From NCBI RefSeq assembly GCF_030345795.1, contig NZ_JAUALB010000001.1, positions 3,960,001 to 4,024,000 of the forward strand: a stretch of 64,000 nt of DNA, given 5' to 3'. Each line of letters starts with the position of its first letter. Within the stretch, counting starts at the first letter, position 1. The translations under genes and the position numbers were made by a program. Below the pieces are notes generated by a model that was not told where the DNA came from, made no database searches, and saw nothing but the letters and a program-made list of their open reading frames with translations. This document shows positions 1-64,000 of this stretch, piece after piece. Source of the DNA: Micromonospora sp. WMMA1363. GTDB lineage: Bacteria; Actinomycetota; Actinomycetes; Mycobacteriales; Micromonosporaceae.

Positions 1-1446
1 CAACTCGCTCTTGCCGGAACCGGTGGCACCGATCAGCACACCGTGCGGCCCGTTACCGCCCTGGGCCGACTCGCGGAGATCGAGGGTCACGACATCGCCG
101 TCCGGTCCCATCCCGATCGGTACCCGTAGGTCGCCCCAGCCCGACGACCGCCACAGGGCGTGCACGTCGTAGCTGTGTGGGTCACCGATGCCGAGCAGCC
201 GGGTCAGGTCGAAGTCGGCGGCCATCGGTTCGGTGGCGTCCACACCCCCGCCCGTGCGGTACGGCGCGAGCAGCCGGGCCAACGCCTCCGCGCGGGTGAC
301 ACTGAGACCGTCGACCCGGCACCGCCGATCAGGGTGGGCGTGTTGCCGGACGGTGACCTGATCCGCCTCGACGCCGAGCTGTAGGACCTCTGGCCCGTCG
401 AGCGCGTTGGCACCCCCGACGTCGAGCAGCACCGTGTTGCGCAGGCCACCCGCGATGAGCGGTGAGTCGTCGGGCAGCGGCACTCCGTCGCAGACGACGA
501 CCAGGAACGGCTCGGTGGAGCTGGCGGACGCGTCCGATGTGAAACGCGGACGCGCCAACATCCTCTCGCCGAGCACGCCGACGAGCCCGTGATAGTCGTC
601 GGCGAACAGCCGCGCGACGCCGGCCCCGTCGCAGTGCGTGGGATGGCCGGTGTGCGGCAGCCACTTCGCCCAGGTCCAATCGGCCATCCGCGCCGGATCG
701 GCGAGGACCGCGATGCGCAGTTCCTCCGGCGCGTGCAGCGCCGCCAGATGCGCCAGCAGCGCACGGCCGAGGCTCAGCACGCCGGCCTCGTCGCCGACGA
801 GTTCCACTCCCGCGAAGCCTGGTAGATGCACCACCGCCGGCACCTCGGTGACGGCTTGGTAGGCACGCATGAACCGCCTCAGCGCGCTGGCGCAGAGCGG
901 CTCCAGGTCCTCCACCGGCGCGGTCTGCGGAGGCACCAACCGTAGGGCGGCGCGCTGCTCACCCACGCCGATGCGAACCTCGGCGAAGTCGTCGTGGCCC
1001 ACCCGCCGCTCCCACAGCCGCGGACCCATCGCCACCGACCACAGCCGCGACGGGGGCGGGTGGATCCAGCCGACCGCCACGCGTTGCTGGTTGGCCGCCC
1101 GCCGTACCCGTCGACGGATCTGCGCCAGATAGCGGAGGTAGTCACGACGGTCGCTGCGCAGCTCCCGCTTACGCTGGCCCGCCCCGCGTCCCAGCTGGAC
1201 CAGCACCATGCCGAGGGTGGAGACTCCCATCAGCCCGGAGGCCAGATAGCCCATCGGACCGACACCTGGGCTGGCGAACATCAGCATGGTGGCACCCGAG
1301 CCGAGGCCCATCGGTAGGTAGGTCAGCGCCGTGGACATGTCGGCGGCTGTCGGCTCCGGTAGCGTCGGAGGTTCCTGGAGTTCGATCTGGCCGTGTGGCA
1401 GCGGAGGTCCGTCGCCCCGCGGCGGCCGGCTGATCACGATACTCAC
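1..1446 (-). CDS. eccC: EccC-type FtsK/SpoIIIE ATPase of type VII secretion (5' part, runs off window)
   Basis: This is the motor ATPase of a type VII (ESX) secretion system; it sits in the membrane and recognises WXG100 substrates. About 482 residues are visible. The GTG start (1444-1446) has GGGGGAG just upstream. The N-terminus begins VSIVISRPPR, typical of EccC, followed by two close hydrophobic helices (about residues 30-75) and then a basic QRKRELRSDRRDYLRYLAQIR-like stretch. The reading frame stays open to base 1, where the first Walker A motif (GATGSGKSEL) lies, so the ATPase domains are mostly outside the window. It is the last visible gene of the minus-strand operon, 73 bp after the mycosin gene. 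The family is secure; whether EccCa and EccCb are fused cannot be seen. Confidence 0.93.
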   Translation of the reverse strand, partial: MSIVISRPPRGDGPPLPHGQIELQEPPTLPEPTAADMSTALTYLPMGLGSGATMLMFASPGVGPMGYLASGLMGVSTLGMVLVQLGRGAGQRKRELRSDRRDYLRYLAQIRRRVRRAANQQRVAVGWIHPPPSRLWSVAMGPRLWERRVGHDDFAEVRIGVGEQRAALRLVPPQTAPVEDLEPLCASALRRFMRAYQAVTEVPAVVHLPGFAGVELVGDEAGVLSLGRALLAHLAALHAPEELRIAVLADPARMADWTWAKWLPHTGHPTHCDGAGVARLFADDYHGLVGVLGERMLARPRFTSDASASSTEPFLVVVCDGVPLPDDSPLIAGGLRNTVLLDVGGANALDGPEVLQLGVEADQVTVRQHAHPDRRCRVDGLSVTRAEALARLLAPYRTGGGVDATEPMAADFDLTRLLGIGDPHSYDVHALWRSSGWGDLRVPIGMGPDGDVVTLDLRESAQGGNGPHGVLIGATGSGKSEL

Positions 1447-1519
1447 CGCGTCTCCCCCCGTCGTGGACGCTGCATGACCCCTGTCCCTGCCCTGCGACAT
1501 CGAAAGCCCGTACGCGTCG

Positions 1520-2749
1520 TCACCGGTCCGTCCATCCGGCCGGCCGCCAGCGACGCCGCCGCCCGCGCGGCACCACCGCCCGGGCCACCAACACGGCGAC
1601 CACCAGCATGGTCGCGGCCACCGCGACGATGAGCGCCGCGCGGCGGCCCGAGACGCTGCCACTCGGCCAGGTCGGTGCCGCGACGGTGACCGGCGGTGCG
1701 GTGGGCGGCGTGGCACCGACCCCGTCCGGCAGGATGGACGTCACCGCCGCGTACGGGTTCACGACCCCCCACCCGAGTCGGGGGTCGGGCACCGAGCTGC
1801 CCGGCGGGTCGGCGGTCACCTGCAGCCGTTGCCTGACCTGAGCCGCGGTCAGCCGAGGGTGGTAGGCCCGCACGAGCGCGGCAGTGCCGGCGACCAGTGG
1901 TGCGGCGTAGCTGGTGCCGGTGGCGGTCAGGTGGCCGCCACCGCGCGGTCCGACGCTGACGATGCTGCTCCCCGGGGCCACCAGGTCGACGAACTCCCCG
2001 GCGCCGGAGAAGTCGGCGGCGGCACCGTCGGGACCGATCGCCCCGACCGCGAGAACCTGCGGGTACGCGGCGGGGTACGGACGGGCGTTGCCGTTGCCCC
2101 GCTCGTTGGCGACCGCGGCCACGATCAGCACGTCCTTGCTCGTGGCGTACTCGACGGCTCGGCGCAGCGTGTCGTCGGGAAACAGTGACGCCGAGGAGAC
2201 GTTGATGATGTCCGCCCCACGGTCGGTGGCCACTCGGATGGCCCTGGCCAGACCGTCGGCGGTGCCGTCACGTCCGTCTCGCGTCTGCCGGATCGGCAGG
2301 ATCGTACTAGCCGGGGCGACTCCGCTGAAGCCGGTGTCCCTCGCCGGCCGGGCCGCGATCAGACCGGCGACGAACGTGCCGTGCCCGGGGCAGTCGTCCA
2401 CGCCACCCCGGCCGCCGACGATCTCCACCTGGTCGAGCCGCCCGCCGGTGAGTTGGGGCGCTTGCGCCACACCGGAGTCGATGACGGCCACCACCTGGCC
2501 CGCGCCGCGGGTCAACGGCCAGACCCGTTCCGGCGACAGGCGGCGCTGCGCCCAGGGCACGTCGGGAACGCGGGCGTCGGAGGCCGGTACGCATCCGCCG
2601 GACTGCTGGCTCAGCGGCGGCAGGCCGTCGCCGAGGGGGTCCGCCGCCGCGGTTCCGGCCGGGCAGAGGGCGAGTGTGAGGGCGAGGGCGAGGGCCACCG
2701 CGGGCGGTGGGGGTCGTACCGCCGTGGTCCGTCGAGAGGCGTGGGTCAC
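1520..2749 (-). CDS. mycP: Mycosin (subtilisin-like, membrane-anchored T7SS protease)
   Basis: This is an S8-family serine protease that accompanies ESX systems. About 409 aa. The GTG start overlaps the stop of the upstream gene by 4 bp (GTGA), which indicates translational coupling. An N-terminal signal sequence (Ala/Leu-rich, ending near GTAAADP) is followed by the catalytic triad: Asp in VVAVIDSGV, His in CPGHGTFVAGL and Ser in TGTSYAAPLVAG. A C-terminal membrane helix (AALIVAVAATMLVVAVLVA) is followed by an Arg-rich tail, the normal mycosin layout with the protease outside the membrane. A longer frame upstream lies inside the neighbouring gene and was not used. Confidence 0.95.
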   Translation of the reverse strand: MTHASRRTTAVRPPPPAVALALALTLALCPAGTAAADPLGDGLPPLSQQSGGCVPASDARVPDVPWAQRRLSPERVWPLTRGAGQVVAVIDSGVAQAPQLTGGRLDQVEIVGGRGGVDDCPGHGTFVAGLIAARPARDTGFSGVAPASTILPIRQTRDGRDGTADGLARAIRVATDRGADIINVSSASLFPDDTLRRAVEYATSKDVLIVAAVANERGNGNARPYPAAYPQVLAVGAIGPDGAAADFSGAGEFVDLVAPGSSIVSVGPRGGGHLTATGTSYAAPLVAGTAALVRAYHPRLTAAQVRQRLQVTADPPGSSVPDPRLGWGVVNPYAAVTSILPDGVGATPPTAPPVTVAAPTWPSGSVSGRRAALIVAVAATMLVVAVLVARAVVPRGRRRRWRPAGWTDR

Positions 2750-3783
2750 CGGGTGCCCGGCCGGTCGGGCGGGCACGCCTGTTCGTGCGGGTCGTTGTGG
2801 TCCGTCGAGTCGCTGTCGTCCGTCGAGTCGCGTGTCGTGTCGGGCTCCGGCCCACGTAACGCCGCCACCGCCCGATGCCACGACAGCCGACTCAGCTCGG
2901 GCTGAGGGCCACTGTGCCGCCTGATGTGCTCGAGCAGCGCGCGGTCCGGGGCGAGGTGGTGTTCCCGCAGGTAGTAGGCGGACGCGTCGGACCAGATCCA
3001 GCTCCCGTCGGTGCGCAGGTCAACCGTTACCACCTCGCCGCGCTGCGGTTCGACCACGTCGGGTTCCGCGTCGTGCACGGTGAGCAGAGGATGGCCGGAG
3101 TCCAGGTAGTCGAGGATGCGCTGACGCTGCCCGGCGGACTCGATCCGGGGATGGTCGGCGGCGAACGGGACGGCGTCCTGCGGGAAGTCGAAGACCGCCG
3201 CCAGTCGCGGCGGCGTCGCGGGAGTCGGCGCGGCGATCTCGGTGGCGTCGACCAGAGCCACGGTCTGGTAGGGCGGCAGCGCGGCCTCTGGTCCGAACAC
3301 CTCCACCTGCGCACTGACCTCGCCCGCGTCGAGCAGGGTTCGCTGCATCCGGGCCGCCGTTCGCGGCGCGGCGTCGTCGTCGGCGATCTCCATCAGGTAG
3401 ACCCGACGGGCCGGAGCCCACGGCAGGTCCAGTTCCGGTATGCGCCACACCGCCCACAGCGCGCGGAAACCCGGTAGCGTGCGGGCGGTGTCCGCCGCGA
3501 CCGAATCGGTCTCGGCGGGTGCCCGGGTGAAGCGGTACGGTGGTTCCGGCTCGTCGACGGCACGCGGATGGTCGTCGGCGATTTCACGGTGGGCAGCGGT
3601 GAGCGCGGCGGCTTGCGCCGGTGACAACGGCAGGCCCAGCGCACGGATCTCACGTGCGGCCACTGTCACCGCCAGTTCCTCCCGGCCCTCTGCCAGCCAC
3701 CACCGGCACTGCGTCACGACGTCGTCAGGCAGCCGGCCGGCGAACCACAACATCAGGTCGTGTGCCCGCTTCTCAGCACTCAC
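2746..3783 (-). CDS. Hypothetical protein of the T7SS operon (345 aa)
   Basis: I do not recognise the family. The start is GTG at 3783, preceded by GGAGGAG, in preference to an in-frame extension that would run into the giant gene upstream. The N-terminal half looks helical (EKRAHDLMLWFAGRLPDD, then WWLAEGREELAVTV). The C-terminal half contains a Trp/Tyr-rich segment (DGSWIWSDASAYYLREHHLAPD) and ends in an Asp/Thr/Ser-rich, probably disordered tail. No signal peptide or membrane helix is evident, so it is probably cytosolic. It lies between the giant putative substrate and the mycosin and is coupled to the latter, so a chaperone or accessory role is conceivable but unproven. Confidence 0.8.
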   Translation of the reverse strand: MSAEKRAHDLMLWFAGRLPDDVVTQCRWWLAEGREELAVTVAAREIRALGLPLSPAQAAALTAAHREIADDHPRAVDEPEPPYRFTRAPAETDSVAADTARTLPGFRALWAVWRIPELDLPWAPARRVYLMEIADDDAAPRTAARMQRTLLDAGEVSAQVEVFGPEAALPPYQTVALVDATEIAAPTPATPPRLAAVFDFPQDAVPFAADHPRIESAGQRQRILDYLDSGHPLLTVHDAEPDVVEPQRGEVVTVDLRTDGSWIWSDASAYYLREHHLAPDRALLEHIRRHSGPQPELSRLSWHRAVAALRGPEPDTTRDSTDDSDSTDHNDPHEQACPPDRPGTR

Positions 3784-3934
3784 CGATCGTCTCCTCCGAT
3801 GGCCACGGATGTCACAGTTTCTATGCGTAGGTGATTCGGATTGGTCTGTTGGCGCTCGTCGGGCGTCGGTCGTCCATGTCGGAACGCGACAATCGACCCT
3901 GCGGGTGCCGCATCGCGCCAGGATCGGAGCTGGT

Positions 3935-6900
3935 TCACGGCCCCGGTGGCGGTGGTAGCGCAACCGGACGGGTGTGTGGATGTTCCAGGTCAGCGCCGGC
4001 ATCGAACCACGTCGGCGGTGGAGCCTCGCGATTCGGTCGTGACGGTGATCGTGGCGACGCCTCGCCCCAGGGGGAGCTTGGTGAGGTGAATGATGAGGGT
4101 GGCATGCCTGCGAGCATCGGCACTGGTTCTTCGGAGGTGTGGGGTGAGTAGGTGCCGGCAGTCGGGCCCTGACCCCAGAATGCCGGCTCCGGCTCTGCGG
4201 GGTCGGGTGGTGTGGGCGGTAGGCCCGCGGGTGCTGGCACTGATGGCTGGTATCTCACCAGCAGTAGGCACACGATGAGCGGCATCCCGATCAGCCGTAC
4301 GTACCTGATCAGATTCGTCAGGGTGAGGACCTGGCCGCCCACGTAGCCGGAGCTGGTGTCGGACGAATACGCTCCAGCGGTCGCTCCCTCGTCCTGAGGT
4401 GCTGGCTCCGACTCCGATGACGCTGACGGCAGCGGTAGGCTCAGCCGCTCGGCGTCGGCGACGGAAACGGAGAAGTAGAGCCCGCTCCCAACGGTGATCT
4501 CTCGATGGATCGGAACGCCGGAGCGTTCGACGAACACGTTGCTCCGGTCGAGCTGCGCCTGCGCGTGATACACGGCGTCAGCCCGATAGCGGTAGTAGAG
4601 GCCGTCGTGTTTCGTGGTGGTGGGCTGCTCGGTTCCACGAGTGTGTCCGGGGCCGGAACCATTCGCGGCGTTCCTACTCCAGTTGAGCCCAGCGTACGGA
4701 CGGGCATCCTCGGTTATCGGCATCTGCCCGACCGCCCCCAGACCGAGGCCGCCAGTCGTGCTTTCTTGGCCAGTTTCCCCGTGTTCGGCGCCGACTGTCA
4801 CCTCCCGCTCCCGCGTCACGGTGTGACTGCCCAGGTACTCCGGAGCGACCACTTGTAGCCCCAGCCGCAGCCGGAAGACCTTTGTGGTGATCGGCCCGTC
4901 GTGGACCACCGTGGTGTCGTATGTGGCGTCCAGGAGCCGTCGCAGGTGTCCTACTCGCATCGCTTCGCTGAGGAACTGGTCGAGCTTCTCCCCGCCGTGG
5001 GTGGCGTCGCCGGCCACGCGAGCACCGGCATTCCGGGAGGCCGCACCGAGCGCATTGGTGGCTCTGTCCAGCAACTCGCGGAGATGGTCGGGCGTGGGGC
5101 CGCGAGGCATCGCCTCGACCACCACCTCCGACATGCTGAGGTCGATCTTGCCGGTTCGGGGTGGTGGCGGCACAAAGCTGACAGGACCAACGGTCGTATC
5201 GGTGCGACCAGGACCCGGACCACCCACGCCCTCCATACTTTCGGTGCTTTCGGTCGGAATCAGCAGGTCGACGCTGCCCGTCACCCCATCGTCCGCCCGT
5301 ACGCGCCGCCGATCAGGATCCCGGTCGGTGCTGGTGCGTAGTCCGGCCTTGTCCAACAGGTTTGCGTACTGCCGATGCCGGAACACCTCGATGGTGTACT
5401 GGACGGGGACGGTGAACCGCTCGACCTGGGAGTCGAGCTTCGCGGTGTCCTTGACCTTCCACGAATGCGTGTCGGTGGCAGCGGTACGCCGATGTCCGCC
5501 CAGGCTGGCGGCGATGCCGGGTCGGCCACCCGTGGTGTTGGTGCGGGCAGCCGTCAGGTCGTGGCCGCCCTCGCGGAGGTTGTAGACGATTCCGATGGAT
5601 GCACCCCACCCTCGGGTAATCGTCGTGGTTTTGGCGTCCTTGTCATCTCCCTGGGCAATGTGGCGGAGTGCGACCTTCTCCTCGGTTCCGACATGCCGGG
5701 CGTCGGTCGTGTTCAGGCGCCCACTGACCCGAATCTGGAAGGTCTCCTGTCCCTTCCAGATGGGACGGGTGACCATGGTGCTCACGCCACCGGACAGCAC
5801 GTCCGGCATAACCGCCGAGGCGGTCGCCGGGGACAACAGTGCGCGCATGGCTGGTCCGATTCCCGGCGCAGCGGGATCCGCGACATGTCGCGACACGTGT
5901 GGGGCCACCTCGTCCAGGACGTGGGTAAGCCGTGCGGCGAGCTGATCCAGGCCGGCCACCGCGTCCACCACGGCCGGGCCCAGCGACGAATTGTCCGCGA
6001 GGTACGGGGGTAGGCGGCGCGAGTCTCCTCCCCGCTGGAGAGGATCCTGCCCGTCGCCTACGGGGAGGCCGCTGGCGGTGGCGTTACGGTGGGCGGCGAG
6101 AAACTCGGTGCCGTCGGGCACGAGTAGACGAACCGTGGCGCTGGCGTGCTCCGCCGGGCGGCCGATCCTGCTGGTCCACGAGTGCGCAGTCACCTCGTAC
6201 ACCATGTCGCCCCGGTAGTGGTGGTGGGCGCTGGAGTCGGCGACACCAGTCGTCCGCTTGGCGGCCATGGTGGCCGCGCTGGTGTCCTCACGTCCCCTGG
6301 TGTAGCTTGCCTGGGCGCTTCCCAGAAATACGCCGAGGGTGCCGCGCACGCCCCAGCCGAAACCGGTCCCGGTCGCTGACGCCACGGAGGCTTTCCCGGA
6401 GTTCTGCTGCTCGGAGGTCACCGACTCCTCGATGCCGAGCAGGCGAGGCCGATAGACCTCGGCGGTGACGGTCACGGTCGAGCGCTGGTGGAAGAACGAA
6501 TGCGCGGTTGACGGACCGGGCAGCACCAGCCCGTCGTTGACGAGCCGATCGAACTGAGCGGACAGGGCGACGGGGGTGAGCCGCGGAGCATCGGTGATGC
6601 CGACGCCGGTGAGTGCGTTGACGATCGCCGTGTTGATGTCGTCGACGCCGCGCAGTCGGATCACCCCAGCGGTCCCTGGGCTCAGGGACACCGGCTGCGC
6701 GTTTCCGAGCCGGGCCGCAAGGTCGGCCTCGGTCGGGTCGAGGGACGGGGCGCCGGCGTCCGTCTCCCGAGCGGCGACCGAGGCTGGAACGGTGAGACGA
6801 ACAGTGCCCGTGGTGGTGCCCTTGTGGGTGACGGGTGCCGAACGACGGTTTAGGCCCAACGCGTCCAGCACCGGCGGGCGGGGGGCACGGCGCTCGGTGA

Positions 6901-8208
6901 GCCTGACGTGGAACTCCGCCTCGTGTTCGCGGACGAGAGCGGCGCCACTGTACTTGATGGTGTGTTTGCTGACACCACCCGACGCGGCCGTCGACGTGTG
7001 GGCTCGGTTCCAGCCACCGCCGAGGCCGAGACCGAGACCGACGTTCGCGCCGGTGATCCTGCTGAGCAGCGGAAATCGGACGTAGGGGTCGACGTTCACC
7101 GCGATGGTTCCGCCCTGTTTGTCCTTGGCCTCAATCGTGCCGGTCGTCTCCGTCGTGGTTTCCAGCTTGACCGCGGGTAGTTCGGTCTGCCTGACTCGGC
7201 GACCCAGTGTCGCGGAGGCCGTCACGTCGTAGTGCCGCCCACCCACCGTAACCGGCATGGTGACTCCTGCCCCGAGCAGGGTGTGGAAGTCGCCCATCAA
7301 GCGCATGGTCGCGAGCCGATCAGCGACCCGCGCCCGCGCGGTCGCCACCTCGGCCGGCGGCAGGGCGGAGTACCGGAAGTGGTCGAGCAGCTCGACGGCC
7401 AGCTCAGCGACGGTGGCGCCTGACCAGGACACATGCTCTGCAGCCAGCAGCCCGGTGGGAATGTCGCCGGTCACGTCGTCGACCGACGACGGCGCGGGCG
7501 GTGCCAGTTCCGATCGCCCATCAGCGGTCGACGTCCGGCTTCCCTCCGAGGACAGGCTCTCCTCGAAACGGGTTGCCTCACCCGCCGGTACGCGAACGTA
7601 GACGGCAGCGTCGTTGCTGCGAAGTGAGTGCGTTCGATCCGACAGCGTGGTGTCAACAGCGATGTCGTACCGGCCGGAGAGCCGGTACAGGACGGTGTCA
7701 CCGGTATGCGTCAGCTTGGACCGGTGGGTTGCCTCGATCGTGCCGGCTGTGGTCAGTCCCCTACTCGCACCAGCGGTGACGGCGATTCTGGGCAGGGCCA
7801 AGACACTGCCTGTAGCGACCTCGGCCACCGTCGGCAGCGGCGTGACCGCCAGCCCTGCCTCCATGCTGGAGGTGCTCACCTGACCGCCGGAAAGCTTGTC
7901 GGTGGTTTCCGACTCGTGCACGACGTCGGCAGCACCACTGTCGACCCGCTGCACCTGATCGAAGTGCGCGGTGAGCGTCAGCGCGACGTGGTGGTTCCGA
8001 CCGTCCACCAGAAAGGTCACAGGGTCACCTATCACCGGGCCGTTCAGTAGCTGCTGACCCCTGCCGTTGGCCACCAGATCGGTGATAAGGCCATCGACCG
8101 CTCCCCGAGTTCGACAGTTGGTGGGCATGCGGGGCGGATCGGCGGCGGATCCGTGCAGGTGAGAGGGCTGGCACCCATCGGAGACTGTCCAGAGGCGTGG
8201 GCAAACGG
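3935..8208 (-). pseudogene. Giant T7SS-associated repeat protein, C-terminal fragment (about 1420 aa)
   Basis: This is the 3' and largest piece of a giant gene cut by three insertion sequences. It consists of about five divergent units of roughly 250 residues. Each unit has a short helical start (like LLDHFRYS or LRELLDRATNALG), a V.GR.Y.V strand, Thr-rich beta segments (ETTTETTGTIEAK), a Gly-rich stretch (NVGLGLGLGGGW), a Y.G..VY.V strand and a VRL.VP end. The pattern suggests long beta-rich repeats. Near the C-terminus is a membrane helix (IGMPLIVCLLLV), then a Pro-rich tail. It now lacks a start; the apparent N-terminus reads into the IS end. The other pieces are at 10026-11216, 12875-13712 and 15084-16198. 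Confidence 0.8.
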
Positions 8209-10025
8209 ATTTGCCGTGGGTCTTGTTCTGGCCAGGCTTGTTGTCTGATGATGCGGGCATGTACTTGCGGAAGATCCAACGGCGGAACAAGGACGGGTCG
8301 GTGGTGCGATACCTCCAACTCGCCCACAACCGACGGGTCGGCGGCACCACGCAGGCCGAGGTGCTGGTCAACTTCGGCCGCGAGGACCGTCTGGACGTCG
8401 ACGGGTTGCGCCGCCTGGTCGCCTCCATCAACCGCTACCTCGGCGAGGAGGACGAGGTCGCCGCGTCGCTGGGCGCCGAGGAGGCCGGGCCGCTGACGGT
8501 GGAGTTCTCCCGGCCGCTCGGGGCGAGCTGGCTGCTCGACGGGCTGTGGAAACTGTTGGGCATCGACACCGCCCTGGCCTCCCGCATCGACGGGCGCAAG
8601 TTCCGCACCGACGTCGAGCGCACGATCTTCGCGCTGGTCGCCAACCGGGCCATCGCCCCCGCCTCCAAGCTCGCCGCCGCCGAGTGGGCCACCCGCGACC
8701 AGGTCATCCCCGGCCTGGACGCACTGGCCGAGCAGCACGCCTACCGCGCCATGGACCTGCTCGTCGCCGCCGATGTCCACGCCGCCGTGCAGGAAGCGGT
8801 GTTCTTCTCCGCCGCACACCTGCTCAACCTCGAAGTCGACCTGGTCTTCTTCGACACCACCTCCACCTACTTCGAACGCGACACTGCGGACGACCCGGAC
8901 GGCGAGAGCTCCAGCCTGCGCCAGTACGGGCACTCCAAGGACCACCGCAAGGACCTGCCCCAGATCGTCATCGGACTGGCCGTCACCCGCGAGGGCATCC
9001 CCGTGCGCTGCTGGACCTGGCCCGGCGGCACCAACGACCAGACCGTGATCACCGAGGTCAAGGACGGCCTGCGCGACTGGCGGCTCGGCCGGGTGGTCAC
9101 CGTCTGCGACACCGGATTCTCCTCCGAGGCCAACCAGTCCTACCTGCGCCGGGCCGGCGGCCACTACATCACCGGCATCAAGATGCGCGAAGGCTCCCAC
9201 CGCGCCGACCAGGCCCTGGCCCGCCAGGGCCGCTACCAGGAAGTACGCGACAACCTGCGCGTCAAAGAGGTCCGCCTCGACGGCGACGAGGGCAGACGCT
9301 TCATCATCTGCCACAACCCCACCGAGGCCGAACGCGATGCCGCCCGACGCGAAGACCAACTCACCGCGATCCGCGAGGAGTTGACGCGCATCAAGACCGC
9401 CCGGGAAGCCGACGCGACCAAGGCGAAGGCCAAGGCCGCCAAGACCGGCAAGCGCCCCACGGCCCCCTCGGACGCCCCGCACCGCAAGGCCGAGTGCGCG
9501 CTGCGCGACCACCCTGCCCTCGGCCGCTGGCTCAAGCAGCACCCCACCACCGGACGGCTGTCCATCGACACCGCCAAGGTCGCCGCCGAGGCCCGCCTGG
9601 ACGGCAAGTACCTCCTCGCCACCAGCGACCCCGACCTGTCCGCCGAGGACATCGCGCTCGGCTACAAGAACCTCCTCGAAGCCGAACGCGCCTTCCGCAC
9701 CCTGAAATCCACCCTCGACCTGCGGCCGGTCTACCACCGCCTCGACGAGCGGATACGTGCTCACGTGCTGCTGTGCTGGCTCGCCTTGCTACTGATCCGC
9801 GTCGCTGAGCGCCGCACCCAGCAGTCCTGGCCCAAGATCGCCGCCGAACTCGGCCGGATCCACCAGGTCACCCTCTCCGGCCCGGCCGGCAGCCTCCAGC
9901 AGACCACCCGGCTCACCGACACCCAGACCAAACTCTTCACCGACTGCGGTGTCCCGCTCCCGCCAAAGATGAGCAGCCTCAAGACCGCCGAATAGCCGCT
10001 GAGCTGGGAAAACAGGATCCGGAGC
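8209..10025. mobile_element. IS1634/IS4-type insertion sequence in the giant gene
   Basis: The element carries one plus-strand transposase gene. The 13-base sequence cgtgggcaaacgg occurs on both sides (8196-8208 and 10026-10038) and is taken as the edge. That is longer than the 5-6 bp duplication I associate with this family, so part of it may belong to the element ends (a ggcaaa/tttgcc inverted pair lies at the left edge). Imperfect inverted ends are visible inside. The distance between the two direct-repeat copies is 1830 bp, a multiple of three. Confidence 0.75.
8259..9995 (+). CDS. IS1634-family (DDE, IS4 superfamily) transposase
   Basis: A 578-aa transposase. The ATG at 8259 gives the usual N-terminus (MYLRKIQRRNKDGS). 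DDE-domain landmarks are VFFDTTSTYFE, the GYSKD-type loop seen here as QYGHSKDHRKDLPQIV, VTVCDTGFSS and the late SAEDIALGYKNLLEAERAFRTLKS block carrying the catalytic Glu. Length and motifs look intact, so the element may still be active. It is transcribed opposite to the gene it interrupts. Confidence 0.92.
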   Translation: MYLRKIQRRNKDGSVVRYLQLAHNRRVGGTTQAEVLVNFGREDRLDVDGLRRLVASINRYLGEEDEVAASLGAEEAGPLTVEFSRPLGASWLLDGLWKLLGIDTALASRIDGRKFRTDVERTIFALVANRAIAPASKLAAAEWATRDQVIPGLDALAEQHAYRAMDLLVAADVHAAVQEAVFFSAAHLLNLEVDLVFFDTTSTYFERDTADDPDGESSSLRQYGHSKDHRKDLPQIVIGLAVTREGIPVRCWTWPGGTNDQTVITEVKDGLRDWRLGRVVTVCDTGFSSEANQSYLRRAGGHYITGIKMREGSHRADQALARQGRYQEVRDNLRVKEVRLDGDEGRRFIICHNPTEAERDAARREDQLTAIREELTRIKTAREADATKAKAKAAKTGKRPTAPSDAPHRKAECALRDHPALGRWLKQHPTTGRLSIDTAKVAAEARLDGKYLLATSDPDLSAEDIALGYKNLLEAERAFRTLKSTLDLRPVYHRLDERIRAHVLLCWLALLLIRVAERRTQQSWPKIAAELGRIHQVTLSGPAGSLQQTTRLTDTQTKLFTDCGVPLPPKMSSLKTAE

Positions 10026-11216
10026 CGTGGGCAAACGGCCCCGAAGCCTCCCCACGCCCATCGCCCCAGGTCAACCCGCAGATCCGCCACCGCCGCATGC
10101 CCGCCAACCGTCGAAGCCGGGCGCTCCTACCAACGGCAAACCCAGGCCACTCGCTGTCGACAGTGCGCGCGCGTTCTCCCGCATCGTCGCCAGCCCGGTG
10201 ATGGCCTCGGCGACCGCGAAGGTAGCGGCCTCGACGCGGGACGCGGTCACCCGCACCGGTTCGGCCGTGACCGCTGCGGATTCCGGGTAGGCGAGGCAAA
10301 GGACGTCGGCGACGGAAGCCGAGTGCGCTGTGTCGGGCGTCCCGTCAGGATCGCTGCCAGCCGAAAGGACGTGTGCGGCCAGCTCAGCGGTGACGCTGAA
10401 CCACCTGGCATTGGTGTCGTCGACACTGCGGGTGCTTTTGGTCGAATGTTCGGTGCCGTGCTGTAGCACCGTTTCCTCGACCGACCGCACGATCGCCTCG
10501 ACGCGCACCGGCGCAGCAGCCAGCGAGCTGACGACCGTGCCCAACGAGGAAGCCAGCGACATGTTCGACTGTGTGACCTCGGCCGTCGTGGTGTCGCTGA
10601 CCCCAGCGGAGGCCTCGGGCGCGCTACTCGTGACCGGAGCACCCTCGTCGAGGGTAACTGGCCGGGCGTCGGTGGGGTTCAGCCTGAGCCGAAGCCTCAC
10701 CGGTTGATCGTGGATCGTGGCGTCGACGGTCTCGCCGACCACCAGCCGCCGCACCGCTCTGTCAGCACCGAATCGCCGTACGAGTTCAGCCACCCGCTGG
10801 TTGACCCCTGGCCGCAGGTCGGGAGGAAGGACCTCGGCGAGGGTGGTGGCCAGGTGGGCCGCGATGTCGCTATCCGCCAGGCTTCTGCCGGCGACGGCAC
10901 CGATTCGGGCAGATCCGAGCACCCCGTCGCGCTTGTCCGCCCCTTCGCCGAGGGTGCCTGTAGTGTCACCGGGCTTGATATCGAGGGTCCGCTTGACGGT
11001 CGCGTACCCCTGGTCGACGTACTCGGTCTCGGAGTCCGAGGCGGTGACGTATCCCCGGATGAGGGCATCGCGCGCCGGGATGACCGCCTCGAGACCGTTG
11101 TCGTCCTTCGCGTCTGGGGGTGGCGCGTGGCGGGACAGCGCGGACACGCTCATCTTCCGGCCGGCCGCGTCGCGGATGACAGCGGCCAGGTAGTTGTCCA
11201 CCCCGCGGTCCGATTC
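10026..11216 (-). pseudogene. Giant T7SS-associated protein, third fragment
   Basis: This piece joins the deaminase segment to the repeat region. If the ISKra4-like element and one 9-bp duplication are removed, the frame runs directly from the fragment at 12875-13712 (NPDPES then DRGVDNYLAAVIRDAAG). It contains a first repeat-like unit (RVAELVRRFGADRAVRRLVVGETVD, then VRLRLRLNPTD and TKSTRSVDDTNARWFSVTAE). In this frame a TGA occurs at 10071-10073, before the IS1634-like insertion. The downstream fragment uses a different frame (through GRWAWGGFGAVCPRL), so there is also a frameshift between about 10071 and 10130. The gene is therefore doubly disrupted here. Confidence 0.78.
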
Positions 11217-12874
11217 GGGTGCGGCTCCTCTGAGGTGATCGTCTATTGTGGGATGGCACCGCCGAGGTAGCGGCTGTTGTGGATGCGTTGTTGTTCCTGG
11301 GCCAGGTGCCAGGTCCAGTACTGGTCGAAGTCGCCGTTGCTGATCAGGGTGCGGAGTTTGAGGATTGCTTCGGCGCCGTCGAGGCCCCAGCGAGCGCCGG
11401 TGACGTCCATACGATCTTTGACCAGGTGGCGGCAGGCGCCTTCGATCACCCCGGTGGCGATCGGCCACCCGTTGGCCAGCGCGGTCGGGTAGTCCAGGTA
11501 CGGTTTTTTGGCCAGCAGGTAGGCGGCGGCGACATCGGCGGGTTTGCGTTTGCCGGGGTCCAGGCCGTGGTAGGTGGCCTTGCGTCGGATGGCTGCGGCG
11601 ACTATGCCGGCCCGTCCGGCCAACACCTGCCGGGCCTGGGCGCGGACCCACCGTTCGGCGTTCGGGTCGCCCTCCGGGTGGAAACACCAGGTGGCCTTCC
11701 AGAGGTACTCGATGACGTGGATGAAGTCCACAACAACCGGCAAGGTGATCTTGCGGGTTTTGGCCTCGGCGTGGATCCGGTCGATCTGGTGGGTGTTGCC
11801 GTCGACCAGGGCGATCCAGGTCCGAGCGTGGTCGGGGTCGCGGCGGTCGGCCTCGGCGAACCCGGCGGCGATCACCGCCGCGGCGTCGTCGGTCACGCTG
11901 GCGTGCAGCCACTTGCCGGAGGTGACCGGCGCCGGGGTAGCAGTTTGGGCCGCTTCGGGGTCCTCGGGCAGGATGTCGGCGATGGTGCGCGGCTTGCCGG
12001 TCACGTCGAAGACCGCGGCGACCTCGCACATCCGCTTGCGGTTGCGTTTCTCGCCCTTGGACCGGCGGCCGGCCAGTTTCTGGCTGACCGCGGCCTTGGC
12101 GGTGCCCGCGCGGAGCCCGTCGGGGCGCATCACCACCCCTTTGGCGTCGAAGGACAACGCCAGCACATCATCATCGGCCGACCAGTCCGGGGCGTGGGCG
12201 GTGTAGAAGGCATCCACATCTATCGCCGCTGCGGCGGCCAACGCCTCGACCTGCCGTTTCCCGATACGCACCGTGGTGGCCCGCTCAATCGCGGCCGCCG
12301 CGTCGGTGAACGAGCCGCGGGCCGCCTCGGCCGCGGCCAACCGGCGCAGTCCATGCGAGTGCTTCTCCACGGGCAGGTTCAACACCGCGTCCGCCGGGTT
12401 CAGATCGGCCCGCGCCCGCGCCCGGTAGGCGATACGCGTCACCACCACCTCACCGAACCGGGTGGCCAGCGTCCGCTGCCGCCCCCGCTCGGCCCACCCC
12501 CGCAGATGGCTATCGGCGTCGGTCACCTCGTCGAGCCGTTCCTCCCGACTGGCACGAAGATCCAGACTGTCCTGCAACAACTGACACAGCAACCGCATGC
12601 CATCGGTATGCAGCCGCTCCTCCAGTTCGGCGTGAGTCATCCCCGCCGCATGCTCACCGGACAGGAAGTCCACCATCGCGCCGAACCGCACGGATGAGCC
12701 GGCGAAAGCATCGTCCGCCGTCTCGGATGCGTACTCTTGCACCGGGCTCCCTCTTTGCTGATGTTCGTGTCTCGCAACCGACGAACATAGCGGGAGGATC
12801 CCTTTCACCATCACAACCAGTAACACATCCCCAGGCCACACAGCGTGTCGCCGCACCTCACCAGAGCCGCACCC
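11217..12874. mobile_element. ISKra4-like insertion sequence, copy 1 (1658 bp)
   Basis: The ends are gggtgcggctcc and, inverted, gggtgcggctct; related sequence continues to gaggtg. It is flanked by a 9-bp target duplication gtccgattc (11208-11216 and 12875-12883). Two further copies of the same length (27267-28924, 29976-31633) appear identical by reading. The element carries one transposase gene on the minus strand. Removing it restores the reading frame of the giant gene on either side. Confidence 0.95.
11243..12742 (-). CDS. ISKra4-family transposase, copy 1
   Basis: About 499 aa. The GTG start at 12742 is preceded by GAGGGAG. Family landmarks include LALSFDAKGVVMRPDGLR (first catalytic Asp region), TWIALVDGNTHQ, VVVDFIHVIEYLWKA and the C-terminal GVIEGACRHLVKDRMDVTGARW block. 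It appears intact and matches the copies at 27293 and 30002. Longer upstream frames belong to the interrupted host gene. Confidence 0.92.
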   Translation of the reverse strand: MQEYASETADDAFAGSSVRFGAMVDFLSGEHAAGMTHAELEERLHTDGMRLLCQLLQDSLDLRASREERLDEVTDADSHLRGWAERGRQRTLATRFGEVVVTRIAYRARARADLNPADAVLNLPVEKHSHGLRRLAAAEAARGSFTDAAAAIERATTVRIGKRQVEALAAAAAIDVDAFYTAHAPDWSADDDVLALSFDAKGVVMRPDGLRAGTAKAAVSQKLAGRRSKGEKRNRKRMCEVAAVFDVTGKPRTIADILPEDPEAAQTATPAPVTSGKWLHASVTDDAAAVIAAGFAEADRRDPDHARTWIALVDGNTHQIDRIHAEAKTRKITLPVVVDFIHVIEYLWKATWCFHPEGDPNAERWVRAQARQVLAGRAGIVAAAIRRKATYHGLDPGKRKPADVAAAYLLAKKPYLDYPTALANGWPIATGVIEGACRHLVKDRMDVTGARWGLDGAEAILKLRTLISNGDFDQYWTWHLAQEQQRIHNSRYLGGAIPQ

Positions 12875-13712
12875 GTCCGATTCCGGGTCGGGATTGGCGA
12901 TGGTGTGTGGAAGGTATTTGACCAGTGTGCGGATCGACTCGCCGTAGTAGTTGCCGTAGTTGTTGTTGAAGTTGACCGGAAAGCCACTTTTCGCGTAGTG
13001 GTTCAGGGCGGCCCAGCAACCGAGACAGGGACGGTACTTACCCATGATCAGGTGAGTGCCGGTAATGTCCTGAGCGCTCAGCCCGGCGCTGTGCACAGCC
13101 AGCAACAGTTTCTGTTCGGCGTGCATCGAGCGGTCACCGCTGGCCCCATGCCGCAGCATGATGGTTGTGTTTGCGTGGGCAGGATTGGTAAGCAGTTCTT
13201 TCAGCCTCTGTCGGACATCGGCGCTGCCCGGCGCGGCGTCCACGGTCTGGATCTCACCGCTGGCGCGCATCGCCTCGGCCGTGTCACTGTCACGGACGCC
13301 GGCGAAAGCTGCCTCGAGTTTCGTCTGGCTGCGCCGCATGCGTCCGGCGTACTCGTCGGCGACTTGCGACCCCAGATTCTCCCGTCGACGCGCGTCACTC
13401 TGCCCGATGCCAAGCAGTCGTTGCAGGGGGGCGCCAGGCCCGTCCGGCAGTTGCAGGTTGTCAAGCAGGTCGACGGTGGCGTCGAAGTTGGTGGCGAAGA
13501 CCAGCCGCTTGTTGATCAACATGCCCTGCACTTCGAGGTCCTTGGGCAGGCTGTCCCGATTGGGACTGTCATCACGTAGCTGACGGAATGTGTCGTGCAG
13601 CTTGAAGCTGAGATGGCTGAGCGTCTGCGCTGCCCGCTCGCCACGCTTGTCCCGGGCGAACCGCAGCCGAAACTCGTCCACCGCTCGCCCGTACTGGCCA
13701 CCACCATAGGAC
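12875..13712 (-). pseudogene. Giant T7SS-associated protein, fragment with a deaminase-fold domain
   Basis: This roughly 279-residue segment starts with a helical part (EFRLRFARDKRGERAAQTLSHL) and continues into a domain with both signatures of the cytidine-deaminase fold. These are a His-Ala-Glu motif in SMHAEQKLLL (codons at 13115-13123) and a Pro-Cys-x-x-Cys motif in YRPCLGC (13016-13030). By family knowledge the Glu is the proton donor and His/Cys/Cys bind zinc. Between them lies HSAGLSAQDITGTHLIMGK, a plausible helix-strand pair. Similar HAE/PCxxC domains occur as toxin domains in actinobacterial polymorphic toxins. It is cut by IS256 upstream and ISKra4 downstream. Its substrate is unknown. 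Confidence 0.75.
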
Positions 13713-15083
13713 GGGACTGTACAAATAACGGCTGATCGACCGATCAAGGGAGAGACGCCAGATGACGACCGAGACCACCGTGGGACAGCCGGCCGTGGAG
13801 CCGGTGGGTGCGGTCACGGATGAGCAGTTGATCGCGATGCTGGTCGATCGGGCTCGTGGTGACGGGTTGAAGCTGACCGGCGAGGGTGGGCTGCTGCAGC
13901 AGCTGACGAAGCGGGTCCTCGAGTCGGCGTTGGATGGGGAGATCACCGACCACGTCGGCTACGACAAGCACGACCCGGCGGGTCGGGGTAGCGGGAACAC
14001 CCGTAACGGCAGCCGGACCAAGACGGTGCTCACCGACGTCGGGCCGGTCGAGGTGCGGGTCCCACGCGACGCCGCCGGGACGTTCGAGCCGCAGATCGTG
14101 CGTAAGCGGCAGCGGCGTCTGACCGGCGTCGACGACATGGTCCTGTCGCTGTCGGCCAAGGGCCTGACCCACGGCGAGATCGCCGCGCACCTGGCTGAGG
14201 TCTACGGCGCTGAGGTGTCGAAGCAGACCATCTCCACGATCACCGACAAGGTCATGGACGGCATGGCCGAGTGGCAGAACCGGCCCCTGGACCGGGTCTA
14301 CCCGGTCGTGTTCATCGACGCCATCAACGTCAAGATCAGGGACGGTCAGGTCGCGAACCGGCCGATCTACCTCGCGATGGCGGTCACCGTCGACGGCCAC
14401 CGCGACATCCTCGGTATCTGGGCCGGTGACGGCGGCGAGGGCGCCAAGTACTGGCTGCACGTGCTCACCGAGTTGAAGAACCGCGGCGTGGCCGACGTGC
14501 TGATGCTGGTCTGTGACGGGCTCAAGGGACTGCCGGAGACGGTGGAGACGGTGTGGCCGCGCACGATCGTGCAGACGTGTGTGGTGCACCTGCTGCGCAA
14601 CTCGTTCCGCTACGCCGCCCGGCAGGACTGGGACAAGATCGCCAAAGCGCTGCGGCCGGTCTACACCGCGGCGACCGAGGACGCCGCCACCGAGCGGTTC
14701 CTCGAGTTCGCCGAGGCGTGGGGCCGTAAGTATCCGGCGATCGTGAAGCTGTGGGAGAACGCGTGGGCGGAGTTCGTGCCGTTCCTCGCCTTCGACGTGG
14801 AGATCCGCAAGGTCATCTGCTCCACGAACGCGATCGAGTCCGTCAACGCCCGTATCCGCAGGGCCGTGCGAGCTCGTGGCCACTTCCCGAACGAGCAGGC
14901 CGCACTCAAGTGCGTCTACATGGCCTTGATGAGCCTCGACCCGACCGGAGCCGGCCGCCGACGCTGGACCATGCGCTGGAAAGCACCACTGAACGCCTTC
15001 CAGATCGCCTTCGAAGGCCGGCTCACCCCGGCCAACAACTGACCACCTCAACAACCAAGATCAGCCGTTAACTTGACACTCCC
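13713..15083. mobile_element. IS256-family insertion sequence (about 1.37 kb)
   Basis: The element ends form an imperfect inverted repeat: left gggactgtacaaataacggc, right (reverse complement) gggagtgtcaagttaacggc, both running on into tgatc. It encodes one plus-strand transposase. The flanks (ccataggac on the left, acgggcacc on the right) show no 8-bp target duplication, unlike a simple IS256-family insertion. The coding segments on either side do not look contiguous, which suggests a deletion next to the element. Confidence 0.88.
13762..15042 (+). CDS. IS256-family transposase
   Basis: A 426-aa mutator-type transposase. Visible landmarks are GYDKHDPAGRGSGNTRNGSR, the VVFIDAINVKIRDGQVANR block (first catalytic Asp), VLMLVCDGLKGLPE (second Asp), CVVHLLRNSFRYAARQDW and VICSTNAIESVNARIRRAVR (with the catalytic Glu). 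Length is normal and no disruption is seen. ATG start near the left end of the element. Confidence 0.95.
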   Translation: MTTETTVGQPAVEPVGAVTDEQLIAMLVDRARGDGLKLTGEGGLLQQLTKRVLESALDGEITDHVGYDKHDPAGRGSGNTRNGSRTKTVLTDVGPVEVRVPRDAAGTFEPQIVRKRQRRLTGVDDMVLSLSAKGLTHGEIAAHLAEVYGAEVSKQTISTITDKVMDGMAEWQNRPLDRVYPVVFIDAINVKIRDGQVANRPIYLAMAVTVDGHRDILGIWAGDGGEGAKYWLHVLTELKNRGVADVLMLVCDGLKGLPETVETVWPRTIVQTCVVHLLRNSFRYAARQDWDKIAKALRPVYTAATEDAATERFLEFAEAWGRKYPAIVKLWENAWAEFVPFLAFDVEIRKVICSTNAIESVNARIRRAVRARGHFPNEQAALKCVYMALMSLDPTGAGRRRWTMRWKAPLNAFQIAFEGRLTPANN

Positions 15084-16198
15084 ACGGGCACCGGGGCACC
15101 ATGGTTCATGGGAGTGATGTGCGAGGAGCCACCTCCGCCGGGTAAAGGCCCGATGCCGGTCGGTGATCCCGGCGGAACGGTGCTTCCGGGAAACGCGTTG
15201 GGACCGGTGAGGGTATCAGCGCCGGCCAGGGTCGTTGACGGGGCGAAACTCGTTTCAGGGTGTCCGCCGATGTCAGGGCTGTGCGTGAAGGAAGACAGCG
15301 GAGCCTCGATCGACGCAAGATCGGGACCGTTCGGGTCATCAGCGGGCGGAACCGAAAACCCGCGAAGACCGGCACTGAGATCGGTCCCGGAGGTATCGAT
15401 CGCTGGAGAGTCGGCCAGCCCTCGCAGCTCCGTGGCAGGAAACGGATCCGGGCCGGAGACACTCGGATTCCAGTCCATTGGCGAGGTGGATAGATCTGGC
15501 GGTTCGGGTGCCGGCGTTGTCGGGTGGTTGGGGATCTCCGGCGGTGACGGCGGTTCCGGAGACCTGGGGGCTGGCAACTCCTCCGGAGGAGGTGGGCGCA
15601 TGTCGTTGACGGTCATCGAATACTGCTCGTTGAGGCGCTCGAACTCCGCACGCATATCACGGTCCATCATCGCCACGATGTCGGGGCGTTTGGACACCGG
15701 AATGAGTCCGTTGTCCATGGGCTCGACACCCAACCGTCTCGCCTCAGCCGCATAGTGGTGGTCGATGGCGTCGAGCACCGCGCGGGAATAAGCGAGTCGG
15801 TTTCCCGCGTCCACCAGGCTTTCGACGATCGACCCCTGCTCCGGCCGATCCTCGGTCGCCCCTGCCGTGATCTGGTCGACATGCGCGTCGAGCACACCCA
15901 CGGTCCAGGCCATGGAGCTGGAGAAAGCATCCGCTGAGTGGCCCTGCCATGGACGGCCCTCGCCCGCGATGGCTCGGGAGTGGACCTGGGTGACCTCGCG
16001 GCACAGGGCCAGTGTTGCCTGGACGCGGGCGAAACTCTGCGCCATCCGGAAAAAGCTCTCCGGATCGCTCACCCCGCGCGCCTCCTCGCGGGCGCCGTCG
16101 TCACCGCGGGCGATTTCGGATCCGCCGTTGACAGCCGCCTTGATCTGTTTCCAGTTCCACGAACTCTCGTCGCCGGAGAGTTCGCTCGCCTTCACCAT
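15084..16198 (-). pseudogene. Giant T7SS-associated protein, N-terminal fragment with WXG-like domain
   Basis: This is the 5' end of the giant gene. The ATG at 16198 is preceded by GGGAGCGG. Residues about 1-170 form a helical bundle with a WxG-type turn (RPWQGHSADAF), as in WXG100-like N-terminal domains of large actinobacterial secreted proteins. A long Pro/Ser-rich linker follows (from PPPPEELPAPRSPEPPSPPE onward, about 150 residues). The frame ends in the IS256 inverted repeat. The domain order, with a WXG-like start, a linker, a deaminase and then repeats, resembles a T7SS-exported polymorphic protein. It is inactive as it stands. Confidence 0.82.
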
Positions 16199-16271
16199 GT
16201 CCCGCTCCCGATTGTCGAGTCGCTACTCCGGCATCGGCCGGCGTTGTCGCCTCGTGTCAACGCCCCGCTAT

Positions 16272-16784
16272 TCAGCCCTGCGGCATGTTCGACTTGAAGT
16301 TGGTGACCACGCTGTTGGCCCTGGTCGCGGCTTCGCCGCTGTCGGCTTCGACACGGTCGTAGGTGTCGGCCAGCGTGAGCATTCCCTCCCGCAGCGAGAC
16401 GTACGCCTCCCGAAACTTCTTCAGCTTCACGATGTACTGGCTTCTCATGGCGTTCGCCCTCTCACTGATCTCGTCGGCCTTGCGGAACCTGCCGGCGGCC
16501 AGCTCACCGGACCGTTCGAGGTCCTGCCAGGCGTCGTTGAGTGGTGCGATGAGTTGGTCCATCGCGTCGGCGAAGTGCCGAAGCGCGCGCGTGTCCACCG
16601 CTACTGGGCTCTCGGCGGACTCACCCTTGTAGGTAGGGGGAAGCTCGCCCACGTCCTCGGCGCGCACCACCGGCACGACTCGGCGGGAGTCGTACGAGAA
16701 GTCGTCCCGGTCCCAGTCCTGCGGCGGCGGCTCTGGTGTGTTCCCTCTGCGCCAGTAGGGGCTGGTCGCGACGGCGTGGTACAC
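16272..16784 (-). CDS. Small T7SS-associated helical protein (170 aa)
   Basis: Not recognised at family level. After a polar, Pro-rich N-terminus (PEPPPQDWDRDDF), the C-terminal two thirds are predicted helical and coiled (FADAMDQLIAPLNDAWQDLERS, then RSQYIVKLKKFREAYVSLREG). This is WXG/ESX-like in character but has no clear WxG turn. The GTG start at 16784 lies 6 bp from the end of the WXG100 gene. Its place between the WXG100 pair and the giant gene suggests a secretion partner or chaperone; that is inference from position only. Confidence 0.8.
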   Translation of the reverse strand: MYHAVATSPYWRRGNTPEPPPQDWDRDDFSYDSRRVVPVVRAEDVGELPPTYKGESAESPVAVDTRALRHFADAMDQLIAPLNDAWQDLERSGELAAGRFRKADEISERANAMRSQYIVKLKKFREAYVSLREGMLTLADTYDRVEADSGEAATRANSVVTNFKSNMPQG

Positions 16785-16790
16785 GGACTT

Positions 16791-17081
16791 CTACCGTGCC
16801 CACATGCCCGCACCGGCCCGCTCGGCGCCGGCGTATTGGGCCATGATGGCGTCGAGTGCGCTCGTCGCCTGACCCAGGAGCACCGGCATCTGCGCAGCGG
16901 CCTGATCCCATTCCTGCTTGCACTGGGCGTAGGCAAGCTTGGCGTCGCTGTCCCAGTTCTGGAGGCTCTTGCGGCTGTGTTCGTCAAGAGTGCGCAGGGA
17001 CTCCTGAATCCTGCGCTGCGCGTCCTGCATGTGCGCAACCGTGGCTCGGGCGGCGGCGAAGTCGATCGTGTACTGGGCCAT
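16791..17081 (-). CDS. WXG100-family (Esx-like) protein, 96 aa
   Basis: This small secreted ESX-type protein has the family's usual length of about 100 aa and a helix-turn-helix layout: AAARATVAHMQDAQRRIQESLRTLDEH, the turn NWDSDAKLAYAQCKQEW, then a second helix. The WxG turn appears as W-D-S, a known kind of deviation. It probably pairs with the WXG100 protein encoded immediately upstream (17115-17435), as such genes usually encode heterodimers. An ATG start with an AGGAGGAG-like site precedes it. Confidence 0.9.
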   Translation of the reverse strand: MAQYTIDFAAARATVAHMQDAQRRIQESLRTLDEHSRKSLQNWDSDAKLAYAQCKQEWDQAAAQMPVLLGQATSALDAIMAQYAGAERAGAGMWAR

Positions 17082-17114
17082 GGTCTCCTCCTGAGGAGCA
17101 TCGAGGTTGGTCGA

Positions 17115-17435
17115 TCAAATTCCAGGCAGGCCCGACAGGGGGCTGCCGGCCGTTTCCACGGTCTGTGCGTTGGTCCGGACATAGAGGCCAGAGTTGTCGT
17201 CCAGGGACTGCCTCATGGTCTCGAGCCTGCTGATCACCTTTTGGTACACGTCGAGCCACTGACGCATGGTGCGCGTGACGAACACCGTGGACGCCTCACC
17301 TGTCCACCGCGCGGCCAGGACCTGCACTTCCGTGCCGATGCTGCCGTGAGCGGTGCGATGGGTGCCGATATGGTCGGTGTAGATGGCGCTGGCCGCGGCC
17401 ATTGCCTGGGTGTCCACGTTGGCGTTGTTGGCCAC
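17115..17435 (-). CDS. WXG100-family (Esx-like) protein, 106 aa
   Basis: A classical WXG100 protein: helix 1 (NVDTQAMAAASAIYTDHIGT), the WxG turn in AARWTGEASTVF, then helix 2 (RTMRQWLDVYQKVISRLETMRQSL). It is the first gene of the pair with 16791-17081, separated from it by 33 bp. By family knowledge the two fold together and are exported by the EccC-driven system. The ATG at 17435 follows GAGGAGG-like sequence. It begins this run of T7SS genes, and 320 bp of non-coding sequence lies upstream. Confidence 0.93.
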   Translation of the reverse strand: MANNANVDTQAMAAASAIYTDHIGTHRTAHGSIGTEVQVLAARWTGEASTVFVTRTMRQWLDVYQKVISRLETMRQSLDDNSGLYVRTNAQTVETAGSPLSGLPGI

Positions 17436-17754
17436 GTCGATGCCTCCTCGGTTGGTGAGATGACACTGCGCTCACTGGCGAGTGGGAGCGCGCCCACCGT
17501 CGCCACGGCGGATTAAACCACATCCGCTGAACGGCCGCGAGGCACCAGTCATGGCACAGTGTTCACGGCTGCCCGCGTCGGACCCACCACTCCATCCTTC
17601 GGCTTGCCGGTAGCCGCCATCCGGCACCGGTGATGTCGAGCGTTCGCAGTGACGCACAGGACGTCGGCGACGACCAGGACGGGGCGGCCCACCGCGCGGG
17701 AGCTGGCCTTACCCGACGGTCAGGTCGTCGTCCCGCCTCGCTGGTCGGGTCACA
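17436..17754. other. Intergenic, probable promoter region of the WXG100/T7SS operon
   Basis: These 319 bp separate the WXG100 pair from the 736-aa gene, which is transcribed in the same direction. I see no convincing coding frame and no RNA gene. The promoter of the WXG100-to-EccC operon is presumably here, but I cannot point to certain -35/-10 boxes. Confidence 0.4.
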
Positions 17755-19965
17755 TCACACGAGTGTCGACTGCTCCGATCGGTACGGTCGTCCCGCCGCG
17801 TCGCAGCCCGGCAGGTCGCCACGTGCCGTCCAGCCGAAGTGGGTCACCACCCGTGGGGACACCGCGTCCCGGGCCGCTGTCATCGCGTCGAGCCGCTGCC
17901 GTATGCGCCGGTTCGTCGGTGTTCCGACACTGTTCATTTCGGCGGGTAGGTCACGGAGGAGCACCTGGGCGGGAACACCGTCCGTGGCCGGTCTGGTGCC
18001 GAGGACCACGAAGCGGGACCAAGCCGGGAACACCACTCGATCGTCGGGTAACCCGTCGGCGATGCCGCCGATCCGCCGGCCGGCAGTGGACCAGATGATC
18101 AGGTCGGTCGTGTCTGGTCTCGGGCGAGCCCTGGTGATGGACGCCTCCAGGAACGTGGGCTCCAGGAACGACCGGCCCGCCGGATACACCTGCGCGGCGA
18201 GATCCGTAGACGCTGATCGATACACCACCCCTTGATGGCAGGGCAACCGCCGGATGCCGGAAGCCAGGCACACGAGGAAGGCCGGGTCGCCGACCTCCGA
18301 CGTCGAGCGGAGTGCTGCCACAACGGATGACCGGTCGCCCAGGAGGAACGCCCGTACTGCGACCAGATCCGTCATCAACGCTTCCGGCTCGTCGTCGGCG
18401 GCGAGCACTCGGAGACCCGGATGGTGGGCCAGTAGCCGTGCCACAGCGCGCGCATGCACGTCGTAGCGCGATCCTAGCGCGTCGCGCAGGCGACGACGAT
18501 CCTGTGCGGTGCTCCGCTGGTATGGCCGGATCCGTGCCGGCGGCAACGCCGCCTCCAAGCCCTCCTCGGTAGCGGTGACCGTCGGCCTGCCCTCGGACAA
18601 AGCGGGCGGCGTCGTGGCGGCTGGGAACCCCGGGGCCGGCCGCGCCGGAGGTGTCTGGAGCTCCGCTGTGGTCACAAGGGTCGACGCCGCTCCGGCGGCC
18701 TGCGCCGAAGCGACCGACGACAGACGCCCCTCCGCGTCGAGCAGTAACGGGTTCTGACCGGTCAGGGTCACGGCCGCTCCGCATGCCGCCTCCTGTGCCA
18801 GCCCGTCGGTGTCCCTCGGCACCACGATCCGCAGGCTTCGGCGGTGCTCCTCGGGTAGAAGCGCGAGCAGCCGACGGACCTCTGCGAACAGCTGCGTGGG
18901 TGGTGGCACCGCCGGCGGGTCGACCACGACCAGGAAATGGTCGGGGTCTGGCGGCAGGCCGCACGGTACGTGTGCGGCAGGTGGGACGTCCGCCGCCCGC
19001 ACCCACAGTCCCGCCCGCACTGCCTCAACCGAAATGCTCTCCGTCAAGCTGGCCACGCCCGGTGCCATCTCGGGCAGATCCGCCAGGCCATTCCACTCCG
19101 CCACGCAAGGGTAGCCATTCGGCGGGTGAACCCACGTCCGGACGAGTTGGTGTGACCCCGACCTGCCATCCGGGCCCACCCCAATGACCACGATCTCGCC
19201 GCCGGAGCCGTAAGCCGGCAGCCCGTCGGTGGCGTAGACGTAGACGCCGAGTGCGCCGGCCAGCAGACGGGCGGCCTCCAACTGCGCTGGGCCGTACGCC
19301 GCCACGAGCAACCGCTCCCGCACCGGCACAGGCAGGTCAGCCACGGCGGAAAGCAGCGCGTCCCGGCCCACCGCGGGTTGGTCCGGCGCGCCGACCACCA
19401 CTGTGAGCAGCGCGTCGTGGCGCGGTACCGCCAGGATGCGATCGTCGGGCACCGCGGTTGCCCGCCGTTCCGGACCGGGCAGCCACAGGCCAGCCGGAAC
19501 GTTCACCCCACCGGTGACGGTGCCCGGCAGATGCTCTGACCACCAGGGCGTCGGATGCTGAGGCCCGATCGGATATGCCGACGTCCCCGGCGCGATGACC
19601 CACCAGGACGCTCCGGTGCCGAGCACGAACAGGGCGCCGTCCTGGTACGGCAGCAGTTGTCCATCGGGAGCGACCACCTCGACGTCAAGCGTGTCGGCCA
19701 GCCGGCAGGCCGACGTAATCGGCGGCGGTGTCACGGTGGGAGACGGCACCAGTAGCACCGAGGGACCCACCTCCGATGCGTGCGCGGCAAGCGGCGTAGC
19801 CAACTGTTCCCAGTCGAGTAGGTCGTCGCCAACCGCCAACACGGTGGTGCGTCCCGTCTCGGCGGGCAGTCGAGAGGCGAGCGGCGTGTCGCGAGCCACC
19901 TCGTCTACGGCACCCACCACGAGGACCCGACCAACCCACCGCGCCGACAGAGCGGACCCGGTCAT
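17755..19965 (-). CDS. Large T7SS-locus protein with an ART-like C-terminal segment (736 aa)
   Basis: The protein appears intact but the family is not firmly recognised. Residues 1-450 contain several alpha/beta strands ending in Gly/Ala turns (GRVLVVGAVDEV; LLTVVVGAPDQPA; GEIVVIGVGPDG; DHFLVVVDPPAV). A Pro/Ala linker follows at about 460-510. The C-terminal segment has the order VVYRSAST, then SFLEPTFLEASITRA, DLIIWSTAGRRI, and DRVVFPAWSRFVVL. This resembles the R...S-T...E layout of ADP-ribosyltransferase-fold domains, but the last acidic motif is not a clear ExE. It may be an inactive or divergent member. It has no signal peptide or membrane helix. It lies at the head of the T7SS genes. 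Confidence 0.75.
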   Translation of the reverse strand: MTGSALSARWVGRVLVVGAVDEVARDTPLASRLPAETGRTTVLAVGDDLLDWEQLATPLAAHASEVGPSVLLVPSPTVTPPPITSACRLADTLDVEVVAPDGQLLPYQDGALFVLGTGASWWVIAPGTSAYPIGPQHPTPWWSEHLPGTVTGGVNVPAGLWLPGPERRATAVPDDRILAVPRHDALLTVVVGAPDQPAVGRDALLSAVADLPVPVRERLLVAAYGPAQLEAARLLAGALGVYVYATDGLPAYGSGGEIVVIGVGPDGRSGSHQLVRTWVHPPNGYPCVAEWNGLADLPEMAPGVASLTESISVEAVRAGLWVRAADVPPAAHVPCGLPPDPDHFLVVVDPPAVPPPTQLFAEVRRLLALLPEEHRRSLRIVVPRDTDGLAQEAACGAAVTLTGQNPLLLDAEGRLSSVASAQAAGAASTLVTTAELQTPPARPAPGFPAATTPPALSEGRPTVTATEEGLEAALPPARIRPYQRSTAQDRRRLRDALGSRYDVHARAVARLLAHHPGLRVLAADDEPEALMTDLVAVRAFLLGDRSSVVAALRSTSEVGDPAFLVCLASGIRRLPCHQGVVYRSASTDLAAQVYPAGRSFLEPTFLEASITRARPRPDTTDLIIWSTAGRRIGGIADGLPDDRVVFPAWSRFVVLGTRPATDGVPAQVLLRDLPAEMNSVGTPTNRRIRQRLDAMTAARDAVSPRVVTHFGWTARGDLPGCDAAGRPYRSEQSTLV

Positions 19966-20270
19966 GGGCGCTCATAGTACGGGTGCCATCCGTCGCACGC
20001 GACAGCCGACGGTCTCAGCGGCTTCCCGGATCCTCCGGTGACCTGCCCTGCCCTCAGCGACCCGCTGTGCTCAGCGTAGGCGTAAACCAGTGCAGGCGTG
20101 GACGGTGGCTGGTAGTGCTGGGCAGAGCTTCGACAACTGGAACGTCGGTGCGCTGCCGCCGGCGCGTTGGATCCGGCCGACGGCAGGTGACAATCGTGCG
20201 GACCGAAGCATTCGAGGGCCTGTCATCAGGTACGCGTTCGGTAGGTTCGGATGGCGGTGGTTCGCGGTGG
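19966..20270. other. Intergenic spacer between P450 and T7SS gene
   Basis: 305 bp between the end of the P450 gene and the start of the 736-aa gene, both on the minus strand. I see no supported gene, repeat or RNA. It presumably contains the promoter of the 736-aa gene. Confidence 0.35.
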
Positions 20271-21401
20271 TCACCAGCGAACGAGGAGTTCGGCCGGCCC
20301 GTGGGTGCGGAACGTGGGGCGCCAGTGGACCTGTGTCCCGGGTACGGCGAGCGTCAAGCCGGGTAGCCGGTGGGCCAGCGCGGTGAGTGCTTCCTCGGCC
20401 TCGATGCGGGCCAGGGCCGCGCCCATGCAGTAGTGGGGGCCGTTGCCGAACGCCAGTCGCGCGGCGTTGCCGTCGGTACCCCGGGTGGCTGCGGCAAGGC
20501 CGAGCAGGACAGTGTCGCCGGCTGGGATCGTGACGCCCCCGATCATCAGGTCCGCGACCGGAAAGCGACGGATGGCGACTGGTGCGGGCGGCGCGTGGCG
20601 CAGGGCTTCCTCGATCGCCTCGGGGACTGGCACCGCGTCGAGTCCATCATGATCAAGCAGCCACAGCACGGTCGAGGCGATCAGGTTAGCGGTGTTCTCG
20701 TAGCCGGCGAACACAATCAAGAAGGCCAGTGAGGTCAGTTCGTCCCGGCTGAGCCGGTCAGCGTCTTCCTCGATGGTGACCAGTGTGCTCAACAGGTCGT
20801 CTCCAGGATGTCGGCGTTTCTCGTCGATGAGGTTGACGACGTAGCCGTGCAGTTCCGTCACCGCCCGCCGGACCGCGTTTCGGTCCGGCGGGTAGCTCGT
20901 CAGCATGGTGTCGGTCCAGGCCCGGAGATCGGTACGACCAGCTTCCGGTACCCCCAGCAGCTCGGCGATGATCTGGACCGACAGCGGCGTGCAGTAGCCG
21001 GTGACCAGATCGGCAGTGCCGCCAGCGGCAACGAGCATGTCCAGAAGCTGATCGGCGATTCGCCGGATACCGGGACGTAGTGCGGCGACCCGCTGTGGGC
21101 TGAATGCCGGGCTGACCAGGCGGCGTAGCCGGGTGTGATCGGGTGAGTCCATGTTGAGCAGGTTCGCATCGAGGGCCGGAGGGAGCGCGAAACCAGACCA
21201 GGCGCCTCGACTGTGACAGCGGTTCAGGGCCAGACGCGGGTCGGCCAATGCCCGGGACACCGTGTCCGGATCGGTGACCAGCCATGCCAGGGAGGAATCC
21301 GGAAGCAGCACCCGATGCACGTCACCGGTCTTCCGGAGCTGGTCGTACTCCTGTCCCAGCAGTACGCCAGAACGGGGAATCGGGGTCGGATCAGTGCTCA
21401 T
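20271..21401 (-). CDS. Cytochrome P450 (CYP), short meander
   Basis: A class I bacterial P450 of 376 aa (usual about 400). Landmarks are the C-helix motif HTRLRRLVSPAFSP, the I-helix oxygen-binding stretch FAGYENTAN (Glu in place of the common Asp), the K-helix ExxR in EEALRHAP and the heme loop LAFGNGPHYCMGAALARIE with its Cys ligand. Between the last beta strand (LLGLAAATRGTDG) and the heme loop, about ten or more residues normally containing the PDxFxxxR meander are missing. The fold may therefore be altered; otherwise it looks intact. The substrate is unknown. Its start overlaps the end of a small upstream gene by 11 bp, suggesting co-transcription. Confidence 0.92.
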   Translation of the reverse strand: MSTDPTPIPRSGVLLGQEYDQLRKTGDVHRVLLPDSSLAWLVTDPDTVSRALADPRLALNRCHSRGAWSGFALPPALDANLLNMDSPDHTRLRRLVSPAFSPQRVAALRPGIRRIADQLLDMLVAAGGTADLVTGYCTPLSVQIIAELLGVPEAGRTDLRAWTDTMLTSYPPDRNAVRRAVTELHGYVVNLIDEKRRHPGDDLLSTLVTIEEDADRLSRDELTSLAFLIVFAGYENTANLIASTVLWLLDHDGLDAVPVPEAIEEALRHAPPAPVAIRRFPVADLMIGGVTIPAGDTVLLGLAAATRGTDGNAARLAFGNGPHYCMGAALARIEAEEALTALAHRLPGLTLAVPGTQVHWRPTFRTHGPAELLVRW

Positions 21402-21663
21402 CGGCTTTCTCCGTCGTCATGGCGGCAACTGGCGGCCAGCGGGTAGCGGTGTGGACGGCGCGGATCAGGTGGATGATCTCACGGTCCTCGTCGGGGACCG
21501 GACAGGGCCGAGCGAGTCGCCCTGACTGCGCGGGTCGTATCCCCGCCGCCAACGTCGAGTGGACTCTCGCGGCCCGCGACCAGAGATTGGTGAGGTGGTC
21601 ACCGTCGAGGCCATCGGCTTCCGCCTGTCGGCGGGCCTGGTCGCTGGCCGCTCTCGCCGACAT
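21391..21663 (-). CDS. Small hypothetical protein upstream of P450 (90 aa)
   Basis: The frame overlaps the P450 start by 11 bp. From ATG at 21663 it reads MSARAASDQARRQAEADGLD and is polar and helical, with no motif I recognise. A longer frame upstream is Cys/Arg-rich and less likely to be coding. The overlap supports a real gene, but I see no strong ribosome-binding site. Confidence 0.5.
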   Translation of the reverse strand: MSARAASDQARRQAEADGLDGDHLTNLWSRAARVHSTLAAGIRPAQSGRLARPCPVPDEDREIIHLIRAVHTATRWPPVAAMTTEKADEH

Positions 21664-21791
21664 GTCAGCACGCCGGAGCCAGGCACTACATCGAGACTGT
21701 CGACAACCCCGTCCGGGGCAGCACACGTGGCTCTACGGCGCACACGACGTGGGCGGTCCGGAACGTGTCAAGGGATTGAGGCCAACGGGAG

Positions 21792-22787
21792 TTAAGCGGC
21801 TTGTCGTTGTGGCTCGGGCTTGTTGATCCAGACCTGTCCGGGCAGGTCGAGGATTTTGGGCAGGGGCCGGGTGGTGCCGAACCGTTCCGGGTGCGCCGTG
21901 CGGGCTGCGGCGAGGGTGTCCTCGCGGTTGGCGCGGACGGTGTGGTGACGGTCGTGGTGGACGTCGGCGGGGGTGTGTAGGCCGATCCCGGAGTGCCGGT
22001 GGGCGTGGTTGTACCAGGTCACGAAGTCGTTCATGAACGCTCGCGCCTGGGCGAGGGACGCGAATCGGTCCGGGAAGACCGGCGCGTACTTCAACGTCTT
22101 GAACCAGGCCTCGCTGTACGGGTTGTCGTTGGACACCTTCGGCCGGGAGTGCGAGCGGGTCACGTCGAGGTCTTCGAGCAGGTCAGCCACCGATTTCGAC
22201 GTCATCGACGTGCCGCGGTCGGCGTGCACGACGTGCGGGACGCCATGGACACCGAACACCTCGCGCATCATCGACTCCGCGAGGGGGCCGGACTCGCGGG
22301 CGTGCACACGGGCACCGACGATGTACCGGGAGTAGATGTCGATCATCACGTAGGCGTCGTAGTAGACGCCCTTCGCAGGTCCGGCCAACTTCGTGATGTC
22401 CCAGCTGTAGACCTGCCGCGGGGCGTCAGCGACCAGCTCGGGACGCCGGCGGGCCGGGTGCCGGGCCAGCCTGCGCCGCTCGCGCGCCTGTGCGTGCTCG
22501 CGCAGAACCCGATACATAGTGGCGATCGAACCGACGTACACGCCCTGGTCCAGCAGCGCCGCGTAGATCTGGGCCGGGGCCGCGTCGACGAACTCCGCAC
22601 TGTTCACCAGGCGCAGGACCTGCTCACGTTCGGCCGGGGTGAGCGCGTTCGCCGGTGTCCGCCGCACCGGCGCCGCCCGTGTCGGCCGCCGCCGGTCCCG
22701 GTCCGCGCTGGACCGGGCGATCCCGGTCAACCGCTTCGCGTCCCGCGTCGTGATCCTCGCACTGGTCAGCTCGTGATAGGCGGCCAT
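21792..22787 (-). CDS. IS3-family transposase OrfB (rve integrase core), copy 1
   Basis: 331 aa. The DDE core is visible: VYSWDITKLAGPAKGVYYDAY (first Asp), VVHADRGTSMTSKSV (second Asp) and SNDNPYSEAWFKTLKY (Glu). A helix-turn-helix-like N-terminal HTH_21 region precedes it (YAALLDQGVYVGSIATMYRVL). The ATG shares one base with the stop of orfA (TGATG), so it is probably translated by coupling rather than frameshift. Looks intact. Confidence 0.93.
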   Translation of the reverse strand: MAAYHELTSARITTRDAKRLTGIARSSADRDRRRPTRAAPVRRTPANALTPAEREQVLRLVNSAEFVDAAPAQIYAALLDQGVYVGSIATMYRVLREHAQARERRRLARHPARRRPELVADAPRQVYSWDITKLAGPAKGVYYDAYVMIDIYSRYIVGARVHARESGPLAESMMREVFGVHGVPHVVHADRGTSMTSKSVADLLEDLDVTRSHSRPKVSNDNPYSEAWFKTLKYAPVFPDRFASLAQARAFMNDFVTWYNHAHRHSGIGLHTPADVHHDRHHTVRANREDTLAAARTAHPERFGTTRPLPKILDLPGQVWINKPEPQRQAA

Positions 22788-23191
22788 CAGCGCCTGCCGA
22801 GCCCGAACACGTCCGGACCGTCCGGCTCGCTCCTGGAGATGTCCTCCAAGAGCTCTCGCGCTTTTCCCATGATCGTCAACGCCGTCTCGGTCCGCGCCAG
22901 CTTCGCCTGCGCCAGCTCCAGCTCACGCCGCAACCGGGCGATCTCGGCCTGCTCCGCCGACGGCCTCCCGACCGTCTCACCCGCCGGCTTGCCCTGCAAC
23001 AGCCCGGCATCACGGGCCCGGCGCCACTCCGACATCAACGACGAGTACAAACCCTCACGCCGCAGGAACGCACCACCCTCACCAGCCGCGACGGCCTGCT
23101 CATACCCGGCCAGCAACTCCAACTTCTGCCCCGGCGTGAACGACCGACGTGCCCGCGGCCCGCCTGAACGCGGACCCTTCTTGCCACTCAT
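22787..23191 (-). CDS. IS3-family transposase OrfA (HTH), copy 1
   Basis: About 134 aa from ATG at 23191 (an upstream in-frame Met is possible). The N-terminus is an HTH_8-like domain (SFTPGQKLELLAGYEQAVAAGEG; REGLYSSLMSEWRRARDAG). A leucine-rich coiled coil follows (AEIARLRRELELAQAKLARTE), as usual for IS3 OrfA multimerisation. Directly coupled to OrfB. Confidence 0.9.
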   Translation of the reverse strand: MSGKKGPRSGGPRARRSFTPGQKLELLAGYEQAVAAGEGGAFLRREGLYSSLMSEWRRARDAGLLQGKPAGETVGRPSAEQAEIARLRRELELAQAKLARTETALTIMGKARELLEDISRSEPDGPDVFGLGRR

Positions 23192-23415
23192 GACCCCATC
23201 CTGGGCCGTCACGACGTCAACAGCAGCATCCAACGCTTCTCGATCCTGAACTCGCCCTGTCCGGCGGACTTGCTATGAACCGCTGGCCTCAACTCACCCT
23301 GGCAGACAGGGGTCGGCCACAGCGCGGTGGTGTCGCAGCGGCCAACGTCCCTGGGCGGGGCGGCTCGGACCGCGCCACGGGCCCCTCCCCGATTCCAGGA
23401 AACTGACACGTGGAT

Positions 23416-23447
23416 GGCGAGGAGGCCGATTCCGGCACCTCCTCGCC
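23416..23447 (-). terminator. Hairpin terminator after the ferritin-like gene
   Basis: A perfect 10-bp stem (ggcgaggagg / cctcctcgcc) with a 12-base loop that can form a small inner ccg/cgg pair. It lies 38 bp beyond the stop codon of the ferritin-like gene. No long T run follows, as is usual in high-GC actinomycetes. Confidence 0.6.
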
Positions 23448-23484
23448 ACTCCACTTCAGTCAGCGCAAGTGTCCTCCTGGTACG

Positions 23485-25110
23485 TCACTCGACCAGGACG
23501 TTGTTGTTGCCACTGAACTCCTTGTGCTTGCCGTCCTCGTGCTTGCCGTCCTCGTGCTTGCCGTCCTCGTGCTTGCCGTCCTCGTGCTTGCCGTCCTCGT
23601 GCTTGCCGTCCTCGTGCTTGCCGTCCTCGTACTTGTGGCCGTCGTACTTGCCGTCCTCGTACTTGCCGTCCTCGTACTTGTGGCCGTCGTACTTGCCGTC
23701 CTCGTACTTGCCGTCCTCGTACTTGTGGCCGTCGTACTTGCCGTCCTCGTACTTGCCGTCCTCGTACTTGTGGCCGTCGTACTTGCCGTCCTCGTACTTG
23801 CCGTCCTCGTACTTGTGGCCGTCGTACTTGCCGTCCTCGTACTTGTGGCCGTCGTACTTGCCGTCCTCGCCCTTGTGCTCCTTGCCCTTGTGGCCGTCCT
23901 CGCCCTTGTGCTCCTTGCCCTTGTGGCCGTCCTCGCCCTTGTGCTCCTTGCCCTTGTGGCCGTCCTCGCCCTTGTGCTCCTTGCCCTTGTGGTCCTTGCC
24001 CTTGTGCTCCTTGCCCTTGTGGCCGTCCTCGCCCTTGTGCTCCTTGCCCTTGTGGTCCTTGCCCATCAGGCGCGCGAGTTCGATCTCGAAGGTCATCTTG
24101 TGCCCTTGCTCGTCCGTCTTGATGTCGAGGAAGAGGCTGGCCGCTGCCGGGTCACCCAGCTGGTTTGCCCTGGTGATCGCGGCCGTGTAGTAGTCGATCG
24201 CGCCCTGCTCCGACTCGATCGAGACCTGGAGGTTCATCTTGGGGCCGTTGACGAATCCGGCGAGGTTGGAGACCTTGCGGTAGTTCTGCACCTCCTGGTT
24301 TCCGAGTCCGGCCAGCAGCGCGCCCAGTTTCGCCATACCCGTGGAGACGGCGACCTCGGCCATGGTCTCGTACTGCCCCCACTGCCAGGCCGCCACGCCC
24401 AGCGCCGAGTCGGAGGGGGCCGTCAGCGTGCTGTAGAACGGCTCGCTGTAGTTCGGCCCCGGCGTGACCTTGAGCGGGACGTCCTTGACGGGCGGGGCGT
24501 AGGGCACCTTGCCCATGCCCTCCGCCAGGCTGCGCTCCGCCTGCGTGAGCAGGGCAGCGGCCTCGGCCTGCCACTTGGCGAGGCCACGCAGCGTCTCGTA
24601 CGACTTGCGGTCCGGCGCCTCGGCCGCCCAGGCCAGGTACGCCTGCTTGGCCTGCACGGCCTGGGTGATCGCCACCCGCAGGTTGTACAGGTTGTCCTGG
24701 TTGCTGTAGATCTCCGACATCATGATCTCGGACTTGTAGTGGTCCCAGTACTCGACGTTGGCGACAGACCGCCAGACGTTGGCCAGGTTGGTGAGGCCCT
24801 TGAAGTCCGCTGCCTCGGCGTAGGAGTTGTACTGCAGGTGGGCCCAGGCCTGGGTGACGGCCGCGCCGTTCAACAGGTCGTCCACCGACCCGGCGTTGTA
24901 CGCCCCGTTCGGGCTGGTGTCGAACAAGGCGGGGTACGCCGGGCATTGAGCGTTGGCGACCGGGCACAGTTCGGACGCGGCCGGGTACGGCTGAGCGGAC
25001 GTCGGTAGTCCGGCGGCCGACAGGGCGGCCGGAGCGGACAGGCCGAGGGCGGCGAGAGCGGCCACCCCCACCAGGGCTGATCTTCCCCATAGAGCGTGTC
25101 GGGTGTACAT
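23485..25110 (-). CDS. Secreted ferritin-like protein with long His/Lys/Asp/Glu repeat tail
   Basis: 541 aa from ATG at 25110, chosen because a clear Sec signal peptide follows at once (GVAALAALGLSAPAALSA). Residues about 40-350 are helical with ferritin-like features (LANVWRSVANVEYWDHYKSE, QYETMAEVAVSTGMAK, ESEQGAIDYYTAAITRAN), plausibly a four-helix bundle of the rubrerythrin/DUF-ferritin type. The last about 190 residues are low-complexity. HKGKEHKGEDG-type units are followed by KYDGHKYEDGKYEDG-type units, then KHEDG units, then a short unique end. The tail has dozens of His and acidic residues and is likely to bind metal. A signal peptide with no C-terminal anchor suggests an extracytoplasmic protein. 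The function is not established. Confidence 0.82.
   Translation of the reverse strand: MYTRHALWGRSALVGVAALAALGLSAPAALSAAGLPTSAQPYPAASELCPVANAQCPAYPALFDTSPNGAYNAGSVDDLLNGAAVTQAWAHLQYNSYAEAADFKGLTNLANVWRSVANVEYWDHYKSEIMMSEIYSNQDNLYNLRVAITQAVQAKQAYLAWAAEAPDRKSYETLRGLAKWQAEAAALLTQAERSLAEGMGKVPYAPPVKDVPLKVTPGPNYSEPFYSTLTAPSDSALGVAAWQWGQYETMAEVAVSTGMAKLGALLAGLGNQEVQNYRKVSNLAGFVNGPKMNLQVSIESEQGAIDYYTAAITRANQLGDPAAASLFLDIKTDEQGHKMTFEIELARLMGKDHKGKEHKGEDGHKGKEHKGKDHKGKEHKGEDGHKGKEHKGEDGHKGKEHKGEDGHKGKEHKGEDGKYDGHKYEDGKYDGHKYEDGKYEDGKYDGHKYEDGKYEDGKYDGHKYEDGKYEDGKYDGHKYEDGKYEDGKYDGHKYEDGKHEDGKHEDGKHEDGKHEDGKHEDGKHEDGKHKEFSGNNNVLVE
23512..24062. repeat. Coding tandem repeats (15-, 45- and 33-bp units)
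   Basis: Three adjoining repeat zones encode the tail of the ferritin-like protein. About seven 15-bp units (ccgtcctcgtgcttg) come first, then 45-bp units mixing tacttgccgtcctcg with tacttgtggccgtcg, then 33-bp units around ttgtgctccttgcccttg. The units are nearly identical at DNA level, which favours recent expansion by slippage or unequal recombination. They lie inside a gene and are not spaced like CRISPR repeats. Confidence 0.9.
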
Positions 25111-25560
25111 GACGTGCAGTCTCCAGTCTTGGTAATCGGGTTTGTTGTCGTGGCAGCGAGGTCGTGCCAGCGCTTCACGGAACCCGCCGGGAGCGACCTC
25201 GGTGCGGGTGGTGTCCCGCCACAATCCACCGCGCCCGGCCGGCTCGGGCTCGGTGGCTGCCTTCACCAGAGTGCCGCGACAGCCCGACAGGTGGTCCGAA
25301 ACGCGAAAGAAAGAACCTTTCGGGTCCACTTACTCTGTCCGGACCAAACCGCGCAGTCGACACCAGAACCGGAACGTCCTCAACCCGCAGCACCCGGAGC
25401 ACGTGGGCAGTGGGGGTCGACCACGACACCACCGGGTTCCATCGCCACTCACCGACTCCCGCACCTGGGTCTTTGACTTGCGACTCAGAGCCGAGCCGCC
25501 CGGCCGGCAAGCACACCACCCGCGCTGGGATGTCGGCGTGGCGTGGTGACGCACGGGTGA

Positions 25561-26162
25561 CTCGACGCGGTGATCAACAACGCGGGTGCCGGACACGTCG
25601 GCACCCTTGAGCAGGGAGCCGTGGACGACGTCCGGACGGTCATGGAGGTCACCTTCTTCGGCGTCCCGCACGTCAGCCACGCCGCCCTGCCACACCTGCG
25701 AGCCGCCAAGGGACGGCTGCTGACCGTGACCAGCGTCGGCGGAGTCATCGGTCAGCCGTTCAACGAGGCGTACTGCGCGGCAAAGTTCGCCGTCGAGGGG
25801 TTCATGGAGTCCCTCGCCCCAGTCGCGGCAACCGTCGGGGTCACCGTCACGGTCACCGTCATCGAGCCGGGTGCCGTGATCGGTGAGTTCGTCGCCAACG
25901 TCGGCGTCGACCGGGACGCCATCCCCGCGCAGGCCGGCGACTACGGGCCAGCTCTACGTGCCTACCTCGGTCGCATCGGCGATACGTATACCTCCGCTCA
26001 GACCTCCGCCGAGGTTGCCGCGAGCGTGATCGCGGCGCGGACCGATCCGGGTCCTGCCTTCCGGTACAGACCAGTGCGGCTGCCCGGCAGTTCGTCGGAC
26101 TCAAGCTCGCCGACACCGACGGATGCGGGGTCACCGGCATGACGACTGGTTGGGTCGCCTGA
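25561..26162 (+). pseudogene. Short-chain dehydrogenase/reductase relic
   Basis: The sequence begins with LDAVINNAGAGH (the NNAG motif) directly after an in-frame TGA and includes the active-site YxxxK as YCAAKFAVEGF. The N-terminal Rossmann GxxxGxG part is absent. Near 26061 a single base appears to be missing (ccggtacag where ccgggtacag would be expected). In the next frame the normal SDR end continues (QTSAAARQFVGLKLADTDG, then VTGMTTGWVA and a stop at 26160-26162). Truncation plus frameshift make this a pseudogene. Confidence 0.8.
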
Positions 26163-26413
26163 CCGGCCCCGAGACCACAACAGCGCACTGTTCGCGGTCC
26201 TCGGTCGGTGCCATCGATGTCCAGTGGAGACTCGCTGGCCGGCACCCGACATCGAACGCCGGCTCTCGGAACGCCACATGGCGCTGCGTCGCAGTCGGCA
26301 CGCAGCCAGATGTGCCTCACGCCAGAAGCCGGCGGGGTTTGGCCCGATCCACGGCTGTCGTGGGATGGACGGTGCACAATCAATCGGAGGGCAACCCGCA
26401 CAGTGACGGAGAC

Positions 26414-27266
26414 GTGGTGGAAACGACCAGGCAGGGTGTCGCCGCTGCGGATGACCTGCCCCGCGTGGGTGTGCTGTACAAGCCGTCGGGCAGTGCCTCG
26501 CTACCGGAGATCCGCCACGCCGCCTCCGGGCTGTGCCAACCGGTCGTCATCGTCACCGAGTCAGTCGCCGGACAGGTGCCCGAACTGGCGAAGTCGGACG
26601 GCCACCTCGTCGATGTCGTCGTGACGAACCGGCTGGACGCGGTGATCGATGCCGTACGGCGACTGGGTCTGGCCGGACTGACCACCTTCCATGACTCCTA
26701 CCTCGGGATCACCGACGAGGCGGTGGCCCAGCTTGGGATGCCCGGCTCCACTGGTCTGCGGTCCCCGTGGGACAAGCTCGAACAGCGCCGGGTCCTGGCA
26801 GCCCGGGGACTGACTCGGGCACGTGCCTGGCCGATCGAGACCGAGGAGGATTTCCTCCAGGTGGTCACCACGCTGCCCGGCCCATGGGTGCTCAAGCCGC
26901 GTCGTGGGGTCGGCGGGGCCGGGGTGACTTTCGTGGTCACTCCGGCCGACGTCACCTTCCAACGGACCCACCGCCGGAACTGGCGAGGGCTGCTTCTGGA
27001 GGACCGCCTACCTGACGGACGACACCCAGCGGAGACAGCGGGACTGGCCGACTTCGTCTCGGTGGAGACGATGAACGCCGATTCCGGCCGACGCCACCTC
27101 GCGGTGTTCGACAAAACCCCGGTCAGGGTGATCCGTCGGGCCGGCACCGATGCCGCCGACGCTGTCGCCGTCAGCGGTGACATCACCCCGTCCCGGCTAC
27201 CTGAGTCGATGGTCAACGAGCTTGGACAGTATGTGGCTGGTTGTCTCGACGCCTTGGAAGTCAATT
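26414..27266 (+). pseudogene. ATP-grasp ligase, N-terminal part (split by ISKra4 copy 2)
   Basis: Starts at GTG 26414 or 26417, with acggaga upstream. The protein has a pre-ATP-grasp alpha/beta domain (RVGVLYKPSGSASLPEIRHA; VVIVTESVAG) and then the ATP-grasp core: SPWDKLEQRRVLAARGLTRA, PGPWVLKPRRGVGGAGVTFV (nucleotide-binding Lys and Gly-rich loop) and LLLEDRLPDG. Coding is interrupted at 27266 after EVNW. The remainder is at 28925-29388. By family it would join a carboxylate to an amine or thiol at the cost of ATP; the substrates are unknown. Confidence 0.82.
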
Positions 27267-28924
27267 GGGTGCGGCTCCTCTGAGGTGATCGTCTATTGTG
27301 GGATGGCACCGCCGAGGTAGCGGCTGTTGTGGATGCGTTGTTGTTCCTGGGCCAGGTGCCAGGTCCAGTACTGGTCGAAGTCGCCGTTGCTGATCAGGGT
27401 GCGGAGTTTGAGGATTGCTTCGGCGCCGTCGAGGCCCCAGCGAGCGCCGGTGACGTCCATACGATCTTTGACCAGGTGGCGGCAGGCGCCTTCGATCACC
27501 CCGGTGGCGATCGGCCACCCGTTGGCCAGCGCGGTCGGGTAGTCCAGGTACGGTTTTTTGGCCAGCAGGTAGGCGGCGGCGACATCGGCGGGTTTGCGTT
27601 TGCCGGGGTCCAGGCCGTGGTAGGTGGCCTTGCGTCGGATGGCTGCGGCGACTATGCCGGCCCGTCCGGCCAACACCTGCCGGGCCTGGGCGCGGACCCA
27701 CCGTTCGGCGTTCGGGTCGCCCTCCGGGTGGAAACACCAGGTGGCCTTCCAGAGGTACTCGATGACGTGGATGAAGTCCACAACAACCGGCAAGGTGATC
27801 TTGCGGGTTTTGGCCTCGGCGTGGATCCGGTCGATCTGGTGGGTGTTGCCGTCGACCAGGGCGATCCAGGTCCGAGCGTGGTCGGGGTCGCGGCGGTCGG
27901 CCTCGGCGAACCCGGCGGCGATCACCGCCGCGGCGTCGTCGGTCACGCTGGCGTGCAGCCACTTGCCGGAGGTGACCGGCGCCGGGGTAGCAGTTTGGGC
28001 CGCTTCGGGGTCCTCGGGCAGGATGTCGGCGATGGTGCGCGGCTTGCCGGTCACGTCGAAGACCGCGGCGACCTCGCACATCCGCTTGCGGTTGCGTTTC
28101 TCGCCCTTGGACCGGCGGCCGGCCAGTTTCTGGCTGACCGCGGCCTTGGCGGTGCCCGCGCGGAGCCCGTCGGGGCGCATCACCACCCCTTTGGCGTCGA
28201 AGGACAACGCCAGCACATCATCATCGGCCGACCAGTCCGGGGCGTGGGCGGTGTAGAAGGCATCCACATCTATCGCCGCTGCGGCGGCCAACGCCTCGAC
28301 CTGCCGTTTCCCGATACGCACCGTGGTGGCCCGCTCAATCGCGGCCGCCGCGTCGGTGAACGAGCCGCGGGCCGCCTCGGCCGCGGCCAACCGGCGCAGT
28401 CCATGCGAGTGCTTCTCCACGGGCAGGTTCAACACCGCGTCCGCCGGGTTCAGATCGGCCCGCGCCCGCGCCCGGTAGGCGATACGCGTCACCACCACCT
28501 CACCGAACCGGGTGGCCAGCGTCCGCTGCCGCCCCCGCTCGGCCCACCCCCGCAGATGGCTATCGGCGTCGGTCACCTCGTCGAGCCGTTCCTCCCGACT
28601 GGCACGAAGATCCAGACTGTCCTGCAACAACTGACACAGCAACCGCATGCCATCGGTATGCAGCCGCTCCTCCAGTTCGGCGTGAGTCATCCCCGCCGCA
28701 TGCTCACCGGACAGGAAGTCCACCATCGCGCCGAACCGCACGGATGAGCCGGCGAAAGCATCGTCCGCCGTCTCGGATGCGTACTCTTGCACCGGGCTCC
28801 CTCTTTGCTGATGTTCGTGTCTCGCAACCGACGAACATAGCGGGAGGATCCCTTTCACCATCACAACCAGTAACACATCCCCAGGCCACACAGCGTGTCG
28901 CCGCACCTCACCAGAGCCGCACCC
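27267..28924. mobile_element. ISKra4-like insertion sequence, copy 2 (1658 bp)
   Basis: Same ends and length as the copy at 11217. Flanked by the 9-bp duplication aagtcaatt (27258-27266 and 28925-28933). It splits the ATP-grasp gene, and removing it restores the frame exactly (EVNW then RVTHTEVKL). Confidence 0.95.
27293..28792 (-). CDS. ISKra4-family transposase, copy 2
   Basis: Same 499-aa protein as the gene at 11243-12742, with the same GTG start and GAGGGAG site. It appears intact and is transcribed opposite to the interrupted ATP-grasp gene. Confidence 0.92.
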   Translation of the reverse strand: MQEYASETADDAFAGSSVRFGAMVDFLSGEHAAGMTHAELEERLHTDGMRLLCQLLQDSLDLRASREERLDEVTDADSHLRGWAERGRQRTLATRFGEVVVTRIAYRARARADLNPADAVLNLPVEKHSHGLRRLAAAEAARGSFTDAAAAIERATTVRIGKRQVEALAAAAAIDVDAFYTAHAPDWSADDDVLALSFDAKGVVMRPDGLRAGTAKAAVSQKLAGRRSKGEKRNRKRMCEVAAVFDVTGKPRTIADILPEDPEAAQTATPAPVTSGKWLHASVTDDAAAVIAAGFAEADRRDPDHARTWIALVDGNTHQIDRIHAEAKTRKITLPVVVDFIHVIEYLWKATWCFHPEGDPNAERWVRAQARQVLAGRAGIVAAAIRRKATYHGLDPGKRKPADVAAAYLLAKKPYLDYPTALANGWPIATGVIEGACRHLVKDRMDVTGARWGLDGAEAILKLRTLISNGDFDQYWTWHLAQEQQRIHNSRYLGGAIPQ

Positions 28925-29388
28925 AAGTCAATTGGAGGGTGACGCACACAGAGGTCAAACTTACCCCGGACGGGCCCGACATCATCGAGATCAACGGCCG
29001 GGTGGGTGGTCACCTCAACCGCCTGCTGCGTCTGGTCGACGGTCCCGATCTGGTAGCCGTGGCGCTCAGTCTGGCAATGGGTCGTGAGCCGGAGATGACC
29101 GCCGCCGGCCAGAAGGGGTATGCGATGGGAATCTTTCCGTCGTTCTCCGACCGGCAGGGTGTGGTCCGCTCGCAGGTCAGCCCGGATGATCTGCGAAGGC
29201 TGCCCGGGGTGGTACACGTCGACGAGGTCGTATCGGTCGGACAGCCACGCCAGGCCAACGACTTCCGAATGGCCAACGTGGCGCTGTGGGCGCCGACCGC
29301 GCAACAGTTGGACAGGGATGCGACGGCTACGGTCGCAGGGATCAGACGGTTCTTTGGTGAAGACGAGGCTGCTACGCTGGATCATTGA
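28925..29388 (+). pseudogene. ATP-grasp ligase, C-terminal part
   Basis: Continuation of 26414-27266. It contains the end of the ATP-grasp fold: VKLTPDGPDIIEINGRVGGHLNR, in which the Glu and Asn of IEINGR are the usual magnesium ligands. A C-terminal domain of about 100 residues follows (AMGIFPSFSDRQGVV; LPGVVHVDEVVSVGQ). There is no start codon of its own with a credible ribosome-binding site, so it is probably not made as a separate product. Confidence 0.8.
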
Positions 29389-29586
29389 TGACTGGCGATC
29401 AAAATGTCGTCCACCATCCACATCCACAGACCGGTCGTCCGCTGATCCGACCCGAGGCCCACCTCCCGGCCACCGATCCGGGTCCAGCCGGCGCCTCCGT
29501 TCGGCTCGCAGAATTGCCGGCCTACCGGTGGAGGGACGGAACGGTGGCGACGCCGCCACCGTCTTCTACTCGCCACACCCTAAACG

Positions 29587-29904
29587 TCACCGGCCTGGCG
29601 CCCGGTAGGCGATCGGAACTTGGGCCGCCTCGTCGATATCCTCCGAAGTCAGGAGCGGGATCATCACGGTGTCCACACCACCTGCGGCGCGGACGGCGAT
29701 GCCGAGTGCGGCAGCGGTCATGTTGTCCGGCAGTTCACACAACACGTACAGGTCGTGTTCGCCGAACGAAAAGTACAGGGCCTCCACCTGCCCGCCGGAA
29801 TTCTCGATGAGCGCCTGAACCACCTCGGCACGCCGTGTCCCCCCTTCCTTGGCTAGTCCGCCGATTCCCTGGGTGGTGTAGGTCGCCATGACCAGAAACC
29901 TCAC
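29587..29904 (-). CDS. GYD-domain protein (105 aa)
   Basis: A small alpha/beta protein of the GYD family (function unknown). The sequence MATYTTQGIGGLAKEGGTRRAEVVQ, then VEALYFSFGEHDLYVLCELPDN and AIAVRAAGGV matches the ferredoxin-like ACT/GYD pattern. GTG at 29904 is chosen because AAAGGTGG precedes it; an ATG at 29889 is an alternative. It converges on the ATP-grasp gene. ISKra4 copy 3 begins 72 bp upstream and may have separated it from its native promoter. Confidence 0.85.
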   Translation of the reverse strand: MRFLVMATYTTQGIGGLAKEGGTRRAEVVQALIENSGGQVEALYFSFGEHDLYVLCELPDNMTAAALGIAVRAAGGVDTVMIPLLTSEDIDEAAQVPIAYRAPGR

Positions 29905-29975
29905 CACGCTGGCACCACCTTTCTCCGTTTTCCCGCAGTCCCGACCGCCTCCGCCGTTGGTACCCACAATCCGTC

Positions 29976-31633
29976 GGGTGCGGCTCCTCTGAGGTGATCG
30001 TCTATTGTGGGATGGCACCGCCGAGGTAGCGGCTGTTGTGGATGCGTTGTTGTTCCTGGGCCAGGTGCCAGGTCCAGTACTGGTCGAAGTCGCCGTTGCT
30101 GATCAGGGTGCGGAGTTTGAGGATTGCTTCGGCGCCGTCGAGGCCCCAGCGAGCGCCGGTGACGTCCATACGATCTTTGACCAGGTGGCGGCAGGCGCCT
30201 TCGATCACCCCGGTGGCGATCGGCCACCCGTTGGCCAGCGCGGTCGGGTAGTCCAGGTACGGTTTTTTGGCCAGCAGGTAGGCGGCGGCGACATCGGCGG
30301 GTTTGCGTTTGCCGGGGTCCAGGCCGTGGTAGGTGGCCTTGCGTCGGATGGCTGCGGCGACTATGCCGGCCCGTCCGGCCAACACCTGCCGGGCCTGGGC
30401 GCGGACCCACCGTTCGGCGTTCGGGTCGCCCTCCGGGTGGAAACACCAGGTGGCCTTCCAGAGGTACTCGATGACGTGGATGAAGTCCACAACAACCGGC
30501 AAGGTGATCTTGCGGGTTTTGGCCTCGGCGTGGATCCGGTCGATCTGGTGGGTGTTGCCGTCGACCAGGGCGATCCAGGTCCGAGCGTGGTCGGGGTCGC
30601 GGCGGTCGGCCTCGGCGAACCCGGCGGCGATCACCGCCGCGGCGTCGTCGGTCACGCTGGCGTGCAGCCACTTGCCGGAGGTGACCGGCGCCGGGGTAGC
30701 AGTTTGGGCCGCTTCGGGGTCCTCGGGCAGGATGTCGGCGATGGTGCGCGGCTTGCCGGTCACGTCGAAGACCGCGGCGACCTCGCACATCCGCTTGCGG
30801 TTGCGTTTCTCGCCCTTGGACCGGCGGCCGGCCAGTTTCTGGCTGACCGCGGCCTTGGCGGTGCCCGCGCGGAGCCCGTCGGGGCGCATCACCACCCCTT
30901 TGGCGTCGAAGGACAACGCCAGCACATCATCATCGGCCGACCAGTCCGGGGCGTGGGCGGTGTAGAAGGCATCCACATCTATCGCCGCTGCGGCGGCCAA
31001 CGCCTCGACCTGCCGTTTCCCGATACGCACCGTGGTGGCCCGCTCAATCGCGGCCGCCGCGTCGGTGAACGAGCCGCGGGCCGCCTCGGCCGCGGCCAAC
31101 CGGCGCAGTCCATGCGAGTGCTTCTCCACGGGCAGGTTCAACACCGCGTCCGCCGGGTTCAGATCGGCCCGCGCCCGCGCCCGGTAGGCGATACGCGTCA
31201 CCACCACCTCACCGAACCGGGTGGCCAGCGTCCGCTGCCGCCCCCGCTCGGCCCACCCCCGCAGATGGCTATCGGCGTCGGTCACCTCGTCGAGCCGTTC
31301 CTCCCGACTGGCACGAAGATCCAGACTGTCCTGCAACAACTGACACAGCAACCGCATGCCATCGGTATGCAGCCGCTCCTCCAGTTCGGCGTGAGTCATC
31401 CCCGCCGCATGCTCACCGGACAGGAAGTCCACCATCGCGCCGAACCGCACGGATGAGCCGGCGAAAGCATCGTCCGCCGTCTCGGATGCGTACTCTTGCA
31501 CCGGGCTCCCTCTTTGCTGATGTTCGTGTCTCGCAACCGACGAACATAGCGGGAGGATCCCTTTCACCATCACAACCAGTAACACATCCCCAGGCCACAC
31601 AGCGTGTCGCCGCACCTCACCAGAGCCGCACCC
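29976..31633. mobile_element. ISKra4-like insertion sequence, copy 3 (1658 bp)
   Basis: Same ends and length as the copies at 11217 and 27267, with a 9-bp duplication caatccgtc (29967-29975 and 31634-31642). The insertion is intergenic, 5' of the GYD gene. Confidence 0.95.
30002..31501 (-). CDS. ISKra4-family transposase, copy 3
   Basis: Same 499-aa transposase as at 11243 and 27293, apparently intact, GTG start. It reads towards the GYD gene, so read-through from the element could influence that gene. Confidence 0.92.
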   Translation of the reverse strand: MQEYASETADDAFAGSSVRFGAMVDFLSGEHAAGMTHAELEERLHTDGMRLLCQLLQDSLDLRASREERLDEVTDADSHLRGWAERGRQRTLATRFGEVVVTRIAYRARARADLNPADAVLNLPVEKHSHGLRRLAAAEAARGSFTDAAAAIERATTVRIGKRQVEALAAAAAIDVDAFYTAHAPDWSADDDVLALSFDAKGVVMRPDGLRAGTAKAAVSQKLAGRRSKGEKRNRKRMCEVAAVFDVTGKPRTIADILPEDPEAAQTATPAPVTSGKWLHASVTDDAAAVIAAGFAEADRRDPDHARTWIALVDGNTHQIDRIHAEAKTRKITLPVVVDFIHVIEYLWKATWCFHPEGDPNAERWVRAQARQVLAGRAGIVAAAIRRKATYHGLDPGKRKPADVAAAYLLAKKPYLDYPTALANGWPIATGVIEGACRHLVKDRMDVTGARWGLDGAEAILKLRTLISNGDFDQYWTWHLAQEQQRIHNSRYLGGAIPQ

Positions 31634-31642
31634 CAATCCGTC

Positions 31643-32059
31643 CGGCCACGCCTTGCGGCTCAGCACTGAAGGGTCTCCCCACCGCGCAGACCAAGCCTCC
31701 GCACATCAACGACCTGCCGGATCCTCGAACGTCTGGGCATACCGCCGACGCCGATGCGCCGGAACACACCAACCGGTATCCCGGAGTCACACCAGATGGC
31801 GGTGGTTCCTCCCAACCAGGCCTCGGCTGTCCTCGCTTGCGACCTCAATCCAGGTGCACTGCGCTCTCACCCTCCCAACGCCGGTGTTCTTCGTATTGGA
31901 GGTAGAGCAACCCGCACGTACACATTCTCGGCGCCACCGCCGAACTCGACGGGCCGCGGACCGTCCTGCCGGCACGCAACCTGCTCGACGGTCAGCGGCC
32001 TACTCGACGATCGGCGGTGCCACAGTTGACACGCCGGCGCCGCCGACCGTAGCGTCCGT
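31643..32059. other. Non-coding stretch before the cobalamin riboswitch
   Basis: About 420 bp between ISKra4 copy 3 and the riboswitch. No frame here has a credible start, codon pattern or recognisable product. The promoter driving the riboswitch and cbtBA is expected in the right-hand half. Confidence 0.4.
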
Positions 32060-32164
32060 GGCGAGTGACGATGTGAGGAAGCCGGTGCAACTCCGGCACG
32101 GTCGCGCCACTGTGACCGCGTCCGCCCGCAACCGCGGGGGGACGCGGAAGTCAGACCCGCCACC
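32060..32164 (+). promoter_or_regulatory. Cobalamin (B12) riboswitch
   Basis: The hallmarks appear in order: gaagccggtgcaactccggc (P3-P5 core stem), cgcgccactgtgacc (B12 box, GCCACTG) and gaagtcagacccgcc. The element ends about 48 bp before the cbtB start. Known members of this class shut off downstream expression when adenosylcobalamin binds. The cobalt transporter genes that follow fit this. Confidence 0.88.
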
Positions 32165-32211
32165 GTCACCGGAACCCGTTGTGGGACGCGTAATCCCGAG
32201 GAGGTTGCCCC

Positions 32212-32430
32212 GTGTCCAGCCCGTCTTCCGCCCTGCCGCAGCCGGCCATCCCGCCCGTCGCCATACCGTGGCGTGAGCTGCAGCCGTGGCTGCTCTTCGG
32301 CACCGTGTTGGCCCTCGTGCTGCTCCACTTTGTCGGCACCGAGCAGGGTGTCTTCCAGATGATCAGCGGTGCGGACGTGCACGAGTTCGTACACGACGGC
32401 CGCCATCTACTCGGCTTCCCCTGTCACTGA
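32212..32430 (+). CDS. cbtB: CbtB, small subunit of cobalt transporter
   Basis: 72 aa with one membrane helix (LLFGTVLALVLLHFVG) and a C-terminal His-rich metal-binding tail (HEFVHDGRHLLGFPCH), the defining CbtB features. GTG start preceded by GAGGAGG. It lies directly downstream of a cobalamin riboswitch and is followed by cbtA, 17 bp later. The pair is predicted to take up cobalt for B12 synthesis. Confidence 0.93.
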   Translation: MSSPSSALPQPAIPPVAIPWRELQPWLLFGTVLALVLLHFVGTEQGVFQMISGADVHEFVHDGRHLLGFPCH

Positions 32431-32447
32431 CGGAAGGGGCCGTCACC

Positions 32448-33197
32448 GTGCTGTCACCCCGTGCCCTGCTGGTCCGCGGCATGCTCGCCGGCCTAGCCGC
32501 CGGATTTCTGGCGTTCGTGTTCGCCTACTTCGTCGGCGAGGGCCCGATCGACCAGGCAATCACATTCGAGGAAGCCAACGCCGCACCGCACCACGCCGTG
32601 GCCGACGATCCAGGGGGCGTCAGCCGGGCGGTGCAAAGCACTCTCGGCTTGATCACCGCCTCGCTCATCTACGCCGTCGCCCTGGGCGGGATCTTCGCGA
32701 TGGCCTTCGCCGCCGCCTACGGGCGGATCGGTCGGTTCGGGCCGCGGGCGACCGCGGCGCTGGTCGCGCTCACCGGGTTCCTGGTGGTCGCGCTGGTGCC
32801 GTGGCTCAAATACCCGGCCAACCCCCCGGCGACCGGCGACTCCGAGACCATCGGTCAACGCACCTCGCTGTTCTTCCTGACCATGGCGATCGCGCTCGCT
32901 GGTGTGGCGCTCGGTGGATACCTCGGCCGGACGCAGGCCGCTCGACTCGGCGCCTGGAACGCTGGCCTCGTCGGAGCCGGCGCGTTCGTCCTGGTAGTCG
33001 GGCTTGCGCTGGCGTTACTTCCCTCGATCGAGGAGGTCCCGGAGGGCTTCTCGCCGATCCTGCTCTGGAACTTCCGGCTGGCATCGCTGGGGACTCAGAT
33101 CGTCGTCTGGGCGACGCTCGGCCTGGTCTTCGGCCCGCTGGTCGAACGGGGCATGCGCCGTTCGCAGCACGCCGCGGCCGTGGCCGCCGGCCGGTAA
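32448..33197 (+). CDS. cbtA: CbtA, membrane subunit of cobalt transporter
   Basis: 249 aa with about six membrane helices (GMLAGLAAGFLAFVFAYFVG; ITASLIYAVALGGIFAMAFA; AALVALTGFLVVALVPWL; LFFLTMAIALAGVALGGYLG; and two more). A His-containing loop (AAPHHAVADD) follows helix 1. GTG start with GGAAGGGG. Member of the riboswitch-controlled operon with cbtB and the FhuF-like gene. Confidence 0.93.
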   Translation: MLSPRALLVRGMLAGLAAGFLAFVFAYFVGEGPIDQAITFEEANAAPHHAVADDPGGVSRAVQSTLGLITASLIYAVALGGIFAMAFAAAYGRIGRFGPRATAALVALTGFLVVALVPWLKYPANPPATGDSETIGQRTSLFFLTMAIALAGVALGGYLGRTQAARLGAWNAGLVGAGAFVLVVGLALALLPSIEEVPEGFSPILLWNFRLASLGTQIVVWATLGLVFGPLVERGMRRSQHAAAVAAGR

Positions 33198-33198
33198 G

Positions 33199-34023
33199 GT
33201 GGCAGCTCCGCCGCTGTCTCCGTCCGAACCGTGTGACGCCCGTCCGGCGCTGACGGCGGCCTCCGCGCTAGGCCCCTTCTTCGCCTGGTCCTCGTGGTCC
33301 GACCAGGCGGGCTGGCGGTCACTGGCTGAGCTGCTCGATGGTGAGGTCCTCGCCGAACGGGTGGACGCGGCGGCCGCCACGCTGCGCGCGCGGTGCGATC
33401 TGCCGGTGGATGCTGTGCCGGTGCGCGTCGTCGCGTCGGTCACGTTCCTGGGCCTGGCGGCGCGGCTGGTGTCACCGCCGCTCGGGGCGGCCGTCGTGGG
33501 CGGCGCACTGCCGCTCGCGAGCCTCGATGATCTCTGGTGGCGTCCACCCACAGCTGGGCCCTGGCCGGTCGCGCACGGCCCGCTCGACGCGCTGCCCAGC
33601 GGCGACCTGGACGATCGCGCGGTCACGACGGCGCTGGTCGAGACAGCGGTGCAGGGCCCGGTACGACTGCTGCTGGACGCATTCCGTGCCCAGTTCCGAC
33701 TGTCGCCGCACGTTTTGTGGGGCAACGTCGCCGCTGCCCTGGCGGGTGCTGCCGGGGTGCTGTCCGACACCGCGCCGGCTCACGCCGAGCGGGCCGGCGC
33801 GGTGCTGGCGGTGGCGCTGGAGCTGCCGCCGCTGGCCGGCACCGGCACCGTGGTCCGGCCGGATCCTGATCGAGCCCGGAGATTTCTGGTGCGACGAAAC
33901 TGCTGCCTCTACTACCGCATTCCGGGCGGTGGCACCTGCGGTGACTGCGTCTTGACGTCCCCAAGCCAGCTGCGGCGGCACTGGCGCGCGGTGCTGGCCG
34001 GAACCGGGAAGCCGCCGGCGTGA
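33199..34023 (+). CDS. FhuF-like (2Fe-2S) protein
   Basis: 274 aa starting at GTG one base after the cbtA stop. The C-terminus has the diagnostic Cys pattern NCCLYYRIPGGGTCGDCVL (CC...CxxC), which binds a 2Fe-2S cluster in FhuF-type ferric-siderophore reductases. The N-terminal 200 residues are the Ala/Leu-rich FhuF-like domain. Tight linkage to cbtBA under the B12 riboswitch suggests a role with cobalt or corrinoid (for example reducing a bound metal complex) rather than, or besides, iron. That is inference. Confidence 0.85.
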   Translation: MAAPPLSPSEPCDARPALTAASALGPFFAWSSWSDQAGWRSLAELLDGEVLAERVDAAAATLRARCDLPVDAVPVRVVASVTFLGLAARLVSPPLGAAVVGGALPLASLDDLWWRPPTAGPWPVAHGPLDALPSGDLDDRAVTTALVETAVQGPVRLLLDAFRAQFRLSPHVLWGNVAAALAGAAGVLSDTAPAHAERAGAVLAVALELPPLAGTGTVVRPDPDRARRFLVRRNCCLYYRIPGGGTCGDCVLTSPSQLRRHWRAVLAGTGKPPA

Positions 34024-34134
34024 CGTAGGCTGTGCCCCGCACGGGGCACCCGAGTAACGCCTCCCGGCGGCAACCATCCATCGACGACACAAACCGACCG
34101 GCAAACATTCATGCTGTTCTGGCAAAATGCTGGC

Positions 34135-34725
34135 ATGGACGACGACCTGGGCCGGGCCCTCGACACGGTCGGCCCCCGGCTGCGGGCGCTGCGGCGACAG
34201 AGCGAGACAACCCTGACGGACCTATCAGCGCAGACCGGCATCTCGGTGAGTACCCTCTCCCGACTGGAGTCAGGCGCCCGACGGCCGACCCTCGAACTGC
34301 TACTCCCGCTGGCCCGCACGCACGGCGTCACGCTCGACGAGTTGGTCAACGCCCCGCCCACCGGCGACCCCCGAATCCACCTACGCCCGGTCACCCGCCA
34401 CGGGATGACCGTGCTTCCACTGTCCCGCCGGACCGGCGGCATTCAGGCGTACAAGCTGGTGATCCCCGCCAGCATGCAGGACCCGGACCCACAGACCCAC
34501 GAGGGGTACGAGTGGCTCTACGTACTCAACGGCCAGCTACGCCTCGTCCTCGGCCAGCACAACCTGGTGCTGGCGCCCAACGAAGCGGCCGAGTTCGACA
34601 CTCGCACATCACACTGGTTCGGCACCGCCAACGCCGAACCCGTCGAGGTCCTCAGCCTCTTCGGCCCTCAGGGTGAACGCACCCATCTCCGCGCCCGCCC
34701 CAGGACGCAACCACCACCCACATAG
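34135..34725 (+). CDS. XRE-family regulator with cupin domain, paralogue 1
   Basis: 196 aa: an N-terminal helix-turn-helix (LRALRRQSETTLTDLSAQTG, ISVSTLSRLESGARRPTLE) and a C-terminal cupin (EGYEWLYVLNGQLRLVLG; APNEAAEFDTRTSHWFG). ATG 34135 was chosen because it aligns with the start of the paralogue at 41021-41629; another ATG at 34111 is possible. Such proteins usually repress neighbouring genes in response to a small ligand. No obvious partner gene adjoins it. Confidence 0.9.
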   Translation: MDDDLGRALDTVGPRLRALRRQSETTLTDLSAQTGISVSTLSRLESGARRPTLELLLPLARTHGVTLDELVNAPPTGDPRIHLRPVTRHGMTVLPLSRRTGGIQAYKLVIPASMQDPDPQTHEGYEWLYVLNGQLRLVLGQHNLVLAPNEAAEFDTRTSHWFGTANAEPVEVLSLFGPQGERTHLRARPRTQPPPT

Positions 34726-34977
34726 CCCGGCGAGGACCATCGGCCGACGATCCGCGTCAGACCAGGCAGCACCCACCTCGACCACCGAGCGCAGCCACAC
34801 ACAACAGCCCGCGAGTCGACGCCCACGACGCCGCCCCCGAATCAACATCAACGTACCCCGGCGACCACGGGCGCCGTCCGGATATGGGCGCGATCCCGGG
34901 CGTCACCATGATCGACAATGCCCAGCCTGCGAGGTTGGCCACCCGTTGCGGGACCGGACCGCGCCGCAGATGCTGTT

Positions 34978-35005
34978 GGCCGGCACCCGGGTTCGGGTGC
35001 CGGCC
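34978..35005. terminator. Strong hairpin, probable terminator
   Basis: A perfect 12-bp GC stem (ggccggcacccg / cgggtgccggcc) with loop ggtt, followed on the plus strand by agcagcttgttt. It lies 47 bp beyond the stop of the secreted lysozyme-like gene (minus strand) and downstream of the XRE-cupin gene, so it could serve both. Confidence 0.7.
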
Positions 35006-35051
35006 AGCAGCTTGTTTCCCCCTTTGGGGTCAGGTTGTGTGGCTTGGTGGG

Positions 35052-35636
35052 TCAGCTGGTCCAGTGTTCGGCGACGAGGTCAGCGGCCTGGGTTTCCCAC
35101 TGGGCGTAGTGGAACGGGTACGCCGACACCTGCACCGTCTGCGCGGCCTCGGTCAACGGCATGTCCTGCCAACCGTCGACCTGCTTCAAACCCTTCAGGA
35201 ACGCGGTGGTCGAGTACTCCGGGTCGGTGATCTGCTCCACCGTGCCCCAACCCGAGGACGGACGCTGCTGGAACAGGCCCTGCGAGTCGTGGTCGTTACG
35301 GTCACCCAGGTGACCCAGATTCTCCAGCTTCGACTCCTGCAGCGCGGTGGCGACCGCGACCACGGCAGCCCGCTCGTCCATACCCGCCTTCTTCGTCGCC
35401 GCGACGATCGCCTTCACATTCGCGACCTGCTCGTCACCCAAGTCGATCCGGGACTGCTCACCCTGCGTCCCGTGCGCAACCAGCTTGCCGGCGTCCGGCT
35501 TCTCCACCCGCACCACCCCAGCCGCAGCGGAGGCGGGCGCGGTGTCGGTGACAGCCGTCAGAGGACCAGCGACGACACCGGTACTCAGAGCCAGACCAGC
35601 GACACCAAGGACACTACGACGGAAGACCGTGTTCAT
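35052..35636 (-). CDS. Secreted lysozyme-fold/transglycosylase-like protein (194 aa)
   Basis: The Sec signal peptide (MNTVFRRSVLGVAGLALSTG ... APASAAA) is followed by a domain with KAGMDERAAVVAVATALQESKLENLGHLGDRNDHDSQGLFQQRP. This is the catalytic-Glu (LQESKLENL) and DSQGLFQQRP pattern of actinobacterial lytic-transglycosylase-like exported proteins. The end QVSAYPFHYAQWETQAADLV is also typical. Probably acts on peptidoglycan outside the membrane. Monocistronic, with about 500 bp of non-coding sequence upstream. Confidence 0.82.
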   Translation of the reverse strand: MNTVFRRSVLGVAGLALSTGVVAGPLTAVTDTAPASAAAGVVRVEKPDAGKLVAHGTQGEQSRIDLGDEQVANVKAIVAATKKAGMDERAAVVAVATALQESKLENLGHLGDRNDHDSQGLFQQRPSSGWGTVEQITDPEYSTTAFLKGLKQVDGWQDMPLTEAAQTVQVSAYPFHYAQWETQAADLVAEHWTS

Positions 35637-36158
35637 GAAAGACGCTCCATTCGGGGGTCGACACCCACACACACCCGAGGGAGTCAGGGCGCAGGGGTAC
35701 AAGCACCGTCCGGCGCTCACCAAACAAGAAAGGGCAAAACAAGGAAGAGCCAACGGCCACCGCCACGCCCGGGGGGACACGCACACGGCGCCGGGTCCAG
35801 ATGTAACGACCGGCGGCCCACCACCATTCCCGGCGGACCCACACCCGCTCACCAGCGGGCACTCCCACGGCCGTCGCCACCGTGCAACGCCCCCACCCCC
35901 ACCGGCATTCCACCACCAGCCCACCCCCGGGCACACCCCACACCGGCATCAACCAGACACCCACGACACACCACCGGCCTTCCCCGAACCCGACACGGCT
36001 GGGACGTTCGCGCGGTCCGGTCAGGGTGGCCCAGTCGCGGTAGTCGGCGAGCGGTTGACGGCGTCCAGGTCCGCGAGGTGCCGCCAGGCCGATCGACACC
36101 GCCGCATCGCGAATTGGCTGCCTGCACAAGCAACTGGTCGGGACCGGCTTGCGTTCGC
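35637..36158. other. Non-coding stretch between lysozyme-like gene and IS3 copy 2
   Basis: About 520 bp, C-rich on the plus strand (many ccaccc and accccc runs). No frame looks coding. It contains the promoter and long leader of the lysozyme-like gene. The IS inserted at its right end. Confidence 0.35.
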
Positions 36159-36195
36159 GCCTCGGAACGTGTCAAGGGATTGAGGCCAACGGGAG

Positions 36196-37191
36196 TTAAG
36201 CGGCTTGTCGTTGTGGCTCGGGCTTGTTGATCCAGACCTGTCCGGGCAGGTCGAGGATTTTGGGCAGGGGCCGGGTGGTGCCGAACCGTTCCGGGTGCGC
36301 CGTGCGGGCTGCGGCGAGGGTGTCCTCGCGGTTGGCGCGGACGGTGTGGTGACGGTCGTGGTGGACGTCGGCGGGGGTGTGTAGGCCGATCCCGGAGTGC
36401 CGGTGGGCGTGGTTGTACCAGGTCACGAAGTCGTTCATGAACGCTCGCGCCTGGGCGAGGGACGCGAATCGGTCCGGGAAGACCGGCGCGTACTTCAACG
36501 TCTTGAACCAGGCCTCGCTGTACGGGTTGTCGTTGGACACCTTCGGCCGGGAGTGCGAGCGGGTCACGTCGAGGTCTTCGAGCAGGTCAGCCACCGATTT
36601 CGACGTCATCGACGTGCCGCGGTCGGCGTGCACGACGTGCGGGACGCCATGGACACCGAACACCTCGCGCATCATCGACTCCGCGAGGGGGCCGGACTCG
36701 CGGGCGTGCACACGGGCACCGACGATGTACCGGGAGTAGATGTCGATCATCACGTAGGCGTCGTAGTAGACGCCCTTCGCAGGTCCGGCCAACTTCGTGA
36801 TGTCCCAGCTGTAGACCTGCCGCGGGGCGTCAGCGACCAGCTCGGGACGCCGGCGGGCCGGGTGCCGGGCCAGCCTGCGCCGCTCGCGCGCCTGTGCGTG
36901 CTCGCGCAGAACCCGATACATAGTGGCGATCGAACCGACGTACACGCCCTGGTCCAGCAGCGCCGCGTAGATCTGGGCCGGGGCCGCGTCGACGAACTCC
37001 GCACTGTTCACCAGGCGCAGGACCTGCTCACGTTCGGCCGGGGTGAGCGCGTTCGCCGGTGTCCGCCGCACCGGCGCCGCCCGTGTCGGCCGCCGCCGGT
37101 CCCGGTCCGCGCTGGACCGGGCGATCCCGGTCAACCGCTTCGCGTCCCGCGTCGTGATCCTCGCACTGGTCAGCTCGTGATAGGCGGCCAT
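36196..37191 (-). CDS. IS3-family transposase OrfB, copy 2
   Basis: Same 331-aa protein as at 21792-22787, DDE core intact, ATG overlapping the orfA stop (TGATG). Confidence 0.93.
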   Translation of the reverse strand: MAAYHELTSARITTRDAKRLTGIARSSADRDRRRPTRAAPVRRTPANALTPAEREQVLRLVNSAEFVDAAPAQIYAALLDQGVYVGSIATMYRVLREHAQARERRRLARHPARRRPELVADAPRQVYSWDITKLAGPAKGVYYDAYVMIDIYSRYIVGARVHARESGPLAESMMREVFGVHGVPHVVHADRGTSMTSKSVADLLEDLDVTRSHSRPKVSNDNPYSEAWFKTLKYAPVFPDRFASLAQARAFMNDFVTWYNHAHRHSGIGLHTPADVHHDRHHTVRANREDTLAAARTAHPERFGTTRPLPKILDLPGQVWINKPEPQRQAA

Positions 37192-37595
37192 CAGCGCCTG
37201 CCGAGCCCGAACACGTCCGGACCGTCCGGCTCGCTCCTGGAGATGTCCTCCAAGAGCTCTCGCGCTTTTCCCATGATCGTCAACGCCGTCTCGGTCCGCG
37301 CCAGCTTCGCCTGCGCCAGCTCCAGCTCACGCCGCAACCGGGCGATCTCGGCCTGCTCCGCCGACGGCCTCCCGACCGTCTCACCCGCCGGCTTGCCCTG
37401 CAACAGCCCGGCATCACGGGCCCGGCGCCACTCCGACATCAACGACGAGTACAAACCCTCACGCCGCAGGAACGCACCACCCTCACCAGCCGCGACGGCC
37501 TGCTCATACCCGGCCAGCAACTCCAACTTCTGCCCCGGCGTGAACGACCGACGTGCCCGCGGCCCGCCTGAACGCGGACCCTTCTTGCCACTCAT
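37191..37595 (-). CDS. IS3-family transposase OrfA, copy 2
   Basis: Same HTH plus coiled-coil protein as at 22787-23191. ATG at 37595; intact. Confidence 0.9.
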   Translation of the reverse strand: MSGKKGPRSGGPRARRSFTPGQKLELLAGYEQAVAAGEGGAFLRREGLYSSLMSEWRRARDAGLLQGKPAGETVGRPSAEQAEIARLRRELELAQAKLARTETALTIMGKARELLEDISRSEPDGPDVFGLGRR

Positions 37596-37806
37596 GACCC
37601 CATCCTGGGCCGTCACGACGTCAACAGCAGCATCCAACGCTTCTCGATCCTGAACTCGCCCTGTCCGGCGGACTTGCTATGAACCGCTGGCCTCAACTCA
37701 CCCTGGCAGACAGGGCCTGAGCGGCACGGCTGGGGTGGCCACGAAGGGCTTTGCCAAAACAGCATGTTCCTTTGCCACCATCCCCCGGTCGTCGCATGCT
37801 GTGCAC

Positions 37807-38182
37807 ATGAGCAAAACGAACTTGGTGCAATCGAACATCCGGCCGTGGGATGTCGTGGTCATCGACGGCGGCGCCGCGGGTCTGTCCGGCGGCACCGAGC
37901 CTGGGGCGGGCACGGCGCTCGGTCCTGGTGGTCGGCGCGGGCGAACCGCGCAACGCTCCGGCGGTCAACGTAGGTGCTCACGGCATCCTCGGCCGCGAGG
38001 GAATCTCGCCGCTGGAGCTGCTGCGTCTGGGCCGAGAAGAAGTCGCGGCCGACGGCGTTCAGGTCGTCAGGGCACGGGTCGCCGAGGTTCTTCGGGACGG
38101 TGACGGCTACGGTGTGGTGACGGAGGACGGGCAGCGCGTGCAAGCGCGGCAGGTGCTGCTGCTCATGCTGGTCTTGACCTAA
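37807..38182 (+). pseudogene. Thioredoxin-reductase-like flavoprotein relic
   Basis: Starts MSKTNLVQSN and has the FAD-binding WDVVVIDGGAAGLSG motif. An extra base near 37892 then shifts the frame; in the next frame the family sequence continues (RRSVLVVGAGEPRNAP, HGILGREGISPLELL, VRARVAEVLRDG). The gene stops early after RQVLLLMLVLT, where sequence of a different gene (an MFS transporter) begins. The C-terminal two thirds, including any CxxC and the NAD(P) domain, are missing. Confidence 0.8.
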
Positions 38183-38590
38183 TACCTCCAGGTCAGCCTC
38201 GGCTACCAGCCGCTCCGCGCCGGACTGGCCTTTCTCCCCTTCCGCGCCGGCATCGCCGCCGCCACCCTCGGCGCCTCACTGGCCCCAAGATCGGCCCCAG
38301 GCGACCGATGGCGAGCGGGATCGCAGTGGCCCTGATCGGCACGCCGTTGCTGCTCATGGTCGCAGCCAGCAGCGGCTTCCTCGCCGACCACAGCGGCACG
38401 ATCACACCGGCGGTACGCCTGGACGGACACGTCCACGGATACCACATAGCGTTGATCGCGAGCGCCGTCGCATTCGCCCTCGCGCTCGCCACGGTGGCCC
38501 TGCTGATCAAGAAGCGCACTCGCACCGACGTCCCGCCGACACCCTCGTCCACGTCGGCTGACCCAAACCACCTAGGCGGAAGAGAGCCTT
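38162..38590 (+). pseudogene. MFS drug-efflux transporter relic (EmrB/QacA type)
   Basis: The stretch encodes membrane segments of a 14-helix-type MFS protein: LLLMLVLT, then (after a TAA) YLQVSLGYQPLRAGLAFLPF and AGIAAATLGASLAP. A frameshift near 38290 leads to PMASGIAVALIGTPLLLMVAASSGF and a last helix HIALIASAVAFALALATVALLI. N-terminal and central parts are missing. It is fused to the preceding flavoprotein relic, so one deletion probably removed the sequence between them. Confidence 0.75.
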
Positions 38591-38592
38591 TC

Positions 38593-39270
38593 ATGAGTAC
38601 CGACAGCGACTCCGCAGCATTCTGGGAGAACCACTACTCGCGCCTCGACGAACAGTGGGGCACCAAGCCCAACGCCGTTCTCGAAGAACTCGTCACCACG
38701 CTCGCGCCCGAGGCGGGCACTGCACTGGACCTGGGCTGTGGGCACGGCGGCGACGCGATCTGGCTCGCTGTCCGAGGCTGGGACGTCACCGCCGTCGACG
38801 TCGCGCCCACCGCCCTGCAACGCGTGGCCACCGGCGCCCACGCCAACGGCGTAGCCGAGCGGGTGCACCCCGCCCGGCACGACCTGGCCCACGACTTTCC
38901 CGCGGGCCGTTTCGACCTGGTCAACGCCAGCTACTTCCACACCCCCCTCGACATTCCCCGGGCGAAGGTGCTGCGCCGCGCGGCTGCGGCGGTCGCCGAC
39001 GGCGGACTGCTGATCATCGTGGAACACGCGTCCGTCGCCCCCTGGTCCTGGCAGGCCGGCGAGGACGTGCACTTCCCACGCCCCGAGGAGGTCCTGGCAT
39101 CGCTGGAACTCGACGACGCCAGGTGGACGGCCGAACGCTGCCACGCACCCCAGCGCACCGCAACTGGCCCCCAGGGGCAGACGGCCATGGTCACCGACAA
39201 CGTGCTGGCCTTGCGCCGCACCCCTGAGGGGGCGTCAGATACCGGTGATCCGAGTGTTACCTGGCCTTAG
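38593..39270 (+). CDS. Class I SAM-dependent methyltransferase (225 aa)
   Basis: ATG at 38593 with GGAAGAGAG upstream. Motif I is ALDLGCGHGGDAIWLA, motif II DVTAVDVAPTALQR, with the later RFDLVNASYFHTPL and LIIVEHAS. This is the typical TehB/UbiE-like Rossmann methyltransferase fold. It seems intact although it follows two decayed genes, with which it probably once formed a resistance or detoxification operon. Substrate unknown. Confidence 0.88.
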   Translation: MSTDSDSAAFWENHYSRLDEQWGTKPNAVLEELVTTLAPEAGTALDLGCGHGGDAIWLAVRGWDVTAVDVAPTALQRVATGAHANGVAERVHPARHDLAHDFPAGRFDLVNASYFHTPLDIPRAKVLRRAAAAVADGGLLIIVEHASVAPWSWQAGEDVHFPRPEEVLASLELDDARWTAERCHAPQRTATGPQGQTAMVTDNVLALRRTPEGASDTGDPSVTWP

Positions 39271-39424
39271 CTGTATCGCCGGGTTGGGTGGTTTCGGCGG
39301 TGAGCCGCCTGGCAAAATCGCCGATCCCGGTTGGGGCGATCAAGATGACCAACGCGGTTGCCGCACTCATACCCCACGCCGCCGCCCGACACCGGAGCCA
39401 AGAGCCCTGGATCGCCAGGACCGG

Positions 39425-40456
39425 CTACTCGGCGGGCATCGTCACCCGCAGTTGGCGAAGCAGGCCGCCATAGTCCTCGTCGTCGTCACCGATGAAGATC
39501 GGGAGCGAGCCGGCGACCAGTCCGACGCCCTCGACCTTGAGTCCTGAGCTGCGGGCGAGCTGCTGTGGCGGCTCGACCGGAAGCAGCCTCGCGCCGAGGG
39601 GGCCGCCAGCCCTAACCTGGGCCGCGCGGTACACGGCACTGTCGAAGGGACCGAGGTCGCCGGGATCATAGGCGGACGAGACGTAGATGTTGCCCCTCGC
39701 GTCGATGTCCATGCCCGAGGCGGGGCGGGCACCCGGCGGCACCGGCGCCGTGAAGGGCACTGACGTCCACCGCTGACCGAACCTGATCTCCCCGTCTTCG
39801 GTGACCAGCAGGCGGGTCATGTTGATGGTGGTGGTGTCACTTCCCTCCGCCCGTTCGGCGTACAGGAAGTAGTCCCTTCCGCGGATCGTTGCAACGGCCG
39901 TTGCTTCGACGTTGACGAGCGGCTCGGGCGTCTCGGGCCACGGCACCGCGTTCACGATTTCGACGTCGAAGTCGTCGTCCCACCGGGCGAGATAGATGGT
40001 GGGGTCCGGGTCGTCCCCGTCAGCGTTGCTCTCCGCCAGCAGGGCCTCGTTACGGCCGGGCAACCGGGCGATGCTCTCGAGGTCATTCGGCACGTCGGGA
40101 AAGTCGACGAAGAGTTCCTCGACGATGATTCCGTTCGGATCGACGGGCGTCCGCACGATCGAGAGGCGTGGCAGGTCGCGTTCCTCGTCGTTGTCCCTCG
40201 TGTCGTGGCAGACCAGGAACACCTCCTGGGACACGTCCTCGCTCTCCTCGGTGGCGAGCCAGGCGATGCCGCTGAACTCGCGTGGTGCCCTGATCTCGCC
40301 CTCACCGGTCAACGACGGCACTCCATAGCGGCTGTCGACCGGCCGATAGTCCTGTTCATGCTGGCCGTGAGCTGACGCGGACGCGGCGGGCGCAAGCAGA
40401 CTCAGCCCGGCGACAGCCGGCAGTAGACGATGTGCAATGAACCGACGTCGAATCAT
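39425..40456 (-). CDS. Secreted protein of unrecognised family, possible beta-propeller (343 aa)
   Basis: ATG at 40456 after GGAGGGGAGACAG. A clear signal peptide (HRLLPAVAGLSLLAPAASASA) indicates export. The mature part has repeated strand-turn units (FSGIAWLATEES; DLESIARLPGRNEALLAE; GMDIDARGNIYVSSAYDPGD; LKVEGVGLVAGSLPIFIGDD), reminiscent of esterase-like phytase or beta-propeller proteins. I cannot assign an activity. Monocistronic. Confidence 0.75.
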   Translation of the reverse strand: MIRRRFIAHRLLPAVAGLSLLAPAASASAHGQHEQDYRPVDSRYGVPSLTGEGEIRAPREFSGIAWLATEESEDVSQEVFLVCHDTRDNDEERDLPRLSIVRTPVDPNGIIVEELFVDFPDVPNDLESIARLPGRNEALLAESNADGDDPDPTIYLARWDDDFDVEIVNAVPWPETPEPLVNVEATAVATIRGRDYFLYAERAEGSDTTTINMTRLLVTEDGEIRFGQRWTSVPFTAPVPPGARPASGMDIDARGNIYVSSAYDPGDLGPFDSAVYRAAQVRAGGPLGARLLPVEPPQQLARSSGLKVEGVGLVAGSLPIFIGDDDEDYGGLLRQLRVTMPAE

Positions 40457-40542
40457 CTGTCTCCCCTCCTCTTGCGGGCACGACCGCCCGCTCAGCACAA
40501 ACGTAAGACTGCTTCGTGATTCGGTGGGGCTTTCATGTCCCG

Positions 40543-40875
40543 TTACTGCTTTAGGTGGTCCACCGGGTCGCCCCGGTCGGCCAGCTCGCGCAGGATCGGC
40601 GTCTGCGGCACGGCTCCGGAGATATCGGCGGCCTCGGCACCAGGGGGCACCGGGCCTCTCCGGCGGTTTCGGCAAACGCTTCGACCGTGCGGCAGGTGAA
40701 CACGTCCCGGGGGGTGATCAGAAGTCCGGCGGCTACCCGCCTCCCGACCGAACCGACCGCCGAGGGACCGAAGCGCACACCGTCGGTCCTGGTCAACGGC
40801 GTGGGCGGCAACCGGGTCGTGCGCCGTGTTCTGGCACCCGCGAACCACGCGCTCCCCGGCCCATCAGCGGTCACC
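40543..40875 (-). pseudogene. Relic of a non-ribosomal peptide synthetase (carrier to condensation/epimerisation junction)
   Basis: In one minus frame the text AAGLLITPRDVFTCRTVEAFAETA matches the end of an NRPS carrier domain and its linker. In the next frame GAVPQTPILRELADRG, then a stop after DHLKQ, matches the start of the following condensation/epimerisation domain (plTPimreL..rG). A frameshift separates them and all other NRPS sequence is missing. A decayed fragment of a lost cluster. Confidence 0.7.
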
Positions 40876-41020
40876 GGGTGCGTGGCGTTGGGCGGGCGTC
40901 ATCGGCCGTCACTGGGGTGAACCCGCCGCGCTCAGCGGTAGATGCCGACGTGACGAAAACGAGGCACGAAACGACGATCGTGTCGGCCAAGCAGACCATG
41001 CCGGGCAAGCCGGCAGTCGG

Positions 41021-41629
41021 TCAGGATTCCACCCAATGCGACAGAGTCTCGTCGGTGTCCGTGCGCGGTGATAGATGCGCGCGTTCGCCCTGGGCGCCGA
41101 AGAGGGTGAGCAGTTCGGCTGGCTGGGCGTCGGCACTCGCGATCTGGTGTGGTGTGCGGGTGTCGAACTCTGCGGCTTCGCCGGGGCCGAGCTGGTATTG
41201 CTGATCGCCGAGGATCAGACGGACACGCCCGTTGAGCACGTAGAACCATTCGTACCCGTCGTGGGTCTGCAGTGTCGTGGGCGGCGGAACGGCAGGCGGG
41301 TAGATCACCTTGTATGCCTGGATGCCTCCGGGGCGTCGGGTCAGGGGCACGACGGTGAAGCCGGCTCGCCGGATGGGACGCAGGTGGATGCGTGGGTCGC
41401 CGGTGGGCGGCGCCGCGACCAGGTCATCGAGAGGGACGCCGTACACCCGTGCCAGTGGCAGCAACTGCTCCAGCGTCGGGCGCAGTTTTCCGTTCTCGAG
41501 ACGCGACAGTGTGCTGGGGGTCAGGCCGGTCTCGGCCGCTAGGACAGCCAGCGAGATGTTTCGCGCCCGGCGCAGCGCACCCAGCCGCGGACCGACCCCC
41601 GCGAGGACTCTCTGTTCGGCGGCATTCAT
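41021..41629 (-). CDS. XRE-family regulator with cupin domain, paralogue 2
   Basis: 202 aa. HTH: LGALRRARNISLAVLAAETG, LTPSTLSRLENGKLRPTLE. Cupin: DGYEWFYVLNGRVRLILGDQ and GPGEAAEFDTRTPHQIA. It is closely similar throughout to the protein at 34135-34725. ATG 41629 chosen by that alignment. Divergent from the epoxide-hydrolase-like gene 77 bp away, which it probably controls. Confidence 0.92.
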   Translation of the reverse strand: MNAAEQRVLAGVGPRLGALRRARNISLAVLAAETGLTPSTLSRLENGKLRPTLEQLLPLARVYGVPLDDLVAAPPTGDPRIHLRPIRRAGFTVVPLTRRPGGIQAYKVIYPPAVPPPTTLQTHDGYEWFYVLNGRVRLILGDQQYQLGPGEAAEFDTRTPHQIASADAQPAELLTLFGAQGERAHLSPRTDTDETLSHWVES

Positions 41630-41639
41630 GATTCCATGA

Positions 41640-41672
41640 TGCGGATCCGCAACGTTCTTCGCAAATGCGGAA
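41640..41672. promoter_or_regulatory. Candidate operator in the XRE-cupin / hydrolase divergent promoter
   Basis: A perfect 12-bp palindrome tgcggatccgca (41640-41651) is followed 14 bp later by a third copy of tgcgga (41666-41671) within ttcgcaaatgcggaa. It sits 11 bp upstream of the regulator start and in front of the divergent hydrolase, the usual place for an autoregulated XRE operator. Confidence 0.55.
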
Positions 41673-41705
41673 CAGGCCAGGTCATGCTGGTCGCGGAGGT
41701 AACCG

Positions 41706-42773
41706 ATGCTCTTACAGGCAGCAACTTCGAGAACCACGGCCCGGTGGCCGCGCGCCGTGGCAGCCGTCGCGGCCACGCTTCTTTTGACGGCGGGGTGCAC
41801 GACGGCCGACAGCCAGGCGAAGAACGCGGCGGCAGGGAAGGCGTCCGGGGCAGCTGCCCCGGGCTACGACTCCGCCACCCGAGACGACGTCGAGTTCAAC
41901 CGCCGATTCTCTCACCGGACCGCCGATGTCGACGGCTTGACGATGCACTACGTCACCGGCGGGACCGGCGAGCCGCTCGTCCTCCTGCACGGCTGGCCGC
42001 AGTCGTGGTTCGAGTGGCGCGGCATCATGCCGACGCTGGCCGAGAAGTACACGGTGTACGCGTTGGACCTGCCCGGTCTCGGTGACAGCGTGGGTGCGCC
42101 AACGGGGTACGACAAAGCAACCCTCGCCCGGTATGTGCATGAACTGCTCGCCGACAAGCTCGGCCTGCGCAGGATCAACCTGGTCGGACACGACCTGGGC
42201 GCCGGGGTCGGCTTCCAGTACGCCGCGCAGTTCCCGGACGAAGTGATCAAGTACGCGCATCTCGACTATCCACTCCCGGGCCCGGCGCTCAGCGCGAACA
42301 ACTACCGCCAGGTCAGCTGGCACATGTCGTTCCACAACCAGAACGGATTCCCCGAGGTACTCGTCGACGACGACGTACGCGACTATCTCTCGCTCTTCTA
42401 CGGATACGTCGCCTATGGCGGGACGAGCTTCGGCGGGTCCGGCGCAACGGCCCCGTTCACCGCCGAGCAAATCGACGAGTACGCCCGCACATACCAGCGT
42501 CCGCAGGTCTTGACCGGCGGCTTCGAGCTCTACCGCACCTTGGACGCCGACGAGCGGGACAACATAGCCGCGAAACCGATCACCATGCCGACGATGCTGA
42601 TGACAGCCCACGGCGCGCTCGACTTCACCCGCTCGACGGTCCAGCCCCGCATGTCCACCATCACCCGCGCTGTCGAGGTTCCCCATTCGGGCCACTGGCT
42701 GCCCGAGGAGAACCCGCAGTTCGTGACCACCGAGCTGATGGAGTTCTTCGCCCGAGGAGCCGGCCGAAGCTGA
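41706..42773 (+). CDS. Epoxide-hydrolase-like alpha/beta hydrolase, lipoprotein
   Basis: 355 aa; ATG after GGAGGTAACCG. The N-terminus is a lipoprotein signal (VAAVAATLLLTAGCTT) with the lipobox Cys, so the enzyme should be anchored outside the membrane. The hydrolase core has LLHGWPQSWFEWR (oxyanion HGxP), the nucleophile elbow GHDLGAGVGF with Asp, as in epoxide hydrolases and haloalkane dehalogenases, and the late catalytic His in VPHSGHWLPEE. The stop overlaps the next start (TGATG). Probably under control of the divergent XRE-cupin regulator. Confidence 0.9.
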   Translation: MLLQAATSRTTARWPRAVAAVAATLLLTAGCTTADSQAKNAAAGKASGAAAPGYDSATRDDVEFNRRFSHRTADVDGLTMHYVTGGTGEPLVLLHGWPQSWFEWRGIMPTLAEKYTVYALDLPGLGDSVGAPTGYDKATLARYVHELLADKLGLRRINLVGHDLGAGVGFQYAAQFPDEVIKYAHLDYPLPGPALSANNYRQVSWHMSFHNQNGFPEVLVDDDVRDYLSLFYGYVAYGGTSFGGSGATAPFTAEQIDEYARTYQRPQVLTGGFELYRTLDADERDNIAAKPITMPTMLMTAHGALDFTRSTVQPRMSTITRAVEVPHSGHWLPEENPQFVTTELMEFFARGAGRS

Positions 42774-43270
42774 TGTCCCCACCCCAAACCCGGAATCGCA
42801 GGGCCACCGGGCCGGCGTGGACCGCCCCCGACGAGAGGTCCACCTTGGTGGGATTCCTCGACTACCTGCGCGACTCGATCGCGGACAAGATAGCCGACGT
42901 ACCGGAACCAGCCGTTCGCACCGCCGGCGTACCCTCCGGCACCAGCCTCCTCGGGTTGATCAAACACCTGACCACCGTCGAACGGTTCTACTTCCTCGAA
43001 GAACCGATCACCAACATTCGCCGCGCCTTTCGCCCCACCCGCGAGGACACGATCGCGAGTGTGCTCGCCGACTACCGCAGAACGACCGCGCAGGCGAACC
43101 AGATCATCGACACCTGGACCGACCTGGCACAGCCCGCACCCCGACTCCCAGGCCAAACACTCGCCCCGTCCCAACGATGGGTTCTGGTGCACATGATCGA
43201 AGAAACCGGGCGGCACGCCGGTCACGCCGACATCATCCGCGAACAGATCGACGGCTCGACCGGCCGCTGA
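42773..43270 (+). CDS. DinB/DUF664-type metal-binding protein (165 aa)
   Basis: A four-helix DinB-fold protein. The His ligands are in LGLIKHLTTVERFYF and HMIEETGRHAGHADIIREQIDG, the standard DUF664 end. Such proteins include mycothiol- or bacillithiol-dependent transferases. Translationally coupled to the hydrolase (one shared base), suggesting joint detoxification of an electrophile; that is inference. Confidence 0.9.
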   Translation: MSPPQTRNRRATGPAWTAPDERSTLVGFLDYLRDSIADKIADVPEPAVRTAGVPSGTSLLGLIKHLTTVERFYFLEEPITNIRRAFRPTREDTIASVLADYRRTTAQANQIIDTWTDLAQPAPRLPGQTLAPSQRWVLVHMIEETGRHAGHADIIREQIDGSTGR

Positions 43271-43325
43271 CAACACACCACCACGGTCAGGACATGAAAG
43301 GACTGAGCCCGCCGTGTCCAGCGCA

Positions 43326-43366
43326 CCGGCCACCGTCACCGCTGATCATGCGGTGACGGTGGCCGG
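43326..43366. terminator. 17-bp perfect hairpin with a stop codon in its loop
   Basis: Stem ccggccaccgtcaccgc / gcggtgacggtggccgg with loop tgatcat. The minus-strand CooC-like gene ends in the loop (TGA at 43346-43348), so half of the stem encodes its last residues (VPATVTA). The DinB gene ends 55 bp to the left. This can serve as a bidirectional terminator for the convergent pair. Confidence 0.75.
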
Positions 43367-44317
43367 CACGGTGAGGACTTGCGGTCCCATCTGGAAGTCG
43401 GGGTCGATCTGCGTGGTGAGGTCGGCTCCGGCGCGATCGTTGGCCCAGGCTGCCGCGTTGCGGCGGTGGAATTCGTGGGCCCAGCGGGTGAAGGCGGTCC
43501 AGTCCTGGACGCCCCGGTCGACCGCTTCCGTCAGCTGTCCGACCGCGGCCCGATTAACGCTTTCGAGCTCGTTCAGCGGCCCCACGGTGCCGCGTTCGGC
43601 CCGTCGCACGTACGTCGAGCGGCTCACCCAGGTGAGGAGGTCGGTGCCGGCGTGCTCACGCAGGAACTCGACATCCGTCGCGTCCTCCACCTTGTTGCCG
43701 ACGACGGACAGGGCCACTCCGTAGTCGCGGGCGTAGCCGGCGTACTGACGGTAGACGCCGACACTGCGTACCGTCGGCTCGCAGACCAGGAAGGTGCGGT
43801 CGAAGCGGGTGAACAGTCCCGAGGCGAACGAGTCGGCGCCGGCGGTCATGTCCACCACCACGTACTCCCCGGACCCGTCGACCATGTGGTTGAGCAGCAA
43901 CTCGACCGCGCCGACCTTGGAGTGGTAGCAGGCGACGCCGAGGTCCTCAGCGGTGAACTCACCGGTCACCGCAAGCCGGACACCACCCACCGTCCGGACG
44001 CACGCCGAGTAGACCGGGTTGTCCTCCACCACCCGCAGCAGGCGCGAGCCGGCCCCCGGCGGGGTGGTCTTCACCATCTCGGCGGCGGAGCCGATGCGAG
44101 GATTGTCGCCCCGGAGGTAATCCTTGATCATGGGCAGGTTCTCGCCGAGCGGGGTCGTGGTGGCGCCCACCGACCCGCCGAGGGCCACTGCGAGGTGTTG
44201 GTTGATGTCGGCGTCGATGGCCAGCACCGGCCTTCCCTGCGTTGCGAGGTGCCGGGCGAACAGCGCGGCCAGGGTGGTCTTCCCGCTGCCGCCCTTGCCG
44301 ACGAACGCGACCTTCAT
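43346..44317 (-). CDS. CooC/MinD-like P-loop ATPase (323 aa)
   Basis: A deviant Walker A (FVGKGGSGKTTLAALFARHL), the switch region LAIDADINQHLAVALGG, EYVVVDMTAGADSFASGLF (Walker B) and the later VVGNKVEDATDVEFL place it with the CooC/ParA/MinD group. Its members often help load metal into enzymes. ATG at 44317. A 16-bp dyad lies 18 bp upstream and is shared with the SCO5389-type gene. No Cys pair for metal is obvious. Confidence 0.85.
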   Translation of the reverse strand: MKVAFVGKGGSGKTTLAALFARHLATQGRPVLAIDADINQHLAVALGGSVGATTTPLGENLPMIKDYLRGDNPRIGSAAEMVKTTPPGAGSRLLRVVEDNPVYSACVRTVGGVRLAVTGEFTAEDLGVACYHSKVGAVELLLNHMVDGSGEYVVVDMTAGADSFASGLFTRFDRTFLVCEPTVRSVGVYRQYAGYARDYGVALSVVGNKVEDATDVEFLREHAGTDLLTWVSRSTYVRRAERGTVGPLNELESVNRAAVGQLTEAVDRGVQDWTAFTRWAHEFHRRNAAAWANDRAGADLTTQIDPDFQMGPQVLTVPATVTA

Positions 44318-44334
44318 CGCACGACCCCCGCAAC

Positions 44335-44350
44335 GCTAACGGTAATCGTT
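44335..44350. promoter_or_regulatory. Dyad GCTAACGGTAATCGTT upstream of CooC-like gene
   Basis: Half-sites AACGg and TCGTT flank three bases. The same 16-mer with two changes occurs inverted at 45053-45068 before the SCO5389-family gene. The size and AT-rich centre are like Fur/Zur-family boxes of high-GC actinomycetes, but the identity of the regulator is inference. Confidence 0.55.
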
Positions 44351-44360
44351 TCCATGTAGG

Positions 44361-44635
44361 CACCGTAACGGATCCTGGAGCTGTCCGGGCGGCGACCCGC
44401 CAACGTGTCCACCGGTCGACACGCGGCCGTCCGATGGTTGAGCGGTCAGCGCTGCCGGCCGGCGTCGGTGCGATGCCACGCTCGTGGCGAGGACACCTCG
44501 GTCCCACCGTCCACGGCCCGGCCATACTGGTGGGCGTCCGCCAGAGCCGCCGCGTGGGTGCCGCGTGGGTGCCGCCCGGCGAGCAGGAACAGGTGGACAT
44601 CCACCTCCCGGCCCGCCCGCCGGGCGGTGACCGGG
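44361..44635. other. Spacer between CooC-like gene and SCO5389-family gene
   Basis: About 275 bp without a supported gene. Frames here lack a start with a ribosome-binding site and match nothing I know. Confidence 0.35.
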
Positions 44636-45028
44636 TCAGCAGTCACGCAGCTCGGGAGACTGGTTGAGCAACTGGCCGCGGGTGGACACGAAACGGCGGT
44701 AGGTGTCCGAATCGACGGCGGACCGGCGGAACGCCGCGATGCGGTGGCAGTTCTGGAAGGCCAGCTTCACACCGAAGTGACGCTCGAGGCTGGACCGGAT
44801 GGCGTCACTGGCCAGGGCACGCAGCAACTGACCCCGCTCGGACTCACTGGGCGGCGGAATGACATTGTCGGCGAACTCGGCGTCGGACGACTCCAGGTCC
44901 ACCACCACTCGGCTGACGGTCTGCCAGGCGTACGGCAACGATTCTCGGACGCAGGCCACGAACGCCTCGTCGTCGACGGGACCGGATTCGGCGGCCCGCA
45001 ACAGGACCGGTGGCACGGTGAGAGACAT
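44636..45028 (-). CDS. SCO5389-family protein (130 aa)
   Basis: A small conserved actinobacterial protein of unknown function. ATG at 45028 (GGAGGAG follows the promoter dyad). The characteristic text LPYAWQTVSRVVVDLE, then ADNVIPPPSESERGQLLRALASDAIR, HFGVKLAFQNCHRIAAF and the C-terminus RGQLLNQSPELRDC agrees with my memory of the Streptomyces SCO5389 family. Probably cytosolic. Shares a promoter dyad with the CooC-like gene, so the two may respond to the same signal. Confidence 0.85.
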   Translation of the reverse strand: MSLTVPPVLLRAAESGPVDDEAFVACVRESLPYAWQTVSRVVVDLESSDAEFADNVIPPPSESERGQLLRALASDAIRSSLERHFGVKLAFQNCHRIAAFRRSAVDSDTYRRFVSTRGQLLNQSPELRDC

Positions 45029-45052
45029 GCTCCTCCTCACACGATAACGATC

Positions 45053-45068
45053 AACGATTGTCGTTAGC
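45053..45068. promoter_or_regulatory. Dyad AACGATTGTCGTTAGC upstream of SCO5389-family gene
   Basis: Perfect half-sites AACGA-N3-TCGTT. The reverse complement GCTAACGACAATCGTT matches 44335-44350 at 14 of 16 bases. It lies 25 bp upstream of the SCO5389-family start. A further overlapping copy of the half-site (gataacgatc) lies just downstream. Confidence 0.6.
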
Positions 45069-45076
45069 GTCGCGAC

Positions 45077-45199
45077 ATGAGCACACCACGTCACGGTCGA
45101 CGGCGTCAACGGCACCATCGGACCGCGGCGGTGATACTGCTGGCCGGGCTGAGCCCACCCCGCCCGTGGCGGGCTGATGCTCGCCGACGGGCTGCATAG
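45077..45199 (+). other. Short divergent frame, possible relic
   Basis: A 40-codon frame starts with ATG 9 bp beyond the dyad and contains AAVILLAGLSP, similar in feel to the N-terminus of CobW-type GTPases, but it ends at once without a GxxxxGKT loop. It could be the stump of a gene once sharing the dyad. Too short to be sure. Confidence 0.2.
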
Positions 45200-45580
45200 C
45201 GAATCGCGACGCACCGGCTCGGGGACGATCGTTAGGCAACGGGCGCAAGTGGTTGGGTTTCCGTGACTCCGGGCGAGGCTGGTCAGCGCTGGCCCAGCAC
45301 GTCGCGCAGGCCGACACCGAGACGGACCTGCGCGACTGGTGCGATCAGGCCGCTGAGATAGTCGGGGCCAACCTGGCCACCGAACGCGAAGCCATCACCC
45401 TACTCTCGACCACAGCCAGCCCGACGAGACCGACGACAGCGGGTGTTCATTAGGGAAATCCCGGTAGAAGCTCAGTGTTCGATGGGGCATGGACCAGCGA
45501 CGACGTGCGGGGCGGGTCAAGCCGGGTGGTGGTGCGCCGTGGCCTTCGCCTGGTGATCCTCGCTCCCCGCGAGGCCCTTC
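45200..45580. other. Mostly non-coding stretch
   Basis: A 66-codon frame at 45253-45453 (ALAQHVAQADTETDLRDWCD) has no recognised relatives and no ribosome-binding site; it may be a gene remnant. I see nothing else here. Confidence 0.3.
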
Positions 45581-45850
45581 CTACCGCCGCCGCTCCTCAG
45601 TGGATCCGAATGCCCCCAGAGCATGCGTCGACGACCCAGCGCCGCCGGCTCGCGGCGGCCCATCGACGCTGTGCGACCTTCCAAAGCTCGACGTTCGCCG
45701 GATACCTGCGCCCCGGACGCCGACGCACTCGAGGAACCGTCCGGCCACGGTGTCCTCCGTGGCCGGAGTGCAGACCGGCCTGAGTGCCCAGGCGAGCCCA
45801 GTCCTGGGCTTGGCACAGCGGAACGTGTTGCGTAGCTGGCGCACCGCGCG
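45581..45850 (-). pseudogene. Relic of an IS256-family transposase
   Basis: The minus frame reads RQLRNTFRCAKPRTGLAWAL, then RPVCTPATEDTVAGRFLE, which matches the LLRNSFRYAARQDW...RPVYTAATEDAATERFLEF block of IS256 transposases (compare the intact gene at 13762). After a frameshift the next block RYPANVELWKVAQRRW can be seen. No start, catalytic residues or ends remain. Confidence 0.75.
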
Positions 45851-46134
45851 GACGCCAGCGTGGCAGGCCAGCCTACTGGGGTGGGAAAATCGGGCAGCTT
45901 ACCACATGTCACGTTGTGCTAAGCGCCACTTCACGTACGGTCAAAGGATGTCGAAAGTTGGTGTATCACAGACATCACCGCGCCATCTACTTAATCAGGT
46001 CGATCCACCGGAAGGACGCTCATCACGTTCGAGTCCGAGCCAAGCGGCGCCCGCCTGAGCCCTGAGCTCATGCTCGCCGACCCACGTGACGCCCCCCCGT
46101 GAAGCCGCCGAGCACACCGATCGAAGGAGAACAC
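45851..46134 (+). promoter_or_regulatory. Upstream region of the SARP operon
   Basis: About 280 bp before the small gene that leads the regulator operon. It contains an AT-richer stretch (45905-45990: acatgtcacgttgtgctaag; gtacggtcaaaggatgtcga), unusual for this window and a likely promoter zone. I cannot assign exact boxes. Confidence 0.35.
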
Positions 46135-46380
46135 GTGAAGATCAAGGACCCGCCGGGACAGGGCCTGGGCCACGACGCCACAGCCGTCGATGCCGCGCCC
46201 GGGCGCGCCGACGACCGCGGTGGCGCCACCGACGAGATCGACCCGATCGCGCCTGCCGCAGGGGCACCGCTGCGGCGAAACGACGCAGACTCGACTGACG
46301 AGGCGTTGGGCAAGACCATCCAGCAGTGCGCGGACGTCGCCGCCCTGGAGGCCCTCCCGAAAGGGTTGGCACAAGCGTGA
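46135..46380 (+). CDS. Small acidic peptide coupled to the SARP gene (81 aa)
   Basis: GTG at 46135 with AAGGAGA at good spacing. The product begins VKIKDPPGQGLGHDATAVDA, is rich in Ala, Asp and Gly, has one Cys (TIQQCADVAALEALPKG), and shows no signal peptide or known motif. Its TGA overlaps the GTG start of the SARP gene by 4 bp (GTGA), which supports a real, translated gene. It could be a co-regulator, a leader for coupling, or an unrelated small protein; nothing in the sequence decides. It marks the left edge of the clavam cluster. Confidence 0.65.
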   Translation: MKIKDPPGQGLGHDATAVDAAPGRADDRGGATDEIDPIAPAAGAPLRRNDADSTDEALGKTIQQCADVAALEALPKGLAQA

Positions 46381-48554
46381 ATCATCCGAGTGATCAGAGC
46401 CGGAGCGGTTTCCCCTTCCCGGAAGTGGTCATCCGTACAATGGGCAAGATCTCGATCGGAGTCGGGGGTAAGCGGAGCGTCAACCTCGGGCCCCCACGTC
46501 AGCGCGCTTTGTTTGCGTTACTGCTTATCAACGCTGGTAGAACTATTCCGATGTCGACGATAATTGATTCTCTCTGGAGTTCCGATCCGCCGCCATCCGT
46601 ACGCAGCACAGTGTATTCGTACGTTTCGCGACTGCGCCAGGTGCTCGACACGGCCTCGGACGCGAATCGACCCGTCAGGATCGGTATCCGTCATTACGCT
46701 TCGGGTTACATGTTGGAGACGGACCTCGGGCGCACCGACTTCGTACAGTTTCAGTCCGGGATCGAACTCGCTTCGGAGCTGTCCGACCAGAACGACCTGA
46801 GTGCCGCGAAGAACGTCATGGAGTCGACACTGGCGCTCTGGCGCGGCACACCGTACAGCGAACTGGCGGCCTACGAGTTCGCGGTACTCGAAGCCACCCG
46901 TATCGAGCAGCTGCGGGTCCGAGGCCTACAGATCTGGGCCGACGTGGCGCTCGGGCTGCACCAGTATGACGAGGTGATCGGGCGGTTGGGTGAGGAGGTC
47001 CGCCGTAACCCGATGCAGGAGCGCCTGGGAGGTCGGCTCATGCAGGCCCAATATCACAGTGGCCAGTCGGCTGAAGCGTTGGTGACCTATGAGTCCATTC
47101 GCTCCTACCTCGCCACCGAACTCGGGGTAGACGCCAGCAATCAGCTGCAGAGACTACACCAAGCCGTCCTGCGAAACGAACTGTCGGCCGGTGAACCCGT
47201 CAGGGCGACGCTGCCCGGGGTGTCGGCGGTTGCCTCCGTCATCGAGGCATCGCCGCGGAGGCTGGATCCGCCTCCTCCACCCGCCGATGAACAGCTCGTC
47301 GGGCGCCTTCCCGCCATGGAACGTCTCCGGGCGATGGCGGGATCCGGTGGCCGCGACCGGATGCTGCTCGTGGTAGGCGAACAAGGGGTGGGCAAGACGT
47401 TCCTGCTCCAGGCGTTCGAGCGAGAACTCGTCGCGGCCGGGACCGAGGTCATCTGGGCTCGGGGGGAGCGCTCTACCGACCTCCCGGAGCTGCACATCTG
47501 GTGGCAGGTGATTGTCAAGGCACGCCGCCACCTCGCCCAGCGGAGCGCCGCGGAAAACGGCCGGGACGCGACGGTGGAGCTGGCCGACGCCCTGCCCGAC
47601 GGGCGGCCGACCTACGAGGATGTCTACGAGGCCATCAGCGACGCGGCGGGGCGCACGTCGGTCACGCTCTTCCTCGAAGATCTCCACTTCACGGACGGCG
47701 GCAGCCTGCAACTGCTGCGGAGGCTGGTCCGGGAGGCCCGCGAAACGCGACTCACCGTAATCGCCACGGTACGCGAGCACGCCGTCTCGAGCAGCCCGGA
47801 ACTGCAGCACATGCTCTCCGAGATCCTGCAGGAGGACATGGTCGACGACATCCTGCTGACACCCTTCTCTCTGGTCGAAACCCAGACCGTCGTCGAGAAT
47901 CTACGCGGTGGGAACGTCCCATGGGACCTGGTCTCGAACCTCCACCGGTCGACGGGCGGCAATCCCTTTCTCCTGACCCGGCTGGCCGGCTCGCTCGACC
48001 CGGACAGCGATCCCCGCGATCTCCGGATGCAGCTGCCCTTCCGGGTGAAGGTCGTCGTCCGGGGCCGGCTGGCGGACTGCCCGCCCGATGTGCTCACGGT
48101 GATCGAGGCCTGCGCCGTGATCGGTACCGTGGTCGAGCGTCGGCTCCTGTTCGCGGTGCTGCACCTGCTGGGAAGGCCCTTGGACGCCGTCCACGACGCG
48201 CTGCGGTCTGGCCTGATCCTCTCCGATCCCGCCGACCGCAACGACGTCTACTTCGCCCAGGAGGTGGTTCGTGAACTGGTGCTGGAAGACATGACGCCCA
48301 CCCGCCGTGCGGAGCTTCACCACATCGTGAGCAAGGTGCTGGCGGTCGACATCGCTGGAGGTGCCGCCCGCGCCGCCTACGTCGAGGTGGGCTTCCACTG
48401 CCAGAAGGCGGCGCTGGCCATCGGTACCTGGGAGGCGATCGAGCCGCTCATCGATCTGGCCGAGCAGGCGGCGAAACGGCTGCGTCTGGTGGAGTCGCGA
48501 TCGTGGTTGCGGCAGGCGGCTTCGATCCTGCACAGCCCGCCCGTGGAGTCGTGA
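46377..48554 (+). CDS. SARP-family transcriptional activator with ATPase domain (Cvm7P-like)
   Basis: 725 aa, GTG start coupled to the preceding small gene. An N-terminal OmpR-type winged helix (RQRALFALLLINAGRTIPMS, SLWSSDPPPSVRSTVYSYVS) is followed by a bacterial transcriptional activator domain (DFVQFQSGIELASEL; QYHSGQSAEALVTYESIRSYL). An AAA/NACHT-like ATPase comes next, with Walker A VVGEQGVGKTFLLQ and Walker B VTLFLEDLHFTD. Large SARPs control antibiotic clusters. In S. clavuligerus a large SARP (Cvm7P) governs 5S clavams, so this is its likely counterpart. The 3' end overlaps the convergent transporter gene by 107 bp. Confidence 0.9.
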   Translation: MNHPSDQSRSGFPFPEVVIRTMGKISIGVGGKRSVNLGPPRQRALFALLLINAGRTIPMSTIIDSLWSSDPPPSVRSTVYSYVSRLRQVLDTASDANRPVRIGIRHYASGYMLETDLGRTDFVQFQSGIELASELSDQNDLSAAKNVMESTLALWRGTPYSELAAYEFAVLEATRIEQLRVRGLQIWADVALGLHQYDEVIGRLGEEVRRNPMQERLGGRLMQAQYHSGQSAEALVTYESIRSYLATELGVDASNQLQRLHQAVLRNELSAGEPVRATLPGVSAVASVIEASPRRLDPPPPPADEQLVGRLPAMERLRAMAGSGGRDRMLLVVGEQGVGKTFLLQAFERELVAAGTEVIWARGERSTDLPELHIWWQVIVKARRHLAQRSAAENGRDATVELADALPDGRPTYEDVYEAISDAAGRTSVTLFLEDLHFTDGGSLQLLRRLVREARETRLTVIATVREHAVSSSPELQHMLSEILQEDMVDDILLTPFSLVETQTVVENLRGGNVPWDLVSNLHRSTGGNPFLLTRLAGSLDPDSDPRDLRMQLPFRVKVVVRGRLADCPPDVLTVIEACAVIGTVVERRLLFAVLHLLGRPLDAVHDALRSGLILSDPADRNDVYFAQEVVRELVLEDMTPTRRAELHHIVSKVLAVDIAGGAARAAYVEVGFHCQKAALAIGTWEAIEPLIDLAEQAAKRLRLVESRSWLRQAASILHSPPVES

Positions 48555-49827
48555 CCCCGGTCGGCTCGGGTCGACGCCGCAACCGCTGGAAGAGCAACGC
48601 CGCCACACCGATGGCGACCGGCCAGAACAGATACCGGCCGGAGCTGAGTAGCAGGAGGAGCACGGTCACCAGCGACAGCACCGCCGCCCGATGGCCCCGG
48701 GTGCCGCGAGGCAACAACCGCACGGCCGCCGCCGCGCCGATGACGTAGACCGCGACCAGAGCACCGTTGGTCATGCGCAGCAGGGTCTCGACGCCGACTC
48801 CGAGGATGACGATGGCGAGCAGCGAGAGGTAGGTCAGGGTGGCGACCAGCGCCAGGCTGTGCCGGGGCACCGTGCCCGGCACGTCGCCTCGGCCCAGCCG
48901 GGCCGGCAGGTCACCGTGATCAGCGAGACGCGCGCCGAGTTTGGCCGCGCTGGCCAAGTACGCGGTCGTCGCCCCGAGGGTCAGTGTCGTCGCGGCCGCC
49001 GCGGCGAGCACCCGGGCCTGCCCGCCGAGCCCGACTGCCAGTAGTTCGCCCAGGGGCGCGTCGCTCTTCGCGGCGGCGGAGCCGAGCACGGTTATCACCG
49101 TGTATGCGAGCACGAGGTAGAGGGCGCCGACCAGCACCACCGCCGCCCAGGTGGCCCGGGGCACATCGCGTGCGGGGTTGCGGAACTCCCCGTGCAGGTG
49201 GGTGATCGCCTCCCAGCCGACGAAGCTCCACACCAGCGTCGCCGCGGCGGGGACGATCGCCAGCCAGCCATGCGGCGCGAACGGGACCAGGTTGGCGGTG
49301 TCCGCTTGTGACATCGAGGCTCCGGACGCCACCAGGAGAACGGTGACCAGCAGAACCGCCAGCAGCAGCTGGACACGCCCGACGAGGCGCAGCCCCGCGA
49401 CGTTGATCAGCACGGCGATGGTGACCAGCACGGTGGCGGTCACGAACGTCGTCGCGGCGCCGCCACCCGTCGCCGCGGCGACGTACGCGCCTCCGAAGAC
49501 GGCAGCCGTCGCGGTGCCGGTGGGCACGGCGAGGTAGAAACACCAGCCGACCATTGCCGCGGCCTGGTCGCCGTAGGTCATGCGCACATAGGTCGACACG
49601 CCACCGCCGTCGCCGAAGCGGGCACCCAGCGCGGCGAAGGTGGACGCCAGAGGGGCGGACAGCAGCGCGAGGAGCAACCAGGCCAGGAGCGACGCCGGTC
49701 CGGCGATGCGCGCGGCGATCGCTGGTAGCGTGATGACCCCGGTACCGAGCACCGCGGTCACATAGAGAGCAGTGCCCTGAACGAGGTTGAGACGGCCCGG
49801 ATGCCGGCCGTCCTCGCGCTGCGCCAT
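48448..49827 (-). CDS. APC-family amino-acid/metabolite transporter
   Basis: 459 aa with about 12 membrane helices. The opening LNLVQGTALYVTAVLGTGVITLPAIAA is the APC-superfamily helix 1 motif, followed by ASTFAALGARFGDGGGVSTYV. ATG 49827 is 11 bp after the dehydratase stop, so it ends the operon nitroreductase-aminotransferase-dehydratase-transporter. A permease of this type also occurs in clavam gene sets. It may export the clavam or import a precursor such as arginine. The C-terminus is Pro/Ala-rich and overlaps the SARP gene on the other strand. Confidence 0.88.
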   Translation of the reverse strand: MAQREDGRHPGRLNLVQGTALYVTAVLGTGVITLPAIAARIAGPASLLAWLLLALLSAPLASTFAALGARFGDGGGVSTYVRMTYGDQAAAMVGWCFYLAVPTGTATAAVFGGAYVAAATGGGAATTFVTATVLVTIAVLINVAGLRLVGRVQLLLAVLLVTVLLVASGASMSQADTANLVPFAPHGWLAIVPAAATLVWSFVGWEAITHLHGEFRNPARDVPRATWAAVVLVGALYLVLAYTVITVLGSAAAKSDAPLGELLAVGLGGQARVLAAAAATTLTLGATTAYLASAAKLGARLADHGDLPARLGRGDVPGTVPRHSLALVATLTYLSLLAIVILGVGVETLLRMTNGALVAVYVIGAAAAVRLLPRGTRGHRAAVLSLVTVLLLLLSSGRYLFWPVAIGVAALLFQRLRRRPEPTGVTTPRAGCAGSKPPAATTIATPPDAAVSPPARPDR

Positions 49828-49838
49828 GCCGCGTGTTC

Positions 49839-50785
<947 letters not shown>

Positions 50786-50789
<4 letters not shown>

Positions 50790-51967
50790 CGGAGCGCGCT
50801 TCCCTTTCCGACCGCGGCCAGATGTGCCCCCATCGCGTCGAGGGCGGCGGTCTGCCGCACCGGGTCCTTCACGAAGGTGGTCCGGATCCACAGCCGGCCC
50901 TCGACGGGGTTCCCGAAGAACGGTGTGCCGGGCGCCACCAGCACCCGCGCGGTGCGCAGCAGCGCGTCACCGAGTTGCTCGGCGTCAAGCCCTAGTGGCG
51001 CGGTTCCCGCCATGACGAACCAGCCGCCCTCCGGTGGGTACACGTCGAACCCCATGTCACGCAGGCGGTCGACCATTTCCTGACGGCGGTTCTCGAACTG
51101 CTCCGGACGACAGGTGACGTCCGCCACCGCGGCCGCGCCGTGCTGCAGCGGGGTGCTGGTGCTGAAGCTCGTACGCTCGTGCACCTTGCGCAACACCGCC
51201 GTGATGTCGGGGGCGGCGATGCAGTATCCGATGCGCCAGCCCGCCATTTCGTTGGCCTTGGAGAGGCTTCCGGAGACGATCACCCGCTCGCGGTGGCCCG
51301 GAAAGTCGAGCGCCGAGACGTGTGCCCGTCGGTCGAAGACGAAGTCGGCGTAGACCTCGTCCGACACGCAAACAGCGCCGTGCTGCTCGCAGAGCGTCAG
51401 CAGACCCGCCATCTCGGCGCGTGAGAAGACCCGCCCGGTCGGGTTGTGCGGCGTGTTGACAATGACGGCCGCGGTGCGTTCGGTGAACGCGGCAGCAAGC
51501 CGGTCGGTGTCGAGCCGCCAGCCAGGATTACGCAGCCCGACCGGCACCATCGTGCAACCGGCGAGCCGGACCGCGCCGCTGTACGTCTCGAAAGCCGGTT
51601 CGACAACGATCACCTCGTCCCCTGGGTCGGTGACGGTGAGCAGGGCGACCAGGACCGCCTCCGTCGAGCCCGTGGTGACGGTGAGTTCGGTTGTCGGGTC
51701 GACGTGCGTCCCGTTCCGGGAGGCGATCCGATCCGCCAACATCTGTCTCAGGCGTGGGAGTCCCGAGGGATCGGTGTACTGGTTGAGGCCCGAACGCATG
51801 GCCCGGGTGGCGGCGGACACCGCTGCGGCCGGCGGCTCACCGGGTGGCGTACCGATGGCGATGTCCACCGCGTCCAGTTCCCGAGCCAGCTGGATCATCG
51901 GTGCCAGGATCAGGTCCCGCAGCCCGGCGGCCCGCTGTCCCACCCGATCGCGGCGGACGGTCGTCAC
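50786..51967 (-). CDS. Class I/II aminotransferase (OrfC-like)
   Basis: 393 aa, PLP fold type I. Landmarks: DIAIGTPPGEPPAAAV, LNQYTDPSGLPRLRQMLA, VNTPHNPTGRVFSRAEM, VCVSDEVYADFVFD, the PLP Lys in SGSLSKANEMAGWRIGY and the C-terminal Arg region. GTG start overlaps the nitroreductase stop (GTGA); the stop overlaps the dehydratase start (ATGA). Such a tightly coupled aminotransferase-dehydratase pair mirrors orfC-orfD of the alanylclavam gene set, so a step building the alanyl side chain is likely. Confidence 0.92.
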
Positions 51968-52617
51968 TCCGCCATCCAGGAGTTGAGGTGCAGCACCGAC
52001 TCCAGTGACTGTCGCGGGGCCGGTTTGAAGTCCGTGCCGATCGTGTATGCCGTCGGCAGCAGTGCCGCCTGAAGCAGCCCGTCCGGTAGGTCCAACAGGT
52101 CAGCGATCTCCTCTTCGTACATGAGGTGCAGGGTCGTCCAGGCGGTGCCGAGGCCCCGTGCCCGGGCCGCGAGCGAATAACTCCACGCTGCCTGAATGAT
52201 CGACCCCCACCGACCGGCTTCGTTGTACTCCGGCGCGGCGGTGGCATCAAGGCAGGGAATGACGTGTACGGGGACCTCGGCCATGTGCTCGCCAAGGTAG
52301 GCGACGCTGTCAGCCACCCGCTGCTGCGTGGCGTGCCGTTCGGCGTCCTCTTGGAAGAGCGTGCCGCAGGAGCCGTCAGACGCCAGGTAGGTGTGCACCG
52401 CGCGCCGGTAGAAGTCGCCGATCACCTTGCGCTTGTCGTCATCGGTGACGACGACGAAGTGCCACGTCTGGCGGTTGCTGCCGGTTGGTGCCTGCAGCGC
52501 GACGGAGACGCATTCCTTGACCAGTTCGAGCGGGACCGGGCGGGTAAGGTCGAGTCGCTTGCGGACCGACCGGGTCGTGGTGAGCAGTTCGTCGGGGTTG
52601 AGGTTCAACAGCGTCAT
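51964..52617 (-). CDS. Nitroreductase-family flavoprotein
   Basis: 217 aa, FMN-dependent fold. RSVRKRLDLTRPVP (FMN phosphate-binding Arg), ALQAPTGSNRQTWHFVVVTD, WGSIIQAAWSYSLAARARGLGTAWTT and a C-terminal helix are all standard. ATG 52617 after GGGAGCGG. It is first in the minus-strand operon, divergent from the class III aminotransferase across a 225-bp promoter with SARP-like repeats. I know of no nitroreductase in the characterised clavam clusters, so it may be a new tailoring or redox step. Confidence 0.9.
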   Translation of the reverse strand: MTLLNLNPDELLTTTRSVRKRLDLTRPVPLELVKECVSVALQAPTGSNRQTWHFVVVTDDDKRKVIGDFYRRAVHTYLASDGSCGTLFQEDAERHATQQRVADSVAYLGEHMAEVPVHVIPCLDATAAPEYNEAGRWGSIIQAAWSYSLAARARGLGTAWTTLHLMYEEEIADLLDLPDGLLQAALLPTAYTIGTDFKPAPRQSLESVLHLNSWMAE

Positions 52618-52663
52618 GATCCGCTCCCTTGTCGTCGGCAGGAGGAAGGATCGCCTGACGTCT

Positions 52664-52693
52664 TTGAACGCGCCTTGACGAAACTCTTGACGC
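52664..52693 (+). promoter_or_regulatory. SARP-type direct heptamer repeats, divergent promoter 1
   Basis: TTGAACG (52664), TTGACGA (52675) and TTGACGC (52687): three heptamers with starts 11 and 12 bp apart. SARPs typically bind such direct repeats placed one helical turn apart. The site lies between the nitroreductase and class III aminotransferase genes. The same geometry occurs at 61887-61916. Confidence 0.65.
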
Positions 52694-52842
52694 GAATTGC
52701 TCGTCGTCCCGGTGGATCTGGCGACGCCGATCGCTACGATCCGTTTCATGCGGGTCGCGCGGTGTTCGGGGAGACACCGTCGGCGACAGTCCGGCGAGGC
52801 CGACGCGGGCCTCGAATTCGCAGATGTCGAGGGGAGAAATTC

Positions 52843-54189
52843 GTGACCACGTCGACCGCCTCCATTCGCGCGTCGAAGCGCGATCTCGTGACGGAGGTGC
52901 CCGGACCGCGATCCCGGACCATGATGGAGCGGCGCGGGGCGACAGTCGCACGTGGCGTCGGCTGCGCCGTCCCGGCGTTCATCGAGGCGGCCGGACCGGG
53001 GCTGCTGCACGACGTCGATGGCAACACTCTGATCGACCTCGGCTCGGGCCTCGGCGTCACCTCGGTGGGCAACCCCGCGCCCGAGGTCGTCGCCGCCGTC
53101 CACGAGCAGGTGGCGTCGCTGACGCACACGTGTTTCCTGGCGACACCGTACGAGGGCTACGTCGCGGTGTGCGAGGAACTGGCCAGGTTGACCCCCGGCG
53201 ACCATCCGAAGCGGTCCGTGCTGCTGAGCACCGGTGCCGAGGCCGTCGAGAACGCCGTCAAGATCGCCAGAGCGGCCACCGGACGTACGGCGATCGTCGC
53301 GTTGGACCACGCGTACCACGGTCGGACCAACCTGGCGCTCGCACTGACCGCCAAGAACGCGCCCTACAAGCAGAACTTCGGGCCGTTCGTACCGGATATC
53401 CACCGCATACCCACCTCCTATCCCTACCGCGACCCGAAGGGCATGACTGGAAGGGAGGCCGCCGCCCGAGCCGTCGAGGCGCTCGAACGCCAGGTTGGCG
53501 CGGAGAACGTGGCCGCCGTGGTGGTGGAGCCGATACAGGGCGAGGGCGGAATGATCGTCCCGGCCGCAGGCTTCCTCACCGAACTGACGGATTGGTGCGG
53601 CCGCAACGGGGTGCTCCTCGTCGCGGACGAAATTCAGAGCGGCTTCTGCCGCACCGGCGCCTGGTTCGCCAGCAACCACGAGGGTGTCGTGCCGGACCTG
53701 GTCATCACCGCTAAGGCCCTCGCCGGTGGCCTACCCCTGTCCGGGGTGACCGGGCGCGCCGAGTTCATGGACGCCGTGCAGCCCGGCGGGTTCGGCGGAA
53801 CGTTCGGTGGCAACCCGGTCGCCTGCGCCGCGGCCCTCGCCGCGATCCGCACGATGCGGGAGCGGGACCTGCCGGCGAAGGCGCGCCGGATCGGGGAGAT
53901 CCTGACCGCACGCCTCACTGCGATCGCCGCCGTCCACCCCGAGGTGGGAGAGGTACGCGGCCGTGGCGCGATGATGGGTGCCGAGATCGTGCACCCCGAC
54001 ACCGGCCTGCCCGACGCCGAAAGCGCCGATCGGCTGGCCAGAGCCTGCCAGGAAGCGGGCGTCGTGCTGCTGACCGTGGGCACCTACGGCAACGTACTAC
54101 GGTTCCTGCCCTCCCTGGTGATGCCCGAGGATCTCCTCGGGGACGCACTGGACGTGCTGGAGGACTGCTGTGCCCGGCTCTTCGGCTGA
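52843..54189 (+). CDS. Class III (omega) aminotransferase (Cvm6P-like)
   Basis: 448 aa from GTG 52843 (GGGGAGA upstream). Landmarks: LLHDVDGNTLIDLGSGLGV, STGAEAVENAVKIARAATGR, ALDHAYHGRTNLALALTAK, VVVEPIQGEGGMIVPAAGF, VADEIQSGFCRTG and the PLP Lys in ITAKALAGGLPLSG. The family includes GABA and beta-alanine aminotransferases. In S. clavuligerus the class III aminotransferase Cvm6P is needed for all 5S clavams, which makes this a central hint to the product type. The next gene overlaps its 3' end by 20 bp. Confidence 0.92.
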   Translation: MTTSTASIRASKRDLVTEVPGPRSRTMMERRGATVARGVGCAVPAFIEAAGPGLLHDVDGNTLIDLGSGLGVTSVGNPAPEVVAAVHEQVASLTHTCFLATPYEGYVAVCEELARLTPGDHPKRSVLLSTGAEAVENAVKIARAATGRTAIVALDHAYHGRTNLALALTAKNAPYKQNFGPFVPDIHRIPTSYPYRDPKGMTGREAAARAVEALERQVGAENVAAVVVEPIQGEGGMIVPAAGFLTELTDWCGRNGVLLVADEIQSGFCRTGAWFASNHEGVVPDLVITAKALAGGLPLSGVTGRAEFMDAVQPGGFGGTFGGNPVACAAALAAIRTMRERDLPAKARRIGEILTARLTAIAAVHPEVGEVRGRGAMMGAEIVHPDTGLPDAESADRLARACQEAGVVLLTVGTYGNVLRFLPSLVMPEDLLGDALDVLEDCCARLFG

Positions 54190-55180
54190 CCGCGGCGGGC
54201 TGCCCCCGCGGAAGCTGGGCGGTCTTGTCGTGGGGGCGCAGGGACTCGGCTGTCTCAGCCTGAGCTCGTTCTACGGCGCTACCGACCGGGCCGAGGCCAT
54301 CGCCACCGTGCACGAGGCGATCGAGCGCGGGGTGACGTTGCTGGACACCGCTGACGTCCAGGGGCTCGGCCACGGCGAGCGGCTCGTGGGTGCCGCCGTG
54401 GCGGGCAGGCGCGACCGTGTCCTCATCGCCACCAAGGTGGGGCTCGAACGGTCCGCGAGCGGCGAGTTCCTGGGAGTACGCGGCGACCGCGCCTACATCC
54501 GCAGCCGGTGTGAGGGGTCGCTGACCCGACTCGGCGTAGACCATCTGGACATCTACACCAAGCATTGGGCCGCGCCGGGCGAACGCATCGAGGAGGCCAT
54601 GGCGGCGATGGCCGAGCTCGTCGAGGAGGGCAAGGTTCGTCACGTCTGCCTCTCCGAGGTTTCCGCGGGGACACTGCGCCGCGCGCACGCCGTTCACCCG
54701 GTGGCGGCGGTACAGGCCGAGTGGTCACTGTGGACCCGTGGGGTCGAGGACGAGGTGCTCGGCGTGTGCCGCGAACTCGGCATCGGCATCATCGCCAGCT
54801 GCCCCCTGGGTCGCGGATTCCTCGCCGGGCAGGTCACCCCGGCGACCATCTTTCGGGACGAGGACTTCCGGCGTACGCTTCCGCGCTTCTCCGGCGGGAA
54901 CCTCGCCCGTAATCTCCGTTCACTGGAACCATTGCGGGCGCTTGCACAGCGTTACGAGCTGACGCTCGCTCAGCTCTGCCTGGCCTGGCTGCACCACCAG
55001 GGCGAGGATGTCGTCGCGATCCCGGGCACCGGCCGCCGTGATCATCTCGCGGAGAACCTGACCGCCACACGGGTGAGGCTCAGCGCCGGGCAGCTTGTCG
55101 AGATCGAGGCGGCCCTGCCCCCTGGTGCCGTGTCCGGGGAGCGCTACGGCGCTTTTCTCATGGGCCTGGTGGGCAACTGA
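54170..55180 (+). CDS. Aldo/keto reductase (Cvm1-like) lacking the catalytic Tyr
   Basis: 336 aa; GTG start inside the 3' end of the aminotransferase gene. TIM-barrel AKR signatures are GAQGLGCLSLSSFYG, GVTLLDTADVQGLGHGERLVG, VLIATKVGLE, LDIYTKHWAAPG, IGIIASCPLGRGFLAGQ and VVAIPGTGRRDHLAENL (NADPH site). In the usual D-Y-K-H tetrad the Tyr lies in DTADxYG; here the position is Gln (DTADVQG), while Asp, Lys and His are kept. The activity may be altered. An AKR (Cvm1) is part of the 5S-clavam genes of S. clavuligerus. Confidence 0.88.
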   Translation: MPGSSADRGGLPPRKLGGLVVGAQGLGCLSLSSFYGATDRAEAIATVHEAIERGVTLLDTADVQGLGHGERLVGAAVAGRRDRVLIATKVGLERSASGEFLGVRGDRAYIRSRCEGSLTRLGVDHLDIYTKHWAAPGERIEEAMAAMAELVEEGKVRHVCLSEVSAGTLRRAHAVHPVAAVQAEWSLWTRGVEDEVLGVCRELGIGIIASCPLGRGFLAGQVTPATIFRDEDFRRTLPRFSGGNLARNLRSLEPLRALAQRYELTLAQLCLAWLHHQGEDVVAIPGTGRRDHLAENLTATRVRLSAGQLVEIEAALPPGAVSGERYGAFLMGLVGN

Positions 55181-55187
55181 CAGAACG

Positions 55188-55219
55188 CCGGGGGCGCGGA
55201 TGGAGATCCGCGCCCCCGG
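55188..55219. terminator. Bidirectional terminator between AKR and oat
   Basis: A perfect 14-bp stem (ccgggggcgcggat / atccgcgcccccgg) with loop ggag, placed 8 bp after the AKR stop and 22 bp from the end of the convergent oat gene. Confidence 0.85.
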
Positions 55220-55240
55220 CGGTGTCGGCGCAATGCCCGC

Positions 55241-56431
55241 TCAGGTGGTGTAATGCGCGTTGAGACGGACGTAGTCGTCGGTGAGGTCGCATCCGTAGAC
55301 CGTGAAGGCCCCGTCCGCGATGCCGAGGTCGATACCGATGACGACCTCGTCCTCGGCCAGGTGCCCGGCGATGATCTCACGGGCTCGGGCGTCGTCGTGG
55401 TCGGCGCCAGCGCCGGTGCCGGTCGGCGGATAGACCACGGTCCCACCGAAGCGGATCGTCACCGCTTCCTGGTCGATGTCGGTGTCGTCGGAACACTTGC
55501 CGACGGCCATCGCGACCCGGCCCCAGTTGGGGTCACCCCCGTGTACGGCGGTCTTGACCAGCGGCGAGTTGACGACGGTCTTCCCGACGCGCTTGGCTTG
55601 GTCGGCGTCGCGAGCCCCGGTCACCGAGACCACGATCGTTTTGGTCGCGCCCTCGCCATCACGGGTGATCTTCTTGACGAGTTCGAGTGCGACGGATTCC
55701 AGTGCCCGTTCGAACTCTTCAGGGTCGACATCGCCGGCCAGGCCGTTGGCGAAGAGCGCCGCCGAGTCGCTGGTGGAGGTGTCGGTGTCGATACTGACCG
55801 CGTTGAAGGTCCGGTCCATGACCCGGCGGAAGAGGCGGTCCTGCTCTCCGTGGACCAGCCGGGCGTCGGTGGCGAAGAACGTCAGGAGCGTGGCCATGTC
55901 CGGCTCCATCATGCCGACGCCCTTGGCGATGCCGACGAGTGTGGCGTCGCCGATCCGGCGCACCTCGATCTTCTCGCGAGTGTCGGTCGTCATGATCGCT
56001 CGGGCCGCCCGCTCAAATCCGTTGTCGGCCGGAGGCTTGGTCAGGGCGGTGAGATGGTGTCGCAGGCCGCCCATGGGGTACTGCCGTCCGATGACGCCGG
56101 TGGAGGCGACCAGGAGTTCCTCCTCCGCCACCCCGGTGGCCTTGGCGGCGAGCGCACGCAGCTCACGCGCGTTTTCGGTGCCCTGAACTCCCGTGGCGAC
56201 GTTCGCGTTGCCGGCGACGACGACCACGCCACGAGCCCGCCCGTCGGCGACGGCCACGCGGCTCAGTGCGACGCTCGGGCCAGCGAAGCGCGACCGGGTG
56301 AAGACCGCGCTGACGGCGGCCGGGACTGTCGAGAACAAGATGGTCAAATCATCCCGGTCACCGTCACGGATGCCCACGTGTGCGGTGTGCACCGCGAAGC
56401 CGCGCGGCCCGGGAACAACGCTGTCGGTCAT
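55241..56431 (-). CDS. oat: Ornithine acetyltransferase (ArgJ/OAT-like) of the clavam cluster
   Basis: 396 aa from ATG 56431 (AGGAGGG upstream; earlier frame is non-coding). An Ntn-type enzyme that moves acetyl between N-acetylornithine and glutamate. KGVGMMEPDMA/TLLTFF is the self-cleavage site with Thr181 as nucleophile, the residue number I recall for OAT2 of S. clavuligerus. Other landmarks are STGVIGRQYPM, SIDTDTSTSDSAALFANG and HGGDPNWGRVAMAVG. Clavam clusters carry such oat genes next to cas, probably to supply or acylate pathway intermediates. Distinction from a housekeeping argJ rests on context (no other arg genes here). Confidence 0.9.
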   Translation of the reverse strand: MTDSVVPGPRGFAVHTAHVGIRDGDRDDLTILFSTVPAAVSAVFTRSRFAGPSVALSRVAVADGRARGVVVVAGNANVATGVQGTENARELRALAAKATGVAEEELLVASTGVIGRQYPMGGLRHHLTALTKPPADNGFERAARAIMTTDTREKIEVRRIGDATLVGIAKGVGMMEPDMATLLTFFATDARLVHGEQDRLFRRVMDRTFNAVSIDTDTSTSDSAALFANGLAGDVDPEEFERALESVALELVKKITRDGEGATKTIVVSVTGARDADQAKRVGKTVVNSPLVKTAVHGGDPNWGRVAMAVGKCSDDTDIDQEAVTIRFGGTVVYPPTGTGAGADHDDARAREIIAGHLAEDEVVIGIDLGIADGAFTVYGCDLTDDYVRLNAHYTT

Positions 56432-56527
56432 GGATAGGCTGCCCTCCTGAAGACGTCGAGCCGAGCAAGGACCATCATGCTCGACCGCGGTGGTCCGGCT
56501 ACCCCGCGCCGCTGTGGAAGCGGTTCG

Positions 56528-56560
56528 GCGCGGCCCGGGATGCCGTGGCACCCCGGGCGC
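56528..56560. terminator. GC-rich hairpin between cas and oat
   Basis: gcgc(gg)cccggg pairs with cccgggcgc around a 12-base centre, with two unpaired bases on the left arm. Within the 145-bp gap between cas and oat; it may reduce read-through from the ceaS-bls-pah-cas operon into oat. Confidence 0.4.
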
Positions 56561-56576
56561 GGTCGTTGCGGGCAGG

Positions 56577-58501
<1,925 letters not shown>

Positions 58502-58546
58502 TTCACCGTTCTTCTCGGTCGGAGGTCAGGACGCGGGAAAGCCGAG

Positions 58547-60067
58547 TCAGCTGACCGACTGGGACTGTCTTCCGGCGACCTTGTCGACGACGTCCGCCAA
58601 GTCCACGGCGTCCGGGTGCTCGCCGTTGGCGACGACTCGGCGGAACAGCGTCTGGAGGACGAGGTGCTTGGCGTGGCGCAGGTGAGACGCCGGTACACCG
58701 GCGTCGACGAGCAGCGCGGAGAACGCGGCGGTGGTGCCGGAGCCCTCGTGGACCCCGAGCTTTGGCCGGATCACGGTCGGGTGTGGCAGGAAGTCGGCCA
58801 TGGCGGTGCGCAACACCCACTTGTCCCGCCCGTGGCGGTGTTTGAGACCGGCCTCGAGCGAGGTCAAGGCATCCAGCACCTCGCGATCCCAGAAGGGGTG
58901 CGTGGACCAGTGGCCGCCGACCGCGGACAGGACGGGGGTCATCTCGTTGAGCCCGTCGAAGGTGGCCATGTCGTGGCTGACGGCCGTTTCCAGCGCGTGC
59001 AGTCGGCCCTCGCGGTGCATGCCGCCGAGTGGGATGTCGGCGCCGTAACCCGTGAGAATGCGTCGGGACGTCTCGTCGGCACGCAGGTAGAGCACCGTCA
59101 GCGGCAAAAGGTACTCGACAATATCAACGTTGGTGGTCTCCGCTGCCCAGACGGTGTGCGGCAGACGGGCCAGCAGATCGGCGGTGGACACCACGATCTC
59201 ACGGTGGCGCGTGGACAGGTGGTTGGCGACGAGTCCGGCCTCTGGGAACTCGTTGTGACGCTCGGTGCCCATCGCCAGTGTGTCGATCGTCCGGCCGTCG
59301 GCCGCCTCCACCGCGAGCGCCGCGATGCTCGACGAGTCGATGCCTCCCGAGATGACGACCAACGGAGTGTCCGTCCCGGTCCGGGCGCGCACACCGCGCC
59401 GCAGCGCGTCCCGGACCAGGTCGGTGGCGTCCGCCTCCGGCAGGATGCGACGCCCGAGCGGCGGCTTCCAGGTGTGGTGGACGTCGGTCATGCCCCCGAC
59501 GATGTCGATCTCCAGCACCACGCCAGCCTTCAGCTGGCAGACCCCTGGCAGCGCGTACATCGGCCGGGTGCCGGCGAGTCCGCCGGTGCCCGACGTACCG
59601 GCGAGGCTTTTCGCCTCTGTCGCCGCTGTGACCTGACCCGGTCTGGCAGTCACGTACAGCGGTACCGTACCCGCGTGGTCGGTCGCCAGGAGCGCGCGGT
59701 TCCCGGCGACCGCGAAGACTGCGAAGCGGCCGTTGAGCAGCCGGAACGCGTGCACCCCGTAGCTGTCGAGCAGCGCGAGTACCAGGTCGGCGTCACCGCT
59801 CGCGCCGAAGCCGTCGGGCAGCAGCGAGTGCAGGTCGGCCTGGTTGTAGAGCTCCCCGGCGAGCAGTACAGCGGTGTCGCCGCGGCGAGCCAGGGATCCG
59901 TCGGGGGCGGCACCGTGCAGCAGGACGATGTGCAGATGCTGCCTGCCCCGGTTTTCCCGTACCACTGTCCGGGAACCTTGTGCTGCGAAGGTCGGCCGGA
60001 GCGCGATCTCTGTGTCCTGTGAGGCCGCGGCCAGGAAGCCGGTCGCGGCGGGCAGCGTCGTGGTCAT
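58547..60067 (-). CDS. bls: Beta-lactam synthetase (asparagine-synthase-like)
   Basis: 506 aa. It closes the monocyclic beta-lactam of deoxyguanidinoproclavaminate from N2-(2-carboxyethyl)arginine with ATP. The N-terminus is MTTTLPAATG, so the Cys nucleophile of true glutaminases is absent, as in beta-lactam synthetases. The PP-loop is VISGGIDSSS (240-246). The catalytic dyad and Lys of the known enzyme (Tyr348, Glu382, Lys443) are found with exact spacing as Tyr341 (ILTGYGADIPLGG), Glu375 (GLNEMTP) and Lys436 (VIRPKLGVHEG). One base separates it from ceaS. Confidence 0.97.
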   Translation of the reverse strand: MTTTLPAATGFLAAASQDTEIALRPTFAAQGSRTVVRENRGRQHLHIVLLHGAAPDGSLARRGDTAVLLAGELYNQADLHSLLPDGFGASGDADLVLALLDSYGVHAFRLLNGRFAVFAVAGNRALLATDHAGTVPLYVTARPGQVTAATEAKSLAGTSGTGGLAGTRPMYALPGVCQLKAGVVLEIDIVGGMTDVHHTWKPPLGRRILPEADATDLVRDALRRGVRARTGTDTPLVVISGGIDSSSIAALAVEAADGRTIDTLAMGTERHNEFPEAGLVANHLSTRHREIVVSTADLLARLPHTVWAAETTNVDIVEYLLPLTVLYLRADETSRRILTGYGADIPLGGMHREGRLHALETAVSHDMATFDGLNEMTPVLSAVGGHWSTHPFWDREVLDALTSLEAGLKHRHGRDKWVLRTAMADFLPHPTVIRPKLGVHEGSGTTAAFSALLVDAGVPASHLRHAKHLVLQTLFRRVVANGEHPDAVDLADVVDKVAGRQSQSVS

Positions 60068-60068
60068 G

Positions 60069-61796
<1,728 letters not shown>

Positions 61797-61886
61797 CTAG
61801 GACGGATACTCCTGTGCCGGTCGGGACCCGCGGGTGGATGTGGTCAGGACGACCCGACCGGCTGACGCGACCCTGTGTGGGTGAAC

Positions 61887-61916
61887 TTGCAGGGACTTTG
61901 ACGATTGCCTTGAGTG
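61887..61916 (+). promoter_or_regulatory. SARP-type direct heptamer repeats, divergent promoter 2
   Basis: TTGCAGG (61887), TTGACGA (61898) and TTGAGTG (61910): starts 11 and 12 bp apart, the same geometry and the same middle heptamer TTGACGA as at 52664-52693. It sits in the middle of the 250-bp divergent promoter between ceaS and the SHMT-like gene. Confidence 0.65.
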
Positions 61917-62031
61917 ATGGAGTCGCGACGCGAGGTTCTGTCGCCGGAGTGGTCAGAACAGCTCATGACCCAGGCAAGTCGCGGAGAGCAATGTGAGACG
62001 GCACCCCGAACCGGTCATCGGAGGAGAGTCC

Positions 62032-63219
62032 GTGGATGTTCTAGAGATCCTGCGGGGCAAGGCCAGCCTCAACCTCTTTCCCATCGAGAACAGGCTTTCC
62101 CCCCGGGCGAGCGAGGCGCTGTCGAGCGATGCGAACAACCGCTACCCGTACGTCGAGGGACCCGTCACCCACTACGGCGATGTCATGGGGCTCGGCGGCG
62201 TGTATGACTACTGCGTCGACCTCGCCAAGGAGTACCTCGGTGCGCAGTATGGCTGCGTGCACTTCCTGTCGGGCCTACACACCATGTACACCGTCATCAC
62301 CGCGTTGGTGCCAGCGGGCAGCCGCGTCATGGTGCTCGACCCCGAGGACGGCGGCCACTACGCCACCATCACCATCTGCGAGGGCCTGGGCCACACCGTT
62401 TCGCGCCTGCCCTTCGACCGGGACAGCCTGCTGATCGACTACGAGCGGCTCGCCGACCAGCTGCGGCGGGAGCCGGTCGACGCGATCTACCTGGACGCCT
62501 CCAGCGTGCTGCGTCTGCCCGACGCCCGGGCCCTGCGCGCGGCGGCGCCGGACACGCTGCTCTTCCTGGACGCCTCACACCTGATGGGTTTGCTCCCCGC
62601 CGCTCCGCAGACGACCGTCCTCGACGGCGGGTTCGACACCATCCAGGGGAGCACGCACAAGACCCTGCCAGGCCCCCAGAAGGGCCTGATGGTCACCAAC
62701 CGCGAGGACCTCGCCGTCAAGGTAGCGGCACGAATCCCGTACACCGCCTCAAGCTCGCACGCGGCCAATGTGGGCGCGCTGGCCATCACCTTGGAGGAAC
62801 TGCTGCCCTGCCGGATCCAGTACGCGCATCAGATCGTCGCCAACGCCCGCGAACTCGCGGGTCGGCTAGCCGAGCGTGGCTTCGGCGTGGCGGGAGAAGC
62901 GTTCGGCTGGACGGACACCCACCAGGTGTGGCTGGACATTCCGGCGGAAGTCGGTCCGCACCGGTGGGGCCGGCTACTCACCCACGCGAACGTGCGTAGC
63001 ACCACCGTTCCGCTGCCGAGCAGCAATGGCCTGCCGGCGCTACGGCTGGGCACCCAGGAGCTGACACGAATGGGTATGAAGGAGCAGGAGATGGGTGAGG
63101 TCGCGAGCATCCTCGACCGGATCCTGCTGCGCGGCGAGGACCCCGACTCGGTGGCGGACAGCGTGGCAGCGCTGGTCGCGAAGTTCCCCGATGTGAAATT
63201 CGTTGGCGAGCCGGCGTGA
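62032..63219 (+). CDS. SHMT-like PLP enzyme (OrfA-like of alanylclavam set)
   Basis: 395 aa from GTG 62032 (GGAGGAGAG upstream; an earlier in-frame GTG at 61993 is weaker). Fold type I with serine-hydroxymethyltransferase character: NRYPYVEGPVTHYGDV, QYGCVHFLSGLHTMYTVITA, LFLDASHLMGLLP (cofactor Asp), and the PLP Lys in QGSTHKTLPGPQKGLMV. By family it makes or breaks a C-C bond at the alpha carbon of glycine-type amino acids. An SHMT-like gene (orfA) is required for alanylclavam, so it may attach a glycyl-derived side chain to a clavam aldehyde. Divergent from ceaS. Confidence 0.9.
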   Translation: MDVLEILRGKASLNLFPIENRLSPRASEALSSDANNRYPYVEGPVTHYGDVMGLGGVYDYCVDLAKEYLGAQYGCVHFLSGLHTMYTVITALVPAGSRVMVLDPEDGGHYATITICEGLGHTVSRLPFDRDSLLIDYERLADQLRREPVDAIYLDASSVLRLPDARALRAAAPDTLLFLDASHLMGLLPAAPQTTVLDGGFDTIQGSTHKTLPGPQKGLMVTNREDLAVKVAARIPYTASSSHAANVGALAITLEELLPCRIQYAHQIVANARELAGRLAERGFGVAGEAFGWTDTHQVWLDIPAEVGPHRWGRLLTHANVRSTTVPLPSSNGLPALRLGTQELTRMGMKEQEMGEVASILDRILLRGEDPDSVADSVAALVAKFPDVKFVGEPA

Positions 63220-63453
63220 CTCTTGACAGTTGTCGCTTCGCCGCGCCGTGTCGCACAGCTGGCAACCAGGCGATGTCTTCTTTCCCTCTGGTTTGCATGC
63301 GATGCAGCGAGCTGCCATGCTGGCTGTCCGAATAGGACGGAGCCATTGTCCGGAGTAGATGGTGCAGCTACTGCGGCTGTGACCGTTGACGCCGGAATGC
63401 AACCACTCGGCGTCGGGGGAACTGGCATCCTTCACGGCGCTTGGAGACTGCCC
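63220..63453. other. Intergenic between SHMT-like gene and dcd-like gene
   Basis: 234 bp, AT-richer than its surroundings (cttgacagttgtcgc at 63224; gtccgaataggac at 63325). The ttgaca may be a -35 box, but I do not see a certain -10. No gene is supported here. Confidence 0.35.
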
Positions 63454-64000
63454 ATGATTCTCACCGGGTCCGAGATCGCGCGAGAGCGCGCCAACGGCCA
63501 CATCACGATCGAGCCGTTCACCCCGGAGCAGGTCAACCCGAACAGCTACAACTTCCGGCTCGGGAAGACCCTGCGTGTCTACCAGCAGACGCGGCTCGAC
63601 GCGCGCCGGACGAACGAGTTCGACGAGATCGAGATCCCGGACGACGGATACGTGCTCGAGCCCGGGCGACTCTATCTGGCGCACACCATCGAGGTGCTCG
63701 GCAGCGAGCACTACGCGCCGACGTTCGCGGCCCGATCCTCGGTGGCCCGGCTCGGGCTCTTCATCAACCTGTCGGCGAGCCTGGGCGACATCGGTTACGT
63801 CGGCCAGTGGACGCTCCAGCTCTACAGCATGAACCGGGTCCGGGTGTACCCGGGCATCAACATCGGTCAGATGATGTGGTGGAAGCCGCGCGGCGAGATC
63901 CTGCTGTACGACGGCAAGTACCAGGGATCGGTCGGCCCGCGGTCCAGCGACATCCACGTGGACTTCGACAAGCAGTTCGCCCGGCAGCGATTCCCCGGGC
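63454..64000 (+). CDS. dcd: dCTP deaminase-like protein (3' end outside window)
   Basis: 182 residues visible. dCTP deaminases make dUTP (some also dUMP). MILTGSEIARERANGHITIE and VNPNSYNFRLG form the N-terminal strand region; FAARSSVARLGLFINLSASLGDIGYVGQWTL holds the conserved RSS.ARLG motif and the catalytic-Glu region, which here reads LGDIGYVGQWTL rather than the usual (D/E)PGF.G.W. The usual enzyme is about 190 aa, so the frame is nearly complete. It may be a normal nucleotide gene at the cluster edge or a recruited homologue. Confidence 0.82.
   Translation, partial: MILTGSEIARERANGHITIEPFTPEQVNPNSYNFRLGKTLRVYQQTRLDARRTNEFDEIEIPDDGYVLEPGRLYLAHTIEVLGSEHYAPTFAARSSVARLGLFINLSASLGDIGYVGQWTLQLYSMNRVRVYPGINIGQMMWWKPRGEILLYDGKYQGSVGPRSSDIHVDFDKQFARQRFPG

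Follow-up and report, generated by a model that had tools for sequence, protein, structure and literature searches.

An intact single-locus clavam gene cluster in Micromonospora, predicted to make an alanylclavam-type product

Clavam genes in a 64,000-nucleotide stretch of DNA from Micromonospora sp. WMMA1363 (hereafter the window) raise the question of which clavam they would make, and by which enzymes. A sequence-only reading had described a complete clavam cluster here. This stands for the early pathway, which is complete, but is too general, as it leaves the branch unstated; the late genes are of the 5S, predicted alanylclavam type. The block spans ~46326-63219 of the window (~17 kb), unbroken and in a single locus. 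Judging by its gene content, we consider the block to be, probably, an intact clavam cluster in one locus, which likely belongs to the 5S branch and is predicted to make alanylclavam.

The early genes and their host

The five early genes, all on the minus strand at 55241-61781, are present and intact in the claimed order ceaS-bls-pah-cas-oat: carboxyethylarginine synthase (ceaS, 60069-61781; PDB 1upa, 1045 bits), beta-lactam synthetase (bls, 58547-60067; 1jgt, 559 bits), proclavaminate amidinohydrolase (pah, 57548-58501; 1gq6, 536 bits), clavaminate synthase (cas, 56577-57551; 6vwq, 569 bits, and 1drt, 559 bits) and ornithine acetyltransferase (oat, 55241-56431; 1vz6, 587 bits). These matches (536-1045 bits) are far above chance. 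None of the clusters compared was identical to the block, CAS being 77-78% identical to Streptomyces clavuligerus Cas1 and 90% to its counterpart in Salinispora fenicalii. CAS, of which the host genome holds one copy, scored 568.7 bits against NCBIfam NF043003 (curated cut-off 450) and carries the Fe ligands H144, E146 and H279. These ligands and R293 lie where the sequence-only reading had placed them, as do BLS Y341, E375 and K436, the PAH metal ligands (motifs GGDHS, HLDAHSD and SVDID) and OAT T181, numbered from the MTDSVV start. It was likewise right that no gene is broken: the five early genes are uninterrupted, and all 13 genes of the block are open, as judged by the ORF list and Pfam/NCBIfam.

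Given the strong family identity of these enzymes, CeaS would join arginine and glyceraldehyde-3-phosphate and BLS would close the beta-lactam, after which CAS and PAH would lead to clavaminic acid, with OAT supplying precursor.

The host is a Micromonospora in the broad sense. Among the three species with a full-length match, its 16S is 98.9% identical to M. solifontis, 98.6% to M. yasonensis and 97.8% to S. fenicalii, in agreement with the earlier suggestion of a genus other than Streptomyces.

Late genes and a predicted route to alanylclavam

In S. clavuligerus, the proposed job of Cvm6P is to form an aldehyde from clavaminic acid. The block encodes a class III aminotransferase (52843..54189, +), which its Pfam match led us to expect to be the Cvm6p orthologue. 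Identity and phylogeny ruled this out: the enzyme is 32% identical to Cvm6p, matches the GabT structure 3q8n at 571 bits, and groups with GabT, not Cvm6, in the tree. In 11 of 16 clavam loci compared, identity to Cvm6p reaches 64-74%, and the best match in the host genome is 39%. No Cvm6p orthologue was thus found in the genome, so the branch step would rest on a different enzyme. Two Streptomyces and S. fenicalii likewise have a GabT-type enzyme in the Cvm6 place. The enzyme of the block likely stands in for Cvm6 as the branch enzyme, removing the amine of clavaminic acid to give the aldehyde. The absence of Cvm6, with a GabT-family enzyme in its place, looks new.

Two further enzymes may act on the way to a clavam-2-aldehyde. 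One is an aldo/keto reductase (AKR; 54170..55180, +; Pfam Aldo_ket_red), which by family we take to be Cvm1-like; of the 19 clavam loci compared, 14 have a homologue (53-83%). The other is a nitroreductase-family flavoenzyme (51964..52617, -; PF00881), with homologues (72-92%) in six of the 19 (L004, L005, L008, L011, L012 and L065).

Three genes would then build the side chain, and their S. clavuligerus counterparts share 67, 64 and 55% identity with them (blastp). The first encodes an SHMT/L-threonine-transaldolase-like (OrfA-like) enzyme (61993..63219, +), whose true start may lie ~40 bases further in (the same protein is on record at 395 aa). It carries an HK motif with K223 and is equally similar to ObiH (PDB 7k34, 152.8 bits) and to an archaeal SHMT (152.4 bits). 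The second is a class I/II aminotransferase by Pfam (OrfC-like; 50786..51967, -) with an SLSK lysine motif, and the third a threonine-dehydratase-like enzyme (OrfD-like; 49839..50789, -; Pfam PALP), with a PDB match to threonine deaminase 1ve5 and the motif SFKVRG. The nitroreductase, aminotransferase and dehydratase genes are joined by 4-base stop/start overlaps, with the permease start, as placed, 11 bases on. The names OrfB-D and Cvm1 and the order of the side-chain reactions reportedly go back to Zelyas 2008, Tahlan 2007, Jensen 2012, and Nobary and Jensen 2012. In that order, the OrfA-like enzyme would add a glycine unit onto the aldehyde to give hydroxyalanylclavam, and the dehydratase-like enzyme would convert this to a 2-oxo acid, from which the class I/II aminotransferase would form alanylclavam. 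PMC5490192 argues that OrfA-class proteins are L-threonine transaldolases; according to PMC10495429, KaTTA, which comes from a predicted valclavam cluster, is active with L-Thr and not with Gly or Ser.

Transport and control genes complete the block. An APC-family amino-acid permease (48448..49827, -; Pfam AA_permease_2) probably moves the product, or else a competing amino acid; the NCBIfam model that it matches best, NF008245 (an L-methionine/branched-chain transporter), is hit below its cut-off, and a 67% homologue adjoins the clavam core in S. otsuchiensis (L009). A SARP-type, Cvm7p-like activator with BTAD and AAA parts (46326..48554, +; Pfam BTAD/AAA_16/Trans_reg_C) probably switches the cluster on; it is 42% identical over 297 aa to the Cvm7p-like protein of the S. 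clavuligerus plasmid (L067 21968-24550; blastp) and 65% to that of S. fenicalii. No gene of the block is obviously fit for the carbon-shortening and decarboxylation steps. A scan for promoters and terminators was uninformative (promoter-like, 1 against 1.0 expected; terminator-like, 2 against 5.4 expected). The predicted product is an alanylclavam-type antimetabolite, not clavulanic acid.

Other products and fates

The best-surviving alternative is a 5S-clavam cluster with another amino-acid clavam as its product: hydroxyalanylclavam, a valclavam-like dipeptide or an undescribed compound. The different transaminase class may yield a different aldehyde, and OrfA-like genes, found in nine other genomes among 27 searched, come without an OrfC-like protein above 50% in eight of the nine. 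Yet the dehydratase-like and OrfC-like enzymes would strip the hydroxyl group, and no extra ligase-type gene was found among the ORFs of 46326-63219 run against Pfam or NCBIfam. We judge this alternative unlikely, though not negligibly so.

Less likely still, and in our view improbable, is a dying or silent cluster without a product, near an IS-rich region. The window was indeed correctly called IS-rich as regards its left part, where two repeated IS-like elements occur as three 1.66-kb and two 1.55-kb copies, 99.9-100% identical, one copy with an integrase-core ORF; moreover, S. fenicalii is already without part of the set. Against decay stand the open state of all 13 genes, the active-site residues, kept where checked, and the lack of any repeat above 300 bp extending into 46-64 kb. 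The surroundings had also been called T7SS-rich, which our search did not confirm: no T7SS family appeared among 25 Pfam-tested ORFs from 1 to 46 kb, a region that lists 50 ORFs of at least 240 aa, many of them nested. A subtilase at 1520-2881 (-) was the only T7SS hint.

Clavulanic acid (5R), whose pathway shares the five early genes, has next to no chance of being the product, and we rejected it on comparison with the S. jumonjinensis locus L024 (20,960 bases around cas), none of whose late genes found a match. Shadow frames aside, the matches of the 58 L024 ORFs of at least 120 aa to the genome ORFs at 44000-79000 (window numbering, the last 15 kb, past the window's end, taken from L068) were confined to the five early genes and, weakly, one SARP-type ORF (26%); PMC6478378 gives the late clavulanic acid genes as the orf10-17 group. 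The core tree (37 sequences) also sets the block away from S. jumonjinensis, grouping the window with S. fenicalii (1.0) and Lentzea (1.0); a split supported at 0.999 divides these from the S. jumonjinensis group. Two loci across that split, L039 and L045, also carry 5S-type genes, so it does not sort products cleanly.

Distribution, relatives and comparison with known clusters

Known clavam clusters had been called few and mostly from Streptomyces. This may hold for described ones, but the sequence data hold many: at least 213 CAS-family proteins (E<=1e-3) among 7999 candidates scored, while a single species-level collection contains 44 CAS loci with identities of 54-90%. Clavaminate synthase occurs in three of 354 genomes of the host family and the transaldolase-like gene in one of 354. 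The Micromonospora block carries the OrfA-, OrfC- and OrfD-like genes in one locus with cas, and the aminotransferase and threonine-dehydratase-like pair occurs together in none of the 44 clavaminate-synthase loci (up to 10 kb each side). Comparisons of the dehydratase, permease and nitroreductase refer to the set of fetched clavam loci. In the open-access literature searched, we found no Micromonospora or Salinispora clavam cluster described, though one may be in print; PMC5075396 only uses the name 'clavaminate synthase' for an oxygenase of a Micromonospora rakicidin cluster.

The nearest relative is the cluster of S. fenicalii CNT-569 (L004; L069 and L070), which has the same gene order and high identities (ceaS 93, bls 79, pah 90, cas 90, oat 86, AKR 83, GabT-type 88, nitroreductase 92 and SARP 65%). 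Eight biosynthetic genes are open in both, with dN/dS of 0.09-0.25. However, the S. fenicalii cluster is without the OrfA-, OrfC- and OrfD-like genes and the permease. Fossils of three of the four were detected there: the permease survives as ~120 bp, the OrfA-like gene as 151 bp and the OrfC-like gene as its first 54 bp, while reversed sequence gave no match at E<=1e-3. No dehydratase fossil was found in S. fenicalii, and at the protein level the dehydratase and the OrfC-like gene gave background matches at most. Since the fossils sit at matching places, we ruled out a gain of the side-chain genes in the window lineage after the split. The loss in S. fenicalii, with fossils kept of three genes, looks new.

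A bolder reading, which we hold to be possible though short of probable, is that of a separate 5S-clavam line. In this line, a recruited GABA transaminase would have replaced Cvm6, so that clavaminic acid exits via a different aldehyde, and the alanyl side-chain genes would form a detachable module, present here and deleted in S. fenicalii, which would make a truncated, undescribed clavam. With the block, the range of alanylclavam-type genes comes to include Micromonospora, and its GabT-type enzyme suggests that one transaminase has been exchanged for another at the fork between 5S clavams and clavulanic acid.

Among other relatives, Streptomyces sp. RP5T and uw30 (L005, L008) share the GabT-type enzyme (72-73%), AKR (75-76%), nitroreductase (78-79%), OrfA-like enzyme (77-79%) and SARP, but their genomes are without the OrfC-like gene (best 37%) and their core lineage differs. 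Kitasatospora aureofaciens (L021), presumably a valclavam-type cluster, shares the early genes, AKR (58%) and OrfA-like enzyme (66%), but has a Cvm6-type aminotransferase (68% to Cvm6p) and no OrfC-like protein above 43%.

The closest described counterpart is the S. clavuligerus plasmid paralogue (alanylclavam) cluster (L067, CP065237.1), with which the block shares ceaS, bls, pah, oat, the OrfA-, OrfC- and OrfD-like genes and the SARP. Two of its members differ here: the GabT-type enzyme sits where Cvm6p would be, and the RidA-family gene (OrfB-like; L067 12057-12437) is absent from the block, its sole match in the genome being partial (47%; C1:2770671-2770910) and outside the window. According to PMC6478378 and PMC7830376, the specific steps of the 5S branch are still largely open, partly because S. 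clavuligerus carries some of the genes on its chromosome and others on its plasmid, with several doubled (PMC6382702). A single-copy 17-kb block, together with a relative whose side-chain genes are cut out, would make the branch testable by one DNA transfer. The paralogue cluster is without cas, and cas1 and the cvm genes are given as chromosomal, outside that cluster, in PMC6382702; in contrast, the Micromonospora block holds cas, the aldo/keto reductase and the nitroreductase in the same locus.

The clavam block and its flanks

The sequence-only reading had described an apparently complete clavam cluster built around ceaS-bls-pah-cas-oat, and we found all five early genes in that position and order, open and on the minus strand, with the active-site residues present at the numbers it had given. 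The best solved relative of each is the named clavam enzyme, i.e., carboxyethylarginine synthase for ceaS (60069-61781; 1upa, 1045 bits), beta-lactam synthetase for bls (58547-60067; 1jgt, 559 bits), proclavaminate amidinohydrolase for pah (57548-58501; 1gq6, 536 bits), clavaminate synthase (CAS) for cas (56577-57551; 6vwq and 1drt, 569 and 559 bits) and ornithine acetyltransferase for oat (55241-56431; 1vz6, 587 bits). The CAS, the only one in the 6.48 Mb genome, scores 568.7 bits and thereby passes the curated NCBIfam cut-off of 450.

Two plus-strand genes converge on oat, a class III aminotransferase (52843-54189) and an aldo/keto reductase (54170-55180). Next to them, four minus-strand genes stand in close succession, namely a nitroreductase (51964-52617), an OrfC-like class I/II aminotransferase (50786-51967), an OrfD-like, threonine-dehydratase-like enzyme (49839-50789) and an amino-acid permease (48448-49827). 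A SARP activator (46326-48554, plus strand) stands at the end of the block, and an OrfA-like, SHMT-like gene (61993-63219, plus strand) is divergent from ceaS. Several start codons in the block were picked from alignments.

Right of the SHMT-like gene (window 63223-64000 and L068:3224-17706, L068 being the genome sequence beyond the window) we noted a PEP-synthase-like dCTP-deaminase/PPDK_N/PEP-utiliser fusion ORF, together with HAD hydrolase, phosphodiesterase-DUF6001, DUF6031, Na/H antiporter, ATP-grasp and EamA genes; this set may be another biosynthetic cluster. Elsewhere in the window, a 1.66 kb IS-like element is present in three copies (11213-12874, 27264-28924 and 29974-31633) and a second, 1.55 kb element with an integrase-core ORF in two (21759-23311 and 36163-37715); since copies of each are 99.9-100% identical, both elements were probably recently active. 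Tandem arrays of 15-, 45- and 33-bp units (23519-24064) lie within a minus-strand ORF (23485-25329) with weak ferritin/rubrerythrin matches.

The proposed branch transaminase

When 16 clavam loci were compared with Cvm6p, the aminotransferase proposed to deaminate clavaminic acid in S. clavuligerus, 11 carried a gene at 64-74% identity, whereas the class III enzymes of the window, Salinispora fenicalii (L004) and two Streptomyces strains (L005 and L008) reached only 32-35%; neither a Cvm6-type nor a GabT-type gene was seen in L009 of S. otsuchiensis (28.6%) or L016 (no match, short contig). Among solved structures, the window enzyme matches GABA transaminases (3q8n, 571 bits), and in a 30-sequence tree these four enzymes form one clade (0.951) beside non-cluster GabT copies and far from the Cvm6 clade. 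Identity to the window enzyme is 71-88% for the clavam-cluster proteins and 57-65% for the non-cluster copies, and the closest Cvm6 match elsewhere in the window genome, at 39%, is no orthologue. The short side chain of clavaminic acid carries a primary amine, the type of group on which GabT acts, and the GabT-type enzyme would thus deaminate clavaminic acid. The branch transaminase of this block has likely been swapped.

Distribution, phylogeny and probable module loss

A CAS scan of one genome per species returned 63 loci. Of these, 44 (L004-L047, one of which is partial) share 54-90% identity with the window CAS, 17 at 33-35% are different oxygenases, and the last two, at 87-88%, are short pieces. 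Viewing the 44 up to 10 kb on each side, less at contig ends, we found an OrfC-like aminotransferase in one (L039, 51%), an OrfD-like enzyme in one (L009, 67%, at the contig end and adjoining a 67% permease) and the two together in none. In L009 this dehydratase-permease pair (14700-16992) lies beside the clavam core, and the contig ends right where the aminotransferase would be expected. L039, a more distant locus of S. aurantiacus (CAS 58%), carries SHMT-like, OrfC-like and Cvm6-type genes, and is possibly a second single-locus alanylclavam-type cluster. L031, L038 and L043 hold CAS relatives (54-58%) with an SHMT-like gene (35-36%) at the same spacing, and ceaS, bls and pah are absent within 10 kb; these possibly represent a different pathway.

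Whole-genome searches covered 27 genomes, the window's own and 26 with such loci or matches (L009 and some of the 44 loci being left out). An OrfC-like protein above 50% was confined to two of them, the window genome and that of S. aurantiacus, and an SHMT-like gene was present in 10. Across 354 genomes of the window's family, CAS reached E<=1e-60 in three, with 58% identity in the third, and the SHMT-like gene was present in one; a smaller genus sample gave CAS in 1 of 61. Protein databases hold further relatives, namely an OrfC-like protein at 86%, an SHMT-like one at 83% and, at 52% to the OrfC-like protein, an aminotransferase of Micromonospora sp. NPDC051227, so that the cluster is probably not the only one of its type. 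By 16S, the three full-length matches are M. solifontis (98.9%), M. yasonensis (98.6%) and S. fenicalii (97.8%). Genome classification appears to place S. fenicalii in the window's genus, in keeping with a broad Micromonospora that takes in Salinispora.

A tree of ceaS, bls, pah and cas was built from 37 sequences, those of the window and of 36 loci out of 40 tried (L017, L034, L044 and L067, the S. clavuligerus paralogue cluster, had incomplete sets, and L031, L032, L038, L043 and L046 were not entered). It groups the window with S. fenicalii (1.0) and then Lentzea (1.0). A split at 0.999 separates these and other loci carrying 5S-type genes from the S. jumonjinensis group and more distant loci. 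It is not a clean product divide, because the distant L039 and L045 sit across it yet carry 5S-type genes, and L028, on the window side, shows none within its contig. L005 and L008, with a GabT-type gene like that of the window, branch elsewhere in the tree, and the Lentzea locus has a Cvm6-type gene, so that late genes were probably exchanged between core lineages.

Window 51914-61912 is collinear with S. fenicalii (10 kb, 84%), which lacks about 3.3 kb between SARP and nitroreductase. At the end of the collinear block, the gap retains the initial 54 bases of the gene for the OrfC-like enzyme, directly followed by a permease piece of about 120 bp (84% over 130 aligned columns), and upstream of ceaS the SHMT-like gene persists as a 151 bp remnant (86%); a reversed-sequence control gave no match at E<=1e-3. 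A search for a dehydratase remnant found none, and loss of that gene is thus inferred from position. Between window and S. fenicalii, dN/dS is 0.09-0.25 for the eight retained biosynthetic genes and 0.35 for SARP, all nine free of internal stops. On the simplest reading, the side-chain module would be ancestral and was deleted in S. fenicalii, with selection continuing to act on the rest of the pathway.

Predicted product and known clavam clusters

The clavulanic acid locus of S. jumonjinensis (L024) has 58 ORFs of at least 120 aa, which we compared with the genome ORFs lying between 44000 and 79000 in window numbering. Apart from shadow frames of early genes, the matches were limited to ceaS, bls, pah, cas, oat and a single SARP-type ORF (26%). 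With its late genes unmatched there, a clavulanic acid cluster is rejected as far as L024 reaches.

The functions of the S. clavuligerus side-chain genes were reportedly treated by Zelyas (2008). A transaldolase or SHMT would add a glycine unit to clavam-2-aldehyde, loss of water would leave a 2-oxo acid, and transamination would complete the chain; as we infer it, these steps give the alanylclavam chain with the right carbon count. The SMILES of alanylclavam printed in PMC13216219 places CH2-CH(NH2)-COOH on the clavam ring. OrfA is argued to be an L-threonine transaldolase (PMC5490192), and KaTTA, from a predicted valclavam cluster, works with a model aldehyde and L-Thr, not with Gly or Ser (PMC10495429). 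The window SHMT-like protein scores similarly against the solved structures of ObiH and an archaeal SHMT, and on that measure could be of either type.

The claim of a complete clavam cluster thus stands as an observation, its reading narrowed to a single-locus 5S-clavam cluster, predicted to be of the alanylclavam type. A RidA gene is absent from the block, with one partial match elsewhere in the window genome. Late genes of the S. clavuligerus paralogue cluster recur in the window (SHMT-like 67%, class I/II aminotransferase 64%, dehydratase 55%), as do its early enzymes (CeaS 69.5%, BLS 48%, PAH 70.5%, OAT 47%) and SARP (42% over 297 aa). That paralogue cluster lies on a plasmid, apart from the chromosomal cas1 and cvm genes of S. 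clavuligerus (PMC6382702); the window therefore joins in one locus what is split there.
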